From positions 1-46,754 of the IMG/VR virus record IMGVR_UViG_3300035670_007846: DNA of 46,754 nucleotides; one strand, 5' to 3'. A program made the position numbers and the translations under genes. Within the stretch, counting starts at the first letter, position 1; every line of letters starts with the position of its first letter. The stretch comes from a virus. The notes below the pieces were generated by a model. The model saw only the letters and a list, made by a program, of their open reading frames with translations, was not told where the DNA came from and searched no databases. Below, piece by piece: positions 1 to 46,754 of the stretch.

Positions 1-1125
1 GAATTTGAAAGTATAGATGATATATTGTCATTTAATATTAACGTAGAAGAATGCGATTGGAGAGATAGTAAAGGAGCTTGTTGGGCTAGACATAATATTC
101 AAAAAAATTTATATGATGGTCAAGCATATTATTTACAATTAGATAGTCATCATCGTTTTCTTAAAGATTGGGATTTAGAACTGTTTGAACTATATAATGA
201 AGCAAAAAAACAATCAGAAAAACCTCTTATTGGAACATATGGGACAACTTATTTTCCCAATAAAAATCTTCCACTTAAAAATGAACCATACAGAATAAAT
301 ACTTTCGCCTCATTTGGTTCAGATGGTGATATTATTTCTCGTCCTGTATTTATTAAAAACCATGTAGAACTAGCTAAAGAGAGAAAACTTATTAAAGCTA
401 GACTACTATCAGGACACTTTATATTCGGATCTGCACAATTTATAGACGATTGTATGTATGATCCTAATTTCTATTTTCGTGGTGAAGAATTGTCATTAAG
501 TGCCAGAGCATATACTCATGGATATGATTTTTATCATCCAACAAAGACTATTATTTGGCATGAGTATCTTAGAGAACAAAGTCATAAGCACTGGTTAGAT
601 CATGTAAAAAATAATGGTTTTGTACAAGAAGGAGAGGATCGGAATAAAATTTCCAAAGCTCGTCAAAGACAATTATTTGGAATAGATCAATGTAATATTG
701 ACTTTAAGCATTTTGGATTTGGTAATCAACGCACTTTGCACGATTATGAATTATATGTTGGATTAGATTTTAAAAATCTTAAAGTACATAAATCTGCTCA
801 TGATTCTAGAGATGAATATTTAGAGCCTTCGATTATGTCAGAAGCAGATTGGCGTTCTGGTATGTTGGAAAAATATGATTTAGACATTCAGTGGACTTTA
901 GATAAAATTCCAGAAAAAGAAGATTACACCATGTTCTTTTGTGGATTTGAAACAGATAATGGAAAATTATTATTTCGTCAAGATTTAAAAGACAATAAAT
1001 ATTTAAAAAGATTATCAACAAGATTACATACAACCATTTATGTAGAAGAAAAACCTACAAAATGTATTATAATTCCATATTCAAACTCTAATGGATGGGG
1101 AGAAAGGACAATAATTAATATATGA
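1..1125 (+). CDS. GlcNAc-type glycosyltransferase (PF11397-like), 5' end outside the window
   Basis: The frame is open from base 1, so the TTG at 25 is probably not the start and the gene is cut by the window edge. About 374 residues are visible. The DSHHRF motif near base 142, followed by WD, and a later block with FxFGS, a DP pair, GEE and ThGYD-xx-HP, match what I know of the GlcNAc glycosyltransferase family PF11397, whose members transfer a sugar from UDP-GlcNAc to a protein or glycan. It overlaps the next gene by 4 bases and starts a three-gene glycosyltransferase run. The acceptor is unknown; a virion protein or a host surface glycan is likely. The family call is firm, the substrate is inference. 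Confidence 0.8.
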   Translation, partial: EFESIDDILSFNINVEECDWRDSKGACWARHNIQKNLYDGQAYYLQLDSHHRFLKDWDLELFELYNEAKKQSEKPLIGTYGTTYFPNKNLPLKNEPYRINTFASFGSDGDIISRPVFIKNHVELAKERKLIKARLLSGHFIFGSAQFIDDCMYDPNFYFRGEELSLSARAYTHGYDFYHPTKTIIWHEYLREQSHKHWLDHVKNNGFVQEGEDRNKISKARQRQLFGIDQCNIDFKHFGFGNQRTLHDYELYVGLDFKNLKVHKSAHDSRDEYLEPSIMSEADWRSGMLEKYDLDIQWTLDKIPEKEDYTMFFCGFETDNGKLLFRQDLKDNKYLKRLSTRLHTTIYVEEKPTKCIIIPYSNSNGWGERTIINI

Positions 1126-2039
1126 AAATATTATGTTTTACAACCTCGTTCAATAGGCCATTTTTTATATATAATTGTATTAGTAATATTTTAAATCAAT
1201 CGTACACGCATATAGATTATTGTGTTAATATTACATTAGATAATCTATCATCTCAAAACGACTATAAAGAACTGTTGAACGATTTTAAAGATGATAAACG
1301 ATTAACAATAGTCTATAATAAAAATAATCATCAACAGATTAATTATATCAAAGCTATGACAGCCACAAATAAAGAATATGATCTCTATATCAAAATCGAT
1401 GATGATGACATTTATACTAAGGATTATATTAAAAATTCTATAGAACATTTTAATAATAATGACTGCGATATACTATCATATACATGTAACAAACACATAA
1501 ATGGACAATATATAAAAAATAAAATTGCAAGTATTGGAGAATGGAAAGAAGATAAAAATGCACAAGTAAAATTTGGTATGCCTAGTTCGTTTATTTTCAA
1601 TAAAAAAGCATTTGATTTGATAAAAAATATTACTGTTGAACAGTCTAGGAATGTTCACCCGTTTGAAGACGGCGCATGGAAATCCGTATGGAGACAAAAT
1701 AATTTAAAATCTGTCATTATAGACACAGATTATACTTATATATATAATATTCATCATAATAATACTTCATCTAAATTTTTACTAGAGGCGCAGAATAAAT
1801 ATTATATCAATACCAGTTTTGCTACGATTGTTTACTGTGAACACCCTCACTGGTCATCTTATGTATTTTTAAATAAACGAAATAATCGTATTTATAATAT
1901 TCAAAATAATGATCATGGAGTATTCAATATTGAGAATAATCGTCTTAAAATAAAATGGGATGAATGGGGTGATGAAATTTACGATAAAATTAATAATAAA
2001 GACAATAATATATATTATAAATTTATTAAAAAAGCATGA
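1122..2039 (+). CDS. Family 2-like (GT-A fold) glycosyltransferase
   Basis: This 305-residue protein opens with a short beta strand and an FNRPFF segment typical of the nucleotide-sugar end of GT-A enzymes. It has an Asp cluster at residues 93-96 (KIDDDD) that serves as the metal-binding DxD motif, and a later FEDGAWKS segment that may hold the catalytic acidic residues. The start overlaps the upstream stop (ATGA) and the end overlaps the next start by 4 bases, so the three sugar genes form one translational unit. Donor and acceptor are unknown. Length is normal for a single-domain enzyme, with no membrane segment, so it should act in the cytoplasm. Confidence 0.75.
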   Translation: MKILCFTTSFNRPFFIYNCISNILNQSYTHIDYCVNITLDNLSSQNDYKELLNDFKDDKRLTIVYNKNNHQQINYIKAMTATNKEYDLYIKIDDDDIYTKDYIKNSIEHFNNNDCDILSYTCNKHINGQYIKNKIASIGEWKEDKNAQVKFGMPSSFIFNKKAFDLIKNITVEQSRNVHPFEDGAWKSVWRQNNLKSVIIDTDYTYIYNIHHNNTSSKFLLEAQNKYYINTSFATIVYCEHPHWSSYVFLNKRNNRIYNIQNNDHGVFNIENNRLKIKWDEWGDEIYDKINNKDNNIYYKFIKKA

Positions 2040-2779
2040 TAGACATTTTTGAAAAAACTTATGTAGTAAATCTACTATCTGATATTAGTAAAAAGCAATT
2101 TTTTATTGAGCAGGTAAAAGGTAAGATTGTTGAGGACCAGTATGAATTTTTTGAAGCTGTTGATGGCACAAATATAGATATTAACACTATAGATGATACA
2201 ATTATTACTAAATATGCTAGAGAATCAGTAACCAGCAAAAAACAAAAAATTTTTGGCATATCTTTAACATATGGAGCATTGGGGTGTGCATTATCTCATA
2301 AACAAATTTGGGAAGAGTGTCAAAATTGTTCTAAGCCATTTTTAGTTTTTGAAGACGATGCAATTTTTCACAAGCAATTCAATACTATTTTTCCAAACGT
2401 GTGCAAAAAATTAAAAGATCTTAAATATGATTTATTTTATATTGGATATAATGAGATTCCAGGATTTAAGAAAAAAACTATAGATCTAGTCTTATCTAAA
2501 CCATCTGGATTGATTACTGGTACTTATGGCTATATTGTGTCTCCAATAGGGGCATATAAATTATTGAATACAATATTTCCACTAAATAAACAAGTAGATA
2601 GTAGCATTTCTGATAATTTATCTAAGTTAGATGTATTTTGTTCAACGTTAAAATTAATATCTCCAAATATGTCTTTTGGTTCCAAAACACAAAAAGGTCA
2701 AAGTTGTGTGAATTATATTCAAAACGATAATCTAGATCCCAACATAAAATCTGACAGTTGGTATAAATTATTTCAGTAA
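2036..2779 (+). CDS. Glycosyltransferase family 25 (LPS-type) protein
   Basis: The 247-residue product has the layout of family 25: an N-terminal VVNL strand, FFEAVDG near residue 38, an LGCALSHKQIW helix near residue 83, and an FEDDA metal/sugar-binding motif at 106-109. Members move galactose or related sugars onto lipo-oligosaccharide or, in large viruses, onto protein. A second member of this family lies at 14159-14743. It closes the three-gene sugar cluster and overlaps its upstream neighbour by 4 bases. Target unknown; decoration of tail or capsid proteins encoded just downstream is plausible. Confidence 0.82.
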   Translation: MIDIFEKTYVVNLLSDISKKQFFIEQVKGKIVEDQYEFFEAVDGTNIDINTIDDTIITKYARESVTSKKQKIFGISLTYGALGCALSHKQIWEECQNCSKPFLVFEDDAIFHKQFNTIFPNVCKKLKDLKYDLFYIGYNEIPGFKKKTIDLVLSKPSGLITGTYGYIVSPIGAYKLLNTIFPLNKQVDSSISDNLSKLDVFCSTLKLISPNMSFGSKTQKGQSCVNYIQNDNLDPNIKSDSWYKLFQ

Positions 2780-2780
2780 T

Positions 2781-2833
2781 TTGGTGTAATTTAAAAATGA
2801 ACCACATTTACACCTTAATTATGGAGAAATATT
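2781..2833 (+). promoter_or_regulatory. Leader with inverted repeat and strong ribosome site
   Basis: A 7-base inverted repeat, GGTGTAA at 2783-2789 and TTACACC at 2808-2814, encloses an 18-base AT-rich loop. It is followed by GGAGAAATATT just before the ATG at 2834. The TTGGTGTA stretch at 2781 recurs at 9502, also right after a gene end and ahead of a near-identical GGAGAAAATATT ribosome site. This suggests a repeated phage promoter or operator, but no -35/-10 pair is clear. The hairpin could equally terminate upstream transcription. Confidence 0.4.
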
Positions 2834-3349
2834 ATGCCTCTTTTACAAGTTGTTGCTACGGATGTACAAGGAAATGAATATGATACTGTTCCAACCAATA
2901 AAAGCACAAACGCAAAACAAAACGGTGGTGCAGCCGCTAAAATCAATGATACTAGCTTGTTAGTTGGTGTTGCTGTTTCCTATGAAGATTTGGGTGTGTT
3001 TGGATCTACTGTTATTGATAATGATAACACAAGTAAAGCATTAAATGCTGGTGAATTCGCCTTTGATAATAATCATCCTGTGGCTAAAAAATTAACCTCT
3101 TCTTTGTCTACAGTATCTAATGATATATTAGTTAGTGGAGCTAGTGTTCCTGGTCTAAGGCGCAGTATTCATTCTGCACAAGTTTGTGGCGAAGGATGTA
3201 CTGATGGAACCAGAGATAATGAAGGTAATATTGTAGTATTTGCTAATGACGTTGCCGCAAATCCATCTCGCAGCGTTCCTGGAAAACTAACCTTTAAAAC
3301 CGGAGCAAAATTACCTGTAACAGATGCATATTCACCCAAAACTACATAA
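2834..3349 (+). CDS. Unknown small protein, probably virion-associated
   Basis: I do not recognise this 171-residue protein. It is rich in Ser, Thr, Ala, Val and Asn, has no membrane segment, and contains a CGEGCTDGTRDNEGN segment near residue 119 that could be a disulfide or metal loop. It starts with ATG behind a strong GGAG site and has its own leader with an inverted repeat, which suggests high expression. It lies directly upstream of the tail-fibre genes, so a small structural or decoration protein is a reasonable guess, but that rests on position only. Confidence 0.6.
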   Translation: MPLLQVVATDVQGNEYDTVPTNKSTNAKQNGGAAAKINDTSLLVGVAVSYEDLGVFGSTVIDNDNTSKALNAGEFAFDNNHPVAKKLTSSLSTVSNDILVSGASVPGLRRSIHSAQVCGEGCTDGTRDNEGNIVVFANDVAANPSRSVPGKLTFKTGAKLPVTDAYSPKTT

Positions 3350-3368
3350 TAAGTGGAGTGGAGGATTA

Positions 3369-3704
3369 ATGACTGAACATGTAATTGATTGGTGGCAATA
3401 TATAGCCACTACTAGTGTAGGTATTATTATTACTATGTTAGGTTTTTGGCTAACTATAGGTAAAAATACAATTACAAAAACTGATGTATATCATATAATT
3501 GAAAATCATAGTCCTTATATAAAAGATCGTCAATTTATAATGGAGCGTTTGAGCATTAATAAAGAAACTCAAAATGCACTATCTTTAACTTTACAAAAAG
3601 TTATAGAAGTTATGAGTGAATTAAAAATTCAAATAGCTACTCTTGGTAAAACTTTAGAGGCTTTAGAAGATAGAATAGATAGACTTAATAATAGAGATAT
3701 ATAA
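3369..3704 (+). CDS. Small membrane-anchored coiled-coil protein
   Basis: I start this gene at the ATG at 3369 because GGAGTGGAGG lies just before it; the longer frame from 3324 would overlap the previous gene without a ribosome site. The 111-residue product has one hydrophobic span at about residues 9-28 (TTSVGIIITMLGFW region), then a charged helix, then a Leu/Ile heptad-like tail that looks like a coiled coil. Such a layout fits inner-membrane spanins, holin accessory proteins or small tail-associated proteins. Its stop sits 1 base before the tail-fibre start. Function not assigned. Confidence 0.6.
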   Translation: MTEHVIDWWQYIATTSVGIIITMLGFWLTIGKNTITKTDVYHIIENHSPYIKDRQFIMERLSINKETQNALSLTLQKVIEVMSELKIQIATLGKTLEALEDRIDRLNNRDI

Positions 3705-3705
3705 T

Positions 3706-6609
3706 ATGTCAAATAAACATAACATCATAAAATTTAGAAGAGGTACAGCAGCAGAATGGGCAGCAAGTGAGCCACAGCCAGGAGGAGAAGTTTTACGTCT
3801 TGGAGAACCAGGATGGGAAAAAGATACAGGTAAATTAAAAATTGGCGATGGAGTTACTCCTTGGAATAATTTAGGTTATGTATCTGGTGGAGTTTCTATT
3901 AGTGAAGAAGAATTACAAGACTTAATTGGTAATGGGTTTTTAGTTGGTGGTAGTGGGATTAATATAGATTATAATGATAATGGCAATAGTATAACTATTA
4001 GTACTAGTGGTGTTAGTTTACAAGGTCATACACATACTGCCGCTGATATCACTGATTTTGGATCTAGTGTTAGCGGCCTTCTACCAGACACTTATGATGC
4101 TGCTGTTCCTTGGACAATAAATCACACACTAGTTGATGGAACAAGATATTTAGCTAATGATTTAGTTTATGAAAATGGTCGTTTATATAAAGCTAATTTT
4201 GATAACGAAAGCTTACCAGTTGATAACACAACATATTGGACAGACGTTGGGCCAGGATATCGTTTAAATATCGACGGGCGAGATATTCCAAATATCCCAT
4301 ATCCTGTTAAAGATATAATTGCTGGCACTAATGTTTCTATATCTTCTAGTAGTGGCGTTTATACTATTAGTGCCGACGATCCAACAGCAACAGAGGCTAA
4401 TTCTTTAGTTACTAATGTTTTTAATAAAACAGGAAATCCTATACCAAAATTTAGTGTTGTTTATGTTGATGGAGGTCAAGGTGATCAACCAACAATAGCA
4501 TTAGCAATTGCTAGTGGAGAAGCGACGAGTAGTAAAACTTATGGTATTACTGCTGAAACTATAGATAATATGAGTGCCGGTAAAGTTATTGTTTTTGGAG
4601 CATTAACAGGTGTTAATACTGACCAGTTTAATCCAACAGCACCAACAGGTGATGTTAATGGAGTTACTCTTTATCTTAGTCCAACAACCCCAGGTGGAGT
4701 CACTACAACCAAACCATCTGCACCAGACCATATGGTTAGTGTTGGTACTATAGTTCGTACTCATCAAAATGAAGGTGTAGTAGAAGTAAGAATTCAGAAT
4801 GGTTTTGAATTAGAAGAATTGCATAATGTAGCAATTAGTGGAGTTATTGATGGTCAATTTTTACAATATGATAGCGATAGCGAATTATGGATTCCTAGCA
4901 CTAGTGGTAATTTTAGCATATTATTAGTTAATGGTAGCGGTGTTAGTTTAATTGGACACTCTCATACCTCTAGTGACATTACTGATTTTAATAGTTCTGT
5001 AAGTGGGTTATTACCAAGTGTTACTGGAACGGGTTATGTTAATAGCATATTTGATAACAATATTTATACTATAAGTGTTAGCGGATTACAACCAAGTGGA
5101 AACTATAGTTTAGATGGTCACACTCATTCGTCGTCTGAAATTACAGATTTTAGTAGTAGCGTTAGTGGACTACTGCCAATAATAGCCAATAGTGGTGATA
5201 ACAGAATACTAACTAGTGATGGAACATCATATGGTATTAATGCAGAATCTAATTTATTGTTTAATCCAACAGAAGAACAAACTTTTCAGAATGGAATTGC
5301 TAGAGGACCATCACTAACAATAAAACAACAAAGAAATGAATCTGAAACCGGCTCATCATCTTTTCTTAAGTTAAAAATGTATGATAGTTTGCCTGGAGCT
5401 TCTGGTTTAGGATCTTGTGGAAGAATTCAATTTGAAAAATACAGAGGCACAGAAATTAGTCCATCTGGTGTGGATAATGGAGAAAGTTTGGGAATTATAA
5501 GGTTCATGGCTCCTTGTGCTAGTGGTGTTGATAATGTAGCAAGAATATTTGCTATTTCACAAGGAGTTATAGAGAGTGGTAATAATTTTGTTCCAAGTGC
5601 TATTAGTATTAATACTAGTAGTGGCCCAAATCAATTTGACAATACATTATCGTTAAACGCAGATGGTAAACTTTTTACTGACGGTTATGTAGTAGTTCAA
5701 CCGCCTAGTTCTAAATTAGACACAGATCCAGGTTCTGCAAAAAAATATGGAGTATATATTTATATAGAACCTAGTGGGCTATTAGGATCTCCATCTGGAG
5801 ACCACATTCTTGTTGGATGCAATAGCGTTATTATTCCAAGATCAGCAGCAGAAAATCATAATATAAATTATTATGGCAATAATGGTAATGTGTTTTTAGG
5901 TGTTCCAAGTGGAGTTACTAACGACGGAGCTATTTTCGGAGCAAATTTTAGTGCTTGGCGTAATAGGCTTGGTTCTAATATTGGTTTTGGTTGGTACGAT
6001 GACGACGGATCATTAGATAGGTTGTATGGATGCAATATTGCTTACGGTCATGGTATAGGTCAAAGTGGAGATTTGGGACCAGCACCAACGGGTGTTAATC
6101 CTTATACTGAAGATGCTCAAGGGTTAGTTATTGGTCCACAAAGAGGATATGGCGTAATTAATAATGCTTATGACTTATTAATACTCGACGATAATTATCA
6201 ACTTGGTACTATTAATAATCATTATTCTATATATCAAGTTTCTAATCACCCTAATTACCTTGGTGGTAGTTTAACTGTAAACAATGGATTGTCTGCTCCA
6301 ACCAAAATACATAGTCTTGGTGCTGTATCTGGTAATGTTAGTGTCAGTTATGCTATTGATAAACAAATACAAACACTAACCCTAAATGGGACAGCAACTA
6401 ATTTTATAGAAGGAGCAGGTTGGCCGTCTTCAACTAGTGTTGATGTTCTATTAGAAATAACTGTTTCTAGCACTACCACTGTAACATGGACACTAGTGGA
6501 TGATTGGTATAATCCTCCTCCAACTTTTAATACTGGCAAATATTTAGTTCTTTTAAGAAGTATAGGAACTACTATACAAGGTCATTATATAGGCAATAAA
6601 ACTAATTAA
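3706..6609 (+). CDS. Tail fibre / receptor-binding protein with Mtd-like N-terminus
   Basis: This 967-residue protein begins with FRRGTAAEW ... LKIGDGVTPWNNL (residues 9-57), the hallmark of the Mtd N-terminal domain seen in many phage fibre proteins. Three copies of a G-H-(T/S)-H-(T/S)-x-x-(D/E)-ITDF-x-SSVSGLLP repeat follow at about residues 107, 417 and 470; these resemble phage tail trimerisation repeats. Around residues 140-175 an RYLANDLVYENG ... YWTDVG stretch looks like a small carbohydrate-binding module. The C-terminal 100 residues are a Thr/Val-rich beta domain, probably a sandwich. The protein should form a trimeric fibre for host contact. The ribosome site is weak and translation may be coupled to the upstream gene. 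No diversity-generating retroelement is visible. Confidence 0.85.
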   Translation: MSNKHNIIKFRRGTAAEWAASEPQPGGEVLRLGEPGWEKDTGKLKIGDGVTPWNNLGYVSGGVSISEEELQDLIGNGFLVGGSGINIDYNDNGNSITISTSGVSLQGHTHTAADITDFGSSVSGLLPDTYDAAVPWTINHTLVDGTRYLANDLVYENGRLYKANFDNESLPVDNTTYWTDVGPGYRLNIDGRDIPNIPYPVKDIIAGTNVSISSSSGVYTISADDPTATEANSLVTNVFNKTGNPIPKFSVVYVDGGQGDQPTIALAIASGEATSSKTYGITAETIDNMSAGKVIVFGALTGVNTDQFNPTAPTGDVNGVTLYLSPTTPGGVTTTKPSAPDHMVSVGTIVRTHQNEGVVEVRIQNGFELEELHNVAISGVIDGQFLQYDSDSELWIPSTSGNFSILLVNGSGVSLIGHSHTSSDITDFNSSVSGLLPSVTGTGYVNSIFDNNIYTISVSGLQPSGNYSLDGHTHSSSEITDFSSSVSGLLPIIANSGDNRILTSDGTSYGINAESNLLFNPTEEQTFQNGIARGPSLTIKQQRNESETGSSSFLKLKMYDSLPGASGLGSCGRIQFEKYRGTEISPSGVDNGESLGIIRFMAPCASGVDNVARIFAISQGVIESGNNFVPSAISINTSSGPNQFDNTLSLNADGKLFTDGYVVVQPPSSKLDTDPGSAKKYGVYIYIEPSGLLGSPSGDHILVGCNSVIIPRSAAENHNINYYGNNGNVFLGVPSGVTNDGAIFGANFSAWRNRLGSNIGFGWYDDDGSLDRLYGCNIAYGHGIGQSGDLGPAPTGVNPYTEDAQGLVIGPQRGYGVINNAYDLLILDDNYQLGTINNHYSIYQVSNHPNYLGGSLTVNNGLSAPTKIHSLGAVSGNVSVSYAIDKQIQTLTLNGTATNFIEGAGWPSSTSVDVLLEITVSSTTTVTWTLVDDWYNPPPTFNTGKYLVLLRSIGTTIQGHYIGNKTN

Positions 6610-6618
6610 GGAATATAT

Positions 6619-6930
6619 ATGTATTACAATGATAATGATAAAATTTTAATAAGAAAAATACCTAAAAATTTAATTAAACCAGACGGAACCTTATTTATTA
6701 ATTTTGATCAAAGCGATATTAATACTATTGCCGATTATGGTTATTATGTTGTTCGTAATGATAACAATACTCCTCCAACCAATAATAACGTTGAAGATGT
6801 TGATAAAAGACTTATACTTTTAGAAAAACCATATGTTGATGTTATTAGGGTTTGGATTGACAAAACAGTTCCAGATAATGATAATATAAAGATAGAACCT
6901 ACCACAGAAGAGCAAGAAAATGTATTATAA
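6619..6930 (+). CDS. Small virion-module protein, related to the next gene
   Basis: The 103-residue product begins MYYN and shares with its neighbour an I-A-D-x-G-Y-Y-x-V-R block and a later LEKPYVDVIRxWID block, so the two are paralogues. It lacks the neighbour's C-terminal half. Such small proteins sit next to tail fibres in many phages and may be fibre connectors or assembly factors, but I cannot name a tested function. Its 3' end overlaps the next gene by 11 bases. An AAGGA site at 6609 precedes the ATG. Confidence 0.65.
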   Translation: MYYNDNDKILIRKIPKNLIKPDGTLFINFDQSDINTIADYGYYVVRNDNNTPPTNNNVEDVDKRLILLEKPYVDVIRVWIDKTVPDNDNIKIEPTTEEQENVL

Positions 6931-7414
6931 TATTAATAATCAACAAATAGTTAATAGTGTGCCAAGTACTATCACGTTAAATAATGGCACAATCGTTGCT
7001 GGAGAAAATTTAGATATTGATATTTTAGCTGATGGTGGGTATTATACCGTGCGTAGCGATACTCCTTCTCAACCAGAAAGTACTGTAGAAAATATAGCCC
7101 AAAGAGTAGTTAATCTTGATAAACCTTATGTTGATATAGTACGCACATGGATAGATATACCAGTTGTTGTGCCAGATAGTATAAGTGCAAGACAAGTGCG
7201 ATTATGGTTAATAGATAATAATATAAGCTTAACAAGTGTAGAATCTGCTATAGATACAATTGTTGATGAAAAGTTAAGAGAAAAAACACGAGTAGAATGG
7301 GAATATGCTCCATATATTGAACGTAATCATCCACTAATAGAAAGTCTTGCTCAATACTTGGGTTTAACTAGCGAACAGATAGATCAAGGATTTATTATAG
7401 CAAGTCAGTTATGA
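6920..7414 (+). CDS. Tail-fibre-associated protein (paralogue of 6619-6930 with extra domain)
   Basis: Residues 1-75 repeat the plan of the upstream gene (GGYYTVRSD, then LDKPYVDIVRTWID). The C-terminal half, starting at ARQVRLWLIDNNI and ending with WEYAPYIERNHPLI and ALA-type hydrophobic helices, matches a module I know from many phage tail-region proteins of unknown role: a helical domain with R-V-E-W-E-Y and xxHPL. 164 residues, no signal or membrane span. It overlaps both neighbours by 4-11 bases. Likely a virion accessory protein in tail-fibre assembly or attachment; that role is inference from context. Confidence 0.65.
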   Translation: MYYNINNQQIVNSVPSTITLNNGTIVAGENLDIDILADGGYYTVRSDTPSQPESTVENIAQRVVNLDKPYVDIVRTWIDIPVVVPDSISARQVRLWLIDNNISLTSVESAIDTIVDEKLREKTRVEWEYAPYIERNHPLIESLAQYLGLTSEQIDQGFIIASQL

Positions 7415-8454
7415 ATACTTTTAATAAAAATAATAGTTTATTAGCTATACAGAAATCAGAATATCAATACGATCCAAATAAATTAGTTTTGGTATATGAT
7501 ACAACATTAGGGGACGGATCAAACACTATTTATGCTCCTGTTGGTGGAACTGTTAGCACTACTATAGATTGGGGGGATTCTACTAGTAATTTTTACAACT
7601 TTGGTGGAATTGTGTACGCATCACACACTTACTCTTCCCCAGGAATTTATGTTGTTCAATACTCTGGAAGTATGAGCAAATTAAGTCACCAAACAGTACC
7701 ACCAGTAGCATCAGCTAGACAAAAACTAATTGGATGCTTAAGTTTTGGAAATATTGGATTAAAAGATATGTTTCAGGGATTTTCTAGCTGTACTAATCTA
7801 ACAACTGTTCCATCTTCGTTACCATCGGGGTGGTTATCAATATATGCTATGTTTAGTGGTTGTACTAATTTTAATAGTCCAGGAGTAAGTTCTTGGGATA
7901 TTACAAACAATATATTTGTCAATCAGAGTTTAATCAGTATGTTTGCAAATTGTGTTAATTTTAATCAACCATTAAATAATTGGAATATGACAAATGTTAT
8001 TAATATTAATAGCATGTTCGATGGTTGCACTAATTTTAATCAACCACTAGATAATTGGGATACTAGTAATATAATAAATATGTCTTTAACATTTAGAAAT
8101 TGTATTAATTTTAATCAAGATATTGGTGGTTGGGACGTTGGTAATGTTTCTATTATGAGCGTCATGTTAAGCAATGCTGATAGCTTTTCTCAGAACTTAG
8201 CCAATTGGGATTTGAAATCTATTGTTCAGTCAACATCAACCAATGGTATGAATAATTTCATGAACGCTGCTACAGGTTTATCTACTGCTAATTATGACGC
8301 TACTTTAATAGGATGGAATAATAATAAAGCTAATTTTGCTAATAATATTCGTGTGCATTTTGGAGGTAGCAAATATTCTGCGGCTGGGCAAGCAGCACGA
8401 TCTGCTCTGGTAGCTTATGGGTGGACTATTACTGATGGTGGTTTGGCACCATAA
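7411..8454 (+). CDS. BspA-like (DUF285) repeat protein, copy 1
   Basis: The 347-residue product has a PKD-like beta domain at about residues 25-85 (IDWGDSTSN ... HTYSSPGIYVV) and then BspA-type leucine-rich repeats at about 135-265. The repeat core is F-x-x-C-x-N-F-N-Q-x-(L/I)-x-x-W-(D/N), seen at least four times. This DUF285 repeat is known from surface adhesins of Bacteroidetes, Mycoplasma and some phages and viruses. The last 60 residues (GLSTANYDATLIGWNN onward) form a conserved end domain. The next gene is a full-length tandem copy. A host-binding role on the virion is likely from position next to the tail fibre. Confidence 0.78.
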   Translation: MNTFNKNNSLLAIQKSEYQYDPNKLVLVYDTTLGDGSNTIYAPVGGTVSTTIDWGDSTSNFYNFGGIVYASHTYSSPGIYVVQYSGSMSKLSHQTVPPVASARQKLIGCLSFGNIGLKDMFQGFSSCTNLTTVPSSLPSGWLSIYAMFSGCTNFNSPGVSSWDITNNIFVNQSLISMFANCVNFNQPLNNWNMTNVININSMFDGCTNFNQPLDNWDTSNIINMSLTFRNCINFNQDIGGWDVGNVSIMSVMLSNADSFSQNLANWDLKSIVQSTSTNGMNNFMNAATGLSTANYDATLIGWNNNKANFANNIRVHFGGSKYSAAGQAARSALVAYGWTITDGGLAP

Positions 8455-8456
8455 AT

Positions 8457-9494
8457 ATGAATACTTTTAATAAAAATAATAGCTTATTAGCCACACAAAA
8501 ATCAGAATATCAATACGATCCAAATAATTTAGTATTGGTATATGACACAACATTAGGAGATGGGTCGAACACCATTTATGCTCCTGTTGGCGGAACTGTT
8601 AGTGTTACTATAGATTGGGGCGATGGAACTAGCAATTTCTATAATTTTGGAGGCACGGTGTATGCTTCTCATACCTATTCTTCTCCAGGAATTTATGTTG
8701 TTCAATATTCTGGAAGCATGAGTAGATTAAGTCACGGAACAGTACCGCCAGTGGCATCTGCGAGACAAAAATTAATAGGATGCTTAAGTTTTGGACAGAT
8801 AGGACTAAAGGATATGTTTGGTGGATTCAGCAGTTGCACCAACCTAATAACTGTTCCATCCTCATTACCATCAACATGGTTAACCATATATGGAATGTTT
8901 ACTAATTGTACCAATTTTAATAGTTCTGGAATAAGTAGTTGGAATATCGGTGGTGTTTCAAACATTAGTTTAATCAATATGTTTGTAAACTGTATTAATT
9001 TTAATCAATCATTAAATAGTTGGGATATGACAAATGTTACAACTATTACTAGTATGTTTGACGGCTGTAGTAATTTCAATCAACCTTTAAACGCTTGGAA
9101 CACCAGTAATATAACAAATATGGTTTTAGCATTTAGAAATTGTATTAATTTTAACCAAAATATTGGCGGGTGGAATGTTGGTAATGTTACTAATATGAGC
9201 AGTATGTTAAACAATGCTGATAGTTTTTCTCAAAATCTAGCAAACTGGGACTTGAAATCTATTAGTCAAACAACAACAACCAACGGCTTGGCTAATTTTA
9301 TGGTTAATGCTACTGGTTTATCTACAGTTAATTATGATGCTACATTAATAGGATGGAACAATAATAAGGCTAATTTTGCCAATAATATTCGCGTTCATTT
9401 TGGAGGTAGCAAATATTCTGCTGCTGGTCAAACAGCGCGATCAGAGCTTATATCTTATGGGTGGATTATTTCAGACGGCGGTTTAGCACCATAA
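8457..9494 (+). CDS. BspA-like (DUF285) repeat protein, copy 2
   Basis: This 345-residue protein repeats copy 1 almost residue for residue at its N-terminus (MNTFNKNNSLLA, PKD-like IDWGDGTSN) and in the end domain. The central repeats (residues about 140-265) carry most differences, for example in the segment before the FNQ repeats. The two genes lie 2 bases apart. Many codon differences are silent, so the duplication is not very recent. The pattern of stable ends with a varying repeat core fits paired adhesins with different receptor preference. Start ATG has no obvious Shine-Dalgarno, so it may depend on re-initiation. Confidence 0.78.
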   Translation: MNTFNKNNSLLATQKSEYQYDPNNLVLVYDTTLGDGSNTIYAPVGGTVSVTIDWGDGTSNFYNFGGTVYASHTYSSPGIYVVQYSGSMSRLSHGTVPPVASARQKLIGCLSFGQIGLKDMFGGFSSCTNLITVPSSLPSTWLTIYGMFTNCTNFNSSGISSWNIGGVSNISLINMFVNCINFNQSLNSWDMTNVTTITSMFDGCSNFNQPLNAWNTSNITNMVLAFRNCINFNQNIGGWNVGNVTNMSSMLNNADSFSQNLANWDLKSISQTTTTNGLANFMVNATGLSTVNYDATLIGWNNNKANFANNIRVHFGGSKYSAAGQTARSELISYGWIISDGGLAP

Positions 9495-9501
9495 ATTTAA
9501 T

Positions 9502-9546
9502 TTGGTGTATAATCTAATATAAACTACTATTTACGGAGAAAATATT
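9502..9546 (+). promoter_or_regulatory. Putative promoter/leader with repeated motif and GGAG site
   Basis: TTGGTGTATAATCTAATAT at 9502 includes a perfect TATAAT hexamer (9508-9513) and repeats the TTGGTGTA word found at 2781. It is followed by ACGGAGAAAATATT and the ATG at 9547, nearly identical to the leader before 2834. A shared phage promoter class is possible, perhaps an extended -10 type, since no good -35 is seen. Confidence 0.4.
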
Positions 9547-9771
9547 ATGATTGATATAATAGCAATAGATCCATTAAAACCAATTAATAATAAATACGCT
9601 ATTTGTTCAGCTTTACCAACTGGATTTTATACGAAAAAATTAATTAGAAAAAATCGCCCATTAGACCTAACCATAAGTAATATCGAGTCTAAATATAGCG
9701 ATAGATTTGATGATCCTAGCTATTATTATGGTGGTGGCAACGTTGATGGTGGTGATGTTGTTGATCCTTAG
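9547..9771 (+). CDS. Unknown 74-residue protein
   Basis: Not recognised. The product has a mixed N-terminal half with a CSALPTGFYTKK segment and a Gly/Asp/Tyr-rich tail (YYYGGGN, GGDVV). There is no membrane span. It is the first gene after a repeated leader motif and a good GGAGAAAATATT ribosome site, so it is probably expressed well. It separates the virion-type genes from the membrane-protein cassette. Confidence 0.55.
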   Translation: MIDIIAIDPLKPINNKYAICSALPTGFYTKKLIRKNRPLDLTISNIESKYSDRFDDPSYYYGGGNVDGGDVVDP

Positions 9772-9813
9772 ACATAAACAATTTATGGAATCATTTAATA
9801 GGTAGTATTAAAC

Positions 9814-10209
9814 ATGAAAACAAAAGCTGGCTATAAAACTAGTGAATTTTGGGTAACGGTTGTTAGTGTCGTATTTAGTTGTTTATATTTAGTTGGTATT
9901 ATTAGTGAAAAACAACAATCAGAAGAACTTATACATATAGTATCTACAGCATTAGAAAGTTGTATTGTTGTTGCTGGTCAGTTATATGTATTTTATCGCT
10001 ATGTAAAAGGACGTACAGAAGTGAAAAAAATTGAGGCAGAAGAACAGTTAAAATATACTGAAATGGCTGTTCCAGAACAAGTTGTTGAAGAAATTGTACG
10101 TAAGGTTTTAGAGGAGAAAAATAATGAATCCAAAAATAGTGATAGCGGAACAATTGGAAAAAATAGTGGGGCAAGCCAAAGAAAGCCTAATAAGCGTAAA
10201 AAGAGTTAG
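9814..10209 (+). CDS. Small two-span membrane protein, holin-like
   Basis: The 131-residue product has two hydrophobic spans at about residues 12-32 (FWVTVVSVVFSCLYLVGI) and 45-65 (ESCIVVAGQLYVFYRYV), then a charged helix and a low-complexity Lys/Asn/Ser tail. Two spans plus a charged tail is the usual shape of a phage holin or holin-like protein, although no specific family can be named. The last 86 bases also encode, in another frame, the start of the next gene. It is the first of a run of small membrane proteins leading to a peptidase gene. Confidence 0.6.
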   Translation: MKTKAGYKTSEFWVTVVSVVFSCLYLVGIISEKQQSEELIHIVSTALESCIVVAGQLYVFYRYVKGRTEVKKIEAEEQLKYTEMAVPEQVVEEIVRKVLEEKNNESKNSDSGTIGKNSGASQRKPNKRKKS

Positions 10210-10531
10210 TGTTGGCGAAGCTTGGAAAATTTTACAATTAGCAACAAGTAGTATTGTGCAATCTTTAGAAAGTCTAGCAACAGAATTTTCTGGAGCAGAA
10301 AAAAAGGCTTTAGCAATAGAATTAATATCTAATTTTTATGATAAAGTGTTTACATACGTAGATTTGCCAATTATTCCACATTTTTTAGAAACAATGTTGC
10401 ATAAGTATGTAAAAGGTGTATTAATGATTATGGTGGCTGCTTCGATTGATGCTATGGTCACAATATTTAAGAATACGGGTGTGTTTATTAAGAATTCGGT
10501 AAATAATGGAGAAACTAACAATGGGAACTAA
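10124..10531 (+). CDS. Unknown phage membrane-associated protein
   Basis: The ATG at 10124 follows a strong GAGGAG site at 10111-10116, so this start is well supported although it overlaps the previous gene by 86 bases in a different frame. The 135-residue product is helical, with a FYDKVFTYVDLPIIPHFLE segment (about residues 66-84) and a hydrophobic span at about 90-112 (VKGVLMIMVAASIDAMVTIF). It may sit in or on the membrane and act with the holin-like protein. I know similar small phage proteins but no tested role. Confidence 0.65.
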   Translation: MNPKIVIAEQLEKIVGQAKESLISVKRVSVGEAWKILQLATSSIVQSLESLATEFSGAEKKALAIELISNFYDKVFTYVDLPIIPHFLETMLHKYVKGVLMIMVAASIDAMVTIFKNTGVFIKNSVNNGETNNGN

Positions 10532-10949
10532 TTACGGGTTATTTGCAGAACTAAATTTTGGAGAAAATTTTAGTGATTTTTCTAGTCGTATGAAACCAAC
10601 GGATTTGTTATTGTACGCAGGTATTGCTGTAGTAGTTTATGTTTTGTTTCAGAAAAAATTAACGCCAGTAAAAGATATGATTTTAAAATTATTTAAACAA
10701 GGGGCAGATAAGGTTAATAATACTATCAAAGAATTTAATCCTATTGTTAGTGATGGTGTTGTTCAGGTTCCAAAAGTTACTGATACTCCTAATGCCACAA
10801 AAATAACTGAAAATGTATTTTTTGATTTAATTCACAGTTGGAAACAAACTCGTGACTTAGCTGTTAAAGCTGGTTGTGATGAAGCTATTGAAAAGGCTGA
10901 TGAAATGTTTCCCCTACTAAGTGTAACAAATTGTAAAGATAATAAATAA
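10521..10949 (+). CDS. Small membrane protein of unknown function
   Basis: I prefer the ATG at 10521 (TGGAGAA 9 bases before it) to the in-frame ATG at 10506, giving 142 residues. There is one membrane span at about residues 23-42 (LLLYAGIAVVVYVLF), followed by a soluble part ending in a predicted helix with SWKQTRDLAVKAGCDEAIEK. It overlaps the previous gene by 11 bases. Part of the membrane-protein cassette 9814-13589; I do not recognise the family. Confidence 0.6.
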   Translation: MGTNYGLFAELNFGENFSDFSSRMKPTDLLLYAGIAVVVYVLFQKKLTPVKDMILKLFKQGADKVNNTIKEFNPIVSDGVVQVPKVTDTPNATKITENVFFDLIHSWKQTRDLAVKAGCDEAIEKADEMFPLLSVTNCKDNK

Positions 10950-10959
10950 AGGATGTTAT

Positions 10960-11463
10960 ATGAATAATAAATTTCTACTAGTAATAGCCGCTGTTTTAAT
11001 TTTTATTGGCGTTACACAACCTGATTTTAATAATATAAATATTTTTGCTCCAACACCAGTAATTGTTGATGACAATAAAGTATCAGTTGAAAAACCAACT
11101 GACGCCACAGTATTAGAATTGTGTAAAAAAGTTACTGCATCATTAAAAAATGGTAGCTCTGATCGCAAATATGATGCTCCAAGATTAGCTAGTTTGTATA
11201 GCGATATGAATGTTCTTATTCAGCTAGATGGTGAAGACGAAACTATTAGTAATACAGAAGCTGTTCGTGCAGCTAATATTTTAGCTGGAAAAATGCTTCG
11301 CATGAATTTAGAAGATAAATATCCAGGATTAGGTACTAGTTGTAGTGAAGTGATTACAAATAGCATTGGTTTAAAAAATCTAAAATTAGATCCTGAATTA
11401 CGTATAAAAGCTGCTGCTAGTTTTAGATATTTAGCTTGGGCTATGATGGAAGGAGCTAAATAA
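10960..11463 (+). CDS. Membrane-anchored or secreted unknown protein
   Basis: The 167-residue product begins with a short basic start and a hydrophobic stretch (residues 5-20, FLLVIAAVLIFIGV) that could be a signal anchor, then a soluble, mostly helical domain. There is no lipobox Cys after the hydrophobic segment. AAAGGATGT precedes the ATG. Its stop overlaps the start of the peptidase gene by 1 base, so the two are probably translated together; it might present or restrain the peptidase at the membrane, which is inference only. Confidence 0.6.
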   Translation: MNNKFLLVIAAVLIFIGVTQPDFNNINIFAPTPVIVDDNKVSVEKPTDATVLELCKKVTASLKNGSSDRKYDAPRLASLYSDMNVLIQLDGEDETISNTEAVRAANILAGKMLRMNLEDKYPGLGTSCSEVITNSIGLKNLKLDPELRIKAAASFRYLAWAMMEGAK

Positions 11464-12395
11464 TGTCAAGTATGACACCAAAACAATTATTAGAAAAATA
11501 TAGTAATGGACTGCCTGGATGTTCTTGGGAACAAGATCAATACGATTACTTAATGAAAAACTCCAGATATTCTATGTTTAGATATGGTTCATCTGAAATT
11601 AAGTATTCTGGCGTTGGCAAATTAAGTCGTCCTTATTTGAGTTATTTAAAGTTTGAAGGTAAAAGAGCATTTAAAGAGAAACAGGTCACAGGCGACTGTG
11701 TAAGCCAGTCTACTAGAAACGCTTGTGATATAACAAGAGCAGTAGAAATTGATATTCATAATGAACCCGAAGCATGGATTAGTATTGGAGCAACAGAACT
11801 TATTTATGGTAGTCGCGGTCATGGTGGACAAGGAATGAGTTGTGCTAGAGCGGCACGTTTTGTTAGTCAAGATGGCGGAATTGTTGTTAGACAAAAATAT
11901 AATAGTGTTGATTTATCTCAATATCAAGGTATGTTAGGGGCAAAATGGGGTAGTAGAGGCATTCCTTCAAACGTAATGGAACTAACTACAAATAAAATAC
12001 AAACAGTTAGTTTAGTAAAAACAGTAGAAGAAGCTAGAGATGCTTTAGCTAATGGTTATGCTCTTAGTGTTTGTAGTGGATATGGATTTAGTAGTGTTAG
12101 AGATAATAAAGGTTTTGCTAGACCTTTAGGCAGTTGGAGTCATGCTATGGCGTGGATAGCTTGTGATGATACTGGTTCTAATGGCCCAGCATTTTTAGTT
12201 CAAAACAGTTGGGGTAAATGGAATGATGGTGGTCATCCAGAATGGGGTCCGATTCCAGACGGATCATTTTTAATTACTGCTGATGTTGCAGAAAAAATGT
12301 TAAAGGGCAATGGGGCTTATGCGTTTTCTAATTTTGACGGCTTTCCTGCTCAAGATCTACCAGATTATGGATTTGAGCAATACTTAGGTGTATAA
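11463..12395 (+). CDS. Papain-like (C1-type) cysteine peptidase
   Basis: The 310-residue protein carries a full papain-type set in the right order: Gln74 and Cys79 in QVTGDCVSQS, His227 in SWSHAMAW, and Asn248 in VQNSWG. The QNSWG block is diagnostic for clan CA family C1. No signal peptide or propeptide inhibitor domain is visible. It sits in a cassette of small membrane proteins, with a 1-base overlap to an anchor-type protein. It could be an endolysin-type peptidase cutting a protein-containing envelope, a virion maturation protease, or an effector against host proteins. Family confidence is high, role is open. Confidence 0.8.
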   Translation: MSSMTPKQLLEKYSNGLPGCSWEQDQYDYLMKNSRYSMFRYGSSEIKYSGVGKLSRPYLSYLKFEGKRAFKEKQVTGDCVSQSTRNACDITRAVEIDIHNEPEAWISIGATELIYGSRGHGGQGMSCARAARFVSQDGGIVVRQKYNSVDLSQYQGMLGAKWGSRGIPSNVMELTTNKIQTVSLVKTVEEARDALANGYALSVCSGYGFSSVRDNKGFARPLGSWSHAMAWIACDDTGSNGPAFLVQNSWGKWNDGGHPEWGPIPDGSFLITADVAEKMLKGNGAYAFSNFDGFPAQDLPDYGFEQYLGV

Positions 12396-12578
12396 ATGAG
12401 ATTTTTAAATAAAATAATGTTTAATAGATTAGTAGCTATAATTACTACCTTTATACTTGCTGTATTAAAACTATTTTCTAAATCTGATATTAAAATTGAT
12501 AATATTCCAGTACCACCAGATGAACGTAAACCAATATTTCCTAATTTAAGAAAACGTATAGATGATTGGAAAAAATAA
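12396..12578 (+). CDS. Short single-span membrane protein
   Basis: This 60-residue protein has a hydrophobic helix at about residues 9-27 (RLVAIITTFILAVLKLF) and a basic, Pro-containing tail (PVPPDERKPIF). It begins directly after the peptidase stop and ends by sharing one base with the next start (TAATG), so translation is coupled. Family unknown. Size and shape would suit a small lysis regulator or antiholin. Confidence 0.55.
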   Translation: MRFLNKIMFNRLVAIITTFILAVLKLFSKSDIKIDNIPVPPDERKPIFPNLRKRIDDWKK

Positions 12579-12988
12579 TGTTAAAATCAATTATAGTACC
12601 ATTAATATTTATTATTTTTATATCTTCAAACTGGCAATACAAAGGCAGCACAACCGCTGCTGTAACATTAGCTGGTTCAATTTTAAAAACAAAAAACTTA
12701 GAAATAGAAACAGAAAAAGTTCCACGCTCTAAGTGTCCAAAGTGTAAAAGTAAAGGAGAGATACCAACAGGAGATTGGAATCATCCATTTATTCCTTGTG
12801 ACAATTGTTATGATGACAAAAAGAATAAAGACATTGATGATATAAAATATGACCCTTCAATAGAAGTAATTCATGATCCTATAATTATACAAGCTCCACC
12901 GCCACCTTCTCCCTCAACAAAATCATCAAAACCACAAACAAAAAGTATTATTAATAAAAATTGCCCTAATGGAAATTGTACAAAATAA
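12578..12988 (+). CDS. Membrane-anchored protein with DnaJ-like Cys motif
   Basis: The start is set at the ATG of the TAATG junction (12578) and not at the upstream TTG. The 136-residue product has an N-terminal hydrophobic helix (LKSIIVPLIFIIFISS), then CPKCKSKGEIPTG and CDNC about 20 residues later, which looks like one DnaJ-type CxxCxxxG zinc unit, a Pro-rich linker (PPPPSPS), and a NCPNGNC end. I have seen similar small Cys-motif proteins in phage genomes with no assigned role. It may be a zinc- or disulfide-stabilised envelope protein. Confidence 0.6.
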   Translation: MLKSIIVPLIFIIFISSNWQYKGSTTAAVTLAGSILKTKNLEIETEKVPRSKCPKCKSKGEIPTGDWNHPFIPCDNCYDDKKNKDIDDIKYDPSIEVIHDPIIIQAPPPPSPSTKSSKPQTKSIINKNCPNGNCTK

Positions 12989-13341
12989 TGAATACTGATG
13001 TAAAAAAATTCGCACAAAAAGTATTAGATAATGTTTCATATTCTAAAGATCCTAATTATGGCGTTGATCCTATTACTATTATTTTAGTTATTAGTGTAAT
13101 TTTAACACTTATTCGTGTCATTCAAGAATGCCGCAAGAACAAAGTCGATAAAAAAGAGTTGACAGATATTATATCAAAAGATAATATGTGGACACGGTGG
13201 AGAGTGCAAAAAGTATTAAGACAACACCTATCTGCTGCACAATACAAAGAATATGGTAAAGTATTAAAACAAAGTTTAAAGGATGCCGCGTTAACACTCA
13301 CGGATGATGAAGTTTCACAATTAATGGGGAGCGTACCATGA
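12988..13341 (+). CDS. Single-span membrane protein of unknown function
   Basis: Starting at the ATG in a second TAATG junction (12988), the 117-residue product has one membrane helix at about residues 28-47 (PITIILVISVILTLIRVI) and a basic helical soluble part with WTRWRVQKVLRQHL. The preceding gene's stop overlaps by 1 base and the next gene by 4 bases. It belongs to the membrane cassette. I cannot assign a family. Confidence 0.55.
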   Translation: MNTDVKKFAQKVLDNVSYSKDPNYGVDPITIILVISVILTLIRVIQECRKNKVDKKELTDIISKDNMWTRWRVQKVLRQHLSAAQYKEYGKVLKQSLKDAALTLTDDEVSQLMGSVP

Positions 13342-13589
13342 TTTCTATAATTACTTGGATAGTGTATGGTTTGTTAGTTGGTGGTGTAGCTAAAGCTATT
13401 GTTCCTGGCGAAGAACATCTTAATTGGTGGCAAACAGTATTTCTTGGCGTTGTTGGTTCTTATACTGGTGGAGCTATTATGTATTTGTTGGGCAGTTATG
13501 ATGCTGTTACACCTGCTGGATTATTTATGGGTATAGTTGGTGCTGTAGCAGCTTTATGTGTTTATAATCAAATGAAGTCTACAAATTAA
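13338..13589 (+). CDS. GlsB/YeaQ/YmgE-type small membrane protein
   Basis: The 83-residue product is almost wholly hydrophobic with three predicted spans and the glycine pattern of the transglycosylase-associated protein family PF04226: I-x-W-I-V-x-G-L-L-V-G-x-x-A-K, then FLGVVGSYTGG, then a third G-rich helix. Cellular members are envelope stress proteins of unclear mechanism. In this phage it ends the membrane cassette and could act as a holin-like or envelope-modifying protein. Start ATGA overlaps the upstream stop. Confidence 0.7.
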   Translation: MISIITWIVYGLLVGGVAKAIVPGEEHLNWWQTVFLGVVGSYTGGAIMYLLGSYDAVTPAGLFMGIVGAVAALCVYNQMKSTN

Positions 13590-13610
13590 ATATATTTCTG
13601 TTTTGATTAT

Positions 13611-14162
13611 ATGTTAAAAGAATTAAAATTTATACATATAACAAAAACCGCTGGTAGTTCAATAGAGCGTATTGGTAAAAAAAATAATATTTTGTGGGGA
13701 AAATTTCATAAAGAATATGGATGGTGGCACGAAATCTTTCCAAGAAAAAAAAGTAGTCTAAAAGATAAATATGATTGGTTTACCGTAGTTAGAAATCCAT
13801 ACACTAGAGTAGTATCAGAATTTTACTATTGTTATCCTGTAAGATCTAAAACAAAAAATGTAAATGAATTTAATCAATTAATTCAACAGTCTATTAAACG
13901 AAGATCAAAAAATGGCGATCATTGGACGGAACAATATAAATACTTTGATTCAGACTATGATATACAAGTTTTAAAGTTTGAAAATATTAATCAAGATTTT
14001 AAAGACTTAATGAATAAATACTCTATAAACATTGAATTATCAATACACGAAAATCAAACAAAAAATAAAATATTTGATGTAAAAGATTTATCTAGTGAAA
14101 CGCTAGATTTAGTTAGAAAGATCTACTCAAAGGATTTCTCTTTATTTAATTATGATATATGA
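13611..14162 (+). CDS. PAPS-dependent sulfotransferase
   Basis: The 183-residue product shows both PAPS-binding motifs of sulfotransferases: KTAGSS at residues 12-17 (the 5'-phosphosulfate loop) and FTVVRNPYTRVVSEF at 57-71 (the 3'-phosphate motif). This fits family 2 carbohydrate sulfotransferases, which move a sulfate from PAPS to a sugar hydroxyl. It is followed, with a 4-base overlap, by a family 25 glycosyltransferase, which supports a sulfated-glycan role. It is short, so substrate-binding elements may be minimal. Weak ribosome site ahead of the ATG. Confidence 0.78.
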   Translation: MLKELKFIHITKTAGSSIERIGKKNNILWGKFHKEYGWWHEIFPRKKSSLKDKYDWFTVVRNPYTRVVSEFYYCYPVRSKTKNVNEFNQLIQQSIKRRSKNGDHWTEQYKYFDSDYDIQVLKFENINQDFKDLMNKYSINIELSIHENQTKNKIFDVKDLSSETLDLVRKIYSKDFSLFNYDI

Positions 14163-14743
14163 TAGATAACATATTATATTACTATATAAATTTAGATCAT
14201 CGTACTGATCGTAATCAACATATGATACATCAATTTAAACAGTATGATATTTCTAAATATCAACGAATAGAAGCAGATAAGTGTGACGGCCATGCTTCTA
14301 GAGGATGTACAAAGTCACATATTAATTCTTTGACAGCTTTTATAGCATCTGGTGCAGAATATGGCATTATTATGGAGGACGATTTTAAGTTTTGCATTAC
14401 GCCACTACGTTATCGTGCATTATTAAATCAATTATTTGAATCAGCTATTGATTGGAATATAGTTTTATTAGCAGCAAATATTCTAAAACAAAAACCATTT
14501 AATAATTTTTTACGCTATGGTTTAAATGTACAAACTACCGCTGGTTATTTGGTCACTAAACAATATGCTCCTATTCTTTTACAAACTTTTCAAGAAGCAT
14601 ATGATAAAAAGAAAATTGTAGATAGATATTGGAAAAAGCTACAAAAAGTTGAAAACAAATTCTTTATTTTTCTCCCTAAGTGTGGCAAACAATTAGCCGG
14701 ATATTCAGACATTTGCAAAAAGAAAACTAACTATGGTTGCTAG
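14159..14743 (+). CDS. Glycosyltransferase family 25 protein, second copy
   Basis: The 194-residue product has YYYINLDHRTDR at residues 7-18, a GCTKSHINSL helix at 49-58, and MEDDFKF at 72-78, the family 25 metal-binding block. It is shorter than the copy at 2036-2779 and not closely similar. It overlaps the sulfotransferase by 4 bases, so the two probably build and sulfate one glycan. Its stop is right before a promoter, marking the end of this transcription block. Likely cytoplasmic. Confidence 0.8.
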   Translation: MIDNILYYYINLDHRTDRNQHMIHQFKQYDISKYQRIEADKCDGHASRGCTKSHINSLTAFIASGAEYGIIMEDDFKFCITPLRYRALLNQLFESAIDWNIVLLAANILKQKPFNNFLRYGLNVQTTAGYLVTKQYAPILLQTFQEAYDKKKIVDRYWKKLQKVENKFFIFLPKCGKQLAGYSDICKKKTNYGC

Positions 14744-14771
14744 TTGACAATGCGATATCATGTGTTATTAT
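14744..14771 (+). promoter_or_regulatory. Sigma70-type promoter before dCMP deaminase/RNR
   Basis: A perfect -35 box TTGACA (14744-14749), a 16-base spacer and TATTAT (14766-14771) give a near-consensus host-type promoter. It lies in one of the few intergenic gaps. Downstream, GTTC (14782-14785) and GAAC (14792-14795) can form a small hairpin in the leader before the AGGG ribosome site and ATG at 14809. Host RNA polymerase should start the nucleotide-metabolism operon here. Confidence 0.7.
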
Positions 14772-14808
14772 AGTATAAATGGTTCGAAATAGAACACAGG
14801 GATGATTA

Positions 14809-15321
14809 ATGATTAGGCCGTCGTGGACAGATTATTATTTAGGATTAGCATTAGTTGTAGCTCGTCGTAGTCACGACATACACACTCAACACGGCTGTAT
14901 TATAACAGATAAAAATAATAAAGTTTTGGGCATGGGATATAATGGTTTTCCGGCAAATTTAGAAGATGATAAATTGCCATTAAATCGTCCAGATAAATAC
15001 CAATGGATGATACACTCAGAACGTAATGCTATCGATAATTGTACCCTTAAGCCAATAGATGGCATTGCTTATGTAACTGGTCAATGCTGCAATGATTGCA
15101 TAATGCACTTGTATCGAAATGGTATAAAACGCGTAGTTATGATGAATCATCACGGCTCACAATTACTTAACGACGAAAGCAAAAAAATATTTAACACCTT
15201 TATAGAAATGGCTTCCAAACAAGGCTTTTCTATAGAATATGTTGATCCTGATCTTTCATGGCTGAGACAATTCTTAGGTGTAAATAATAACATAGAAACT
15301 AATAAAGATTATCTAAAATAG
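14809..15321 (+). CDS. Deoxycytidylate (dCMP) deaminase
   Basis: The 170-residue enzyme carries the zinc deaminase signature: HSERNA at residues 69-74 (His69 ligand, Glu71 acid) and QCCNDC at 92-97 (Cys94 and Cys97 as ligands), plus GYNGFP at 43-48, typical of dCMP deaminases of the ComEB/T4 cd type. It turns dCMP into dUMP, feeding dTTP synthesis. It is the first gene after a sigma70 promoter and precedes ribonucleotide reductase by 8 bases. Length is normal. No thymidylate synthase is visible in the window. Confidence 0.88.
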   Translation: MIRPSWTDYYLGLALVVARRSHDIHTQHGCIITDKNNKVLGMGYNGFPANLEDDKLPLNRPDKYQWMIHSERNAIDNCTLKPIDGIAYVTGQCCNDCIMHLYRNGIKRVVMMNHHGSQLLNDESKKIFNTFIEMASKQGFSIEYVDPDLSWLRQFLGVNNNIETNKDYLK

Positions 15322-15329
15322 GAGAAAAA

Positions 15330-17525
15330 ATGTCAGCACTTCAAGAGCTTCAAAATTATACATTTGTTAGTAAATACGCTAGGTGGATTCCAGAAAAAAA
15401 TCGTAGAGAAACTTGGAAAGAAGCTGTTGAAAGAGTAAAGGATATGATGCATACAATGTATGCTAATAAAAATATATCAGACGACATTAATTGGGCGTAT
15501 GATATGATGTACAAAAAGAAAGTGCTTGGTAGTCAAAGAGGTTTGCAATTTGGAGGTGAACCAATTCTTAAAAGACATTCAAAAATTTATAATTGCACAT
15601 CAAGCTATTGTGATCGTTTACGATTTTTTCAAGAATGTTTCTGGTTGCTGTTGTGCGGTAGCGGTACAGGATTTAGTGTTCAAAAACACCATGTTGCCAA
15701 GTTGCCAAATTTGGAACACAACATTCCAGAAGGAGCGATGGGTGTAGTTTATAAAATAGATGATAGTATCGAAGGTTGGTCAGACGCTTTGGGGGTTTTA
15801 TTAAGTTCTTATTTTAGTAAACCTGTGGAAGAATTTAAAGAATACAAAAATTGTCATATCTTATTTGATTATAGTAATATTAGACCACAGGGGTCAGACC
15901 TTAGTTCGGGTGTTGGTAAAGCTCCAGGTTTTGAACCACTAGCTAAAGGTTTAGAAAAAATACGAACTTTATTAGATCGTTGCATTGCTAATGGTCAAAA
16001 AAAGCTACGTCCAATAGATGCTTACGATATTGTTATGCATAGTAGTGATGCTGTTTTAAGTGGTGGGGTAAGACGATCAGCAAGCCTTGCTTTATTTAGT
16101 GCTGACGATGAAGAAATGGCTAAAGCAAAAACTGGTAATTGGTACGTTGAAAATCCACAAAGAGCAAGAAGTAATAATTCTGCTTTACTATTAAAAGATA
16201 ATACAACTTTTGAACAATTTCAAACTCTTATGGAAAGTGTCAAAGAATTTGGCGAACCAGGATTTATTTGGAGTGATTCTACAGAAATGACTTTCAACCC
16301 ATGTGTAGAGGTTGGCATGTGGCCCGTAGACGAAGAAACAGGAAAAAGTGGTTGGCAAGGCTGCAATTTAACCACTATTAATTGTTCTTCTATCGAAGAT
16401 GAACAAGACTTTTATGATCGTTGTAAAGCTGCTGCAATTATTGGCACATTACAAGCTGGATTTACTAAGCTAGATTATTTGGGTGAAATTAGTGGTAAAA
16501 TTTTTGAAAGAGAAGCTTTATTGGGAGTTTCTCTTACTGGAATTATGGAAAAACATGATTTAGTATTGTCAGAAAAAGTATTGAAAGCTGGAGCAAAAAT
16601 CGCTGTTGACACTAATAAAGAAATGGCTAAAAAAATCAACATAAATCAAGCTGCTAGAGTAACTTGTTTAAAGCCAGAAGGAACCAGTAGTAGCATGTTA
16701 GGTACTAGCTCGGGTATTCACCCACACCATGCTAAACGCTATATTAGACACGTACAGGCCAATGTTTTAGAAGCACCATTCCAACACTTTAAGAGTTATA
16801 ATCCACAAGCCTGTGAAAAATCTAGGTGGTCAGCAAATAATACAGACGAAGTGATTAAATTTCCTATAGAAGTACCAGATGGATCTAAATTAAAAAACCA
16901 ACTACCAGCAGTAGATATGTTGTCTATAGTAAAAGATGCTCAAAAGAACTGGGTTTATTCTGGTAAAAATAAAAATTTATGTACGCAAGATTACTTAAGT
17001 CACAACGTTAGCAATACCGTAACAGTAAAGCCAGACGAATGGGAAGATGTAACAAAATATATTTATAATAACAGAAAATATTTTGCTGGAATTAGCTTAA
17101 TTCCTCAAAGTGGAGATAAAGACTATCCACAAGCCCCATTTACTACGGTTTATACTAGTAGAGAAATTGTTAAGGAATATGGAGATGCTGCTTTATGGTG
17201 TTCAGGATTGATAGAACTAGCACTAAATGCTTTTGATAACAATTTATGGGCAGCTTGTGATTATGTCGCTTTAAATCAAGCTAATAAAAATGATAACGAG
17301 TCTAAATTAAAATTTGTAACCAAAATGAAAAATTTTGCTGGCAAATATTTTGATGGAGATATAAGACGGTTAACATACTGTATGAAGGATGTATATAATT
17401 GGAAAATATATTGCGATCTTTATGAAACATATAAAAAAGTTGATTATACACAACTATTAGAAACAGAGGACAATACTGCTGGAATAGAGGAGGTCAGTTG
17501 TGCTGGTGGTGCTTGTTTAATATAA
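15330..17525 (+). CDS. nrdJ: Adenosylcobalamin-dependent ribonucleotide reductase (class II, monomeric type)
   Basis: The 731-residue protein matches the monomeric B12-dependent ribonucleoside-triphosphate reductase in length (Lactobacillus enzyme about 739) and motifs. It has LLCGSGTGFSVQ near residue 107, NPCVEV with Cys325 and Glu327 (thiyl radical Cys and active-site Glu), QGCNLTTINC just after, LKPEGTSSSMLG near 450, and a C-terminal C-AGGA-C redox pair. It reduces NTPs to dNTPs without oxygen dependence, using host B12. A GGAG site lies 6 bases before the ATG. It forms an operon with dCMP deaminase. The calls of individual catalytic residues are by motif alignment from memory. Confidence 0.9.
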   Translation: MSALQELQNYTFVSKYARWIPEKNRRETWKEAVERVKDMMHTMYANKNISDDINWAYDMMYKKKVLGSQRGLQFGGEPILKRHSKIYNCTSSYCDRLRFFQECFWLLLCGSGTGFSVQKHHVAKLPNLEHNIPEGAMGVVYKIDDSIEGWSDALGVLLSSYFSKPVEEFKEYKNCHILFDYSNIRPQGSDLSSGVGKAPGFEPLAKGLEKIRTLLDRCIANGQKKLRPIDAYDIVMHSSDAVLSGGVRRSASLALFSADDEEMAKAKTGNWYVENPQRARSNNSALLLKDNTTFEQFQTLMESVKEFGEPGFIWSDSTEMTFNPCVEVGMWPVDEETGKSGWQGCNLTTINCSSIEDEQDFYDRCKAAAIIGTLQAGFTKLDYLGEISGKIFEREALLGVSLTGIMEKHDLVLSEKVLKAGAKIAVDTNKEMAKKININQAARVTCLKPEGTSSSMLGTSSGIHPHHAKRYIRHVQANVLEAPFQHFKSYNPQACEKSRWSANNTDEVIKFPIEVPDGSKLKNQLPAVDMLSIVKDAQKNWVYSGKNKNLCTQDYLSHNVSNTVTVKPDEWEDVTKYIYNNRKYFAGISLIPQSGDKDYPQAPFTTVYTSREIVKEYGDAALWCSGLIELALNAFDNNLWAACDYVALNQANKNDNESKLKFVTKMKNFAGKYFDGDIRRLTYCMKDVYNWKIYCDLYETYKKVDYTQLLETEDNTAGIEEVSCAGGACLI

Positions 17526-17537
17526 AATTTATTTTAT

Positions 17538-17675
17538 ATGCAAACGCCAAAACCTGACTTATCAACCAGTGAAATGGCAGCAAAGGCTTTAGAAATTTTG
17601 TGTAAAAAAACAACACAATCACTTAAAAAAAAATCAACACTACTTGATAAGATAATTAAATATTTATTCTATTAA
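17538..17675 (+). CDS. Possible 45-residue basic peptide
   Basis: The gap after the reductase gene holds a short ATG frame encoding a Lys-rich helical peptide (MQTPKPDLSTSEMAAKALEI, then CKKTT). There is no good Shine-Dalgarno. The amphipathic, start-rich first 20 residues look like real protein, but with no homologue known to me it stays tentative. Confidence 0.35.
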   Translation: MQTPKPDLSTSEMAAKALEILCKKTTQSLKKKSTLLDKIIKYLFY

Positions 17676-17721
17676 TCGTGGTGTAAATATAGGTATATTT
17701 AACCAACTAGGAGAAATTACC
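17676..17721 (+). promoter_or_regulatory. PhoH leader with GGAG site deciding a TTG start
   Basis: TGGTGTAAATATAGGTATATT at 17679 partly repeats the TTGGTGTA word found at 2781 and 9502. CTAGGAGAAATTACC follows and ends right before a TTG codon. The AGGAGA spacing (7-8 bases) supports TTG at 17722 as the true start of phoH. Confidence 0.4.
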
Positions 17722-18477
17722 TTGGCAAAATCTAGAGTGCGTAATAAAAAGAAAAAGGTGATTGATGCTACAAATGATATCGGACCACCTATTAATTTTA
17801 AAGGATTCGCCAATAGAAATAAATTAAAAGCTAGAAGCGAAAATCAACAAAATGCTATCAATATAATAGAGTCTCATGATATTAGTTTTATTAGTGGTCC
17901 AGCAGGTGTTGGTAAAACTTTACTTGCTGTTGGATTAGCTATTGAAGCATTACTAGATGAAAAAATATCTAGAATAATTTTAACAAGACCTATTCTAGAA
18001 GCTGGTGAGAAAATGGGATTTATTCCAGGTAGTGCAGAAGAAAAAATACATCCATATTTATTACCAATATTAGATGAAATTTCTCACTTTATTCCTATGG
18101 GTGAATACTCTAGATTTAAAGAGATGAAAAAAATTGAAATAGTTCCACTGGGACATATGAGAGGTCGTAATTTTCATAATTGTTTCATTATTGCTGACGA
18201 ATGCCAGAATGCAAGCTATGATCAATTAAAAATGCTCTTGACACGCATAGGTCGTGAGAGTAAAATGGTATTAACGGGTGACGTTGCCCAAAGCGATCTT
18301 CCTCACCACACAAGAGGGGGATTTAAATATATGATAGATTCACTTTATGGAATAAGTGGAATAGGAGTAGCGATATTAGATAATTCTGACATTGTAAGAA
18401 ATCCAATTATTGGAAAAATCTTAGAAAGATTAGATGATCTAGAAGCTCTAAAATATAATGAAAGTAAAAAATCGTAA
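17722..18477 (+). CDS. phoH: PhoH-like P-loop ATPase
   Basis: The 251-residue protein has Walker A GPAGVGKT at 59-66, Walker B FIIADECQN at 156-163, and VLTGDVAQSD near 183-192, all standard for PhoH. PhoH proteins are ATPases, related to superfamily 1 helicases and linked to RNA handling; they are common in aquatic phages, where the role is unsettled. Translation starts at TTG behind an AGGAGA site. The last 20 bases overlap the next gene. The protein heads the long replication operon, with no terminator seen until 33583. Confidence 0.88.
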   Translation: MAKSRVRNKKKKVIDATNDIGPPINFKGFANRNKLKARSENQQNAINIIESHDISFISGPAGVGKTLLAVGLAIEALLDEKISRIILTRPILEAGEKMGFIPGSAEEKIHPYLLPILDEISHFIPMGEYSRFKEMKKIEIVPLGHMRGRNFHNCFIIADECQNASYDQLKMLLTRIGRESKMVLTGDVAQSDLPHHTRGGFKYMIDSLYGISGIGVAILDNSDIVRNPIIGKILERLDDLEALKYNESKKS

Positions 18478-19051
18478 ATGTAGATGTCTGGTACTAAATG
18501 CAGACTACAACCCTATTTGTATAATTCCTTGGAAAAGAGCAATGACTCTTACTTATGAAGATGATGCAAAGGGTGTTGATATCATAGATTTCTACAAAAA
18601 TGATTATATACAAGGCGTGAATAATAAAAAATATCCTATTCCGGCAGTTGTAAAAACAAGAGTTTATCGAAAAACTGGACGCAGAGGTATTCCTTTTAAT
18701 AAACGTAATATTTTTATACGTGATGATTTTACTTGTCAATATTGCCAACAAATATTTGACGCAAAAGATTTGACTTTTGATCATGTTATACCTAAAAGTA
18801 AATGGGATTATAATAAAGGATCTCCAACTACTTGGACTAATATAGTATCAGCTTGTTTATTGTGTAATCGTAAGAAAAGCCATAAAACATTAACAGAAGC
18901 TAATATGAAATTACTCAATTTTCCTTATATGCCAACTAAGAGTACTAAGTTCTTGCCGATTCATAGATATTTAGCTACAATACAAGATCACATTCCTAAA
19001 GAATGGTTGTTGTATTTACCAGAAAGTTATAAACAAGATGCCAACTTATAG
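18458..19051 (+). CDS. HNH endonuclease (CxxC type)
   Basis: The 197-residue product has the HNH metal-finger layout: Cys93/Cys96 (CQYC), DH at 108-109 in FDHVIPKS, Asn128, and Cys133/Cys136 (CLLC). The N-terminal 80 residues (LVLNADYNPI, IPAVVKTRVY) match a common bacterial and phage HNH protein with a fixed N-terminal domain. It could be a free-standing homing nuclease or have a role in DNA packaging or repair. It overlaps phoH by 20 bases and the FmdB-like gene by 14 bases, so it is built into the operon, which argues for a phage function. Confidence 0.82.
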   Translation: MKVKNRKCRCLVLNADYNPICIIPWKRAMTLTYEDDAKGVDIIDFYKNDYIQGVNNKKYPIPAVVKTRVYRKTGRRGIPFNKRNIFIRDDFTCQYCQQIFDAKDLTFDHVIPKSKWDYNKGSPTTWTNIVSACLLCNRKKSHKTLTEANMKLLNFPYMPTKSTKFLPIHRYLATIQDHIPKEWLLYLPESYKQDANL

Positions 19052-19442
19052 TTATAGTTGTGAAAAATGTAAAAATGAATTTGAATTATTTGCATACATC
19101 AAGGATTATATTGAGAGTCCTGCGTGTACTAAGTGTGGTTCATTAAACACATTTCGACAATATGCTAAGGATGTTCTCACACAATCGAGCAGTATAAAAA
19201 AATCGGACAGTGAACTAAAAACACTAGGAGATTTAGCACTTCGTAATTCAGAACGAATGAGCGAAGATCAAAAGCGTGAATTATATCAAAAACACAATGC
19301 TTATAAAGAAGATACGTCACAGCAAAAAGAATTACCAAGCGGCATGAGTAGATTAAAGAAACCGTCAAAACCAGAATGGATCGGAACAAAACCAAAAAAG
19401 AGGAGAGCAATAAATAATGCCAAGCGAAACAAAAAAAAATAA
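19038..19442 (+). CDS. FmdB-type zinc-ribbon protein
   Basis: The first 45 residues are a FmdB-like zinc ribbon: MPTYSYSCEKC with Cys8 and Cys11, then CTKC with Cys30 and Cys33. The rest (134 residues in all) is a basic, disordered tail ending in KKRRAINNAKRNKKK, suited to nucleic-acid binding. The start overlaps the HNH gene and the end overlaps the next by 26 bases. Such proteins are thought to be regulators, but this is not tested for phages. Confidence 0.72.
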   Translation: MPTYSYSCEKCKNEFELFAYIKDYIESPACTKCGSLNTFRQYAKDVLTQSSSIKKSDSELKTLGDLALRNSERMSEDQKRELYQKHNAYKEDTSQQKELPSGMSRLKKPSKPEWIGTKPKKRRAINNAKRNKKK

Positions 19443-19779
19443 AACCAGTGAGATAGAATACTATTCTATGATAGGTAAACACGATTGGATTGATGAAGAT
19501 AGAAATCCAAGAAAAGACTCAGAAACAGATGATGTTTGTGCAAAAAAAGTACCACGAGAAAAAACTTTTAAGTACTATATAAAGACAGGTGTACATGGTA
19601 AAATTTTTGATCCTATTGGTCTATTTTCAGAAGGTACTAGTGCCAAATTTTTAGCACGAGCCGGAAAAAAAGCATGGAATTTTACACAAGTAAACGCAAA
19701 GGTATTTGATATGTATGTGGCTTTTTTACGAACAAAAAATAAAGCATGGCTTATTAACGCAGAAAGAGAGATGAATTAA
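19417..19779 (+). CDS. Conserved-looking hypothetical protein
   Basis: This 120-residue protein is not one I recognise. A charged start is followed by a compact domain with FKYYIKTGVHGKIFDPIGLF and FLARAGKKAWNF that looks well folded. A GAGGAGAG site precedes the ATG. It is wedged between a zinc-ribbon gene and a helix-turn-helix gene, with overlaps on both sides, in the run leading to recA. Role unknown. Confidence 0.6.
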   Translation: MPSETKKNKTSEIEYYSMIGKHDWIDEDRNPRKDSETDDVCAKKVPREKTFKYYIKTGVHGKIFDPIGLFSEGTSAKFLARAGKKAWNFTQVNAKVFDMYVAFLRTKNKAWLINAEREMN

Positions 19780-20144
19780 TGAAAAAAATATCTAAATCAG
19801 CAGGTTACGCAATTAGTTGGTTACACACTCAAGGTAAAAGTATTGTAGATATTGCAGAAGAATTAAATATTCAAGAAAATACAGTTAGTGAATATATTGA
19901 AAAGCATTATGCTCAACCAAAGGCAGTAGAATTATCTGTAAAAAGTTCTCCAGTAAAGGGTAAGAAATTGGGAGCAAAAGATTTGATGATTCGACACACT
20001 TCTGCTAAAAAATCTAATAATGTTGCTATTATGACACAAGAAGCATCAATGTTGATAGATGAAAAAAGGAAAAATATAAAACCTAAAAGAAAAAATCTAG
20101 ATGTTGGCAAAGAATGTATTTTTAAACCATTAAATGATAAATGA
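19779..20144 (+). CDS. Helix-turn-helix DNA-binding protein
   Basis: Residues 8-40 form a helix-turn-helix of the sigma-70 region 4/resolvase type (ISWLHTQGKSIVDIAEELN, then a second helix ENTVSEYI). The rest is basic and probably disordered (KRKNIKPKRKN). 121 residues. It begins at a TAATG junction with the upstream gene and ends with a 4-base overlap. It may regulate the replication operon, or recruit replication proteins to DNA. Confidence 0.62.
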   Translation: MKKISKSAGYAISWLHTQGKSIVDIAEELNIQENTVSEYIEKHYAQPKAVELSVKSSPVKGKKLGAKDLMIRHTSAKKSNNVAIMTQEASMLIDEKRKNIKPKRKNLDVGKECIFKPLNDK

Positions 20145-20566
20145 AATATCCGTCAAAATATAGCAATGGTAAAGAAGTTACTGCGGCACAATTTATTACA
20201 GAGATAATTTGTGAACGAATAGCGAAACGTAAAAAGAAAGATTTGCATTATCGTTTTTGGGTTTCTAAGGAGTGGGCTAAAGAATACAGAGGACAAATTG
20301 GTTCTGCAAATAAATTACTTGACACCTATGATCCAAAAGATATAATTGAAGCCCTTAGAAGCAATAAGGGATTAACGATTTACTCATTACGCGCTCCACA
20401 TCTAAAAGATATTATAGATCAAGTAGTGAGTAAAAACGCATCAAAACCAACTATAGAATATAAAGAAGTTATAAGACATCAGATGGATACTGGTCGTAAA
20501 GATTTAAAAAATAAAAGTAATATACTAGATAAATTAAAGGATATTGATAATGGCAACAATGTATGA
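20141..20566 (+). CDS. Unknown protein before recA
   Basis: The 141-residue product has a mixed helical body (RFWVSKEWAKEYRGQIGSAN, then LLDTYDPKDIIEAL) and a hydrophilic tail with Asp/Asn repeats. The DPKDIIEALR block suggests a small winged or helical domain. I do not know the family. Its end overlaps recA by 17 bases, so it is co-translated with it and may act in recombination or replication. Confidence 0.58.
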   Translation: MKYPSKYSNGKEVTAAQFITEIICERIAKRKKKDLHYRFWVSKEWAKEYRGQIGSANKLLDTYDPKDIIEALRSNKGLTIYSLRAPHLKDIIDQVVSKNASKPTIEYKEVIRHQMDTGRKDLKNKSNILDKLKDIDNGNNV

Positions 20567-22586
20567 TAATATTAAAAAAGATTTTGGAACAGACATTATT
20601 CTATCTGCGAATAATATTATTGATAAAAAGTCAATAATTATACCTGTTAGTCCAGCTTTGGATCTTATACTTGGTGGTGGAGTTCCAGAAGGAAGTTTTG
20701 TTGTATTAACTGGTCAGCCTAAATGTGGTAAGATGGCAAGATTAACTGATATTGTTTATACTCCAAATGGACCATCAACTATGGGAGAAATGAAAGTTGG
20801 TAGCACAGTGTCTACTCCAGACGGTAAAACCTCAAAGGTTGTGGGAGTATACCCACAAGGAGTTCAGGATATTTATGAAGTTTGTTTTAACGATGGCACA
20901 AAAACTTATTGTGGATTAGAACACAATTGGACCGTTTCCAAAAACAATAGACAAAATAATTATGTTACTATGACTTTAAAAGAAATTTTAACAGAAGGCT
21001 TAAGATACAATGATCGCTGGAAGTGGAAGATTCCATTAACAAAACCTGTTTTTTTTAAACAAACTAAAAAACTTTCTATAGATCCTTATATTTTAGGTTG
21101 TTTAATTGGTGATGGTGGACTAACAGATAAAACGCCAAAATTTACATCGTCGGATAATTTTATACTCAATAAATTTAATAATTTTTGTAAACAACGAGGA
21201 TTGTCCTTTAAACATATTAATAAATATGACTATAGAATAAGTGGTAAAAATATAGGAGGTCTATTAGTTTCTAATACATTAACTAAAGATCTAAAAAAAT
21301 TACATTTAATGGGTTGTTCTTCTCATAATAAATTTATCCCAAAACAATACAAATATGCTTCTATTAGCAATAGATGGAAACTAATAAGAGGATTAATGGA
21401 TACTGATGGTTCTAATAATAAAGGTCTTAGGGCTGAGTATACAACAGTTTCCAAATTATTAGCTTTTGACACACAAGAAGTTTTAGAAAGCTTAGGTTAT
21501 ACTTGCCAAATAAAACCAAGAACTACAACTTGTAATGGTAAAAAATTTAATTCATATAGATTATACATTCATGGCAATGATATTAATCAATTATTTAGTC
21601 TACCAAGGAAAAAGTTTGTTCACACCAGAATTAAACCCGATCTACATAGAACTATAATTGATGTTAAAAAATTTAGTCACGAAGAAGCTCTATGTATAGA
21701 GATCGAAAATACAAATGGGCTATATTTGACCAATAATTTTATTGTAACACATAATACTACCACTTCACTAGATTTTGCAGGCACAGCACAAGGTGAGCAG
21801 TATGCCTTGAAAGACATTAGAAATGTGTATTATCTAAACATAGAAGGTAGACTTAAGAAAAGAGACTTACAAGGTATCCCGCATCTAAATCTTGATAAAT
21901 TTCACATAATAGGTTCTCAAACCGGCAATATTCTTCATGCTGAAAAATATCTACAAATGGCAGAAAGAATTATAAATGAAGACCCTGGTTCTGTACTAAT
22001 TATAGACTCTTATTCTGCATTATGTACAGAGGCTGAGATTACTAGCGATATGGATAAGATGCAAAGGGCAGACGGCGCAAAATTACTGGCTAAATTCTGT
22101 CGTAAAGTCGCTAATGTTATTCCTGTTAATAAGAATATTGTTATTGGTATTACTCACCTAATGGGTAATCCAACTGGTTATGGTGCAGAATTTAAAGAGA
22201 AGAGTGGGCAGGCTATTGCTTATCAAACAGATATTAAACTACGAGCTAAAAGTTTTAAACCTTGGTTAGTTGGTACTGATAATGTGCAAATTGGTCAAGA
22301 GGTAGAATGGCATACTCAATGTTCAGCATTAGGATCGCCTGGAGGTAATATAACTTCATATATTCGTTATGGTAAAGGTATTGATAAAGAAATGGAGCTA
22401 ATAAATTTAGCTGTTGATATTGGATTAATCAATAAGGGTGGTGCTTGGTATAGTTTAGATTTTCTTGATGGCAATAAAACCAAATTCCAAGGAACTGAAA
22501 AAGTTCGCAATTTCTTATTGGAAGACAAATCCGTATATGATACTTTGTATGCCGAAGTTAAAAAAACTATGGGTATATCAGTATGA
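20550..22586 (+). CDS. recA: RecA/UvsX-like recombinase interrupted by an intein
   Basis: After removal of an intein at 20733-21755 the product is 337 residues. The N-extein (61 residues) has VSPALDLILGGGVP and ends at Walker A GQPKCGK. The C-extein continues TTTSLDFAG, then LNIEG (the ATPase Glu), Walker B VLIIDSYSAL, and GITHLMGNPTGYG near the DNA-binding loop. It should form ATP-dependent filaments on single-stranded DNA for strand exchange. I take the ATG at 20550; the TTG at 20544 has no better site. It overlaps the Vsr-like nuclease by 4 bases. Because the intein breaks the P-loop, the unspliced protein cannot be active. Confidence 0.9.
   Translation: MATMYDNIKKDFGTDIILSANNIIDKKSIIIPVSPALDLILGGGVPEGSFVVLTGQPKCGKMARLTDIVYTPNGPSTMGEMKVGSTVSTPDGKTSKVVGVYPQGVQDIYEVCFNDGTKTYCGLEHNWTVSKNNRQNNYVTMTLKEILTEGLRYNDRWKWKIPLTKPVFFKQTKKLSIDPYILGCLIGDGGLTDKTPKFTSSDNFILNKFNNFCKQRGLSFKHINKYDYRISGKNIGGLLVSNTLTKDLKKLHLMGCSSHNKFIPKQYKYASISNRWKLIRGLMDTDGSNNKGLRAEYTTVSKLLAFDTQEVLESLGYTCQIKPRTTTCNGKKFNSYRLYIHGNDINQLFSLPRKKFVHTRIKPDLHRTIIDVKKFSHEEALCIEIENTNGLYLTNNFIVTHNTTTSLDFAGTAQGEQYALKDIRNVYYLNIEGRLKKRDLQGIPHLNLDKFHIIGSQTGNILHAEKYLQMAERIINEDPGSVLIIDSYSALCTEAEITSDMDKMQRADGAKLLAKFCRKVANVIPVNKNIVIGITHLMGNPTGYGAEFKEKSGQAIAYQTDIKLRAKSFKPWLVGTDNVQIGQEVEWHTQCSALGSPGGNITSYIRYGKGIDKEMELINLAVDIGLINKGGAWYSLDFLDGNKTKFQGTEKVRNFLLEDKSVYDTLYAEVKKTMGISV
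20733..21755 (+). mobile_element. Class 3 intein with LAGLIDADG endonuclease in recA
   Basis: 341 residues lie between Lys61 and Thr62 of the RecA P-loop. The intein starts with Met, not Cys/Ser, and ends THN before a Thr. It has the WCT set of class 3 inteins: Trp in LEHNW (block B), Cys in ALCIEIE (block F), Thr in IVTHN (block G). Two dodecapeptide motifs, LGCLIGDGGL and LIRGLMDTDGS, mark an apparently intact LAGLIDADG homing endonuclease. Splicing should begin at the block F Cys. Class and borders are by motif, not tested. Confidence 0.85.
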
Positions 22587-22981
22587 ACGTAAGAGATTTG
22601 GATGGTAATCTAAGTCTATGGCATATTATAGGTCATATTAATAACAATTATAATAAATCTAGTTATCATTTACAGGCTAGAGATTTAATTAAAAAAATAT
22701 ATCCTACTATGAAAATACTAGAAGAAGTTCCTATATATATTCGTAAATCAGAAGTTTTATATTTAGATTTTTATATGCCTCTTATTAAAACCTGCATAGA
22801 AGTGCATGGTGAACAACATTATAATCAAATAGCTTTTTATCATCCTAATAAATTAGCATATTTAAAAGCTAAAAAAAGAGATCAGGAAAAAAAAGAGTGG
22901 TGTGAATTAAATAATATTAATTATATTGAATTACCATATAATGAAATAAATAACTGGGAGGACAAAATTGGAAGAAAATAA
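22583..22981 (+). CDS. Vsr-like PD-(D/E)XK nuclease
   Basis: The 132-residue product has Asp62 (VLYLDFYM), Glu73, and HGEQHY with His79, then KKRDQEKKEW with Asp100 and a closing YIELPYNE strand. This matches the very-short-patch-repair-like nuclease fold found in many phages. It overlaps recA by 4 bases and lies before a possible mediator gene, so it may process recombination or repair intermediates rather than home. A homing role cannot be excluded. Confidence 0.65.
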   Translation: MNVRDLDGNLSLWHIIGHINNNYNKSSYHLQARDLIKKIYPTMKILEEVPIYIRKSEVLYLDFYMPLIKTCIEVHGEQHYNQIAFYHPNKLAYLKAKKRDQEKKEWCELNNINYIELPYNEINNWEDKIGRK

Positions 22982-23468
22982 AACAAGTAAAGAATTGGTG
23001 GATAGTTGGGACAAAGTATTAGACGAATACGAATCTAAATTGGGTTTAGGTTCATATAATCAATATTCTGGTTCATTTTCAAATGAAGAATTAAATAATT
23101 ATCTTATAATGGATCGTAATGTAATTGAAAAATTAACACCCGAAGATTGTGCGCAAATAGCTTTAAGATTAGGGCAATATTCCTTTTTTCTACAGCGCAC
23201 TATTAATAGAGAAGTAGCCAGACACAACTGGGCCGAACAAACTATTAAAGAAGTAATTGCTGACGAAATAAATAACTATAAAGGTTATGGATATATAGAA
23301 AAATCTATGCAAGCAATAAAACATAATTCTAAAGCAGAATCATTAAACAAAATACAAAAATATGCTAAACAACGTATGGATCGTTTAAATTTCTTAGCTA
23401 ATGGAGTTAAGAATTTATCAGATATATTATTAACTGTTCAAAAAACAAAGGTGAAACATGGCTCTTGA
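22968..23468 (+). CDS. Helical protein, possible recombination mediator
   Basis: Translation starts at TTG 22968, set by a GGGAGGACAAA site 4-5 bases earlier. The 166-residue product is nearly all helix, with a central ALRLGQYSFFLQRTINREV and a C-terminal MDRLNFLANGVKNLSD. Size, helical layout and position after RecA recall T4 UvsY, which loads UvsX onto DNA coated by single-strand protein. I see no clear sequence match, so UvsY-like is a hypothesis. It overlaps both neighbours by 11-14 bases. Confidence 0.6.
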   Translation: MEENKTSKELVDSWDKVLDEYESKLGLGSYNQYSGSFSNEELNNYLIMDRNVIEKLTPEDCAQIALRLGQYSFFLQRTINREVARHNWAEQTIKEVIADEINNYKGYGYIEKSMQAIKHNSKAESLNKIQKYAKQRMDRLNFLANGVKNLSDILLTVQKTKVKHGS

Positions 23469-23886
23469 AAAAGATGATATTAGACAATTAATTGCAATTC
23501 TACAAAAAGGATTACAGGACGATACTGAAACAGAACAAGTTGTTGTTCCAAAAAAAAGAAAAATATCTAAAAAATCAACATCTAAACCAGAATCACAAAA
23601 TGTTAAAAAAAATACTAAGATTAAATCTAGAAGTAAGAAGGTAATAGCAGATCCTAGTGACGAAAACTTATTTGTTGCTTTGGGTTTTGATAAATTGCAC
23701 AAATCTGATACGAGGATTGATAAAAAATTATGGCAAAGCCCACCAACACCTAGACACGGCAAGTCTCGATACGTAAATGTAGTATGTAGGGTATGCGGAA
23801 AAAAAGAAAAAGTTAGCCCAAGTTGTATTTTTGAGAGAGATGTTAATCGTTATAAATGTAATAGTTGTTCATCATCAGCAGGATAA
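23458..23886 (+). CDS. Basic protein with C-terminal zinc ribbon
   Basis: The 142-residue product has an N-terminal helix (LEKDDIRQLIAILQKGL), a long Lys-rich linker, and a C-terminal treble-clef or ribbon with CRVCGKKEKV and CNSC (four Cys). This design suits DNA or RNA binding. It sits between the possible mediator and the replicative helicase, so a helicase-loading or single-strand DNA role is possible. GGTGAAAC precedes the ATG. Family not recognised. Confidence 0.6.
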   Translation: MALEKDDIRQLIAILQKGLQDDTETEQVVVPKKRKISKKSTSKPESQNVKKNTKIKSRSKKVIADPSDENLFVALGFDKLHKSDTRIDKKLWQSPPTPRHGKSRYVNVVCRVCGKKEKVSPSCIFERDVNRYKCNSCSSSAG

Positions 23887-23889
23887 AAT

Positions 23890-25344
23890 ATGTTAGCAGA
23901 TCCATCAGCAGAACGAGCATTATTGGCAACTATTTGTCAATACGGTGACGAAGTATTTTTAGAAGTTTCTGAATTATTAAACGAAAATACATTCACAGTT
24001 GACAGCAATAAATTAATATATGAATGTCTAAAATATATTTTAGAACAAAATCCATCAGCAGTCATAGATATAGGTTTAATTTACTCTGCTTCAAAAGACT
24101 TAGGCTTAGATCATACATTACAAAAAAAAGAAGAAGTACAACATCTTAAAGCAATTTTAGATTTTCCCGCTAATAAAACAAATGCCATAACATTTGCTGC
24201 AAAAATAAAGAAATTAGAAATAGCACGAAAATTATATCAAACATTAGAAGATGCAAAAGACAAATTATTAGAAGTGTCTGGCTCTGAAACAATGACAGAG
24301 ATACTAAATATTGCAGAAGACAGGGTGTTTAATTTTGTTAGTCATTTAGTAGATAACGATACTGCACCAGCACATATTGCGTCTGAATTGGAAGATTATA
24401 TAGATAATTTAATTAAAAATCCATGTAAACAAGTAGGTATATCTACAGGGTTTCCAGCGTACGATGCTGCTATTGGTGGAGGTTTACGAGATAGTACAAT
24501 TAATGTTATTGCAGCTAGACCAAAAACTGGAAAAACATTATTATCTGATAATATGGGATTCAATATCGCTAATAAATTACAAATTCCAGTATTAAATATG
24601 GATACTGAAATGACTAAAAAAGATCATATAGATAGACTGATAGCAATGATGACAGAAGTTGAAATAAATAAGATTGAAACTGGTAAGTTTGCAGAATCTC
24701 AAGCTATGTTAGATAAAATTAAAGAAGCAGTAGAAAAACTTAAAAATACTCCAATTTATCACAAATCTATTGCAGGTAAGCCATTTGATGAACAGTTGTC
24801 TATTATTAAGCGTTGGATTGTAAAAGATGTTGGCTTAAATAGTGATGGAACAGCCAAACCTTGCGTAGTATTCTATGATTATTTAAAATTAATGGATACT
24901 CAAGGCATGAGCCAAGATATGAAAGAATATCAGGTTTTAGGCTTTATGATGACAGGACTTCATAATTTTGCAACAAAGTATAAGATACCAATTGTCGCTT
25001 TTATTCAACTTAATCGAGATGGCATTACTAAAGAATCTACAGATACAGCTAGTGGTTCGGACAGGATAATCTGGCTTTGTAGTAATTTTAGCATTTTTAA
25101 AAAGAAAAGCGACGAAGAAATCGCTGAAGATGGAGCTAAAGCTGGTAATCGTAAACTTATTCCGATTGTAAGTAGACACGGACCTGGGATTGAAGAAAAC
25201 AATTATATTAATTGCCACATGAAGGGCTGGTGTGCGAAGATTACAGAAGGTAAAACTCGCATGGAATTAATGAGCGGCGGTTCTGATGATAGCTTTGACA
25301 TAGATAACAATACGGACGACGATGAAAACATTGACTTCATTTGA
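23890..25344 (+). CDS. dnaB: DnaB-type replicative DNA helicase
   Basis: The 484-residue protein has the DnaB N-terminal domain (residues 1-105, start SAERALLATI) and a RecA-type motor domain with Walker A ARPKTGKT at 209-216, a catalytic Glu240 in LNMDTE, and Walker B VVFYDYLKL (Asp330). It should form a hexamer that unwinds the fork 5'-3' and contacts primase. An acidic Asp-rich tail (DDENIDFI) ends it. The next gene, primase, overlaps by 23 bases. Confidence 0.9.
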   Translation: MLADPSAERALLATICQYGDEVFLEVSELLNENTFTVDSNKLIYECLKYILEQNPSAVIDIGLIYSASKDLGLDHTLQKKEEVQHLKAILDFPANKTNAITFAAKIKKLEIARKLYQTLEDAKDKLLEVSGSETMTEILNIAEDRVFNFVSHLVDNDTAPAHIASELEDYIDNLIKNPCKQVGISTGFPAYDAAIGGGLRDSTINVIAARPKTGKTLLSDNMGFNIANKLQIPVLNMDTEMTKKDHIDRLIAMMTEVEINKIETGKFAESQAMLDKIKEAVEKLKNTPIYHKSIAGKPFDEQLSIIKRWIVKDVGLNSDGTAKPCVVFYDYLKLMDTQGMSQDMKEYQVLGFMMTGLHNFATKYKIPIVAFIQLNRDGITKESTDTASGSDRIIWLCSNFSIFKKKSDEEIAEDGAKAGNRKLIPIVSRHGPGIEENNYINCHMKGWCAKITEGKTRMELMSGGSDDSFDIDNNTDDDENIDFI

Positions 25345-26458
25345 TCAAAATAAAATAAAAATAGTATGTGATAAATTATGTGATCGTATAAAAGATGTAT
25401 TAGATCACTTTAATTTAGAATATAAGACTAATCCTAAATTTATTTCTATGCGTTGCCCTATTCATGATGGTGATAATAGTGGAGCGGTCAACATATATCA
25501 CACTGGTGAATCCTATAGAGGCAATTGGAAATGTCGAACACATAATTGTGAACAAATATTTAAAGCTTCTATAATAGGTTTTATTCGTGGGGTTATATCT
25601 AATCAAAAATATAACTGGTCAACAAAAGGAGATAAAACTTGTACATTTCAAGAAGCATTAGATTTTGCTACGGAATTTTTAGACATATCTTTAAAAGATA
25701 TTAAGGTAAATAAAGAAGAAAAAGAGAAAAATTTATTTATTCATAATGTAAAATTATTAAAAAATCAACAACATTCTGATAATATACTTCTTACAAAAGA
25801 TAAAATACATAAAACACTTGATATACCTAGTAAATATTTTATGGAGCGTCAGTTTCCATTTTCGCCTGAAATTCTTACAAAATATAGTGTTGGAGATTGC
25901 AAATCAATAAACAAATCTATGAGTGGTAGGGCAGTTGTTCCTATTTTTGATATTGATCATAAATATATGATTGGTTGTACTGGTAGAAGTCTTTTTGAAA
26001 AATGTTCCGAATGTAAATGTTTTCATGATCCTGCTACATTTTGTCCAACGGATGAATTTCGTTGGGAACATAGTAAATGGAAACATAGTTGGCAATTCAA
26101 ATCAGAGTTACATTTGTACAACTATTGGTTTGCAAAAAAACACATTATAGAATCTGGTAAAGTAATAATTGTAGAAAGTCCTGGTAATGTTTGGAGATTA
26201 GAAGAAAATGGTATACATAATAGTGTAGCAATTTTTGGTACTAATTTTACCGATAGGCAAAAAACCATTCTTGACATGAGTGGTGCTATGACTATTATAA
26301 CAATAATGGATAATGATATACCAGGACAACAAGCTGCTCAAGTTATACGAGATAAATGTAGTAAAACATATAATATAAAAAATATTATCGTATCTAAGAA
26401 TGATATTGCTGAAATGTCATCACAAGAAATAGAAAAGGAAATAAAGGTATATTTATGA
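25322..26458 (+). CDS. DnaG-type DNA primase
   Basis: The 378-residue protein has an N-terminal zinc-binding domain (CPIH at 45-48, then Cys71 and Cys76) and a Toprim domain with Glu285 in IIVESPGNV and DNDIPG at 330-335. That is the CHC2-Toprim order of DnaG-type primases, but it is shorter than bacterial DnaG and lacks the helicase-binding C-terminal domain. An extra Cys cluster (Cys228, 231, 233, 241) in the catalytic region suggests a second metal site. It makes RNA primers for lagging-strand synthesis. It overlaps the kinase gene by 4 bases. Confidence 0.85.
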   Translation: MKTLTSFDQNKIKIVCDKLCDRIKDVLDHFNLEYKTNPKFISMRCPIHDGDNSGAVNIYHTGESYRGNWKCRTHNCEQIFKASIIGFIRGVISNQKYNWSTKGDKTCTFQEALDFATEFLDISLKDIKVNKEEKEKNLFIHNVKLLKNQQHSDNILLTKDKIHKTLDIPSKYFMERQFPFSPEILTKYSVGDCKSINKSMSGRAVVPIFDIDHKYMIGCTGRSLFEKCSECKCFHDPATFCPTDEFRWEHSKWKHSWQFKSELHLYNYWFAKKHIIESGKVIIVESPGNVWRLEENGIHNSVAIFGTNFTDRQKTILDMSGAMTIITIMDNDIPGQQAAQVIRDKCSKTYNIKNIIVSKNDIAEMSSQEIEKEIKVYL

Positions 26459-27048
26459 CGAAAATCATTGCATTTGCTGGTAGAAAACAATCTGGTAAAA
26501 GTTCATCTGCGGATATGATTGTGGACTTTTATGAAAAAGAATTGGGGTCATCAGAAGGTATTAAAATATATAACTTTGCAGATAGTCTAAAAGATATGTG
26601 TATTAATATTCTAGGATTAACTTATGAACAATGTTATGGTACTGACGAAGAAAAGAATACATTAACAGATTTATTTTGGAATGGTAAACAATTAACAGCC
26701 AGAGAAGTTATGCAATTTGTTGGAACAGATATTTTTCGAAAATTAAAACCAAATGTATGGGCTAAATCAACACTGAATAAAATCAAAATTGATAATCCTA
26801 AATTAGCTTTGATTGCTGACTGTAGATTTCCAGATGAAGTCCAAAGTATAAAAAATGAAAATGGATTGGTTATTAAACTTACTAGAAATCCATTTAATTC
26901 TGATCACGAAAGTGAAATAGCTTTAGACGAAAAAAATTATGCAAATAGCAACTTTGATTTAGTTATTTTTAATAATTCTATTGAAGAATCTAGTAAAAAT
27001 TATGCTATTCTAATGTTTCTTAAGAAAAAAGGATTACTATCATTATAA
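26455..27048 (+). CDS. Deoxynucleoside monophosphate kinase (T4 gp1-like)
   Basis: The 197-residue protein opens with a P-loop AGRKQSGKSS (residues 8-17), has MQFVGTDIFR mid-protein, and ALIADCRFPDEV, a set typical of phage dNMP kinases. It converts dNMPs to dNDPs, complementing the deaminase and reductase. Length is close to T4 gp1 (241) but somewhat short. It overlaps the primase by 4 bases; the next gene begins at or just after its stop. Confidence 0.78.
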   Translation: MTKIIAFAGRKQSGKSSSADMIVDFYEKELGSSEGIKIYNFADSLKDMCINILGLTYEQCYGTDEEKNTLTDLFWNGKQLTAREVMQFVGTDIFRKLKPNVWAKSTLNKIKIDNPKLALIADCRFPDEVQSIKNENGLVIKLTRNPFNSDHESEIALDEKNYANSNFDLVIFNNSIEESSKNYAILMFLKKKGLLSL

Positions 27049-28079
27049 TTACATACTTTAGAAGTTCTAGTTTTAATGCCCATACAATGTGTGAGCAACA
27101 ATATTTTATCGAATATGTACTTGGTTATCGAGGATTATCAAATCAAAAAGCGGACAAAGGCACTATTATCCACAAGGTGCTTGAAATTTTAGCTTTTATT
27201 AAATTTGCTAAACAAAATAATCAACCTATCATTACAGACGATATTGTTGGTAATATTTCTGTAGATGATTTTAATATATCTAATATTTATTCTACAGTTT
27301 ATAAGTATTATACTAATTTAAATACTCATCATGAATGGAAACCAAAAGACTATAAAGATTGTTGGAATTGGATTGAAAAAGCTCGTAATTTTAATGATGG
27401 TATGTTTGATCCTCTTAAACGCAATATTGTTTGTCCAGAACAACATTTTGATTTTGTAATTGACAAACCTTGGACAAAATATGAATATAATACTCCAGAT
27501 GGAAAATTAGAAGGTAATTTAGCATTAAAAGGAACAATTGACCTTATTACTAAATTAGATGATAATTTTTTAGAAATTATTGATTGGAAAAGTGGAAGAA
27601 GATTAGATTGGGCTACTGGTAAACAAAAAACTCAAGAAAGTTTTGAAAAAGATCCACAGCTACGAATATATCATTATGCCGTAAGCCATTTGTATCCGAA
27701 CATTGACAATATTATGTTTACTATTAATTATATTAATGATGGTGGACCGTTTTCTGTATGTTTTCAAAAGTCGGATCTTTTAGACACAGAAGATATGTTG
27801 CGCAAAAAATTTGAAAAAATTAAATCTGTAAAAAGACCATATCGTAACAGAAGTTGGAAATGTACCAAATTATGCCCATTCGGTAAAACAACTTTTGCAG
27901 ATACTGATATTCCTATTCTAGAAGAATATAGAGATAATCAAGTAACAGAAAAGGGTGAATGTATGACTAAGTGCGAACAAATTGCTCATGATGTAGAGTT
28001 GCATGGAATCGATTTTGTGGTACAATCATACAAGCGATCAGGACACTCTTTTGGTTTTTATAAAGCTCCGGGTGAATAA
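27048..28079 (+). CDS. Cas4/RecB-like PD-(D/E)XK exonuclease, likely non-ATG start
   Basis: From the first ATG (27087) the protein has 330 residues with GTIIHKVLE (His29), GTIDLI (Asp152), IIDWKSGRR (Asp166, Lys168) and QLRIYHYA (Gln191). Cys2 and three C-terminal Cys (WKCTKLC, later Cys) suit an iron-sulfur cluster. The frame stays open upstream, and codons 27048-27086 encode ITYFRSSSFNAHT, which looks like the conserved first helix before the first cluster Cys. I therefore place the start at ATT 27048 (TAATT junction); 27087 is the conservative choice. It likely trims DNA ends for recombination. Confidence 0.75.
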   Translation: MTYFRSSSFNAHTMCEQQYFIEYVLGYRGLSNQKADKGTIIHKVLEILAFIKFAKQNNQPIITDDIVGNISVDDFNISNIYSTVYKYYTNLNTHHEWKPKDYKDCWNWIEKARNFNDGMFDPLKRNIVCPEQHFDFVIDKPWTKYEYNTPDGKLEGNLALKGTIDLITKLDDNFLEIIDWKSGRRLDWATGKQKTQESFEKDPQLRIYHYAVSHLYPNIDNIMFTINYINDGGPFSVCFQKSDLLDTEDMLRKKFEKIKSVKRPYRNRSWKCTKLCPFGKTTFADTDIPILEEYRDNQVTEKGECMTKCEQIAHDVELHGIDFVVQSYKRSGHSFGFYKAPGE

Positions 28080-29968
28080 TGACTTACACTCCATTACATG
28101 TACACACGCACTACAGTTTACAATCTGGATTATCTCAGCCTAAAAATATTATAGAACGATGTAAGCAGTTAAACATTAATACATGTGCTATTACAGACAC
28201 CGGGGTTTTATCTGGAACTGTCTCATTCTATAAAGAATTAACAAAAAACAAAATTAAACCTTTACTTGGTTGTGAGTTAAATCTATGTTTTAATGACGCT
28301 ACTAACAAGTCAGAAAGTAATACTAAATTAGGCAAAATAACACTGTTGTGTCGTAGTTTGCAAGGCTGGAAAGACTTGATCAAACTCGTGTCTACATCTA
28401 ATACTGTAGAATACTTTCATAATAGTCCAAGATTAGATCTTAATAAGATTCAATCGTTAATACATGAAAACTCATTAGTGTGCATTACTGGTTATTACGA
28501 TTCATATTTATGGCACTTAATTACCTCCGAAAATGAACTTGTGCCAAATTGGGAGGACGTTTTTAATGAACACATAAAAAAACTTTATAATATTTTTGGT
28601 AAAGAAAACGTATTTATTGAATTGCAAATGTTTGATAATATATATAACAAATATGATATAGGACTACAAATTCGTCAATTATGCAATAAACATAGTTATA
28701 AACTATTAGCTGGTATTGATAGTTATTATTGTGAATCGAGCGATAGTGCTGATCATAAGGTGTTAATTTGTAGTGGTTTAAAAACAACTCTTCCAGAATT
28801 ATCACGCAAAGTAATATCTAATAAGAACACTGGCGTTAATCACTTTTTTGAATCTGATAAATATTGCATATTGTCTTATGAAGATATGCAGACTTTGTAT
28901 GAGCCAGAAGAAATTAATAACACAAATAAAGTAGCTGAAATGTGTGAAGAATTTAGTCCATTAAGTAAACACGTTTTACCAGAATTTGATTATCCAAATA
29001 CCTTCACCAATGATGCTGAGTATTTACGCCATTTGTGTCGTCAGGGATGGGTGAAAAAAATTAATCCACGATTTAAAAAAGAAGAACAAACAGCATATAT
29101 AGATCGTATAAAATATGAATTAGAAGTATTAGAAACTGCTGGATTATCTAGTTACTTTTTAATCATTCAAGATATTTTACAATATGCAAAAAATAATAAC
29201 TGGTTATGTGGCCCAGGAAGAGGAAGTGCTGCTGGTTGTTTGGTTTCTTATTTAATTGGTATTACCAGTGCAACAGTCGATCCGATTGAATATAATCTTC
29301 TGTTTGAAAGATTTTATAACTCTGGACGTAACACAAAAGATCGTATTTCTATGCCAGATATTGATGTTGACATACCTATCAATCATAGAGATACTATTAT
29401 TCAATATATAAAAGATAAATATGGCGTAGACAGAGTATCTCAAATGATTACATTTACTACACTTAAAGGTCGTGGAGCATTAAAAGAAGTATTAAGAGTA
29501 CACGCAAATGTTTCCTTTGAAGAAATGAACGCCATTACAAAACATATTCCTAATGAAGCTACTATTGCAGATGAACTGCAAGATATAAAAGAAGAAGAAG
29601 GCCATGCGTCAATTATTAAGTGGGCTTTGGAAAATGAGCCAGATAAGTTTAAAGAGTGGTGTGAGATAAATGAAAATGGTGAATTGGTTGGGCCGCTTGC
29701 CAAACGTTTTGAACAAGCTATTAGAATGGAAGGCGTCAAAATACATCAATCAAGACACGCAGCAGGTGTAGCTATTTCGGCCTCGCCACTATATGAACTA
29801 TGTCCAATGATATACGATCCTAAGAGCGATCAATATTTAGCTGGTCTAGAAATGAACGATTTAGACGCTTTGGGAATTATTAAATTCGATATTTTGGGAA
29901 TTGCGTTATTAGATAAGATGATGTTTATTAACACTTTAATAAAGGAGACAAAGAATGCTACTATCTGA
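28079..29968 (+). CDS. dnaE: DNA polymerase III alpha, N-terminal half (PHP and palm)
   Basis: The 629-residue protein holds a PHP domain (HVHTHYSLQSG at 7-17, ITDTG, GCEL) and the polymerase palm with GPGRGSAAG, the PDIDVD pair (Asp429, Asp431) and the third catalytic Asp604 in KFDILGI. It stops shortly after this, before the fingers domain. The rest is encoded at 30835-33102. All three metal-binding Asp residues are thus in this half. PHP residues look intact, so it may have proofreading or phosphatase activity. It starts at a TAATG junction with the exonuclease gene. No split-intein sequence is seen at its end. Confidence 0.88.
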   Translation: MTYTPLHVHTHYSLQSGLSQPKNIIERCKQLNINTCAITDTGVLSGTVSFYKELTKNKIKPLLGCELNLCFNDATNKSESNTKLGKITLLCRSLQGWKDLIKLVSTSNTVEYFHNSPRLDLNKIQSLIHENSLVCITGYYDSYLWHLITSENELVPNWEDVFNEHIKKLYNIFGKENVFIELQMFDNIYNKYDIGLQIRQLCNKHSYKLLAGIDSYYCESSDSADHKVLICSGLKTTLPELSRKVISNKNTGVNHFFESDKYCILSYEDMQTLYEPEEINNTNKVAEMCEEFSPLSKHVLPEFDYPNTFTNDAEYLRHLCRQGWVKKINPRFKKEEQTAYIDRIKYELEVLETAGLSSYFLIIQDILQYAKNNNWLCGPGRGSAAGCLVSYLIGITSATVDPIEYNLLFERFYNSGRNTKDRISMPDIDVDIPINHRDTIIQYIKDKYGVDRVSQMITFTTLKGRGALKEVLRVHANVSFEEMNAITKHIPNEATIADELQDIKEEEGHASIIKWALENEPDKFKEWCEINENGELVGPLAKRFEQAIRMEGVKIHQSRHAAGVAISASPLYELCPMIYDPKSDQYLAGLEMNDLDALGIIKFDILGIALLDKMMFINTLIKETKNATI

Positions 29969-30128
29969 ATTGGCTATCGGTGACAAGTTTATATATAAAG
30001 GTATTGCTTATACAAAAATTAAACCAGAAAAAGTATCTTGTTGCAAAACATATACAGCCACTAAAGATGAAAATAATCAAAAAGTAATGATAAAACCTAA
30101 TGAAAAAGTAGAAAAGGTAAGTGAATAA
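29955..30128 (+). CDS. 57-residue phage protein between polymerase halves
   Basis: An AAAGGAGAC site precedes this ATG, and its first 14 bases overlap the polymerase N-half gene. The peptide (SELAIGDKFIYKGIAYTKIK) folds as a small beta-type domain, with CC at 29-30. Similar short proteins with L-x-x-G-D-x-F are common in phages but have no assigned role. It shares one base with the next start (TAATG), so the whole run is coupled. Confidence 0.68.
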   Translation: MLLSELAIGDKFIYKGIAYTKIKPEKVSCCKTYTATKDENNQKVMIKPNEKVEKVSE

Positions 30129-30838
30129 TGCTTATAAACAATATTTGCGTATTTGATTTTGAAACCGATGGTTCTGATCCAAAAGTTTGTAGTCCAGTGC
30201 AGTTGTCTGCTGTAATGGTGGATTCTCAAAGATTAGAAATTATAAAAGATTCGGAATTTAATGTTTTTCTAAAGCCAGATAGAATAGCAGAGTCTAAAAA
30301 ACCAGATATTTCCTTATATAGCGATTCTGATATTTTAGATTGGCATGGAAAAATTAAAAATCAAACTAGAGAACAAATATTTGATAGTTGGTTAAAATAT
30401 CCAGATCAAAAACATAGTTGGCAACAATTTACAAATTATCTGGATAATTATCATGCTCATAGGAGTAGGGGAAATACTCAATTTTCGGCACCAATTGCTT
30501 GTGGCTATAATATAGTAAGATTTGATTTAAAGATTATGCAGCGTTTGGCAGAAAAATATGGTAATCTAAATAAAGAAAAGAATATCAATATATTTCATCC
30601 AAGGGATCAAATTGATTTAATGGCTGTTACTCTTTTATGGTTTGAGGGAATATCTGAAATAAAATCATTAGCATTAGATAATTTAAGAGATTATTTAGGT
30701 ATGGATAAAACTAATGCACATGATGCTTTTAAAGATGTTACAGATTGTGCCAATATGTTGATTCGTTTTATGAGATTGCATCGTAAACTATCTAACAAAA
30801 TTAAGTTTAAAGGATCATTTGCGGAATCTATTTTATGA
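30128..30838 (+). CDS. DnaQ-like DEDDh 3'-5' proofreading exonuclease
   Basis: The 236-residue protein has the DEDDh set: FDFETDG (Asp10, Glu12), NIVRFD (Asp133), and NAHDAFKDV (His198, Asp203). It belongs to the DnaQ epsilon type and is expected to proofread for the polymerase III alpha pieces encoded on both sides. The gene sits inside the split polymerase, with a 4-base overlap to the second half. No clamp-binding tail is evident. Confidence 0.85.
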   Translation: MLINNICVFDFETDGSDPKVCSPVQLSAVMVDSQRLEIIKDSEFNVFLKPDRIAESKKPDISLYSDSDILDWHGKIKNQTREQIFDSWLKYPDQKHSWQQFTNYLDNYHAHRSRGNTQFSAPIACGYNIVRFDLKIMQRLAEKYGNLNKEKNINIFHPRDQIDLMAVTLLWFEGISEIKSLALDNLRDYLGMDKTNAHDAFKDVTDCANMLIRFMRLHRKLSNKIKFKGSFAESIL

Positions 30839-33102
30839 TTGACTTTGATACTATTGATCTAAACTGTGCCAAAACATGGGAATTGATTGGTGAAGGTAAC
30901 ACAAAGGGTGTTTTTCAGCTAGAATCAAGACTTGGACAAAGTATGTCTAAAAAATTAAAACCAGAAAATCTTACACAATTAGCTGGATTAATTAGCATAT
31001 TGCGTCCAGGATGTATATCTGGTGACACAAAAGTTTTTGTTAATAAATATAAACATTCTGATGGAAGAATGAGATTTACAAGAATCAAAATAAGAGATAT
31101 AGCTAATAATCCAAAAAAATTTGAAACTTTAATATCTTACGATGAACAAACAGGCAAATTGGTTTCTAATAAAATGATTAATGCATTTTATACTGGAAAT
31201 AAAGAATGCTTTAGGGTTGTTATTAGAAGTAATGAAAGGGAAAATAGTAATTATGGAAATAAAGACTATAAGCTGGAATGTACAGCAGATCATAAGTTGT
31301 TAACTCCAGATGGGTGGAAAAAATTAGAAGATATCAAAATTAATGAAAGAGTACTAGTTTCTCAAAGAAAAGGAACTAAACATCCTGGTTTTGGAAATAA
31401 AAGTTTCAGACAAAGATGTTATAATACATATATAGAAAAATGTATTTTTTGCGATTGGAATAATGGTTCTTTGGATGTTAATCATATTAATGGAAATCGT
31501 TATACAAATAATCATCACGACAATTTATGTTATATGTGTCCTAATCATCATAGAGAATTTACAGAAGGAAAGATATCAATCGATGAAGTAAATAAAGCAA
31601 AAGCGAAGCATTTATTGCCAAAAACTATAGATGGCAAATGGTGCAAGCTTGTCGATAAAATTTCTGTTGGAGTTAAAGATGTTTATGATATATCTATGAC
31701 ATCGCCACACCACAATTTTATTGCTGGTGGCATTATTGTTCATAATTGTCTTGAAGCTATTCGTGATGGCAAAAGCGTTAGTAATCATTATATTGATAAA
31801 AAAAATAATAATGAGTCTGTAGACTACTTTCATTTTGCATTAGAAGACATTTTAAAAGAAACTTTCGGAGAAATGGTTTATCAGGAACAGGCGATGCAAA
31901 TTTGTCAAAAAGTCGCTAATTTTAATTTATCTGAAGCAGATATGATTCGTAAAGCTATTGGTAAGAAAAATGTAGAAGAAATGTCTAAATTAAAAGAATT
32001 ATTTCTATCAAAATCTCGTGAAGCAAATATTGTAACAGTTGAAGAAGCAGAACTTATTTTCAGTTGGATCGAAAAAAGTCAAAGATATTCTTTTAACAAA
32101 AGTCATGCTGTTTGCTATGCTCTTAATGCTTATGTAGCTGCATATGCTAAAGCTCATTATCCATTACAGTTTTTTACATCATATTTAACTTTTGCTAAAG
32201 ATAAAATTGATCCTATGAAAGAAACTAAAGAATTAGTCAATAATGCTATTGAAACTGGTATTAAAATTTATAGACCAGACTTTAGAAATCTAAATCACAC
32301 ATTTACAATTATTGATGATATAATATATTTTGGATTAACTAATATTAAAGGTGTTGGAGAATCAGTTTATAAAAAGCTAATAAACATTATTGAAACTAAT
32401 AAGCTTGATTATAAAAATCTTAATGTAAATGAATTACTGTTTCAAATATTAAATAAAATTAATAGTAGTGCAGCAAAGAATATGATAATGGTTGGTGCGT
32501 TTAGTTATTTGAAATTGTCTAGAAAATCATTATTGTTCTATTTAGACATTATTGGACAACTTAGCAAACGAGAAATAGATATAGCTATTAATGAATGTGA
32601 TATGAATAAGTCATTGCAAGAAATTTTAACATATATTATGCCAAAAACAAATAAAAGACGCCAAGGTAGTATCTGGTCTTTAATTGAAACATTAGATAAG
32701 CCACCGTATACTCTACAGGACGATTATGAGTGGATTGCCACCAACGAAAGATTACTCTTGGGAAATTCAATAACATGTTCTGTAATAGATGGTCGTGATA
32801 CTGAGGACGCAAATTGCGATTGTTCAAGATTAATAAAGGATAGACTTTTACCAAAAAGAATAGTAATTGGAGCAGAAGTATCTGATATTAGTGTGATTAA
32901 AACAAAAAATGGTAAAAATCCAGGTCAAGATATGGCTTTTATTAAATTGAGTGACAGTACAGGATCGGTGGATATTATTGCATTTCCTAAAGAATATGAA
33001 GATATAAAAAATTTATTACGCGTTGGTAACACGTTAATGTTTATTTTAGAGCAATCAAAAAATAAAGACTGTTTCTTTACAAAGAAATGCTGGCAAATCT
33101 AG
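30835..33102 (+). CDS. dnaE: DNA polymerase III alpha, C-terminal half, with intein
   Basis: This gene starts MIDFDTIDLN ... GVFQLES, which matches the fingers region just after the third palm Asp in bacterial alpha subunits. After intein removal (31012-31746) it is 510 residues, so both halves add to about 1139, the normal DnaE size. It has RPG/CLEAIRDGKS at the intein site, SFNKSHAVCYA, a helix-hairpin-helix GVGES region, and a C-terminal OB fold (DISVIKTK ... MAFIKLSD). The halves probably bind without covalent joining. The stop is directly followed by the ssb promoter. Confidence 0.88.
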   Translation: MIDFDTIDLNCAKTWELIGEGNTKGVFQLESRLGQSMSKKLKPENLTQLAGLISILRPGCISGDTKVFVNKYKHSDGRMRFTRIKIRDIANNPKKFETLISYDEQTGKLVSNKMINAFYTGNKECFRVVIRSNERENSNYGNKDYKLECTADHKLLTPDGWKKLEDIKINERVLVSQRKGTKHPGFGNKSFRQRCYNTYIEKCIFCDWNNGSLDVNHINGNRYTNNHHDNLCYMCPNHHREFTEGKISIDEVNKAKAKHLLPKTIDGKWCKLVDKISVGVKDVYDISMTSPHHNFIAGGIIVHNCLEAIRDGKSVSNHYIDKKNNNESVDYFHFALEDILKETFGEMVYQEQAMQICQKVANFNLSEADMIRKAIGKKNVEEMSKLKELFLSKSREANIVTVEEAELIFSWIEKSQRYSFNKSHAVCYALNAYVAAYAKAHYPLQFFTSYLTFAKDKIDPMKETKELVNNAIETGIKIYRPDFRNLNHTFTIIDDIIYFGLTNIKGVGESVYKKLINIIETNKLDYKNLNVNELLFQILNKINSSAAKNMIMVGAFSYLKLSRKSLLFYLDIIGQLSKREIDIAINECDMNKSLQEILTYIMPKTNKRRQGSIWSLIETLDKPPYTLQDDYEWIATNERLLLGNSITCSVIDGRDTEDANCDCSRLIKDRLLPKRIVIGAEVSDISVIKTKNGKNPGQDMAFIKLSDSTGSVDIIAFPKEYEDIKNLLRVGNTLMFILEQSKNKDCFFTKKCWQI
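31012..31746 (+). mobile_element. HNH-type intein in the polymerase III alpha C-half
   Basis: A 245-residue intein begins CISGDTKVFV (Cys1) and ends GGIIVHN before Cys+1 of the extein. Block B is CTADHKLLT and block F VYDISMTSPHHNF, so it is a class 1 intein. An HNH endonuclease domain lies inside: CIFC, DVNHINGNR, and LCYMCPNHHREF. The insertion follows RPG in the conserved LRPG motif of the fingers. No LAGLIDADG motif, unlike the RecA intein. Confidence 0.9.
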
Positions 33103-33131
33103 TTGACAACCTTGGAGGTTTCAGCTATAAT
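33103..33131 (+). promoter_or_regulatory. Consensus sigma70 promoter for ssb
   Basis: TTGACA (33103-33108), a 17-base spacer and TATAAT (33126-33131) make a perfect consensus promoter directly after the polymerase stop. It allows strong, independent, probably early, expression of ssb by host RNA polymerase. Confidence 0.85.
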
Positions 33132-33180
33132 AGGGTGTTGGTTTGAGTTTTGTGTTTTATATAATGAAAGGACGATTATT

Positions 33181-33576
33181 ATGAATTTAGTAATTTTGAG
33201 AGGTAATTTGGCTCGTGATCCTGAGTTAAGAATTGTTAATAGTGGTGGTCGTGAAACATCTGTTGTAAACTTTACTGTTGCGACATCTAGAGAATTTACT
33301 AAAAACAATGGAGATGTAGATAAAGTTGCTACATTTACTCAGTGTGAAGCGTGGGACAGTGGAGCAGAAGCTATTGCAGAAACACTGAGAAAGGGCGATT
33401 TGGTAATGTTAGAGGGATCATTGCGTAATGATACCTGGGAAAAGGATGGTAAAAAGTTTTCTTCGCTAAAGGTGCGTGTAAATACCTTTGCAAAAATTGC
33501 ACGAACGAAGAAAAAGGCAGTCAGTGCTGTATCTGGTGTAGATGCAGACACACATGAAGAAATGGAAACATTCTAA
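33181..33576 (+). CDS. ssb: Single-stranded DNA-binding protein
   Basis: I choose the ATG at 33181, behind GAAAGGACG, because the promoter at 33103-33131 rules out earlier starts. The 131-residue protein has the SSB OB fold: MNLVILRGNLARDPELR, VVNFTVATSREF, and LRKGDLVMLEGSL. The tail is short and acidic and ends EEMETF, a version of the Asp-rich, Phe-ending tip that recruits partners. It coats single strands for replication and recombination. It appears to be transcribed alone, between a consensus promoter and a strong hairpin. Confidence 0.92.
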   Translation: MNLVILRGNLARDPELRIVNSGGRETSVVNFTVATSREFTKNNGDVDKVATFTQCEAWDSGAEAIAETLRKGDLVMLEGSLRNDTWEKDGKKFSSLKVRVNTFAKIARTKKKAVSAVSGVDADTHEEMETF

Positions 33577-33582
33577 TTAAAC

Positions 33583-33636
33583 GTGGTAATATGCGGTAGA
33601 TGTTACTTTAAATTGTAGCACTACCGCATATACCAC
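33583..33636 (+). terminator. Long hairpin after ssb, probable terminator
   Basis: GTGGTAATATGCGGTAG (33583-33599) pairs with CTACCGCATATACCAC (33621-33636) over 16 base pairs with one bulge, around a 21-base loop. It lies 6 bases after the ssb stop and is followed by TATTATAAT rather than a clear T-run, so it may stop transcription weakly or protect the mRNA end. Confidence 0.65.
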
Positions 33637-33645
33637 TATTATAAT

Positions 33646-35280
33646 ATGACAAAAACAAGAATATTATGGTGTGGCGAATCTAGCCATATTAAATCCGGAT
33701 TTGGCAACTACACACGATGTGTGCTGCAATATTTATATAATACTGGTAAATACGAAATAGCAGAATTATCAGGTTATCGTGATGCTTCTGTTCCAAAAAT
33801 AGAACCGTGGACAGTTTTTCCTGTTGCTGTTAAAAAATCAGATCCATTATTCGAAAAATATAATAGCAATCCACATAATCAGTTTGGTCAATGGAGATTT
33901 GATCTAGCTGTTCTTAAGTTCAAGCCTCATATTGTTATTGATGTGCGAGACTACTGGAATTTTGTATTCCAAGAAACTTCACCACTTCGTCCATTTTATC
34001 ATTGGTTAATCTGCCCAACTTATGATTCATCTCCACCAATTATTTCTGCTTTAAATGGTTTCCATAATGCTGATACTTTATGTTTTCATACAGAATGGGC
34101 TATGAATGATTTAAAAAATAATTTACATTATAAAGCGAATAACATTGGCGGAATATTAAATGATGCCGTAGATCATACGGTATTTAAGCCATTAAATAAT
34201 AAAAATAACTTAAGAGAAAAATTAGGATTGCCCAAAGACGCATTCATTGTTGGTTCAGTTATGCGTAATCAAAAGCGTAAATTAATACCAGATATATTAG
34301 AAACATTTTCTAACTTATGTAAAATTAAAAAAGATAAAAATTTAATACTATATCTACATACTAGTTATCCAGACGCTTTAGCTTGGGACATACCTAGTTT
34401 GTTAATAGAATATAATATTACAGATAAAGTTTGGTTTACTTATACTTGTCGTAATTGTGAGAAATCGTTTAGTAGTGTTTATCAAGGAGATAGACCTGTA
34501 TGTAGAAAATGTCTACAGAAAAAATGTTGCTTATCTAACGTAAAACACGGAACTTCTCCAGAAGAATTAGCTGAAATATATAATACATTTGATATATATT
34601 TACAATACGCAATTTGCGAAGGTTTTGGTATTCCTCCCGTTGAAGCTGCGGCGTGTGGTATACATGTTGTGACAATGGATCACGAAGCTATGGGAGAGGT
34701 TGGTAAAAAAATCAATGCTACACTAGTTCCAATTAAAACCATGTTTAGAGAGCTAGAAACAAATGCTAAAAGAGCATTACCAGACAATGATTATTTATTA
34801 GAAGTATTATTACATTTTATTGATAATGGTAAAGAAAAATTAGAAATGATGGGTCAAAAAGCTCATACATATTGTAAAGAAAATTTTTGTTGGACAGAAA
34901 CTGCTAAGAAATTTGAAAAGTTAATAGATAATATTGATATAAATCAAAAATTGTCTTGGAACGCAAAAGAAAGAGGAGTAAATACAAATATTAATGTCAA
35001 TAGCGGCTCTGGTTTCAGAAATGTTTTACATCAGGTTGTTAACGATATTATCAAAGACCCATTTTTACAATCTACCGAATTTATTGAAAATTTAATTAAA
35101 AACAGTAATGATGGTGTTGTTCATCAAAATGGTATTGGTCTACAGTTTGATATTCAGAAAGCTATAAAAATATTAGAAATGTATATGATGAATAAAGTAT
35201 CTATTGAAACCTTACGAACAAACAATAATCTAGGGCTTAAGCCTGAATTAACAGACTTTCTAAATTACGGATCAAAATGA
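33646..35280 (+). CDS. Family 4-type glycosyltransferase with zinc-ribbon insert
   Basis: The 544-residue protein has a GT-B layout with the nucleotide-sugar motif CEGFGIPPVEAA at about 324-335 (Glu325). Just before it, within the second Rossmann domain, lies a zinc-ribbon-like insert: TCRNC (Cys268, Cys271) and CRKC (Cys286, Cys289), plus two more Cys at 294-295. A long C-terminal extension (after about residue 440) follows. It begins a second sugar cluster just after the ssb hairpin and overlaps the next gene by 4 bases. The substrate is unknown. Confidence 0.75.
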   Translation: MTKTRILWCGESSHIKSGFGNYTRCVLQYLYNTGKYEIAELSGYRDASVPKIEPWTVFPVAVKKSDPLFEKYNSNPHNQFGQWRFDLAVLKFKPHIVIDVRDYWNFVFQETSPLRPFYHWLICPTYDSSPPIISALNGFHNADTLCFHTEWAMNDLKNNLHYKANNIGGILNDAVDHTVFKPLNNKNNLREKLGLPKDAFIVGSVMRNQKRKLIPDILETFSNLCKIKKDKNLILYLHTSYPDALAWDIPSLLIEYNITDKVWFTYTCRNCEKSFSSVYQGDRPVCRKCLQKKCCLSNVKHGTSPEELAEIYNTFDIYLQYAICEGFGIPPVEAAACGIHVVTMDHEAMGEVGKKINATLVPIKTMFRELETNAKRALPDNDYLLEVLLHFIDNGKEKLEMMGQKAHTYCKENFCWTETAKKFEKLIDNIDINQKLSWNAKERGVNTNINVNSGSGFRNVLHQVVNDIIKDPFLQSTEFIENLIKNSNDGVVHQNGIGLQFDIQKAIKILEMYMMNKVSIETLRTNNNLGLKPELTDFLNYGSK

Positions 35281-36410
35281 AAAATATTCTTTATTTAGGT
35301 AGTTATAAAGATAACAACGGTATAGCTACTTCTTGTAGACGGTTTATAGATTTTTTAGCCAGTAATAGAAAACATAATCTTTGTGTTCGTCCAATATTTG
35401 TAACAAATAACAATGCTGCGCCAAATATTAAATCTGATAAATATCTTGAATATGAAAATAATAGCTTAAAAAAATACGATACTCTTATACAACATGTATT
35501 TCCGGATTATATGGAATATAATGCCAATTTTGGTAAAAATATTGGTATAGTGGATATCGAAACAATGTCAATAAAACATTCAGGATGGATTAATAAACTT
35601 AATTTGATGGACGAAGTTTGGGTTGGCTCTGAGTATTCCGCTCGTAGTCTTTTAATGTCTGGATTAACTACTAAGATTAAAATTATACCACAACCATATA
35701 ATTTATCAATATATGAAAATACACCAGCAGATTTTTTCTCGTATGATCAAAGTGACAAGCCTTATATTTTCTATACCATAGGACAATATGGCGACAAAAA
35801 AAACATAAAAAGCATTATGATGGCTTATTTATTAGCTTTTAATAAAGTAGATAATGTTCGTTTATTTATTAAAACATACGATAGTCGTAAAGATAATAAG
35901 ATATTAGAAGATTTAATTAAAAATGATTTAGCAGACTTGAAGAATATAATTCGTAAGCCATCGGATAACTATCCAGATATTGATGTTTTGTGTGGCTATG
36001 TTTCTGAAAAAGATATAGTAAGACTACATAAGTCTAGTAATTGTTATGTTAATGCTTCTAGGGGTGATGGTTTTGGAGATAATTCGGTGGAGGCAGCTTT
36101 GTGTGGCAATATTACTATAAATACAAAAAATATTGGCAGCAATACATATTTTAATAGTTTAAATTCTTTTTTAATAGATAGTCGTACTGTGCCGGTTATA
36201 TGTGGTAATAGTATGATTAAAAACTTATACACTTTGAAAGAATTTTGGTATGATCCTTCATTGCCGTCGTTAATGAATTGTATGAAATCAGCATATAATT
36301 TACACCTAACGCCAACAATAGAAAAGCAATATAAGCAAAATTTTTCATCAGAAATTTTTACATATCCAGAAATAGAGAAAAGAATATATGATAACGTCTT
36401 CTATACTTAA
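35277..36410 (+). CDS. GT-B fold glycosyltransferase
   Basis: The 377-residue protein opens NILYLGSYKDNNGIA, a GT-B N-terminal start, and carries RGDGFGDNSVEAALCGN near residue 261, the family 1/4-type donor-binding block. FYTIGQYGDKKNI mid-protein starts the second Rossmann domain. It overlaps its neighbours by 4 and 23 bases. It likely adds a further sugar in the same pathway as the upstream enzyme. Confidence 0.72.
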   Translation: MKNILYLGSYKDNNGIATSCRRFIDFLASNRKHNLCVRPIFVTNNNAAPNIKSDKYLEYENNSLKKYDTLIQHVFPDYMEYNANFGKNIGIVDIETMSIKHSGWINKLNLMDEVWVGSEYSARSLLMSGLTTKIKIIPQPYNLSIYENTPADFFSYDQSDKPYIFYTIGQYGDKKNIKSIMMAYLLAFNKVDNVRLFIKTYDSRKDNKILEDLIKNDLADLKNIIRKPSDNYPDIDVLCGYVSEKDIVRLHKSSNCYVNASRGDGFGDNSVEAALCGNITINTKNIGSNTYFNSLNSFLIDSRTVPVICGNSMIKNLYTLKEFWYDPSLPSLMNCMKSAYNLHLTPTIEKQYKQNFSSEIFTYPEIEKRIYDNVFYT

Positions 36411-36855
36411 TAGAGAATTATTATCAACACAAGATAAAATTAATATTTTGTGGACACCAACCGATAAAGATTTTGAATTATTTATTTTAAGCTTAGGTAA
36501 TACACAATTAATAGATGTGCAAAGTTTATATTTTGGGGTATTGACTCCACACTTAATTATTTGTAATAATAAAGTAGAATTTCACAGACAATGTTTGAAT
36601 TTATCATATCATTTACATTTGCCAGTATTATTGATAGATCATAGTACTAAAAATCCAATGTTTGATAATAATAAGATAAAACAATTAAATCAATTTCCAT
36701 GCTATCATCACGTTTGCGTTAATCAAAAAATTAAGGATTCTTGGGAATTAAAAGATGTTCAAGTGTTGTCATATAACTCATTTAATAAGGATAATCAGAA
36801 TATATGGAAGAATCTAATATATCAAACAGCCAAGAAAATGTTCTTGATGCAGTAA
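36388..36855 (+). CDS. Unknown protein in glycosyltransferase cluster
   Basis: The 155-residue product alternates hydrophobic strands and helices (HLIICNNKVEF, LPVLLIDHS), like the N-terminal Rossmann half of a GT-B enzyme, but lacks a donor motif. It overlaps the upstream gene by 23 bases and the downstream by 52. It may be a non-catalytic partner or half of a split transferase. Not recognised with certainty. Confidence 0.5.
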   Translation: MITSSILNRELLSTQDKINILWTPTDKDFELFILSLGNTQLIDVQSLYFGVLTPHLIICNNKVEFHRQCLNLSYHLHLPVLLIDHSTKNPMFDNNKIKQLNQFPCYHHVCVNQKIKDSWELKDVQVLSYNSFNKDNQNIWKNLIYQTAKKMFLMQ

Positions 36856-37277
36856 AATCGTTTACTGACATTTTCGTACACTTAAGCAAGCCTGATGTAA
36901 TGCCAGCAGGCTTCAGTTTCTTATCTGCATCATCTTTAAATGATGAAAAAGATGATACTTATCAAACTATTTATATAAATGACTTATTGGATTATATGAG
37001 TTATAACATTGGGACAAGTCTATTAGATAGTATAGCAAATAAATTAAAATCTGGCGGAAAGCTTATTATTCAAGCTCCGGATTTGTATATGTTATCGTCC
37101 GCAATTACATACCATGATGTTGATGAAAGCACAGCCAAATCTGTATTATACTCCAACAAACAAACTATTTATAGTATGGCTGATATTATTACTGAACTAA
37201 AATTTCGTAAATTTAATATTGTTGAAATGAGATATGTTAATATATTTGAATACTATTTAGTAGCAACAAAAATATGA
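36804..37277 (+). CDS. Methyltransferase-like small protein
   Basis: The 157-residue product resembles the C-terminal half of class I SAM methyltransferases: IYINDLLDYM, then LLDSIANKLKSGGKLIIQAPD, where SGGKLII looks like the strand after the post-motif helix. The SAM-binding Gly-rich motif I is absent, so it may be a degenerate or partner protein. The 52-base overlap with the upstream gene is unusual but no later start is available before base 36900. Confidence 0.5.
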   Translation: MEESNISNSQENVLDAVKSFTDIFVHLSKPDVMPAGFSFLSASSLNDEKDDTYQTIYINDLLDYMSYNIGTSLLDSIANKLKSGGKLIIQAPDLYMLSSAITYHDVDESTAKSVLYSNKQTIYSMADIITELKFRKFNIVEMRYVNIFEYYLVATKI

Positions 37278-37954
37278 AAAAATATTCTATAATACTAGTA
37301 AATACAGCTTCTGATAAAAAAATTAAATCTCTTGGTGATAGATGTTTAATAGAAATCAAAAAAAACTATAATGTATTAGACTACCATATCAGCACCGCAA
37401 AAAAATTAGTACATCATCCAGAAATTATTTTTATAGATTATTCAGACAATAAGAAAGTTAAGAAATATATAGATAATAAATACCCGCAGATAAAATATAT
37501 AACCCACGAGTTGGAAGACGATATTAATATAGGTGAAAGTATAACAGTCGGTTTAAAATATATAACGGGCAAGAATTGTCTGATTATTAATACAAATCAC
37601 ATCCTATATCCTTCTGCTATAAATAAATTAAAAGAACAGTTGACACAAAGTTTTGTAGCGGCTAGTAATAATGATGGATCTGTCGGGTATACAGAACAGG
37701 ATAATAAAATTATACATTGTTATTATGATTTACCAAATTGCATTTATGATGTACTTTTTCTGCATAAAGACGATTTACAGATTATAAAAAACTGTAGTGT
37801 AGATTTATCTAAAATGTATATATTTGAGATTATTAATACATATATTGATCTAGGAATATCATTTATTCCTATTACAGTAAATAAAAAAGGCATCACAGTT
37901 ATAAACAACATTAACAATATTAAAAAAATTAAAAAATCATATGTTAGACATTAA
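37274..37954 (+). CDS. GT-A-like glycosyltransferase-type protein
   Basis: The 226-residue protein begins YSIILVNTASDKKIKSLGDR, a family 2-like start, and has TGKNCLIINTNHILYP in the place where the DxD motif usually lies, here reading NTN. With the acidic motif replaced, catalysis is doubtful. It overlaps neighbours by 4 and 14 bases. It could be a modified transferase or a binding partner of those upstream. Confidence 0.5.
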   Translation: MKKYSIILVNTASDKKIKSLGDRCLIEIKKNYNVLDYHISTAKKLVHHPEIIFIDYSDNKKVKKYIDNKYPQIKYITHELEDDINIGESITVGLKYITGKNCLIINTNHILYPSAINKLKEQLTQSFVAASNNDGSVGYTEQDNKIIHCYYDLPNCIYDVLFLHKDDLQIIKNCSVDLSKMYIFEIINTYIDLGISFIPITVNKKGITVINNINNIKKIKKSYVRH

Positions 37955-38309
37955 ATGTTATATACAAAAATTAGACAATCTAAATCATAATCTATATACA
38001 GCTTATAAACAATGTATTACAGAAAAACAAATTTCTAATCCATTGATATACGTTGATATTTGTGATATTGTTATTGAGCCTTCTATGCCAATTATGTCTT
38101 CTTATTATATGAGAAATATTTTTCATAATGATTTAATATTAGTAAGTTATAAAGATTTTATGGGTGTTATGGGTTATATTAAACAAAAATGTATAGTTTT
38201 ACACGATGGTAATATGTCGGATTTTGATAAACAAAATTGTTTTGTACATGTTAAAAAAGCAAATGATATTATAAGGAAAACAAATGAAAAATTACAGCGA
38301 TTTAAATAA
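37941..38309 (+). CDS. Unknown 122-residue protein
   Basis: Not recognised. The product has an Ile/Tyr-rich core (PLIYVDICDIVIEPSMPI) with acidic residues and a helical basic end. No membrane span is evident. It ends the sugar cluster; its last 26 bases overlap the endonuclease gene, which has its own AAGGAAAAC ribosome site. Confidence 0.5.
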   Translation: MLDIKCYIQKLDNLNHNLYTAYKQCITEKQISNPLIYVDICDIVIEPSMPIMSSYYMRNIFHNDLILVSYKDFMGVMGYIKQKCIVLHDGNMSDFDKQNCFVHVKKANDIIRKTNEKLQRFK

Positions 38310-39078
38310 TAATGAAAAACAAAAAATAATTGAAACTCTTTATGAAAAACAAAATAAAAGTTTTAATGAAATAGCAGAAAAATATAATACTTATCCTAAT
38401 AAGGTTCGTCGTGATGCTATCAAATTTGGATTTAAAATTAAAGATAAGAGCAATGCCCAAAAATTAGCTTTGGCTAATGGTCGTGTAAAACATCCAACAA
38501 AAGGAAAAAAACGATCAGAGGAAATAAAAAGCAAAATTGGAGCATCGGTGTTAGAGGCGTGGAAAGATTTAACACCAGCACAATTACAAGACAGAAAACA
38601 AAAATCTAAAGAAATTTGGGATAATTTATCTGAAGATGAAAAGAAAAACAGATTGCAAAAAGCTAACCAAGCTGTTCGTGAATCTAGCAAGCAAGGATCA
38701 AAATTAGAAAAGTTTTTATTAAGTAAGTTAATAGCTGATGGTTATCAACCACAATTTCACGCTGAACAAACTTTATCTAATACCAAGTTGCAGATTGATA
38801 TTCTTATTCCTAGTATGAATGTGGCTATTGAAATAGACGGCCCATCGCACTTTTTACCAGTGTGGGGAGATGATAGCTTAAAGCGTAATAAAAAATACGA
38901 CAATAAGAAAACAGGATTAATTTTGGGTAAAGGCTGGATATTGGTTAGAATTCAACAAACGATGGATTTTTCCAAAAGTCGTTCTGAATTGATTTACAAA
39001 AAATTAAAAGAATCATTGGATTACATAGATAGTGTGCAAGACTTAGAAGATAGAACTTTTATAATAAAGGATAAATAA
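38284..39078 (+). CDS. Free-standing Vsr-like homing-type endonuclease
   Basis: The 264-residue protein has three parts. Residues 8-60 are a helix-turn-helix (SFNEIAEKYNTYPNKVRRDA). Residues 65-125 contain NUMOD3-like segments (PTKGKKRSEEIKSKIG). The C-terminal nuclease has Glu142, Asp172 (QIDILIP), Glu183, Asp185 and His189 (EIDGPSHF) and Asp206, which fits the EDxHD group described from environmental phage (I-Bth0305I type). It is inserted between sugar genes and a possible annealing gene, likely as a selfish homing gene. Confidence 0.75.
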   Translation: MKNYSDLNNNEKQKIIETLYEKQNKSFNEIAEKYNTYPNKVRRDAIKFGFKIKDKSNAQKLALANGRVKHPTKGKKRSEEIKSKIGASVLEAWKDLTPAQLQDRKQKSKEIWDNLSEDEKKNRLQKANQAVRESSKQGSKLEKFLLSKLIADGYQPQFHAEQTLSNTKLQIDILIPSMNVAIEIDGPSHFLPVWGDDSLKRNKKYDNKKTGLILGKGWILVRIQQTMDFSKSRSELIYKKLKESLDYIDSVQDLEDRTFIIKDK

Positions 39079-39815
39079 TGGCAAAAAGCAAAACTGTTAA
39101 ATCTGAGGAAATCGCAGAATCATTATCAACAGAAGCACCTGCAACAAAAGTTGATATTAATAGCTTAGAGTGGAATGATTATGTTTTAAGCTTACTTTCT
39201 GATGAGGAAAAGATTAAGGGTAATCCAACAACAGAAGGATTAAGACGTATATTTGAAATAGCATTAGATTGTACTATTATTAATGCAAGATCTACGGTTG
39301 TTCAAGCTCCATCTCCAGAAAATGAAAAACGAGCCACTGTGGTTCATTCTCTGACCTATATTTTAAATGGTGCTGGTGGTAGTACAGATTTTAATTTACG
39401 CACTGTTGACGGCACAGCAGACGTTTATTGGGGCAATTGTGATAAGGTTTATAGGAATCATCCGGTTGCTGTCGCAGAAACTCGTGCAGAAGGTCGTGCT
39501 TTGCGTCGAGGCTTACGATTACGTAAGGTAGTCGCAGCAGAGGAAGTTGTAGATCATGTAGAAGATGATCCTGATGGGTCTACAGTTAATATTATTAGCG
39601 AACAACAATTAAGTTGTATTAATCAATTAGCAACAAGAGCTAATATTAATATTAAAGAATTATTATTGCATATGTCTATTGAACCGAGTACTATAAGAAA
39701 GGTTAGTCACGCTGTTGCTGTTGACATAATTAGACAATTATCTAAATATCAGCAGGACTTGAGTGCTATTCCTGTAGAAATACTAGGTTATTCCACAGAT
39801 TGGAGATCATTATGA
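39078..39815 (+). CDS. Possible single-strand annealing protein
   Basis: The 245-residue product has a core with ARSTVVQAPSPENEKRATVV, a YWGNCDKVYRNHPVAVAETR segment, and EGRALRRGLRLRKVV, which recalls the R-A-x-x-R-A-L-R-x-A-L element of Rad52-type annealing proteins. The C-terminus has a second small helical domain (SEQQLSCINQLATRANINI). It shares one base with the endonuclease stop (TAATG). The annealing idea is inference from that motif and from recombination genes nearby in the genome. Confidence 0.5.
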   Translation: MAKSKTVKSEEIAESLSTEAPATKVDINSLEWNDYVLSLLSDEEKIKGNPTTEGLRRIFEIALDCTIINARSTVVQAPSPENEKRATVVHSLTYILNGAGGSTDFNLRTVDGTADVYWGNCDKVYRNHPVAVAETRAEGRALRRGLRLRKVVAAEEVVDHVEDDPDGSTVNIISEQQLSCINQLATRANINIKELLLHMSIEPSTIRKVSHAVAVDIIRQLSKYQQDLSAIPVEILGYSTDWRSL

Positions 39816-40129
39816 AATTAAAATATAGAATTGGCGATAAGCTTGAATTTGAAGTTGAGGGAACAGGACAAAAAGAGGTTTTTAAAGAATTAGCTATTAT
39901 TCAAGAAATATTTGGCGAAAGCAAATGTGGAATGTGTAGTAGTGAGAATATTCGCTTTATTGTTAGAAATGTTGATGATAATGATTATTATGAATTAAGA
40001 TGTATGGATTGTGGAGCTATTCTTTCTTTTGGTCAACACAAAAAAGGCGGAACATTATTTCCTAAACGAAAAGATGAAAATAACAACCTACTACCAAATA
40101 GAGGTTGGCATAAATGGAAAAAAGAATAA
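39812..40129 (+). CDS. Zinc-ribbon phage protein
   Basis: I place the start at the ATG 39812, with GGAG at 39802, giving 105 residues. The protein has CGMC and CMDC (24 residues between the pairs), forming a zinc ribbon, between a beta-rich N-terminus (KYRIGDKLEFEV) and a C-terminal NRGWHKWKK. Small proteins of this build occur near recombination genes in phages. It overlaps the possible annealing gene by 4 bases, which supports a joint DNA-binding role. Confidence 0.62.
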   Translation: MKLKYRIGDKLEFEVEGTGQKEVFKELAIIQEIFGESKCGMCSSENIRFIVRNVDDNDYYELRCMDCGAILSFGQHKKGGTLFPKRKDENNNLLPNRGWHKWKKE

Positions 40130-40141
40130 AATAATACTACC

Positions 40142-40591
40142 ATGTCAAAACAATTACTAGGACATAAAAATGGATGTTTGTATTGGTTTGATGTTGCAGA
40201 ATGTATTGAGAGGTGTTGTTGTGATAATTTTGATTGGTCGCAAGCAGCAGAAGATCCATTAATATTTCTAAATGAGCAAAGGATTGGTTCGCCACAATTC
40301 GGGACAATTGGCCCACCGCCAGAACCAGCAGGCAATAAATGGAAAATAATGGAAGCTTGCGTTAGATTAGTCTGTATAAAAATTGAAAATAGTGAAATTT
40401 TATGTAGTAGTACTTATGGTGGACCTACGGTTAATAATTTAGACTTAATAACATTAATAGAAAATAGTGTTGGTCTACAAGAAGGGTGTAATATTTATAC
40501 GATAGAGTTTTTTGGCTGGTATAAAGATCTAGCCCCAGGGGGATGGATCAGTAGGGATGATATATTTAATGTGTATGTAAGTCCAATATGA
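40142..40591 (+). CDS. Virion-type protein with LGHxxNGCLxWFxVxxC module
   Basis: The 149-residue product begins with LLGHKNGCLYWFDVAEC (residues 5-21) then ERCCCDN. The same module closes the 1343-residue minus-strand protein (LGHTANGCLEWFNVEDC). The rest has no match I know. The module may be a small Cys-stabilised fold used in tail or host-contact proteins. No Shine-Dalgarno is clear. Downstream there is a 359-base stretch without a gene but with a group I intron core. Confidence 0.58.
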   Translation: MSKQLLGHKNGCLYWFDVAECIERCCCDNFDWSQAAEDPLIFLNEQRIGSPQFGTIGPPPEPAGNKWKIMEACVRLVCIKIENSEILCSSTYGGPTVNNLDLITLIENSVGLQEGCNIYTIEFFGWYKDLAPGGWISRDDIFNVYVSPI

Positions 40592-40596
40592 ATATT
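40583..40596 (+). repeat. Imperfect direct repeat flanking the intron region
   Basis: CCAATATGAATATT at 40583-40596 recurs as CCATATGAATATT at 40925-40937, one base shorter. The two copies bracket the intron core. They may be a target duplication, a leftover of recombination, or chance in AT-rich DNA. Confidence 0.4.
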
Positions 40597-40605
40597 TATA
40601 ATATA

Positions 40606-40612
40606 AAAGGAG
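40606..40612 (+). promoter_or_regulatory. Shine-Dalgarno separated from its start codon by an intron
   Basis: AAAGGAG at 40606-40612 is a strong ribosome site. The nearest ATG (40616) is too close (3 bases) and followed by a stop codon after one codon. The leaders at 2823 and 9535 read GGAGAAATATTATG and GGAGAAAATATTATG. Here GGAGAAAAT is on one side of the intron core and AAATATTATG (ATG 40951) on the other. Confidence 0.5.
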
Positions 40613-40650
40613 AAAATGAAATAAAGTGAACTAAAACAAAATGGCCCGTA

Positions 40651-40848
40651 TCGGGAGAATTCGGTGGATATCCATATAATGGACAATACCGAGCCGAGTT
40701 TACTAGGAATAGTAAAAAGGTGTAGAGACTAACAGTATACAACCAGAACGGTTATGAAACTGACACGAGAACCCGACAAGATTAATATCTTGAAGATATA
40801 GTCCGAACTTATTAGTAATAATAAGAAATTTGGTATAAATAACCAAAT
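40651..40848 (+). ncRNA. Group I intron core (IA-like), ends unresolved
   Basis: All core helices can be drawn. P3: TCGGG 40651-40655 with CCCGA 40772-40776. P4: TCGGT 40661-40665 with ACCGA 40688-40692. P6: TTTACT 40699-40704 with AGTAAA 40711-40716. P7: GACTA 40727-40731 with TAGTC 40799-40803. P8: CAAGAT/ATCTTG 40777-40792. P9: CTTATT/AATAAG 40808-40825. P9.1: ATTTGGT/ACCAAAT 40828-40848. GTGTAGAGACTA and AAGATATAGTCC are the classic R and S elements. A small hairpin (40741-40753) between P7 and P3 suggests subgroup IA. P1 and both splice sites are not clear; the element lies somewhere within 40592-40960. It has no ORF. Confidence 0.85.
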
Positions 40849-40950
40849 GATAACAAATTGCCCGCACTCGTTGAGGGGGTCAGCATATAAAACTCATTAT
40901 AAGACTTAATTTGAAATCTCTACTCCATATGAATATTGTCAATAAATATT

Positions 40951-41385
40951 ATGACTAGCGTATATAGATACAATAATAAAATAATAGAAGTTAATAATAA
41001 AATTGCTATTAGTAGCGATTGCTGTTGCGACGAATGTAATTGTGAGTGCGATCCTTGCGTAACTATTACAGTAACAGTGGGAGATATAATAATATCAGGA
41101 AATTGTACTCTAGAAGATCCTGGTTCTATCAATTCATTCACTCCGCTACCAAAAGGCGCGGCCTATATGTTTGCAACGTGTGTAGGAAACGGCGATTGGA
41201 ATATTAGTTTTGAAATATGTTATTATGATGCTGAAACAGAATGTGGAGCAAATGCTTATGGTAGTGCTACCTGGGATTGTGCCTCGCAAACTGCTACAAT
41301 CACTTTTTTTGATACTAGTATACTTCCTGAAGGATGCGTTGATCTTGGACAACCCTCCGTTTCTGTTACAACTGGAGATTGCTGA
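40951..41385 (+). CDS. Cys-rich virion-type protein
   Basis: Starting at ATG 40951 the product has 144 residues. A cluster CCCDECNCECDPC near residue 24 is followed by a beta-rich domain (VTITVTVGDIIISGN, ATWDCASQTATITFFD) with further Cys, probably disulfide-linked. The ATG lacks a ribosome site of its own; AAAGGAG stands about 340 bases upstream, on the far side of a group I intron core. It ends 1 base before the next gene. Likely a structural or host-contact protein, by its neighbours. Confidence 0.55.
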   Translation: MTSVYRYNNKIIEVNNKIAISSDCCCDECNCECDPCVTITVTVGDIIISGNCTLEDPGSINSFTPLPKGAAYMFATCVGNGDWNISFEICYYDAETECGANAYGSATWDCASQTATITFFDTSILPEGCVDLGQPSVSVTTGDC

Positions 41386-41386
41386 T

Positions 41387-41986
41387 ATGAACATATATTC
41401 TGTATGTCATAGCGATATATATTTAAGTACACAAATTAGTATGTTTAAAAAATTTACTAAAAATTGTAATTTTAATATAGTATTACCAAATGTACATGCT
41501 AAGTCAATTAAAAATAAATTTGAAAAATATAATTGTAATATTATTATAGCTAATAATACTAGCTATATTCCAATAGTAAATGAGTTAGCTTTATTAATTA
41601 AAGAAAACGATAAATTTTCTATAATAACAGAATGGGATATTGTTCCTATTAAAAATATAACAGAACAGAGAATAGCTAGTTATCGCGGCCCACAATCTAA
41701 ACTAGTAAAAGAAATAAGAACTAAAGTATATTATCCTAATATATTAGGATTTAATCCATCTGATACGATTTATAATGATAATTTTTTTAAGAAAAATGAA
41801 AAACCATTTTTAAATGATTTTGTAGAACTAGAACACAGAATTTTATTAGATAAAGACAATTTTCAAGAATGTGCAATTACTAATAATTTTTCTATCATAG
41901 GAACCGAATGGTTACATTGTCTACATGGATCAAATATTACTCCAGAAAGACTATATTGCTGGAACAATATTTTATCTAGTATTTAG
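41387..41986 (+). CDS. Glycosyltransferase-like (GT-A) protein
   Basis: I take the ATG at 41387 directly after the previous stop; the longer frame from 41210 would cover the upstream gene. The 199-residue product begins NIYSVCHSDIYLSTQI and has IITEWDIVPIK near residue 80, where E-W-D takes the place of the DxD motif. LEHRILLD and the end WLHCLHG (His-containing) fit a metal-dependent transferase. It meets the minus-strand gene stop to stop with no base between. Confidence 0.6.
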   Translation: MNIYSVCHSDIYLSTQISMFKKFTKNCNFNIVLPNVHAKSIKNKFEKYNCNIIIANNTSYIPIVNELALLIKENDKFSIITEWDIVPIKNITEQRIASYRGPQSKLVKEIRTKVYYPNILGFNPSDTIYNDNFFKKNEKPFLNDFVELEHRILLDKDNFQECAITNNFSIIGTEWLHCLHGSNITPERLYCWNNILSSI

Positions 41987-44900
41987 TTACGGTGTGGGTG
42001 TTGGTGAGGAAGAAGCGCAGTCTTCTACATTGAACCATTCTAAGCAACCATTTGCTGTATGTCCCAAAACTTGTTCTGTTCCGGCATTATAACTTGGTAA
42101 AGTCTGTAGACACTCCAAACCACACCAACAAGACGGTGGTGGTGTTGGTGGTGGGGGTGTAGGTGGCGTTGGTGGTGTGGGCGTAGGTGGTGTTGTTGGT
42201 GTTTCTGTAGGTGGTGTTGTTGGTGTTTCTGTAGTTGGTGTCGTAGGAGTTGTTGTTGTTGGTGTTGTTGTAGTAGTGGTTGGTGTTGTAGTTGTAGTAG
42301 TTGTTGTCGTTGTAGTAGTTGTTGTCGTTGTAGTAGTTGTTGTCGTAGTAGTTGTTGTACATTGAATGTCTTGACATTCTTCATAAGGATCTTTATAAGC
42401 TCTATTACTTTCTACAACAATATATCTATTATCATCATAATAAGCATAAATAATATCGCACTGACACAAATCGACACCAAGAAAATCATATACTGTAATC
42501 TCAGTATTTTGCATATTTAATTTAACATTTTCGCCATTAGGACCACTAATGCTATAATGTTCATAAAAACGAATCTTATTATCACCACCAGCTTCTGGAT
42601 TTATTAATTCAGCTTTAGCAGAACCATTTGCGGATAAACGTTCTTTTAATCTAGCAACAACAATTTTGTTTGGAGATGGACAAGTCCATACGCCACGCTC
42701 TCTATCAAATCGCAAATCTACCGGACCCACAGGCCAAGATTTAGGATATTGCAACCAATTTTTCATGAATTTATCGGTTAAGCTATCTTTTCTAAATTCA
42801 CCCATTTGAGCGTGACCATAACCATCAGCACTATTTGGAATAGGTTTACCAGTAGTATCATAACCCCAACCTTGTAAAACTAGTGGGCCTCTTAATGCAG
42901 GAAATCTAAAGTTTTTAAATTGTTGGCGTATAAATTCATCTGTATCTTGTTCATCAATAGAATTTACTTTATTTTCTGGTGATGTATGGGTCATTTGATA
43001 ATCAATATGATCTTGACCAAATGCTATACTGCCAATAACAAATCCCTTTTCAGTATTATTTGCTCTTTTATCCCAACCTTGAACTTGATCATCTAAAGAA
43101 CCTATTAAGTTCTTTTCAGATAACATAGGATTTAAATAACGTTGATTAATACGTAAAGAATAACAATGATTACCACCATTAGCTTCTGTACTAGCTTTGT
43201 TCAGTATAAAAGGTGGGATTTCATCTCGTGTTTTAGAGAAAATCGGTTGTCCATCTTCTGGTGGATTATTAGGATCGTTAGCAGAATCAGGTCCATTACG
43301 AAAATCCCATTCTTTAAATGTAACAGCACCATTGACAGGATTAATTATACACTGTTTAGCAAACCGTGGAATTCTAGCTTGATTGACCCAATTTGTATTT
43401 CGTGTTAATAATCCCCCAGTAAGTTCAAATTGATTTGGAGTTGTATTATGATTTTCTGGATATTTTTGATATTCTGAAATTCTAGGATCGCTATTAGCTC
43501 CTCTTAAAGATACTGGTAGATATAAACCATCCATACTCATTATACTAAGTTGATGATATGTATTTTGAATATATTCAACAGAATAAGCTTTATCAGTATC
43601 TGCAAAAGTATATAATCTAGGTTCTGGTGTGGGGTAATTTAGCTCTGGTGGCTTTGGCGTTGGAGGTGGTTCACAAATAGATGATTCGCAATCAATATCA
43701 TTTGGTGCTGGTATAACATTTTCATAAACTTCACTATTTTCATAGGTTAAATTATCTAAACTAGGTGTTGGTTGTGGATAAAATTCGTATCCTGATAACA
43801 TTAAACGATGTGTGGTTGAATCTGTTTTAATTTTTGGTCCACGATATTGATTTAATGATGGAAATAAATTTTCTCCACCCAAAGGACCATTAATCAAATT
43901 CATCTTAAAACTTTGTTTATTTTTATTAACATCAATCTCTAATAATTCTAAATACTTATTTAAGCTTTGGGTATCTTTAATGTTTTGTTTTAAAGCGCCA
44001 ACAATATATTTTTCTGGCCTACCTAATCTTGGTGAAAATGTAGAAAAATTATATGTAGTATTATAACCATTAGAATTAAAGTCAACATTGATATCAGTTA
44101 ATAATGTTGGACCAATCTCATTCGCTGTGTCGTATTTACTAGAAGGATCAACCCAATATCCTAAACAATAACAAGGTAGACCAGCCACAGTAGCACTACC
44201 CTTCTCAACATAATTTATATCTTTTGGTCCTGATTTAGCAATAATCTTACCAAATTCATTCATTTTATCATAAGCATCACCAACAGGTAATGATGGACTA
44301 GAACTATTAATAAAATTCCAAGGAACCATATCTGGTTCTGTAATTACTTCAACTCCACCAGAATCTTGCCCACCATAATAAATAGGACCATACTGATATA
44401 TATTACTTTTAAATGGTATAGCAACAGCTTCTGGAATCAAACACACACTATTAGCCTGCATCACATTTAATATGGAAGTATTTGATACTGCTCCATGATT
44501 ATTATTATTTTGCGTTGTTAATTTTTCATACCAACCAAGAATAGAACTACCCCCATGATCAAAAATCCATTGTATAATATCATCAAATATTGTATCATTT
44601 GATGTAACTTTCCAGGAATTTTGCTGTGCTAATAATGAATTTACTGTACTCCATCCTTGAGCATTAGAATTTTCTACAGAAACTAATGGTACTTTATCCG
44701 ATAATGTTATATGAACCCAAGTACCATATTCATCAACATAAATTCTTTCAGAGGCAGTTGCAGCTAAATATAAATTTTGTATTTTTTTTTCACCACTTAC
44801 TGGCAATGATGAATCTAACATAAAAGAATCTAAGTTTAATTTCGATGTATCAATTTTCCATTCAATTAATGAACTTCCATCAGTTCTTAAAAATTTACCA

Positions 44901-46018
44901 TAACGAATCTGTGTATAAGTGTCATTACATGTTGGATAATTATCCTCTTGTACAGAGTATTGTCCGATTTTAACAAAACATCCTATTTTATTATTTTCAG
45001 TAGTTATCCAATCTAAATTTGTTAAACCAATAATATGTTGATCGTTTCTATCTGGAAAACCTCCGCTACTATCAATAATGTCACTAAGTATTAATCCTTG
45101 TGAAGAACCATCACCATCTATCATAAATGGATAATTTAATGAGGGATATTCACCATCTTCTGTTTTAACACAAATCGTATTATACGGATAATCGTTTTCA
45201 GTTGTCCCATCTAATTTTATTGGATCGCCAACACGAACTAGAAATTGTCGTCCATAATAAGTATCATGTAGACTTTTCAACCACTCATAACACATTACTA
45301 ATTTTTGAACACTTTCTGCCCTGGCAAAAATACCACACTCTTCTGAAGTAAGATTGATACTGCTAGGATATTTATCTCCAAGATTTACTTGGTCGCCACT
45401 TGTTTTTGGAGCATGAATAGTCCATTTTTGAACCAAACTTAGTGTTCCCGAAGTATCTCCTTTTAAAAAGGAATCTATCATATTAAAACCGTCAGTCTTG
45501 AGCTTCAGTAAATCAAAACCCAACGCTTTTAAACAATGATATCCAAAACTAAAACCTTTTTTATATTGGCTTCCTATGCTACTTGCTGAAGATATTTCAG
45601 CACTGGGTATTGACGATAATTCAGCTTGAACATATGTCAACCATGACTCCCATGTTCCTGCTGCTATTAATTCGCTTTCCATTAACGAAAATCTATTACC
45701 ATGTACATTGTTTGCACTTGGATCAGCAATATCGTTAAATTTGTCTCTTGGTAAAATTCCAGCCTCAAATAATACCCTTGGTTCCATATCCTCAATTATA
45801 AAACCTTTATTTTTTGAAACCGTATCCATAGGTGGAGTATAATAAATACGATCTAATTGTCCATTAATATTATTATTAATAGGTCTACTGCCACTTGGAA
45901 AAACCGGAATATCAAAACCAAAAAACATACGAATATTATTGCACGAAGTACCGCTTGGTGGTGCAACAGGTACACAATTGTCAATTACAGGAGTTGGTGT
46001 GCATTGGCAGTCGCTCAT
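41987..46018 (-). CDS. Large virion-type protein with Thr/Pro repeat tail
   Basis: The 1343-residue protein starts MSDCQCTPTPVIDNC after a GGAGAAATAA ribosome site. The main body (residues 20-1210) is rich in Asn, Gly, Pro and Ser and shows no catalytic motif I recognise. Then come a poly-Thr run and TP(T/P)ET repeats (about 1215-1295), followed by a Cys-rich end with CWCGLEC and the LGHTANGCLEWFNVEDC module also found at 40142. This resembles a long fibre or surface protein with a glycosylatable stalk. Expressed in the opposite direction to the other genes, after the gene at 46033. Confidence 0.7.
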   Translation of the reverse strand: MSDCQCTPTPVIDNCVPVAPPSGTSCNNIRMFFGFDIPVFPSGSRPINNNINGQLDRIYYTPPMDTVSKNKGFIIEDMEPRVLFEAGILPRDKFNDIADPSANNVHGNRFSLMESELIAAGTWESWLTYVQAELSSIPSAEISSASSIGSQYKKGFSFGYHCLKALGFDLLKLKTDGFNMIDSFLKGDTSGTLSLVQKWTIHAPKTSGDQVNLGDKYPSSINLTSEECGIFARAESVQKLVMCYEWLKSLHDTYYGRQFLVRVGDPIKLDGTTENDYPYNTICVKTEDGEYPSLNYPFMIDGDGSSQGLILSDIIDSSGGFPDRNDQHIIGLTNLDWITTENNKIGCFVKIGQYSVQEDNYPTCNDTYTQIRYGKFLRTDGSSLIEWKIDTSKLNLDSFMLDSSLPVSGEKKIQNLYLAATASERIYVDEYGTWVHITLSDKVPLVSVENSNAQGWSTVNSLLAQQNSWKVTSNDTIFDDIIQWIFDHGGSSILGWYEKLTTQNNNNHGAVSNTSILNVMQANSVCLIPEAVAIPFKSNIYQYGPIYYGGQDSGGVEVITEPDMVPWNFINSSSPSLPVGDAYDKMNEFGKIIAKSGPKDINYVEKGSATVAGLPCYCLGYWVDPSSKYDTANEIGPTLLTDINVDFNSNGYNTTYNFSTFSPRLGRPEKYIVGALKQNIKDTQSLNKYLELLEIDVNKNKQSFKMNLINGPLGGENLFPSLNQYRGPKIKTDSTTHRLMLSGYEFYPQPTPSLDNLTYENSEVYENVIPAPNDIDCESSICEPPPTPKPPELNYPTPEPRLYTFADTDKAYSVEYIQNTYHQLSIMSMDGLYLPVSLRGANSDPRISEYQKYPENHNTTPNQFELTGGLLTRNTNWVNQARIPRFAKQCIINPVNGAVTFKEWDFRNGPDSANDPNNPPEDGQPIFSKTRDEIPPFILNKASTEANGGNHCYSLRINQRYLNPMLSEKNLIGSLDDQVQGWDKRANNTEKGFVIGSIAFGQDHIDYQMTHTSPENKVNSIDEQDTDEFIRQQFKNFRFPALRGPLVLQGWGYDTTGKPIPNSADGYGHAQMGEFRKDSLTDKFMKNWLQYPKSWPVGPVDLRFDRERGVWTCPSPNKIVVARLKERLSANGSAKAELINPEAGGDNKIRFYEHYSISGPNGENVKLNMQNTEITVYDFLGVDLCQCDIIYAYYDDNRYIVVESNRAYKDPYEECQDIQCTTTTTTTTTTTTTTTTTTTTTTTTTPTTTTTTPTTTTPTTPTTETPTTPPTETPTTPPTPTPPTPPTPPPPTPPPSCWCGLECLQTLPSYNAGTEQVLGHTANGCLEWFNVEDCASSSPTPTP
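42183..42230 (-). repeat. Perfect 24-base tandem repeat, two copies
   Basis: Two identical 24-base units (plus-strand unit begins GTAGGTGGTG and ends GTGTTTCT) lie at 42183-42206 and 42207-42230. They encode an 8-residue ETPTTPPT-type repeat in the minus-strand protein. Confidence 0.8.
42294..42360 (-). repeat. 18-base tandem repeat, about 3.6 copies, coding poly-Thr
   Basis: GTAGTAGTTGTTGTCGTT on the plus strand repeats from 42294, with the last copies shortened by one codon. On the minus strand each unit encodes six Thr. Length changes by slippage in steps of 3 or 18 bases would keep the frame. Confidence 0.8.
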
Positions 46019-46032
46019 TTATTTCTCCGTAA

Positions 46033-46754
46033 TTATGGATTTGGTTCTGGTGTTGGAGTTATAGTAATAACAGAATATGCGCCGATAGAACCCGGTGGAT
46101 ATTTTATACTACACACTGGTTGCATAACGCAAGGTAAAAATCCAAGAGATGTATTTGTCCAAAAAGCATTACCTCCATCATTAGTAAAACAGTCTTCGGC
46201 ACTAGTAGATAATACATAAGATCCATCTGGTAAACAACAAATATCTGGACCCAAAGCTGGTGGAAGAACATTAGATTGTTGAATAGGATGGTCACGCACA
46301 GTTGTTAAATATGATATATTATCCCCAACAACAATTCTTTTATTTTTAAAATTAGTAGTTTCTTCACCATAGCTTTTGTTACTAACAATATCTTGTGCAG
46401 ATAAATTTTCAAGAAAACTAAACAGTGTTTTAGGTGCTGGAGCCTTTTTGTAGTTAATAGGAGTTATTTCTAATTTGTTATCATTAGTAATTTTAACAAT
46501 AATTTCATAGCCAGATTCTGTAGCAGCCGATGTTATAAGGTCGAGTGCTGTCATTTCTGATTCTGTTGTTCTAATTTCGTCTGTAACAACATTAATCAAT
46601 TTTGTGACATCAATAATTAGCCCAGCCTCAGATACTGGAACAGAAATACATTTATTATTTATCGCCTCTAGTGCTGATTTAAATTTTATTCCTCTAATGC
46701 TGTACATACCACTGTTCATAAAATCAATACATAAATTACCATCTCCACAAGTAT
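46033..46754 (-). CDS. Unknown virion-type protein, 5' end outside the window
   Basis: The frame continues past the ATG at 46719 to the window end (TCGDGNLCIDF precedes it), so the gene is cut. About 240 residues are visible. There is a helical domain (SALEAINNKCISVPVSEAGL) and a Cys-containing CCLPDGSYVLSTSAEDC unit like short Cys repeats in some large bacterial surface proteins. It ends with TPTPEPNP. Its stop is 14 bases before the start of the 1343-residue gene, so both form one minus-strand operon. Confidence 0.62.
   Translation of the reverse strand, partial: TCGDGNLCIDFMNSGMYSIRGIKFKSALEAINNKCISVPVSEAGLIIDVTKLINVVTDEIRTTESEMTALDLITSAATESGYEIIVKITNDNKLEITPINYKKAPAPKTLFSFLENLSAQDIVSNKSYGEETTNFKNKRIVVGDNISYLTTVRDHPIQQSNVLPPALGPDICCLPDGSYVLSTSAEDCFTNDGGNAFWTNTSLGFLPCVMQPVCSIKYPPGSIGAYSVITITPTPEPNP

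Follow-up and report, generated by a model that had tools for sequence, protein, structure and literature searches.

The window analysed here, the 46,754 nucleotides of IMG/VR record IMGVR_UViG_3300035670_007846, carries two very similar genes in tandem, D1 and D2, a short distance downstream of a tail fibre gene (Table 1). This raises the question of what a phage does with two such proteins, and whether they belong to its tail. The phage is large and uncultured, and we consider that D1 and D2 are probably paralogous receptor-binding tips of its tail fibre, with a probability of roughly 0.7, on the basis of gene order, conservation and sequence exchange at this locus.

Table 1. Features of the tail fibre region of the window
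Feature	Positions	Strand	Description
Tail fibre gene	3706..6609	+	N-terminal Mtd_N (Pfam, E 1.6e-9); PHROG tail families
Small gene	6619..6930	+	Homologue of the N-terminal half of the protein encoded by 6920..7414
Small conserved gene	6920..7414	+	phrog_6034 (E 5.6e-21); C-terminal domain 'SARQVRLWLI...VEWEYAPYIERNHPLI'; 54-81% identity in relatives
D1	7411..8454	+	347 aa; tag, PKD-like domain, five DUF285/PARCEL repeats, C-terminal cap
D1 tag, MNTFNKNNSLL	7411..7443	+	4-nt overlap of its start with the upstream stop
D2	8457..9494	+	345 aa; tandem paralogue of D1, identical architecture, five repeats
D2 tag, MNTFNKNNSLL	8457..8489	+	Retained, though not abutting the small gene
Promoter-like motif TTGGTGTATAATCTAATAT	9502..9520	+	Recurs in the equivalent gap of most relatives
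Small conserved gene	9547..9771	+	MANDI... family in relatives; conserved there; end of the cassette

As the initial annotation had noted, the two genes are full-length copies separated by 2 nt ('AT' after the TAA of D1). Their pairwise alignment shows 83% amino acid and 81% nucleotide identity, with a single 2-residue indel. D1 and D2 matched DUF285 (161.6 bits, E 8e-48, and 163.2 bits, E 3e-48, respectively; Pfam, cut-off 25) and TIGR02167, the PARCEL repeat (53.5 and 37.8 bits; cut-off 30); with repeats of 25-26 residues, both belong to this family at the protein level. A weak PKD match precedes the repeats in D2, and annotated relatives are named 'BspA family'. The AlphaFold model of D1 (pLDDT 79, pTM 0.77), built from a five-sequence alignment of D1, D2 and three relatives, has a beta-strand domain at about residues 25-90, followed by the repeats and a C-terminal portion containing two helices. 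Residues 1-16, which include the tag, are of low confidence (disordered). The model matched viral predicted structures named BspA family (best E 1.6e-12), and no solved structure in the PDB was related to it below E 0.001. The tandem comes from one metagenome contig and all relatives found are single-copy, as would be expected if it were an assembly artefact; nevertheless, 19% of nucleotide positions differ between the copies, no shared exact run exceeds 32 nt and the junction is clean, which makes an artefact most improbable.

Relatives were gathered by means of the conserved neighbouring gene at 11463-12395, which gave 80 related IMG/VR loci out of 403 matches, on contigs of up to 244 kb; all relatives used are metagenomic. 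Among these 80 loci, the part that separates the 9814-12395 block from the genes upstream is variable. Members that share the cassette were recovered by searching for a DNA pattern of the tag and for the small gene at 6920-7414, while peptide-pattern searches with D1 and with the D1/D2 alignment gave no matches. The 11463-12395 product has papain-like motifs (GDCVSQS, SHAMAW, NSWG) and an identity of 64-68% across at least 80 IMG/VR contigs (L006-L085). It had no match in 50,697 GenBank phage records, and the window apparently represents a large-phage clade without isolates. Among genome bins, this gene matched only those of Lokiarchaeota and SAR202, which we do not trust as host evidence. In one relative, a DUF1559/SBP_bac_10 protein with a prepilin-type N-terminus is encoded directly 3' of the tip gene (L138:5500-6747); proteins of this type are common in Planctomycetota, and this one is a possible hint of a host in that phylum.

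No head or packaging genes were identified in the 46.7 kb window, which is a fragment. Two other loci in it are of interest in their own right. The RecA-like recombinase ORF at 20544-22586 has an ATPase-like first part and a LAGLIDADG domain (280-347), with the RecA matches following that domain; this looks like an intein. DNA polymerase III alpha (28079-33102) is spread over two ORFs, 28079-29968 and 30835-33102, with the ORF 30128-30838 between them; the ORF at 30835-33102 begins with an intein splicing domain, and the arrangement may be a split intein.

The gene order around D1 and D2 is a constant cassette: a fibre gene whose product has a conserved C-terminal domain, two small genes, the slot gene and a small gene of the MANDI type. 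The fibre C-terminal domain, about 115 aa, is conserved in all cassette-bearing relatives, with matches in L117, L122, L123, L131, L134, L135, L136 and L138. The product of 6920..7414 is a candidate adaptor or chaperone. The sequence TTGGTGTA occurs twice in the window (2781 and 9502), each time in a gap just 5' of a gene, and again before the MANDI-type gene in most relatives; it is a possible late promoter.

Slot proteins begin with an 11-residue tag, whose consensus in seven lineages besides the window is M-(N/S)-(T/S)-F-x-K-N-N-(S/N)-L-(L/M). The slot, the tag and a 4-nt overlap of the slot gene start with the preceding gene are all common to L117-L121, L122, L123-L130, L134, L135/L137 and L138; in L098 the tag is present and the contig end cuts off the upstream part. 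The match is short (11 residues), and all the carriers found form one phage group. Two tips were observed only in the window among these tagged lineages, the others having one each as far as seen. No tip is present in L136 or in L131-L133; in the latter, a tag-like remnant with a broken start codon matches at 17/24 nt, a level also reached by 16 of 46,692 24-mers of the window, so that its interpretation as a former tag is suggestive only.

Since the start of the tag overlaps the upstream stop codon, and since constant flanks would give homology for gene exchange, the tag could be a conserved translation-initiation or recombination sequence and the slot a mere cargo site for unrelated genes. 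However, the tag is conserved at the protein level while its codons carry synonymous changes, and D2 retains 11 of 11 tag residues at a dS of 0.8 without abutting the small gene; the tag is therefore not a by-product of gene overlap, and its retention in D2 suggests that the peptide itself has a function. Moreover, the cargo domains are adhesin-like: repeat, PKD-like or FGE/C-type-lectin-like. We thus regard an initiation or recombination sequence as unlikely, and a docking peptide as the better reading.

The proteins behind the tag are of several kinds. PKD-DUF285 proteins with six (L122, L135) or eight (L134) repeat units are found beside the five-unit D1 and D2, so that, judged from the sequences, the solenoids of different phages are longer or shorter by entire units of about 25 residues each. 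In the L123 type, the tag is followed by another N-terminal domain and by divergent repeats that resemble the C-terminal half of D1 (E 1e-8), and the tip of L098 is similar to this type by eye. L117 and L138 carry the tag before an FGE-sulfatase-like domain (Pfam). A short conserved N-terminal peptide thus precedes unrelated distal domains at one locus, and the slot, by sequence comparison, holds at least two unrelated folds. Comparison of L122 with L117 gives the clearest case: identity is 87% for the gene upstream and 84% for the gene downstream, and the tags agree at 10/11 residues, whereas the rest of the tip is unrelated (24%), a pattern that we read as tip exchange between close relatives. 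Together with the position of D1 and D2 directly after an Mtd_N fibre gene and two small genes, this swapping of unrelated domains behind a constant tag supports the earlier suggestion that they are adhesin-like tail proteins.

Two observations on individual slot proteins are reported separately. The FGE-sulfatase-like tips (L117:4492-5463, L138:4531-5493) seem circularly permuted, as the usual C-terminal half, 'VGTNGG.SAYGTYDQSG...RGFRVAS', precedes the N-terminal half, 'YNVTNNEYKDFL...LPNINEWTKAGFYKGG...YWLYATQSN'. Pfam FGE matches the second half only, one weak PDB alignment has the halves in swapped order, and the AlphaFold model has a pLDDT of 28; the permutation is apparent and unproven. 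In L034 (2-2614 and 5224-6306), a second DUF285 gene, whose product has linkers rich in Pro and Thr, is located directly 5' of the fibre gene in the same phage; the L034 slot gene also scores for DUF285 on the antisense strand, and no such antisense match was seen in the window.

The combination of PKD and DUF285 occurs in cellular proteins too. DUF285/PARCEL proteins ('BspA family') are familiar chiefly from the membranes or surfaces of cells (PMC2996958), and D1 and D2 share with them the repeats of about 25 residues, the PKD-like N-terminal domain and the variation by whole units. D1 and D2 could accordingly be phage-encoded proteins of the infected cell surface rather than virion parts, acting for example in adhesion or superinfection change like the DUF285 lipoproteins of mycoplasma. 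Unlike PARCEL surface lipoproteins, neither D1 and D2 nor the other tagged proteins have a visible N-terminal signal peptide or lipobox (the N-terminus of the pair, MNTFNKNNSLLAIQKSEY, read directly, has no hydrophobic stretch and no Cys), and they lie in a tail fibre cassette in every relative with known flanks. The dyad symmetry of PARCEL coding DNA was also not found in the D1 and D2 cores when these were compared with their own reverse complement (27/200 and 82/200 synonymous shuffles reached the score), a method that differs from the MEME palindromes of Roske 2010. A cell-surface function is unlikely on these grounds, and tail fibre tips remain the preferred reading.

The initial annotation held BspA-type repeats to be rare in phage virions. 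They are uncommon, DUF285 repeats being matched in 105 of 50,697 GenBank phage records, often at several places per record; they are nevertheless known in phages, as in ORF200 of Vibrio phage pir03 (PMC7765460), and in virions, where two DUF285 proteins of the giant virus AaV were found (PMC7507832). Large phages with such repeats include Vibrio pir03, Sphingomonas PAU and Escherichia Goslar, whose proteins are distant from D1 and D2 (about 24-43% identity). Tandem DUF285 genes occur in another virus, with products about 41% identical (L179/L180).

We then compared D1 and D2 region by region. Amino acid differences amount to 9/122 (7%) in the N-terminal part (1-122), 38/151 (25%) in the core (123-275) and 12/72 (17%) in the C-terminal part (276-347), their density being higher in the core than in the N-terminal part (p=9e-5) and not significantly so relative to the C-terminal part (p=0.17). 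Most differences are thus in the repeat core, as first described; the ends, described as nearly identical, are so at the N-terminus (93%) and only partly at the C-terminus (83%). In the same order, dS was 0.83, 0.89 and 0.68, and dN/dS about 0.07 (0.065), 0.18 and 0.15, with intervals all below 0.33. Purifying selection acts on D1 and D2 in every region, along the whole length, and positive selection in the core was rejected at the level of the whole region. No sequence found is closer to either copy than the other copy. The high dS, similar along the gene, indicates that the duplication is old, and the longest identical run of only 32 nt (one alignment-gap artefact set aside) leads us to reject recent gene conversion.

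These results bear on the proposal that the pair is a diversifying system in which recombination or divergence after duplication makes new specificities. The excess of differences in the core over the N-terminus, the variable repeat number between phages and the high density of non-synonymous changes at codons ~145-183, the highest in the pair, would fit such a system; against it, dN/dS is well below 1 in all regions, long identical tracts are absent and D1 and D2 have the same number of repeats. The paralogues are also under tighter constraint than slot proteins compared across phages: whole-gene dN/dS was 0.135 (CI 0.09-0.20; dS 0.82), compared with 0.39 (CI 0.29-0.53) at a similar dS of 0.73 between the single tips of L134 and L122, a rough comparison given that repeat numbers are unequal and that alignment errors may inflate the L134-L122 dN. 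Furthermore, no reverse transcriptase (RVT_1) of a diversity-generating retroelement was present in the window or in 13 related records, some of them fragments. Diversification is accordingly quite unlikely, and a widening of host range through recombination or specialisation, as initially envisaged, is not supported by this pair. Its conservation argues instead for similar receptors of the two proteins, which we continue to regard as fibre tips.

Separately encoded tips have precedents. In T-even phages, the tail-fibre tip adhesin gp38 is a separate protein, encoded after the fibre gene, that decides specificity, and gp38 of phage PP01 has reportedly been studied in relation to OmpC. The likeness to the window is one of layout and role, the tip being encoded separately after the fibre gene; the fold differs (a PKD-DUF285 solenoid), and two small genes separate fibre and tip. 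A closer parallel is found in K1E/K1-5/SP6 and in Klebsiella (KP32/KP34) phages, where N-terminal peptides of 7 and 11 residues are thought to dock a second receptor-binding protein (PMC6872550). As in those phages, a conserved peptide of 7-11 residues precedes exchangeable host-binding domains, and a constant gene order surrounds a variable slot with one or two binding proteins per phage (PMC6872550). The window group differs from them in the peptide sequence, in having no recognised depolymerase, in its repeat or FGE/lectin-like tips, and in that its two tips carry the same tag instead of separate ones.

By analogy, we interpret the slot protein as a receptor-binding tip that can be exchanged and that docks through a short peptide, along the lines proposed for the K1-5/SP6 and Klebsiella phages. 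The tag would be the docking peptide for the conserved fibre end or for one of the two small proteins, and the PKD-DUF285 part would face outward and bind a polymer or protein of the host surface. The fibre C-terminal domain and both small proteins occur in tip-less relatives too. Identical tags on D1 and D2 would imply competition for the same sites, so that either a mixed oligomer would form or virions would carry both kinds of tip. A wider proposal, quite possible but tentative, is that the fibre slot is a universal socket, the 11-residue plug allowing DUF285 solenoids, divergent repeat proteins and an FGE/C-type-lectin-like domain to swap as whole genes; duplication of a plug gene would then equip a single virion with two types of tip for the same socket.

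DUF285 proteins in phages, tandem DUF285 genes, DUF285 proteins in virions (AaV) and docking peptides were already known. As far as we have searched, the tag itself, the range of folds behind it and the presence of two same-tag tips in one phage are new. Through the tag, probable host-binding tips become identifiable from sequence in phages whose adhesins have no recognisable fold, and it offers a concrete candidate for a docking peptide. The tandem pair suggests that this lineage keeps two near-equal tips over the long term, which makes dosage, mixed oligomers or two similar receptors a more plausible explanation than fast diversification. If docking is true, DUF285 repeats, which are present in many cellular and viral surface proteins and whose function is little known, would gain a defined mechanical context.
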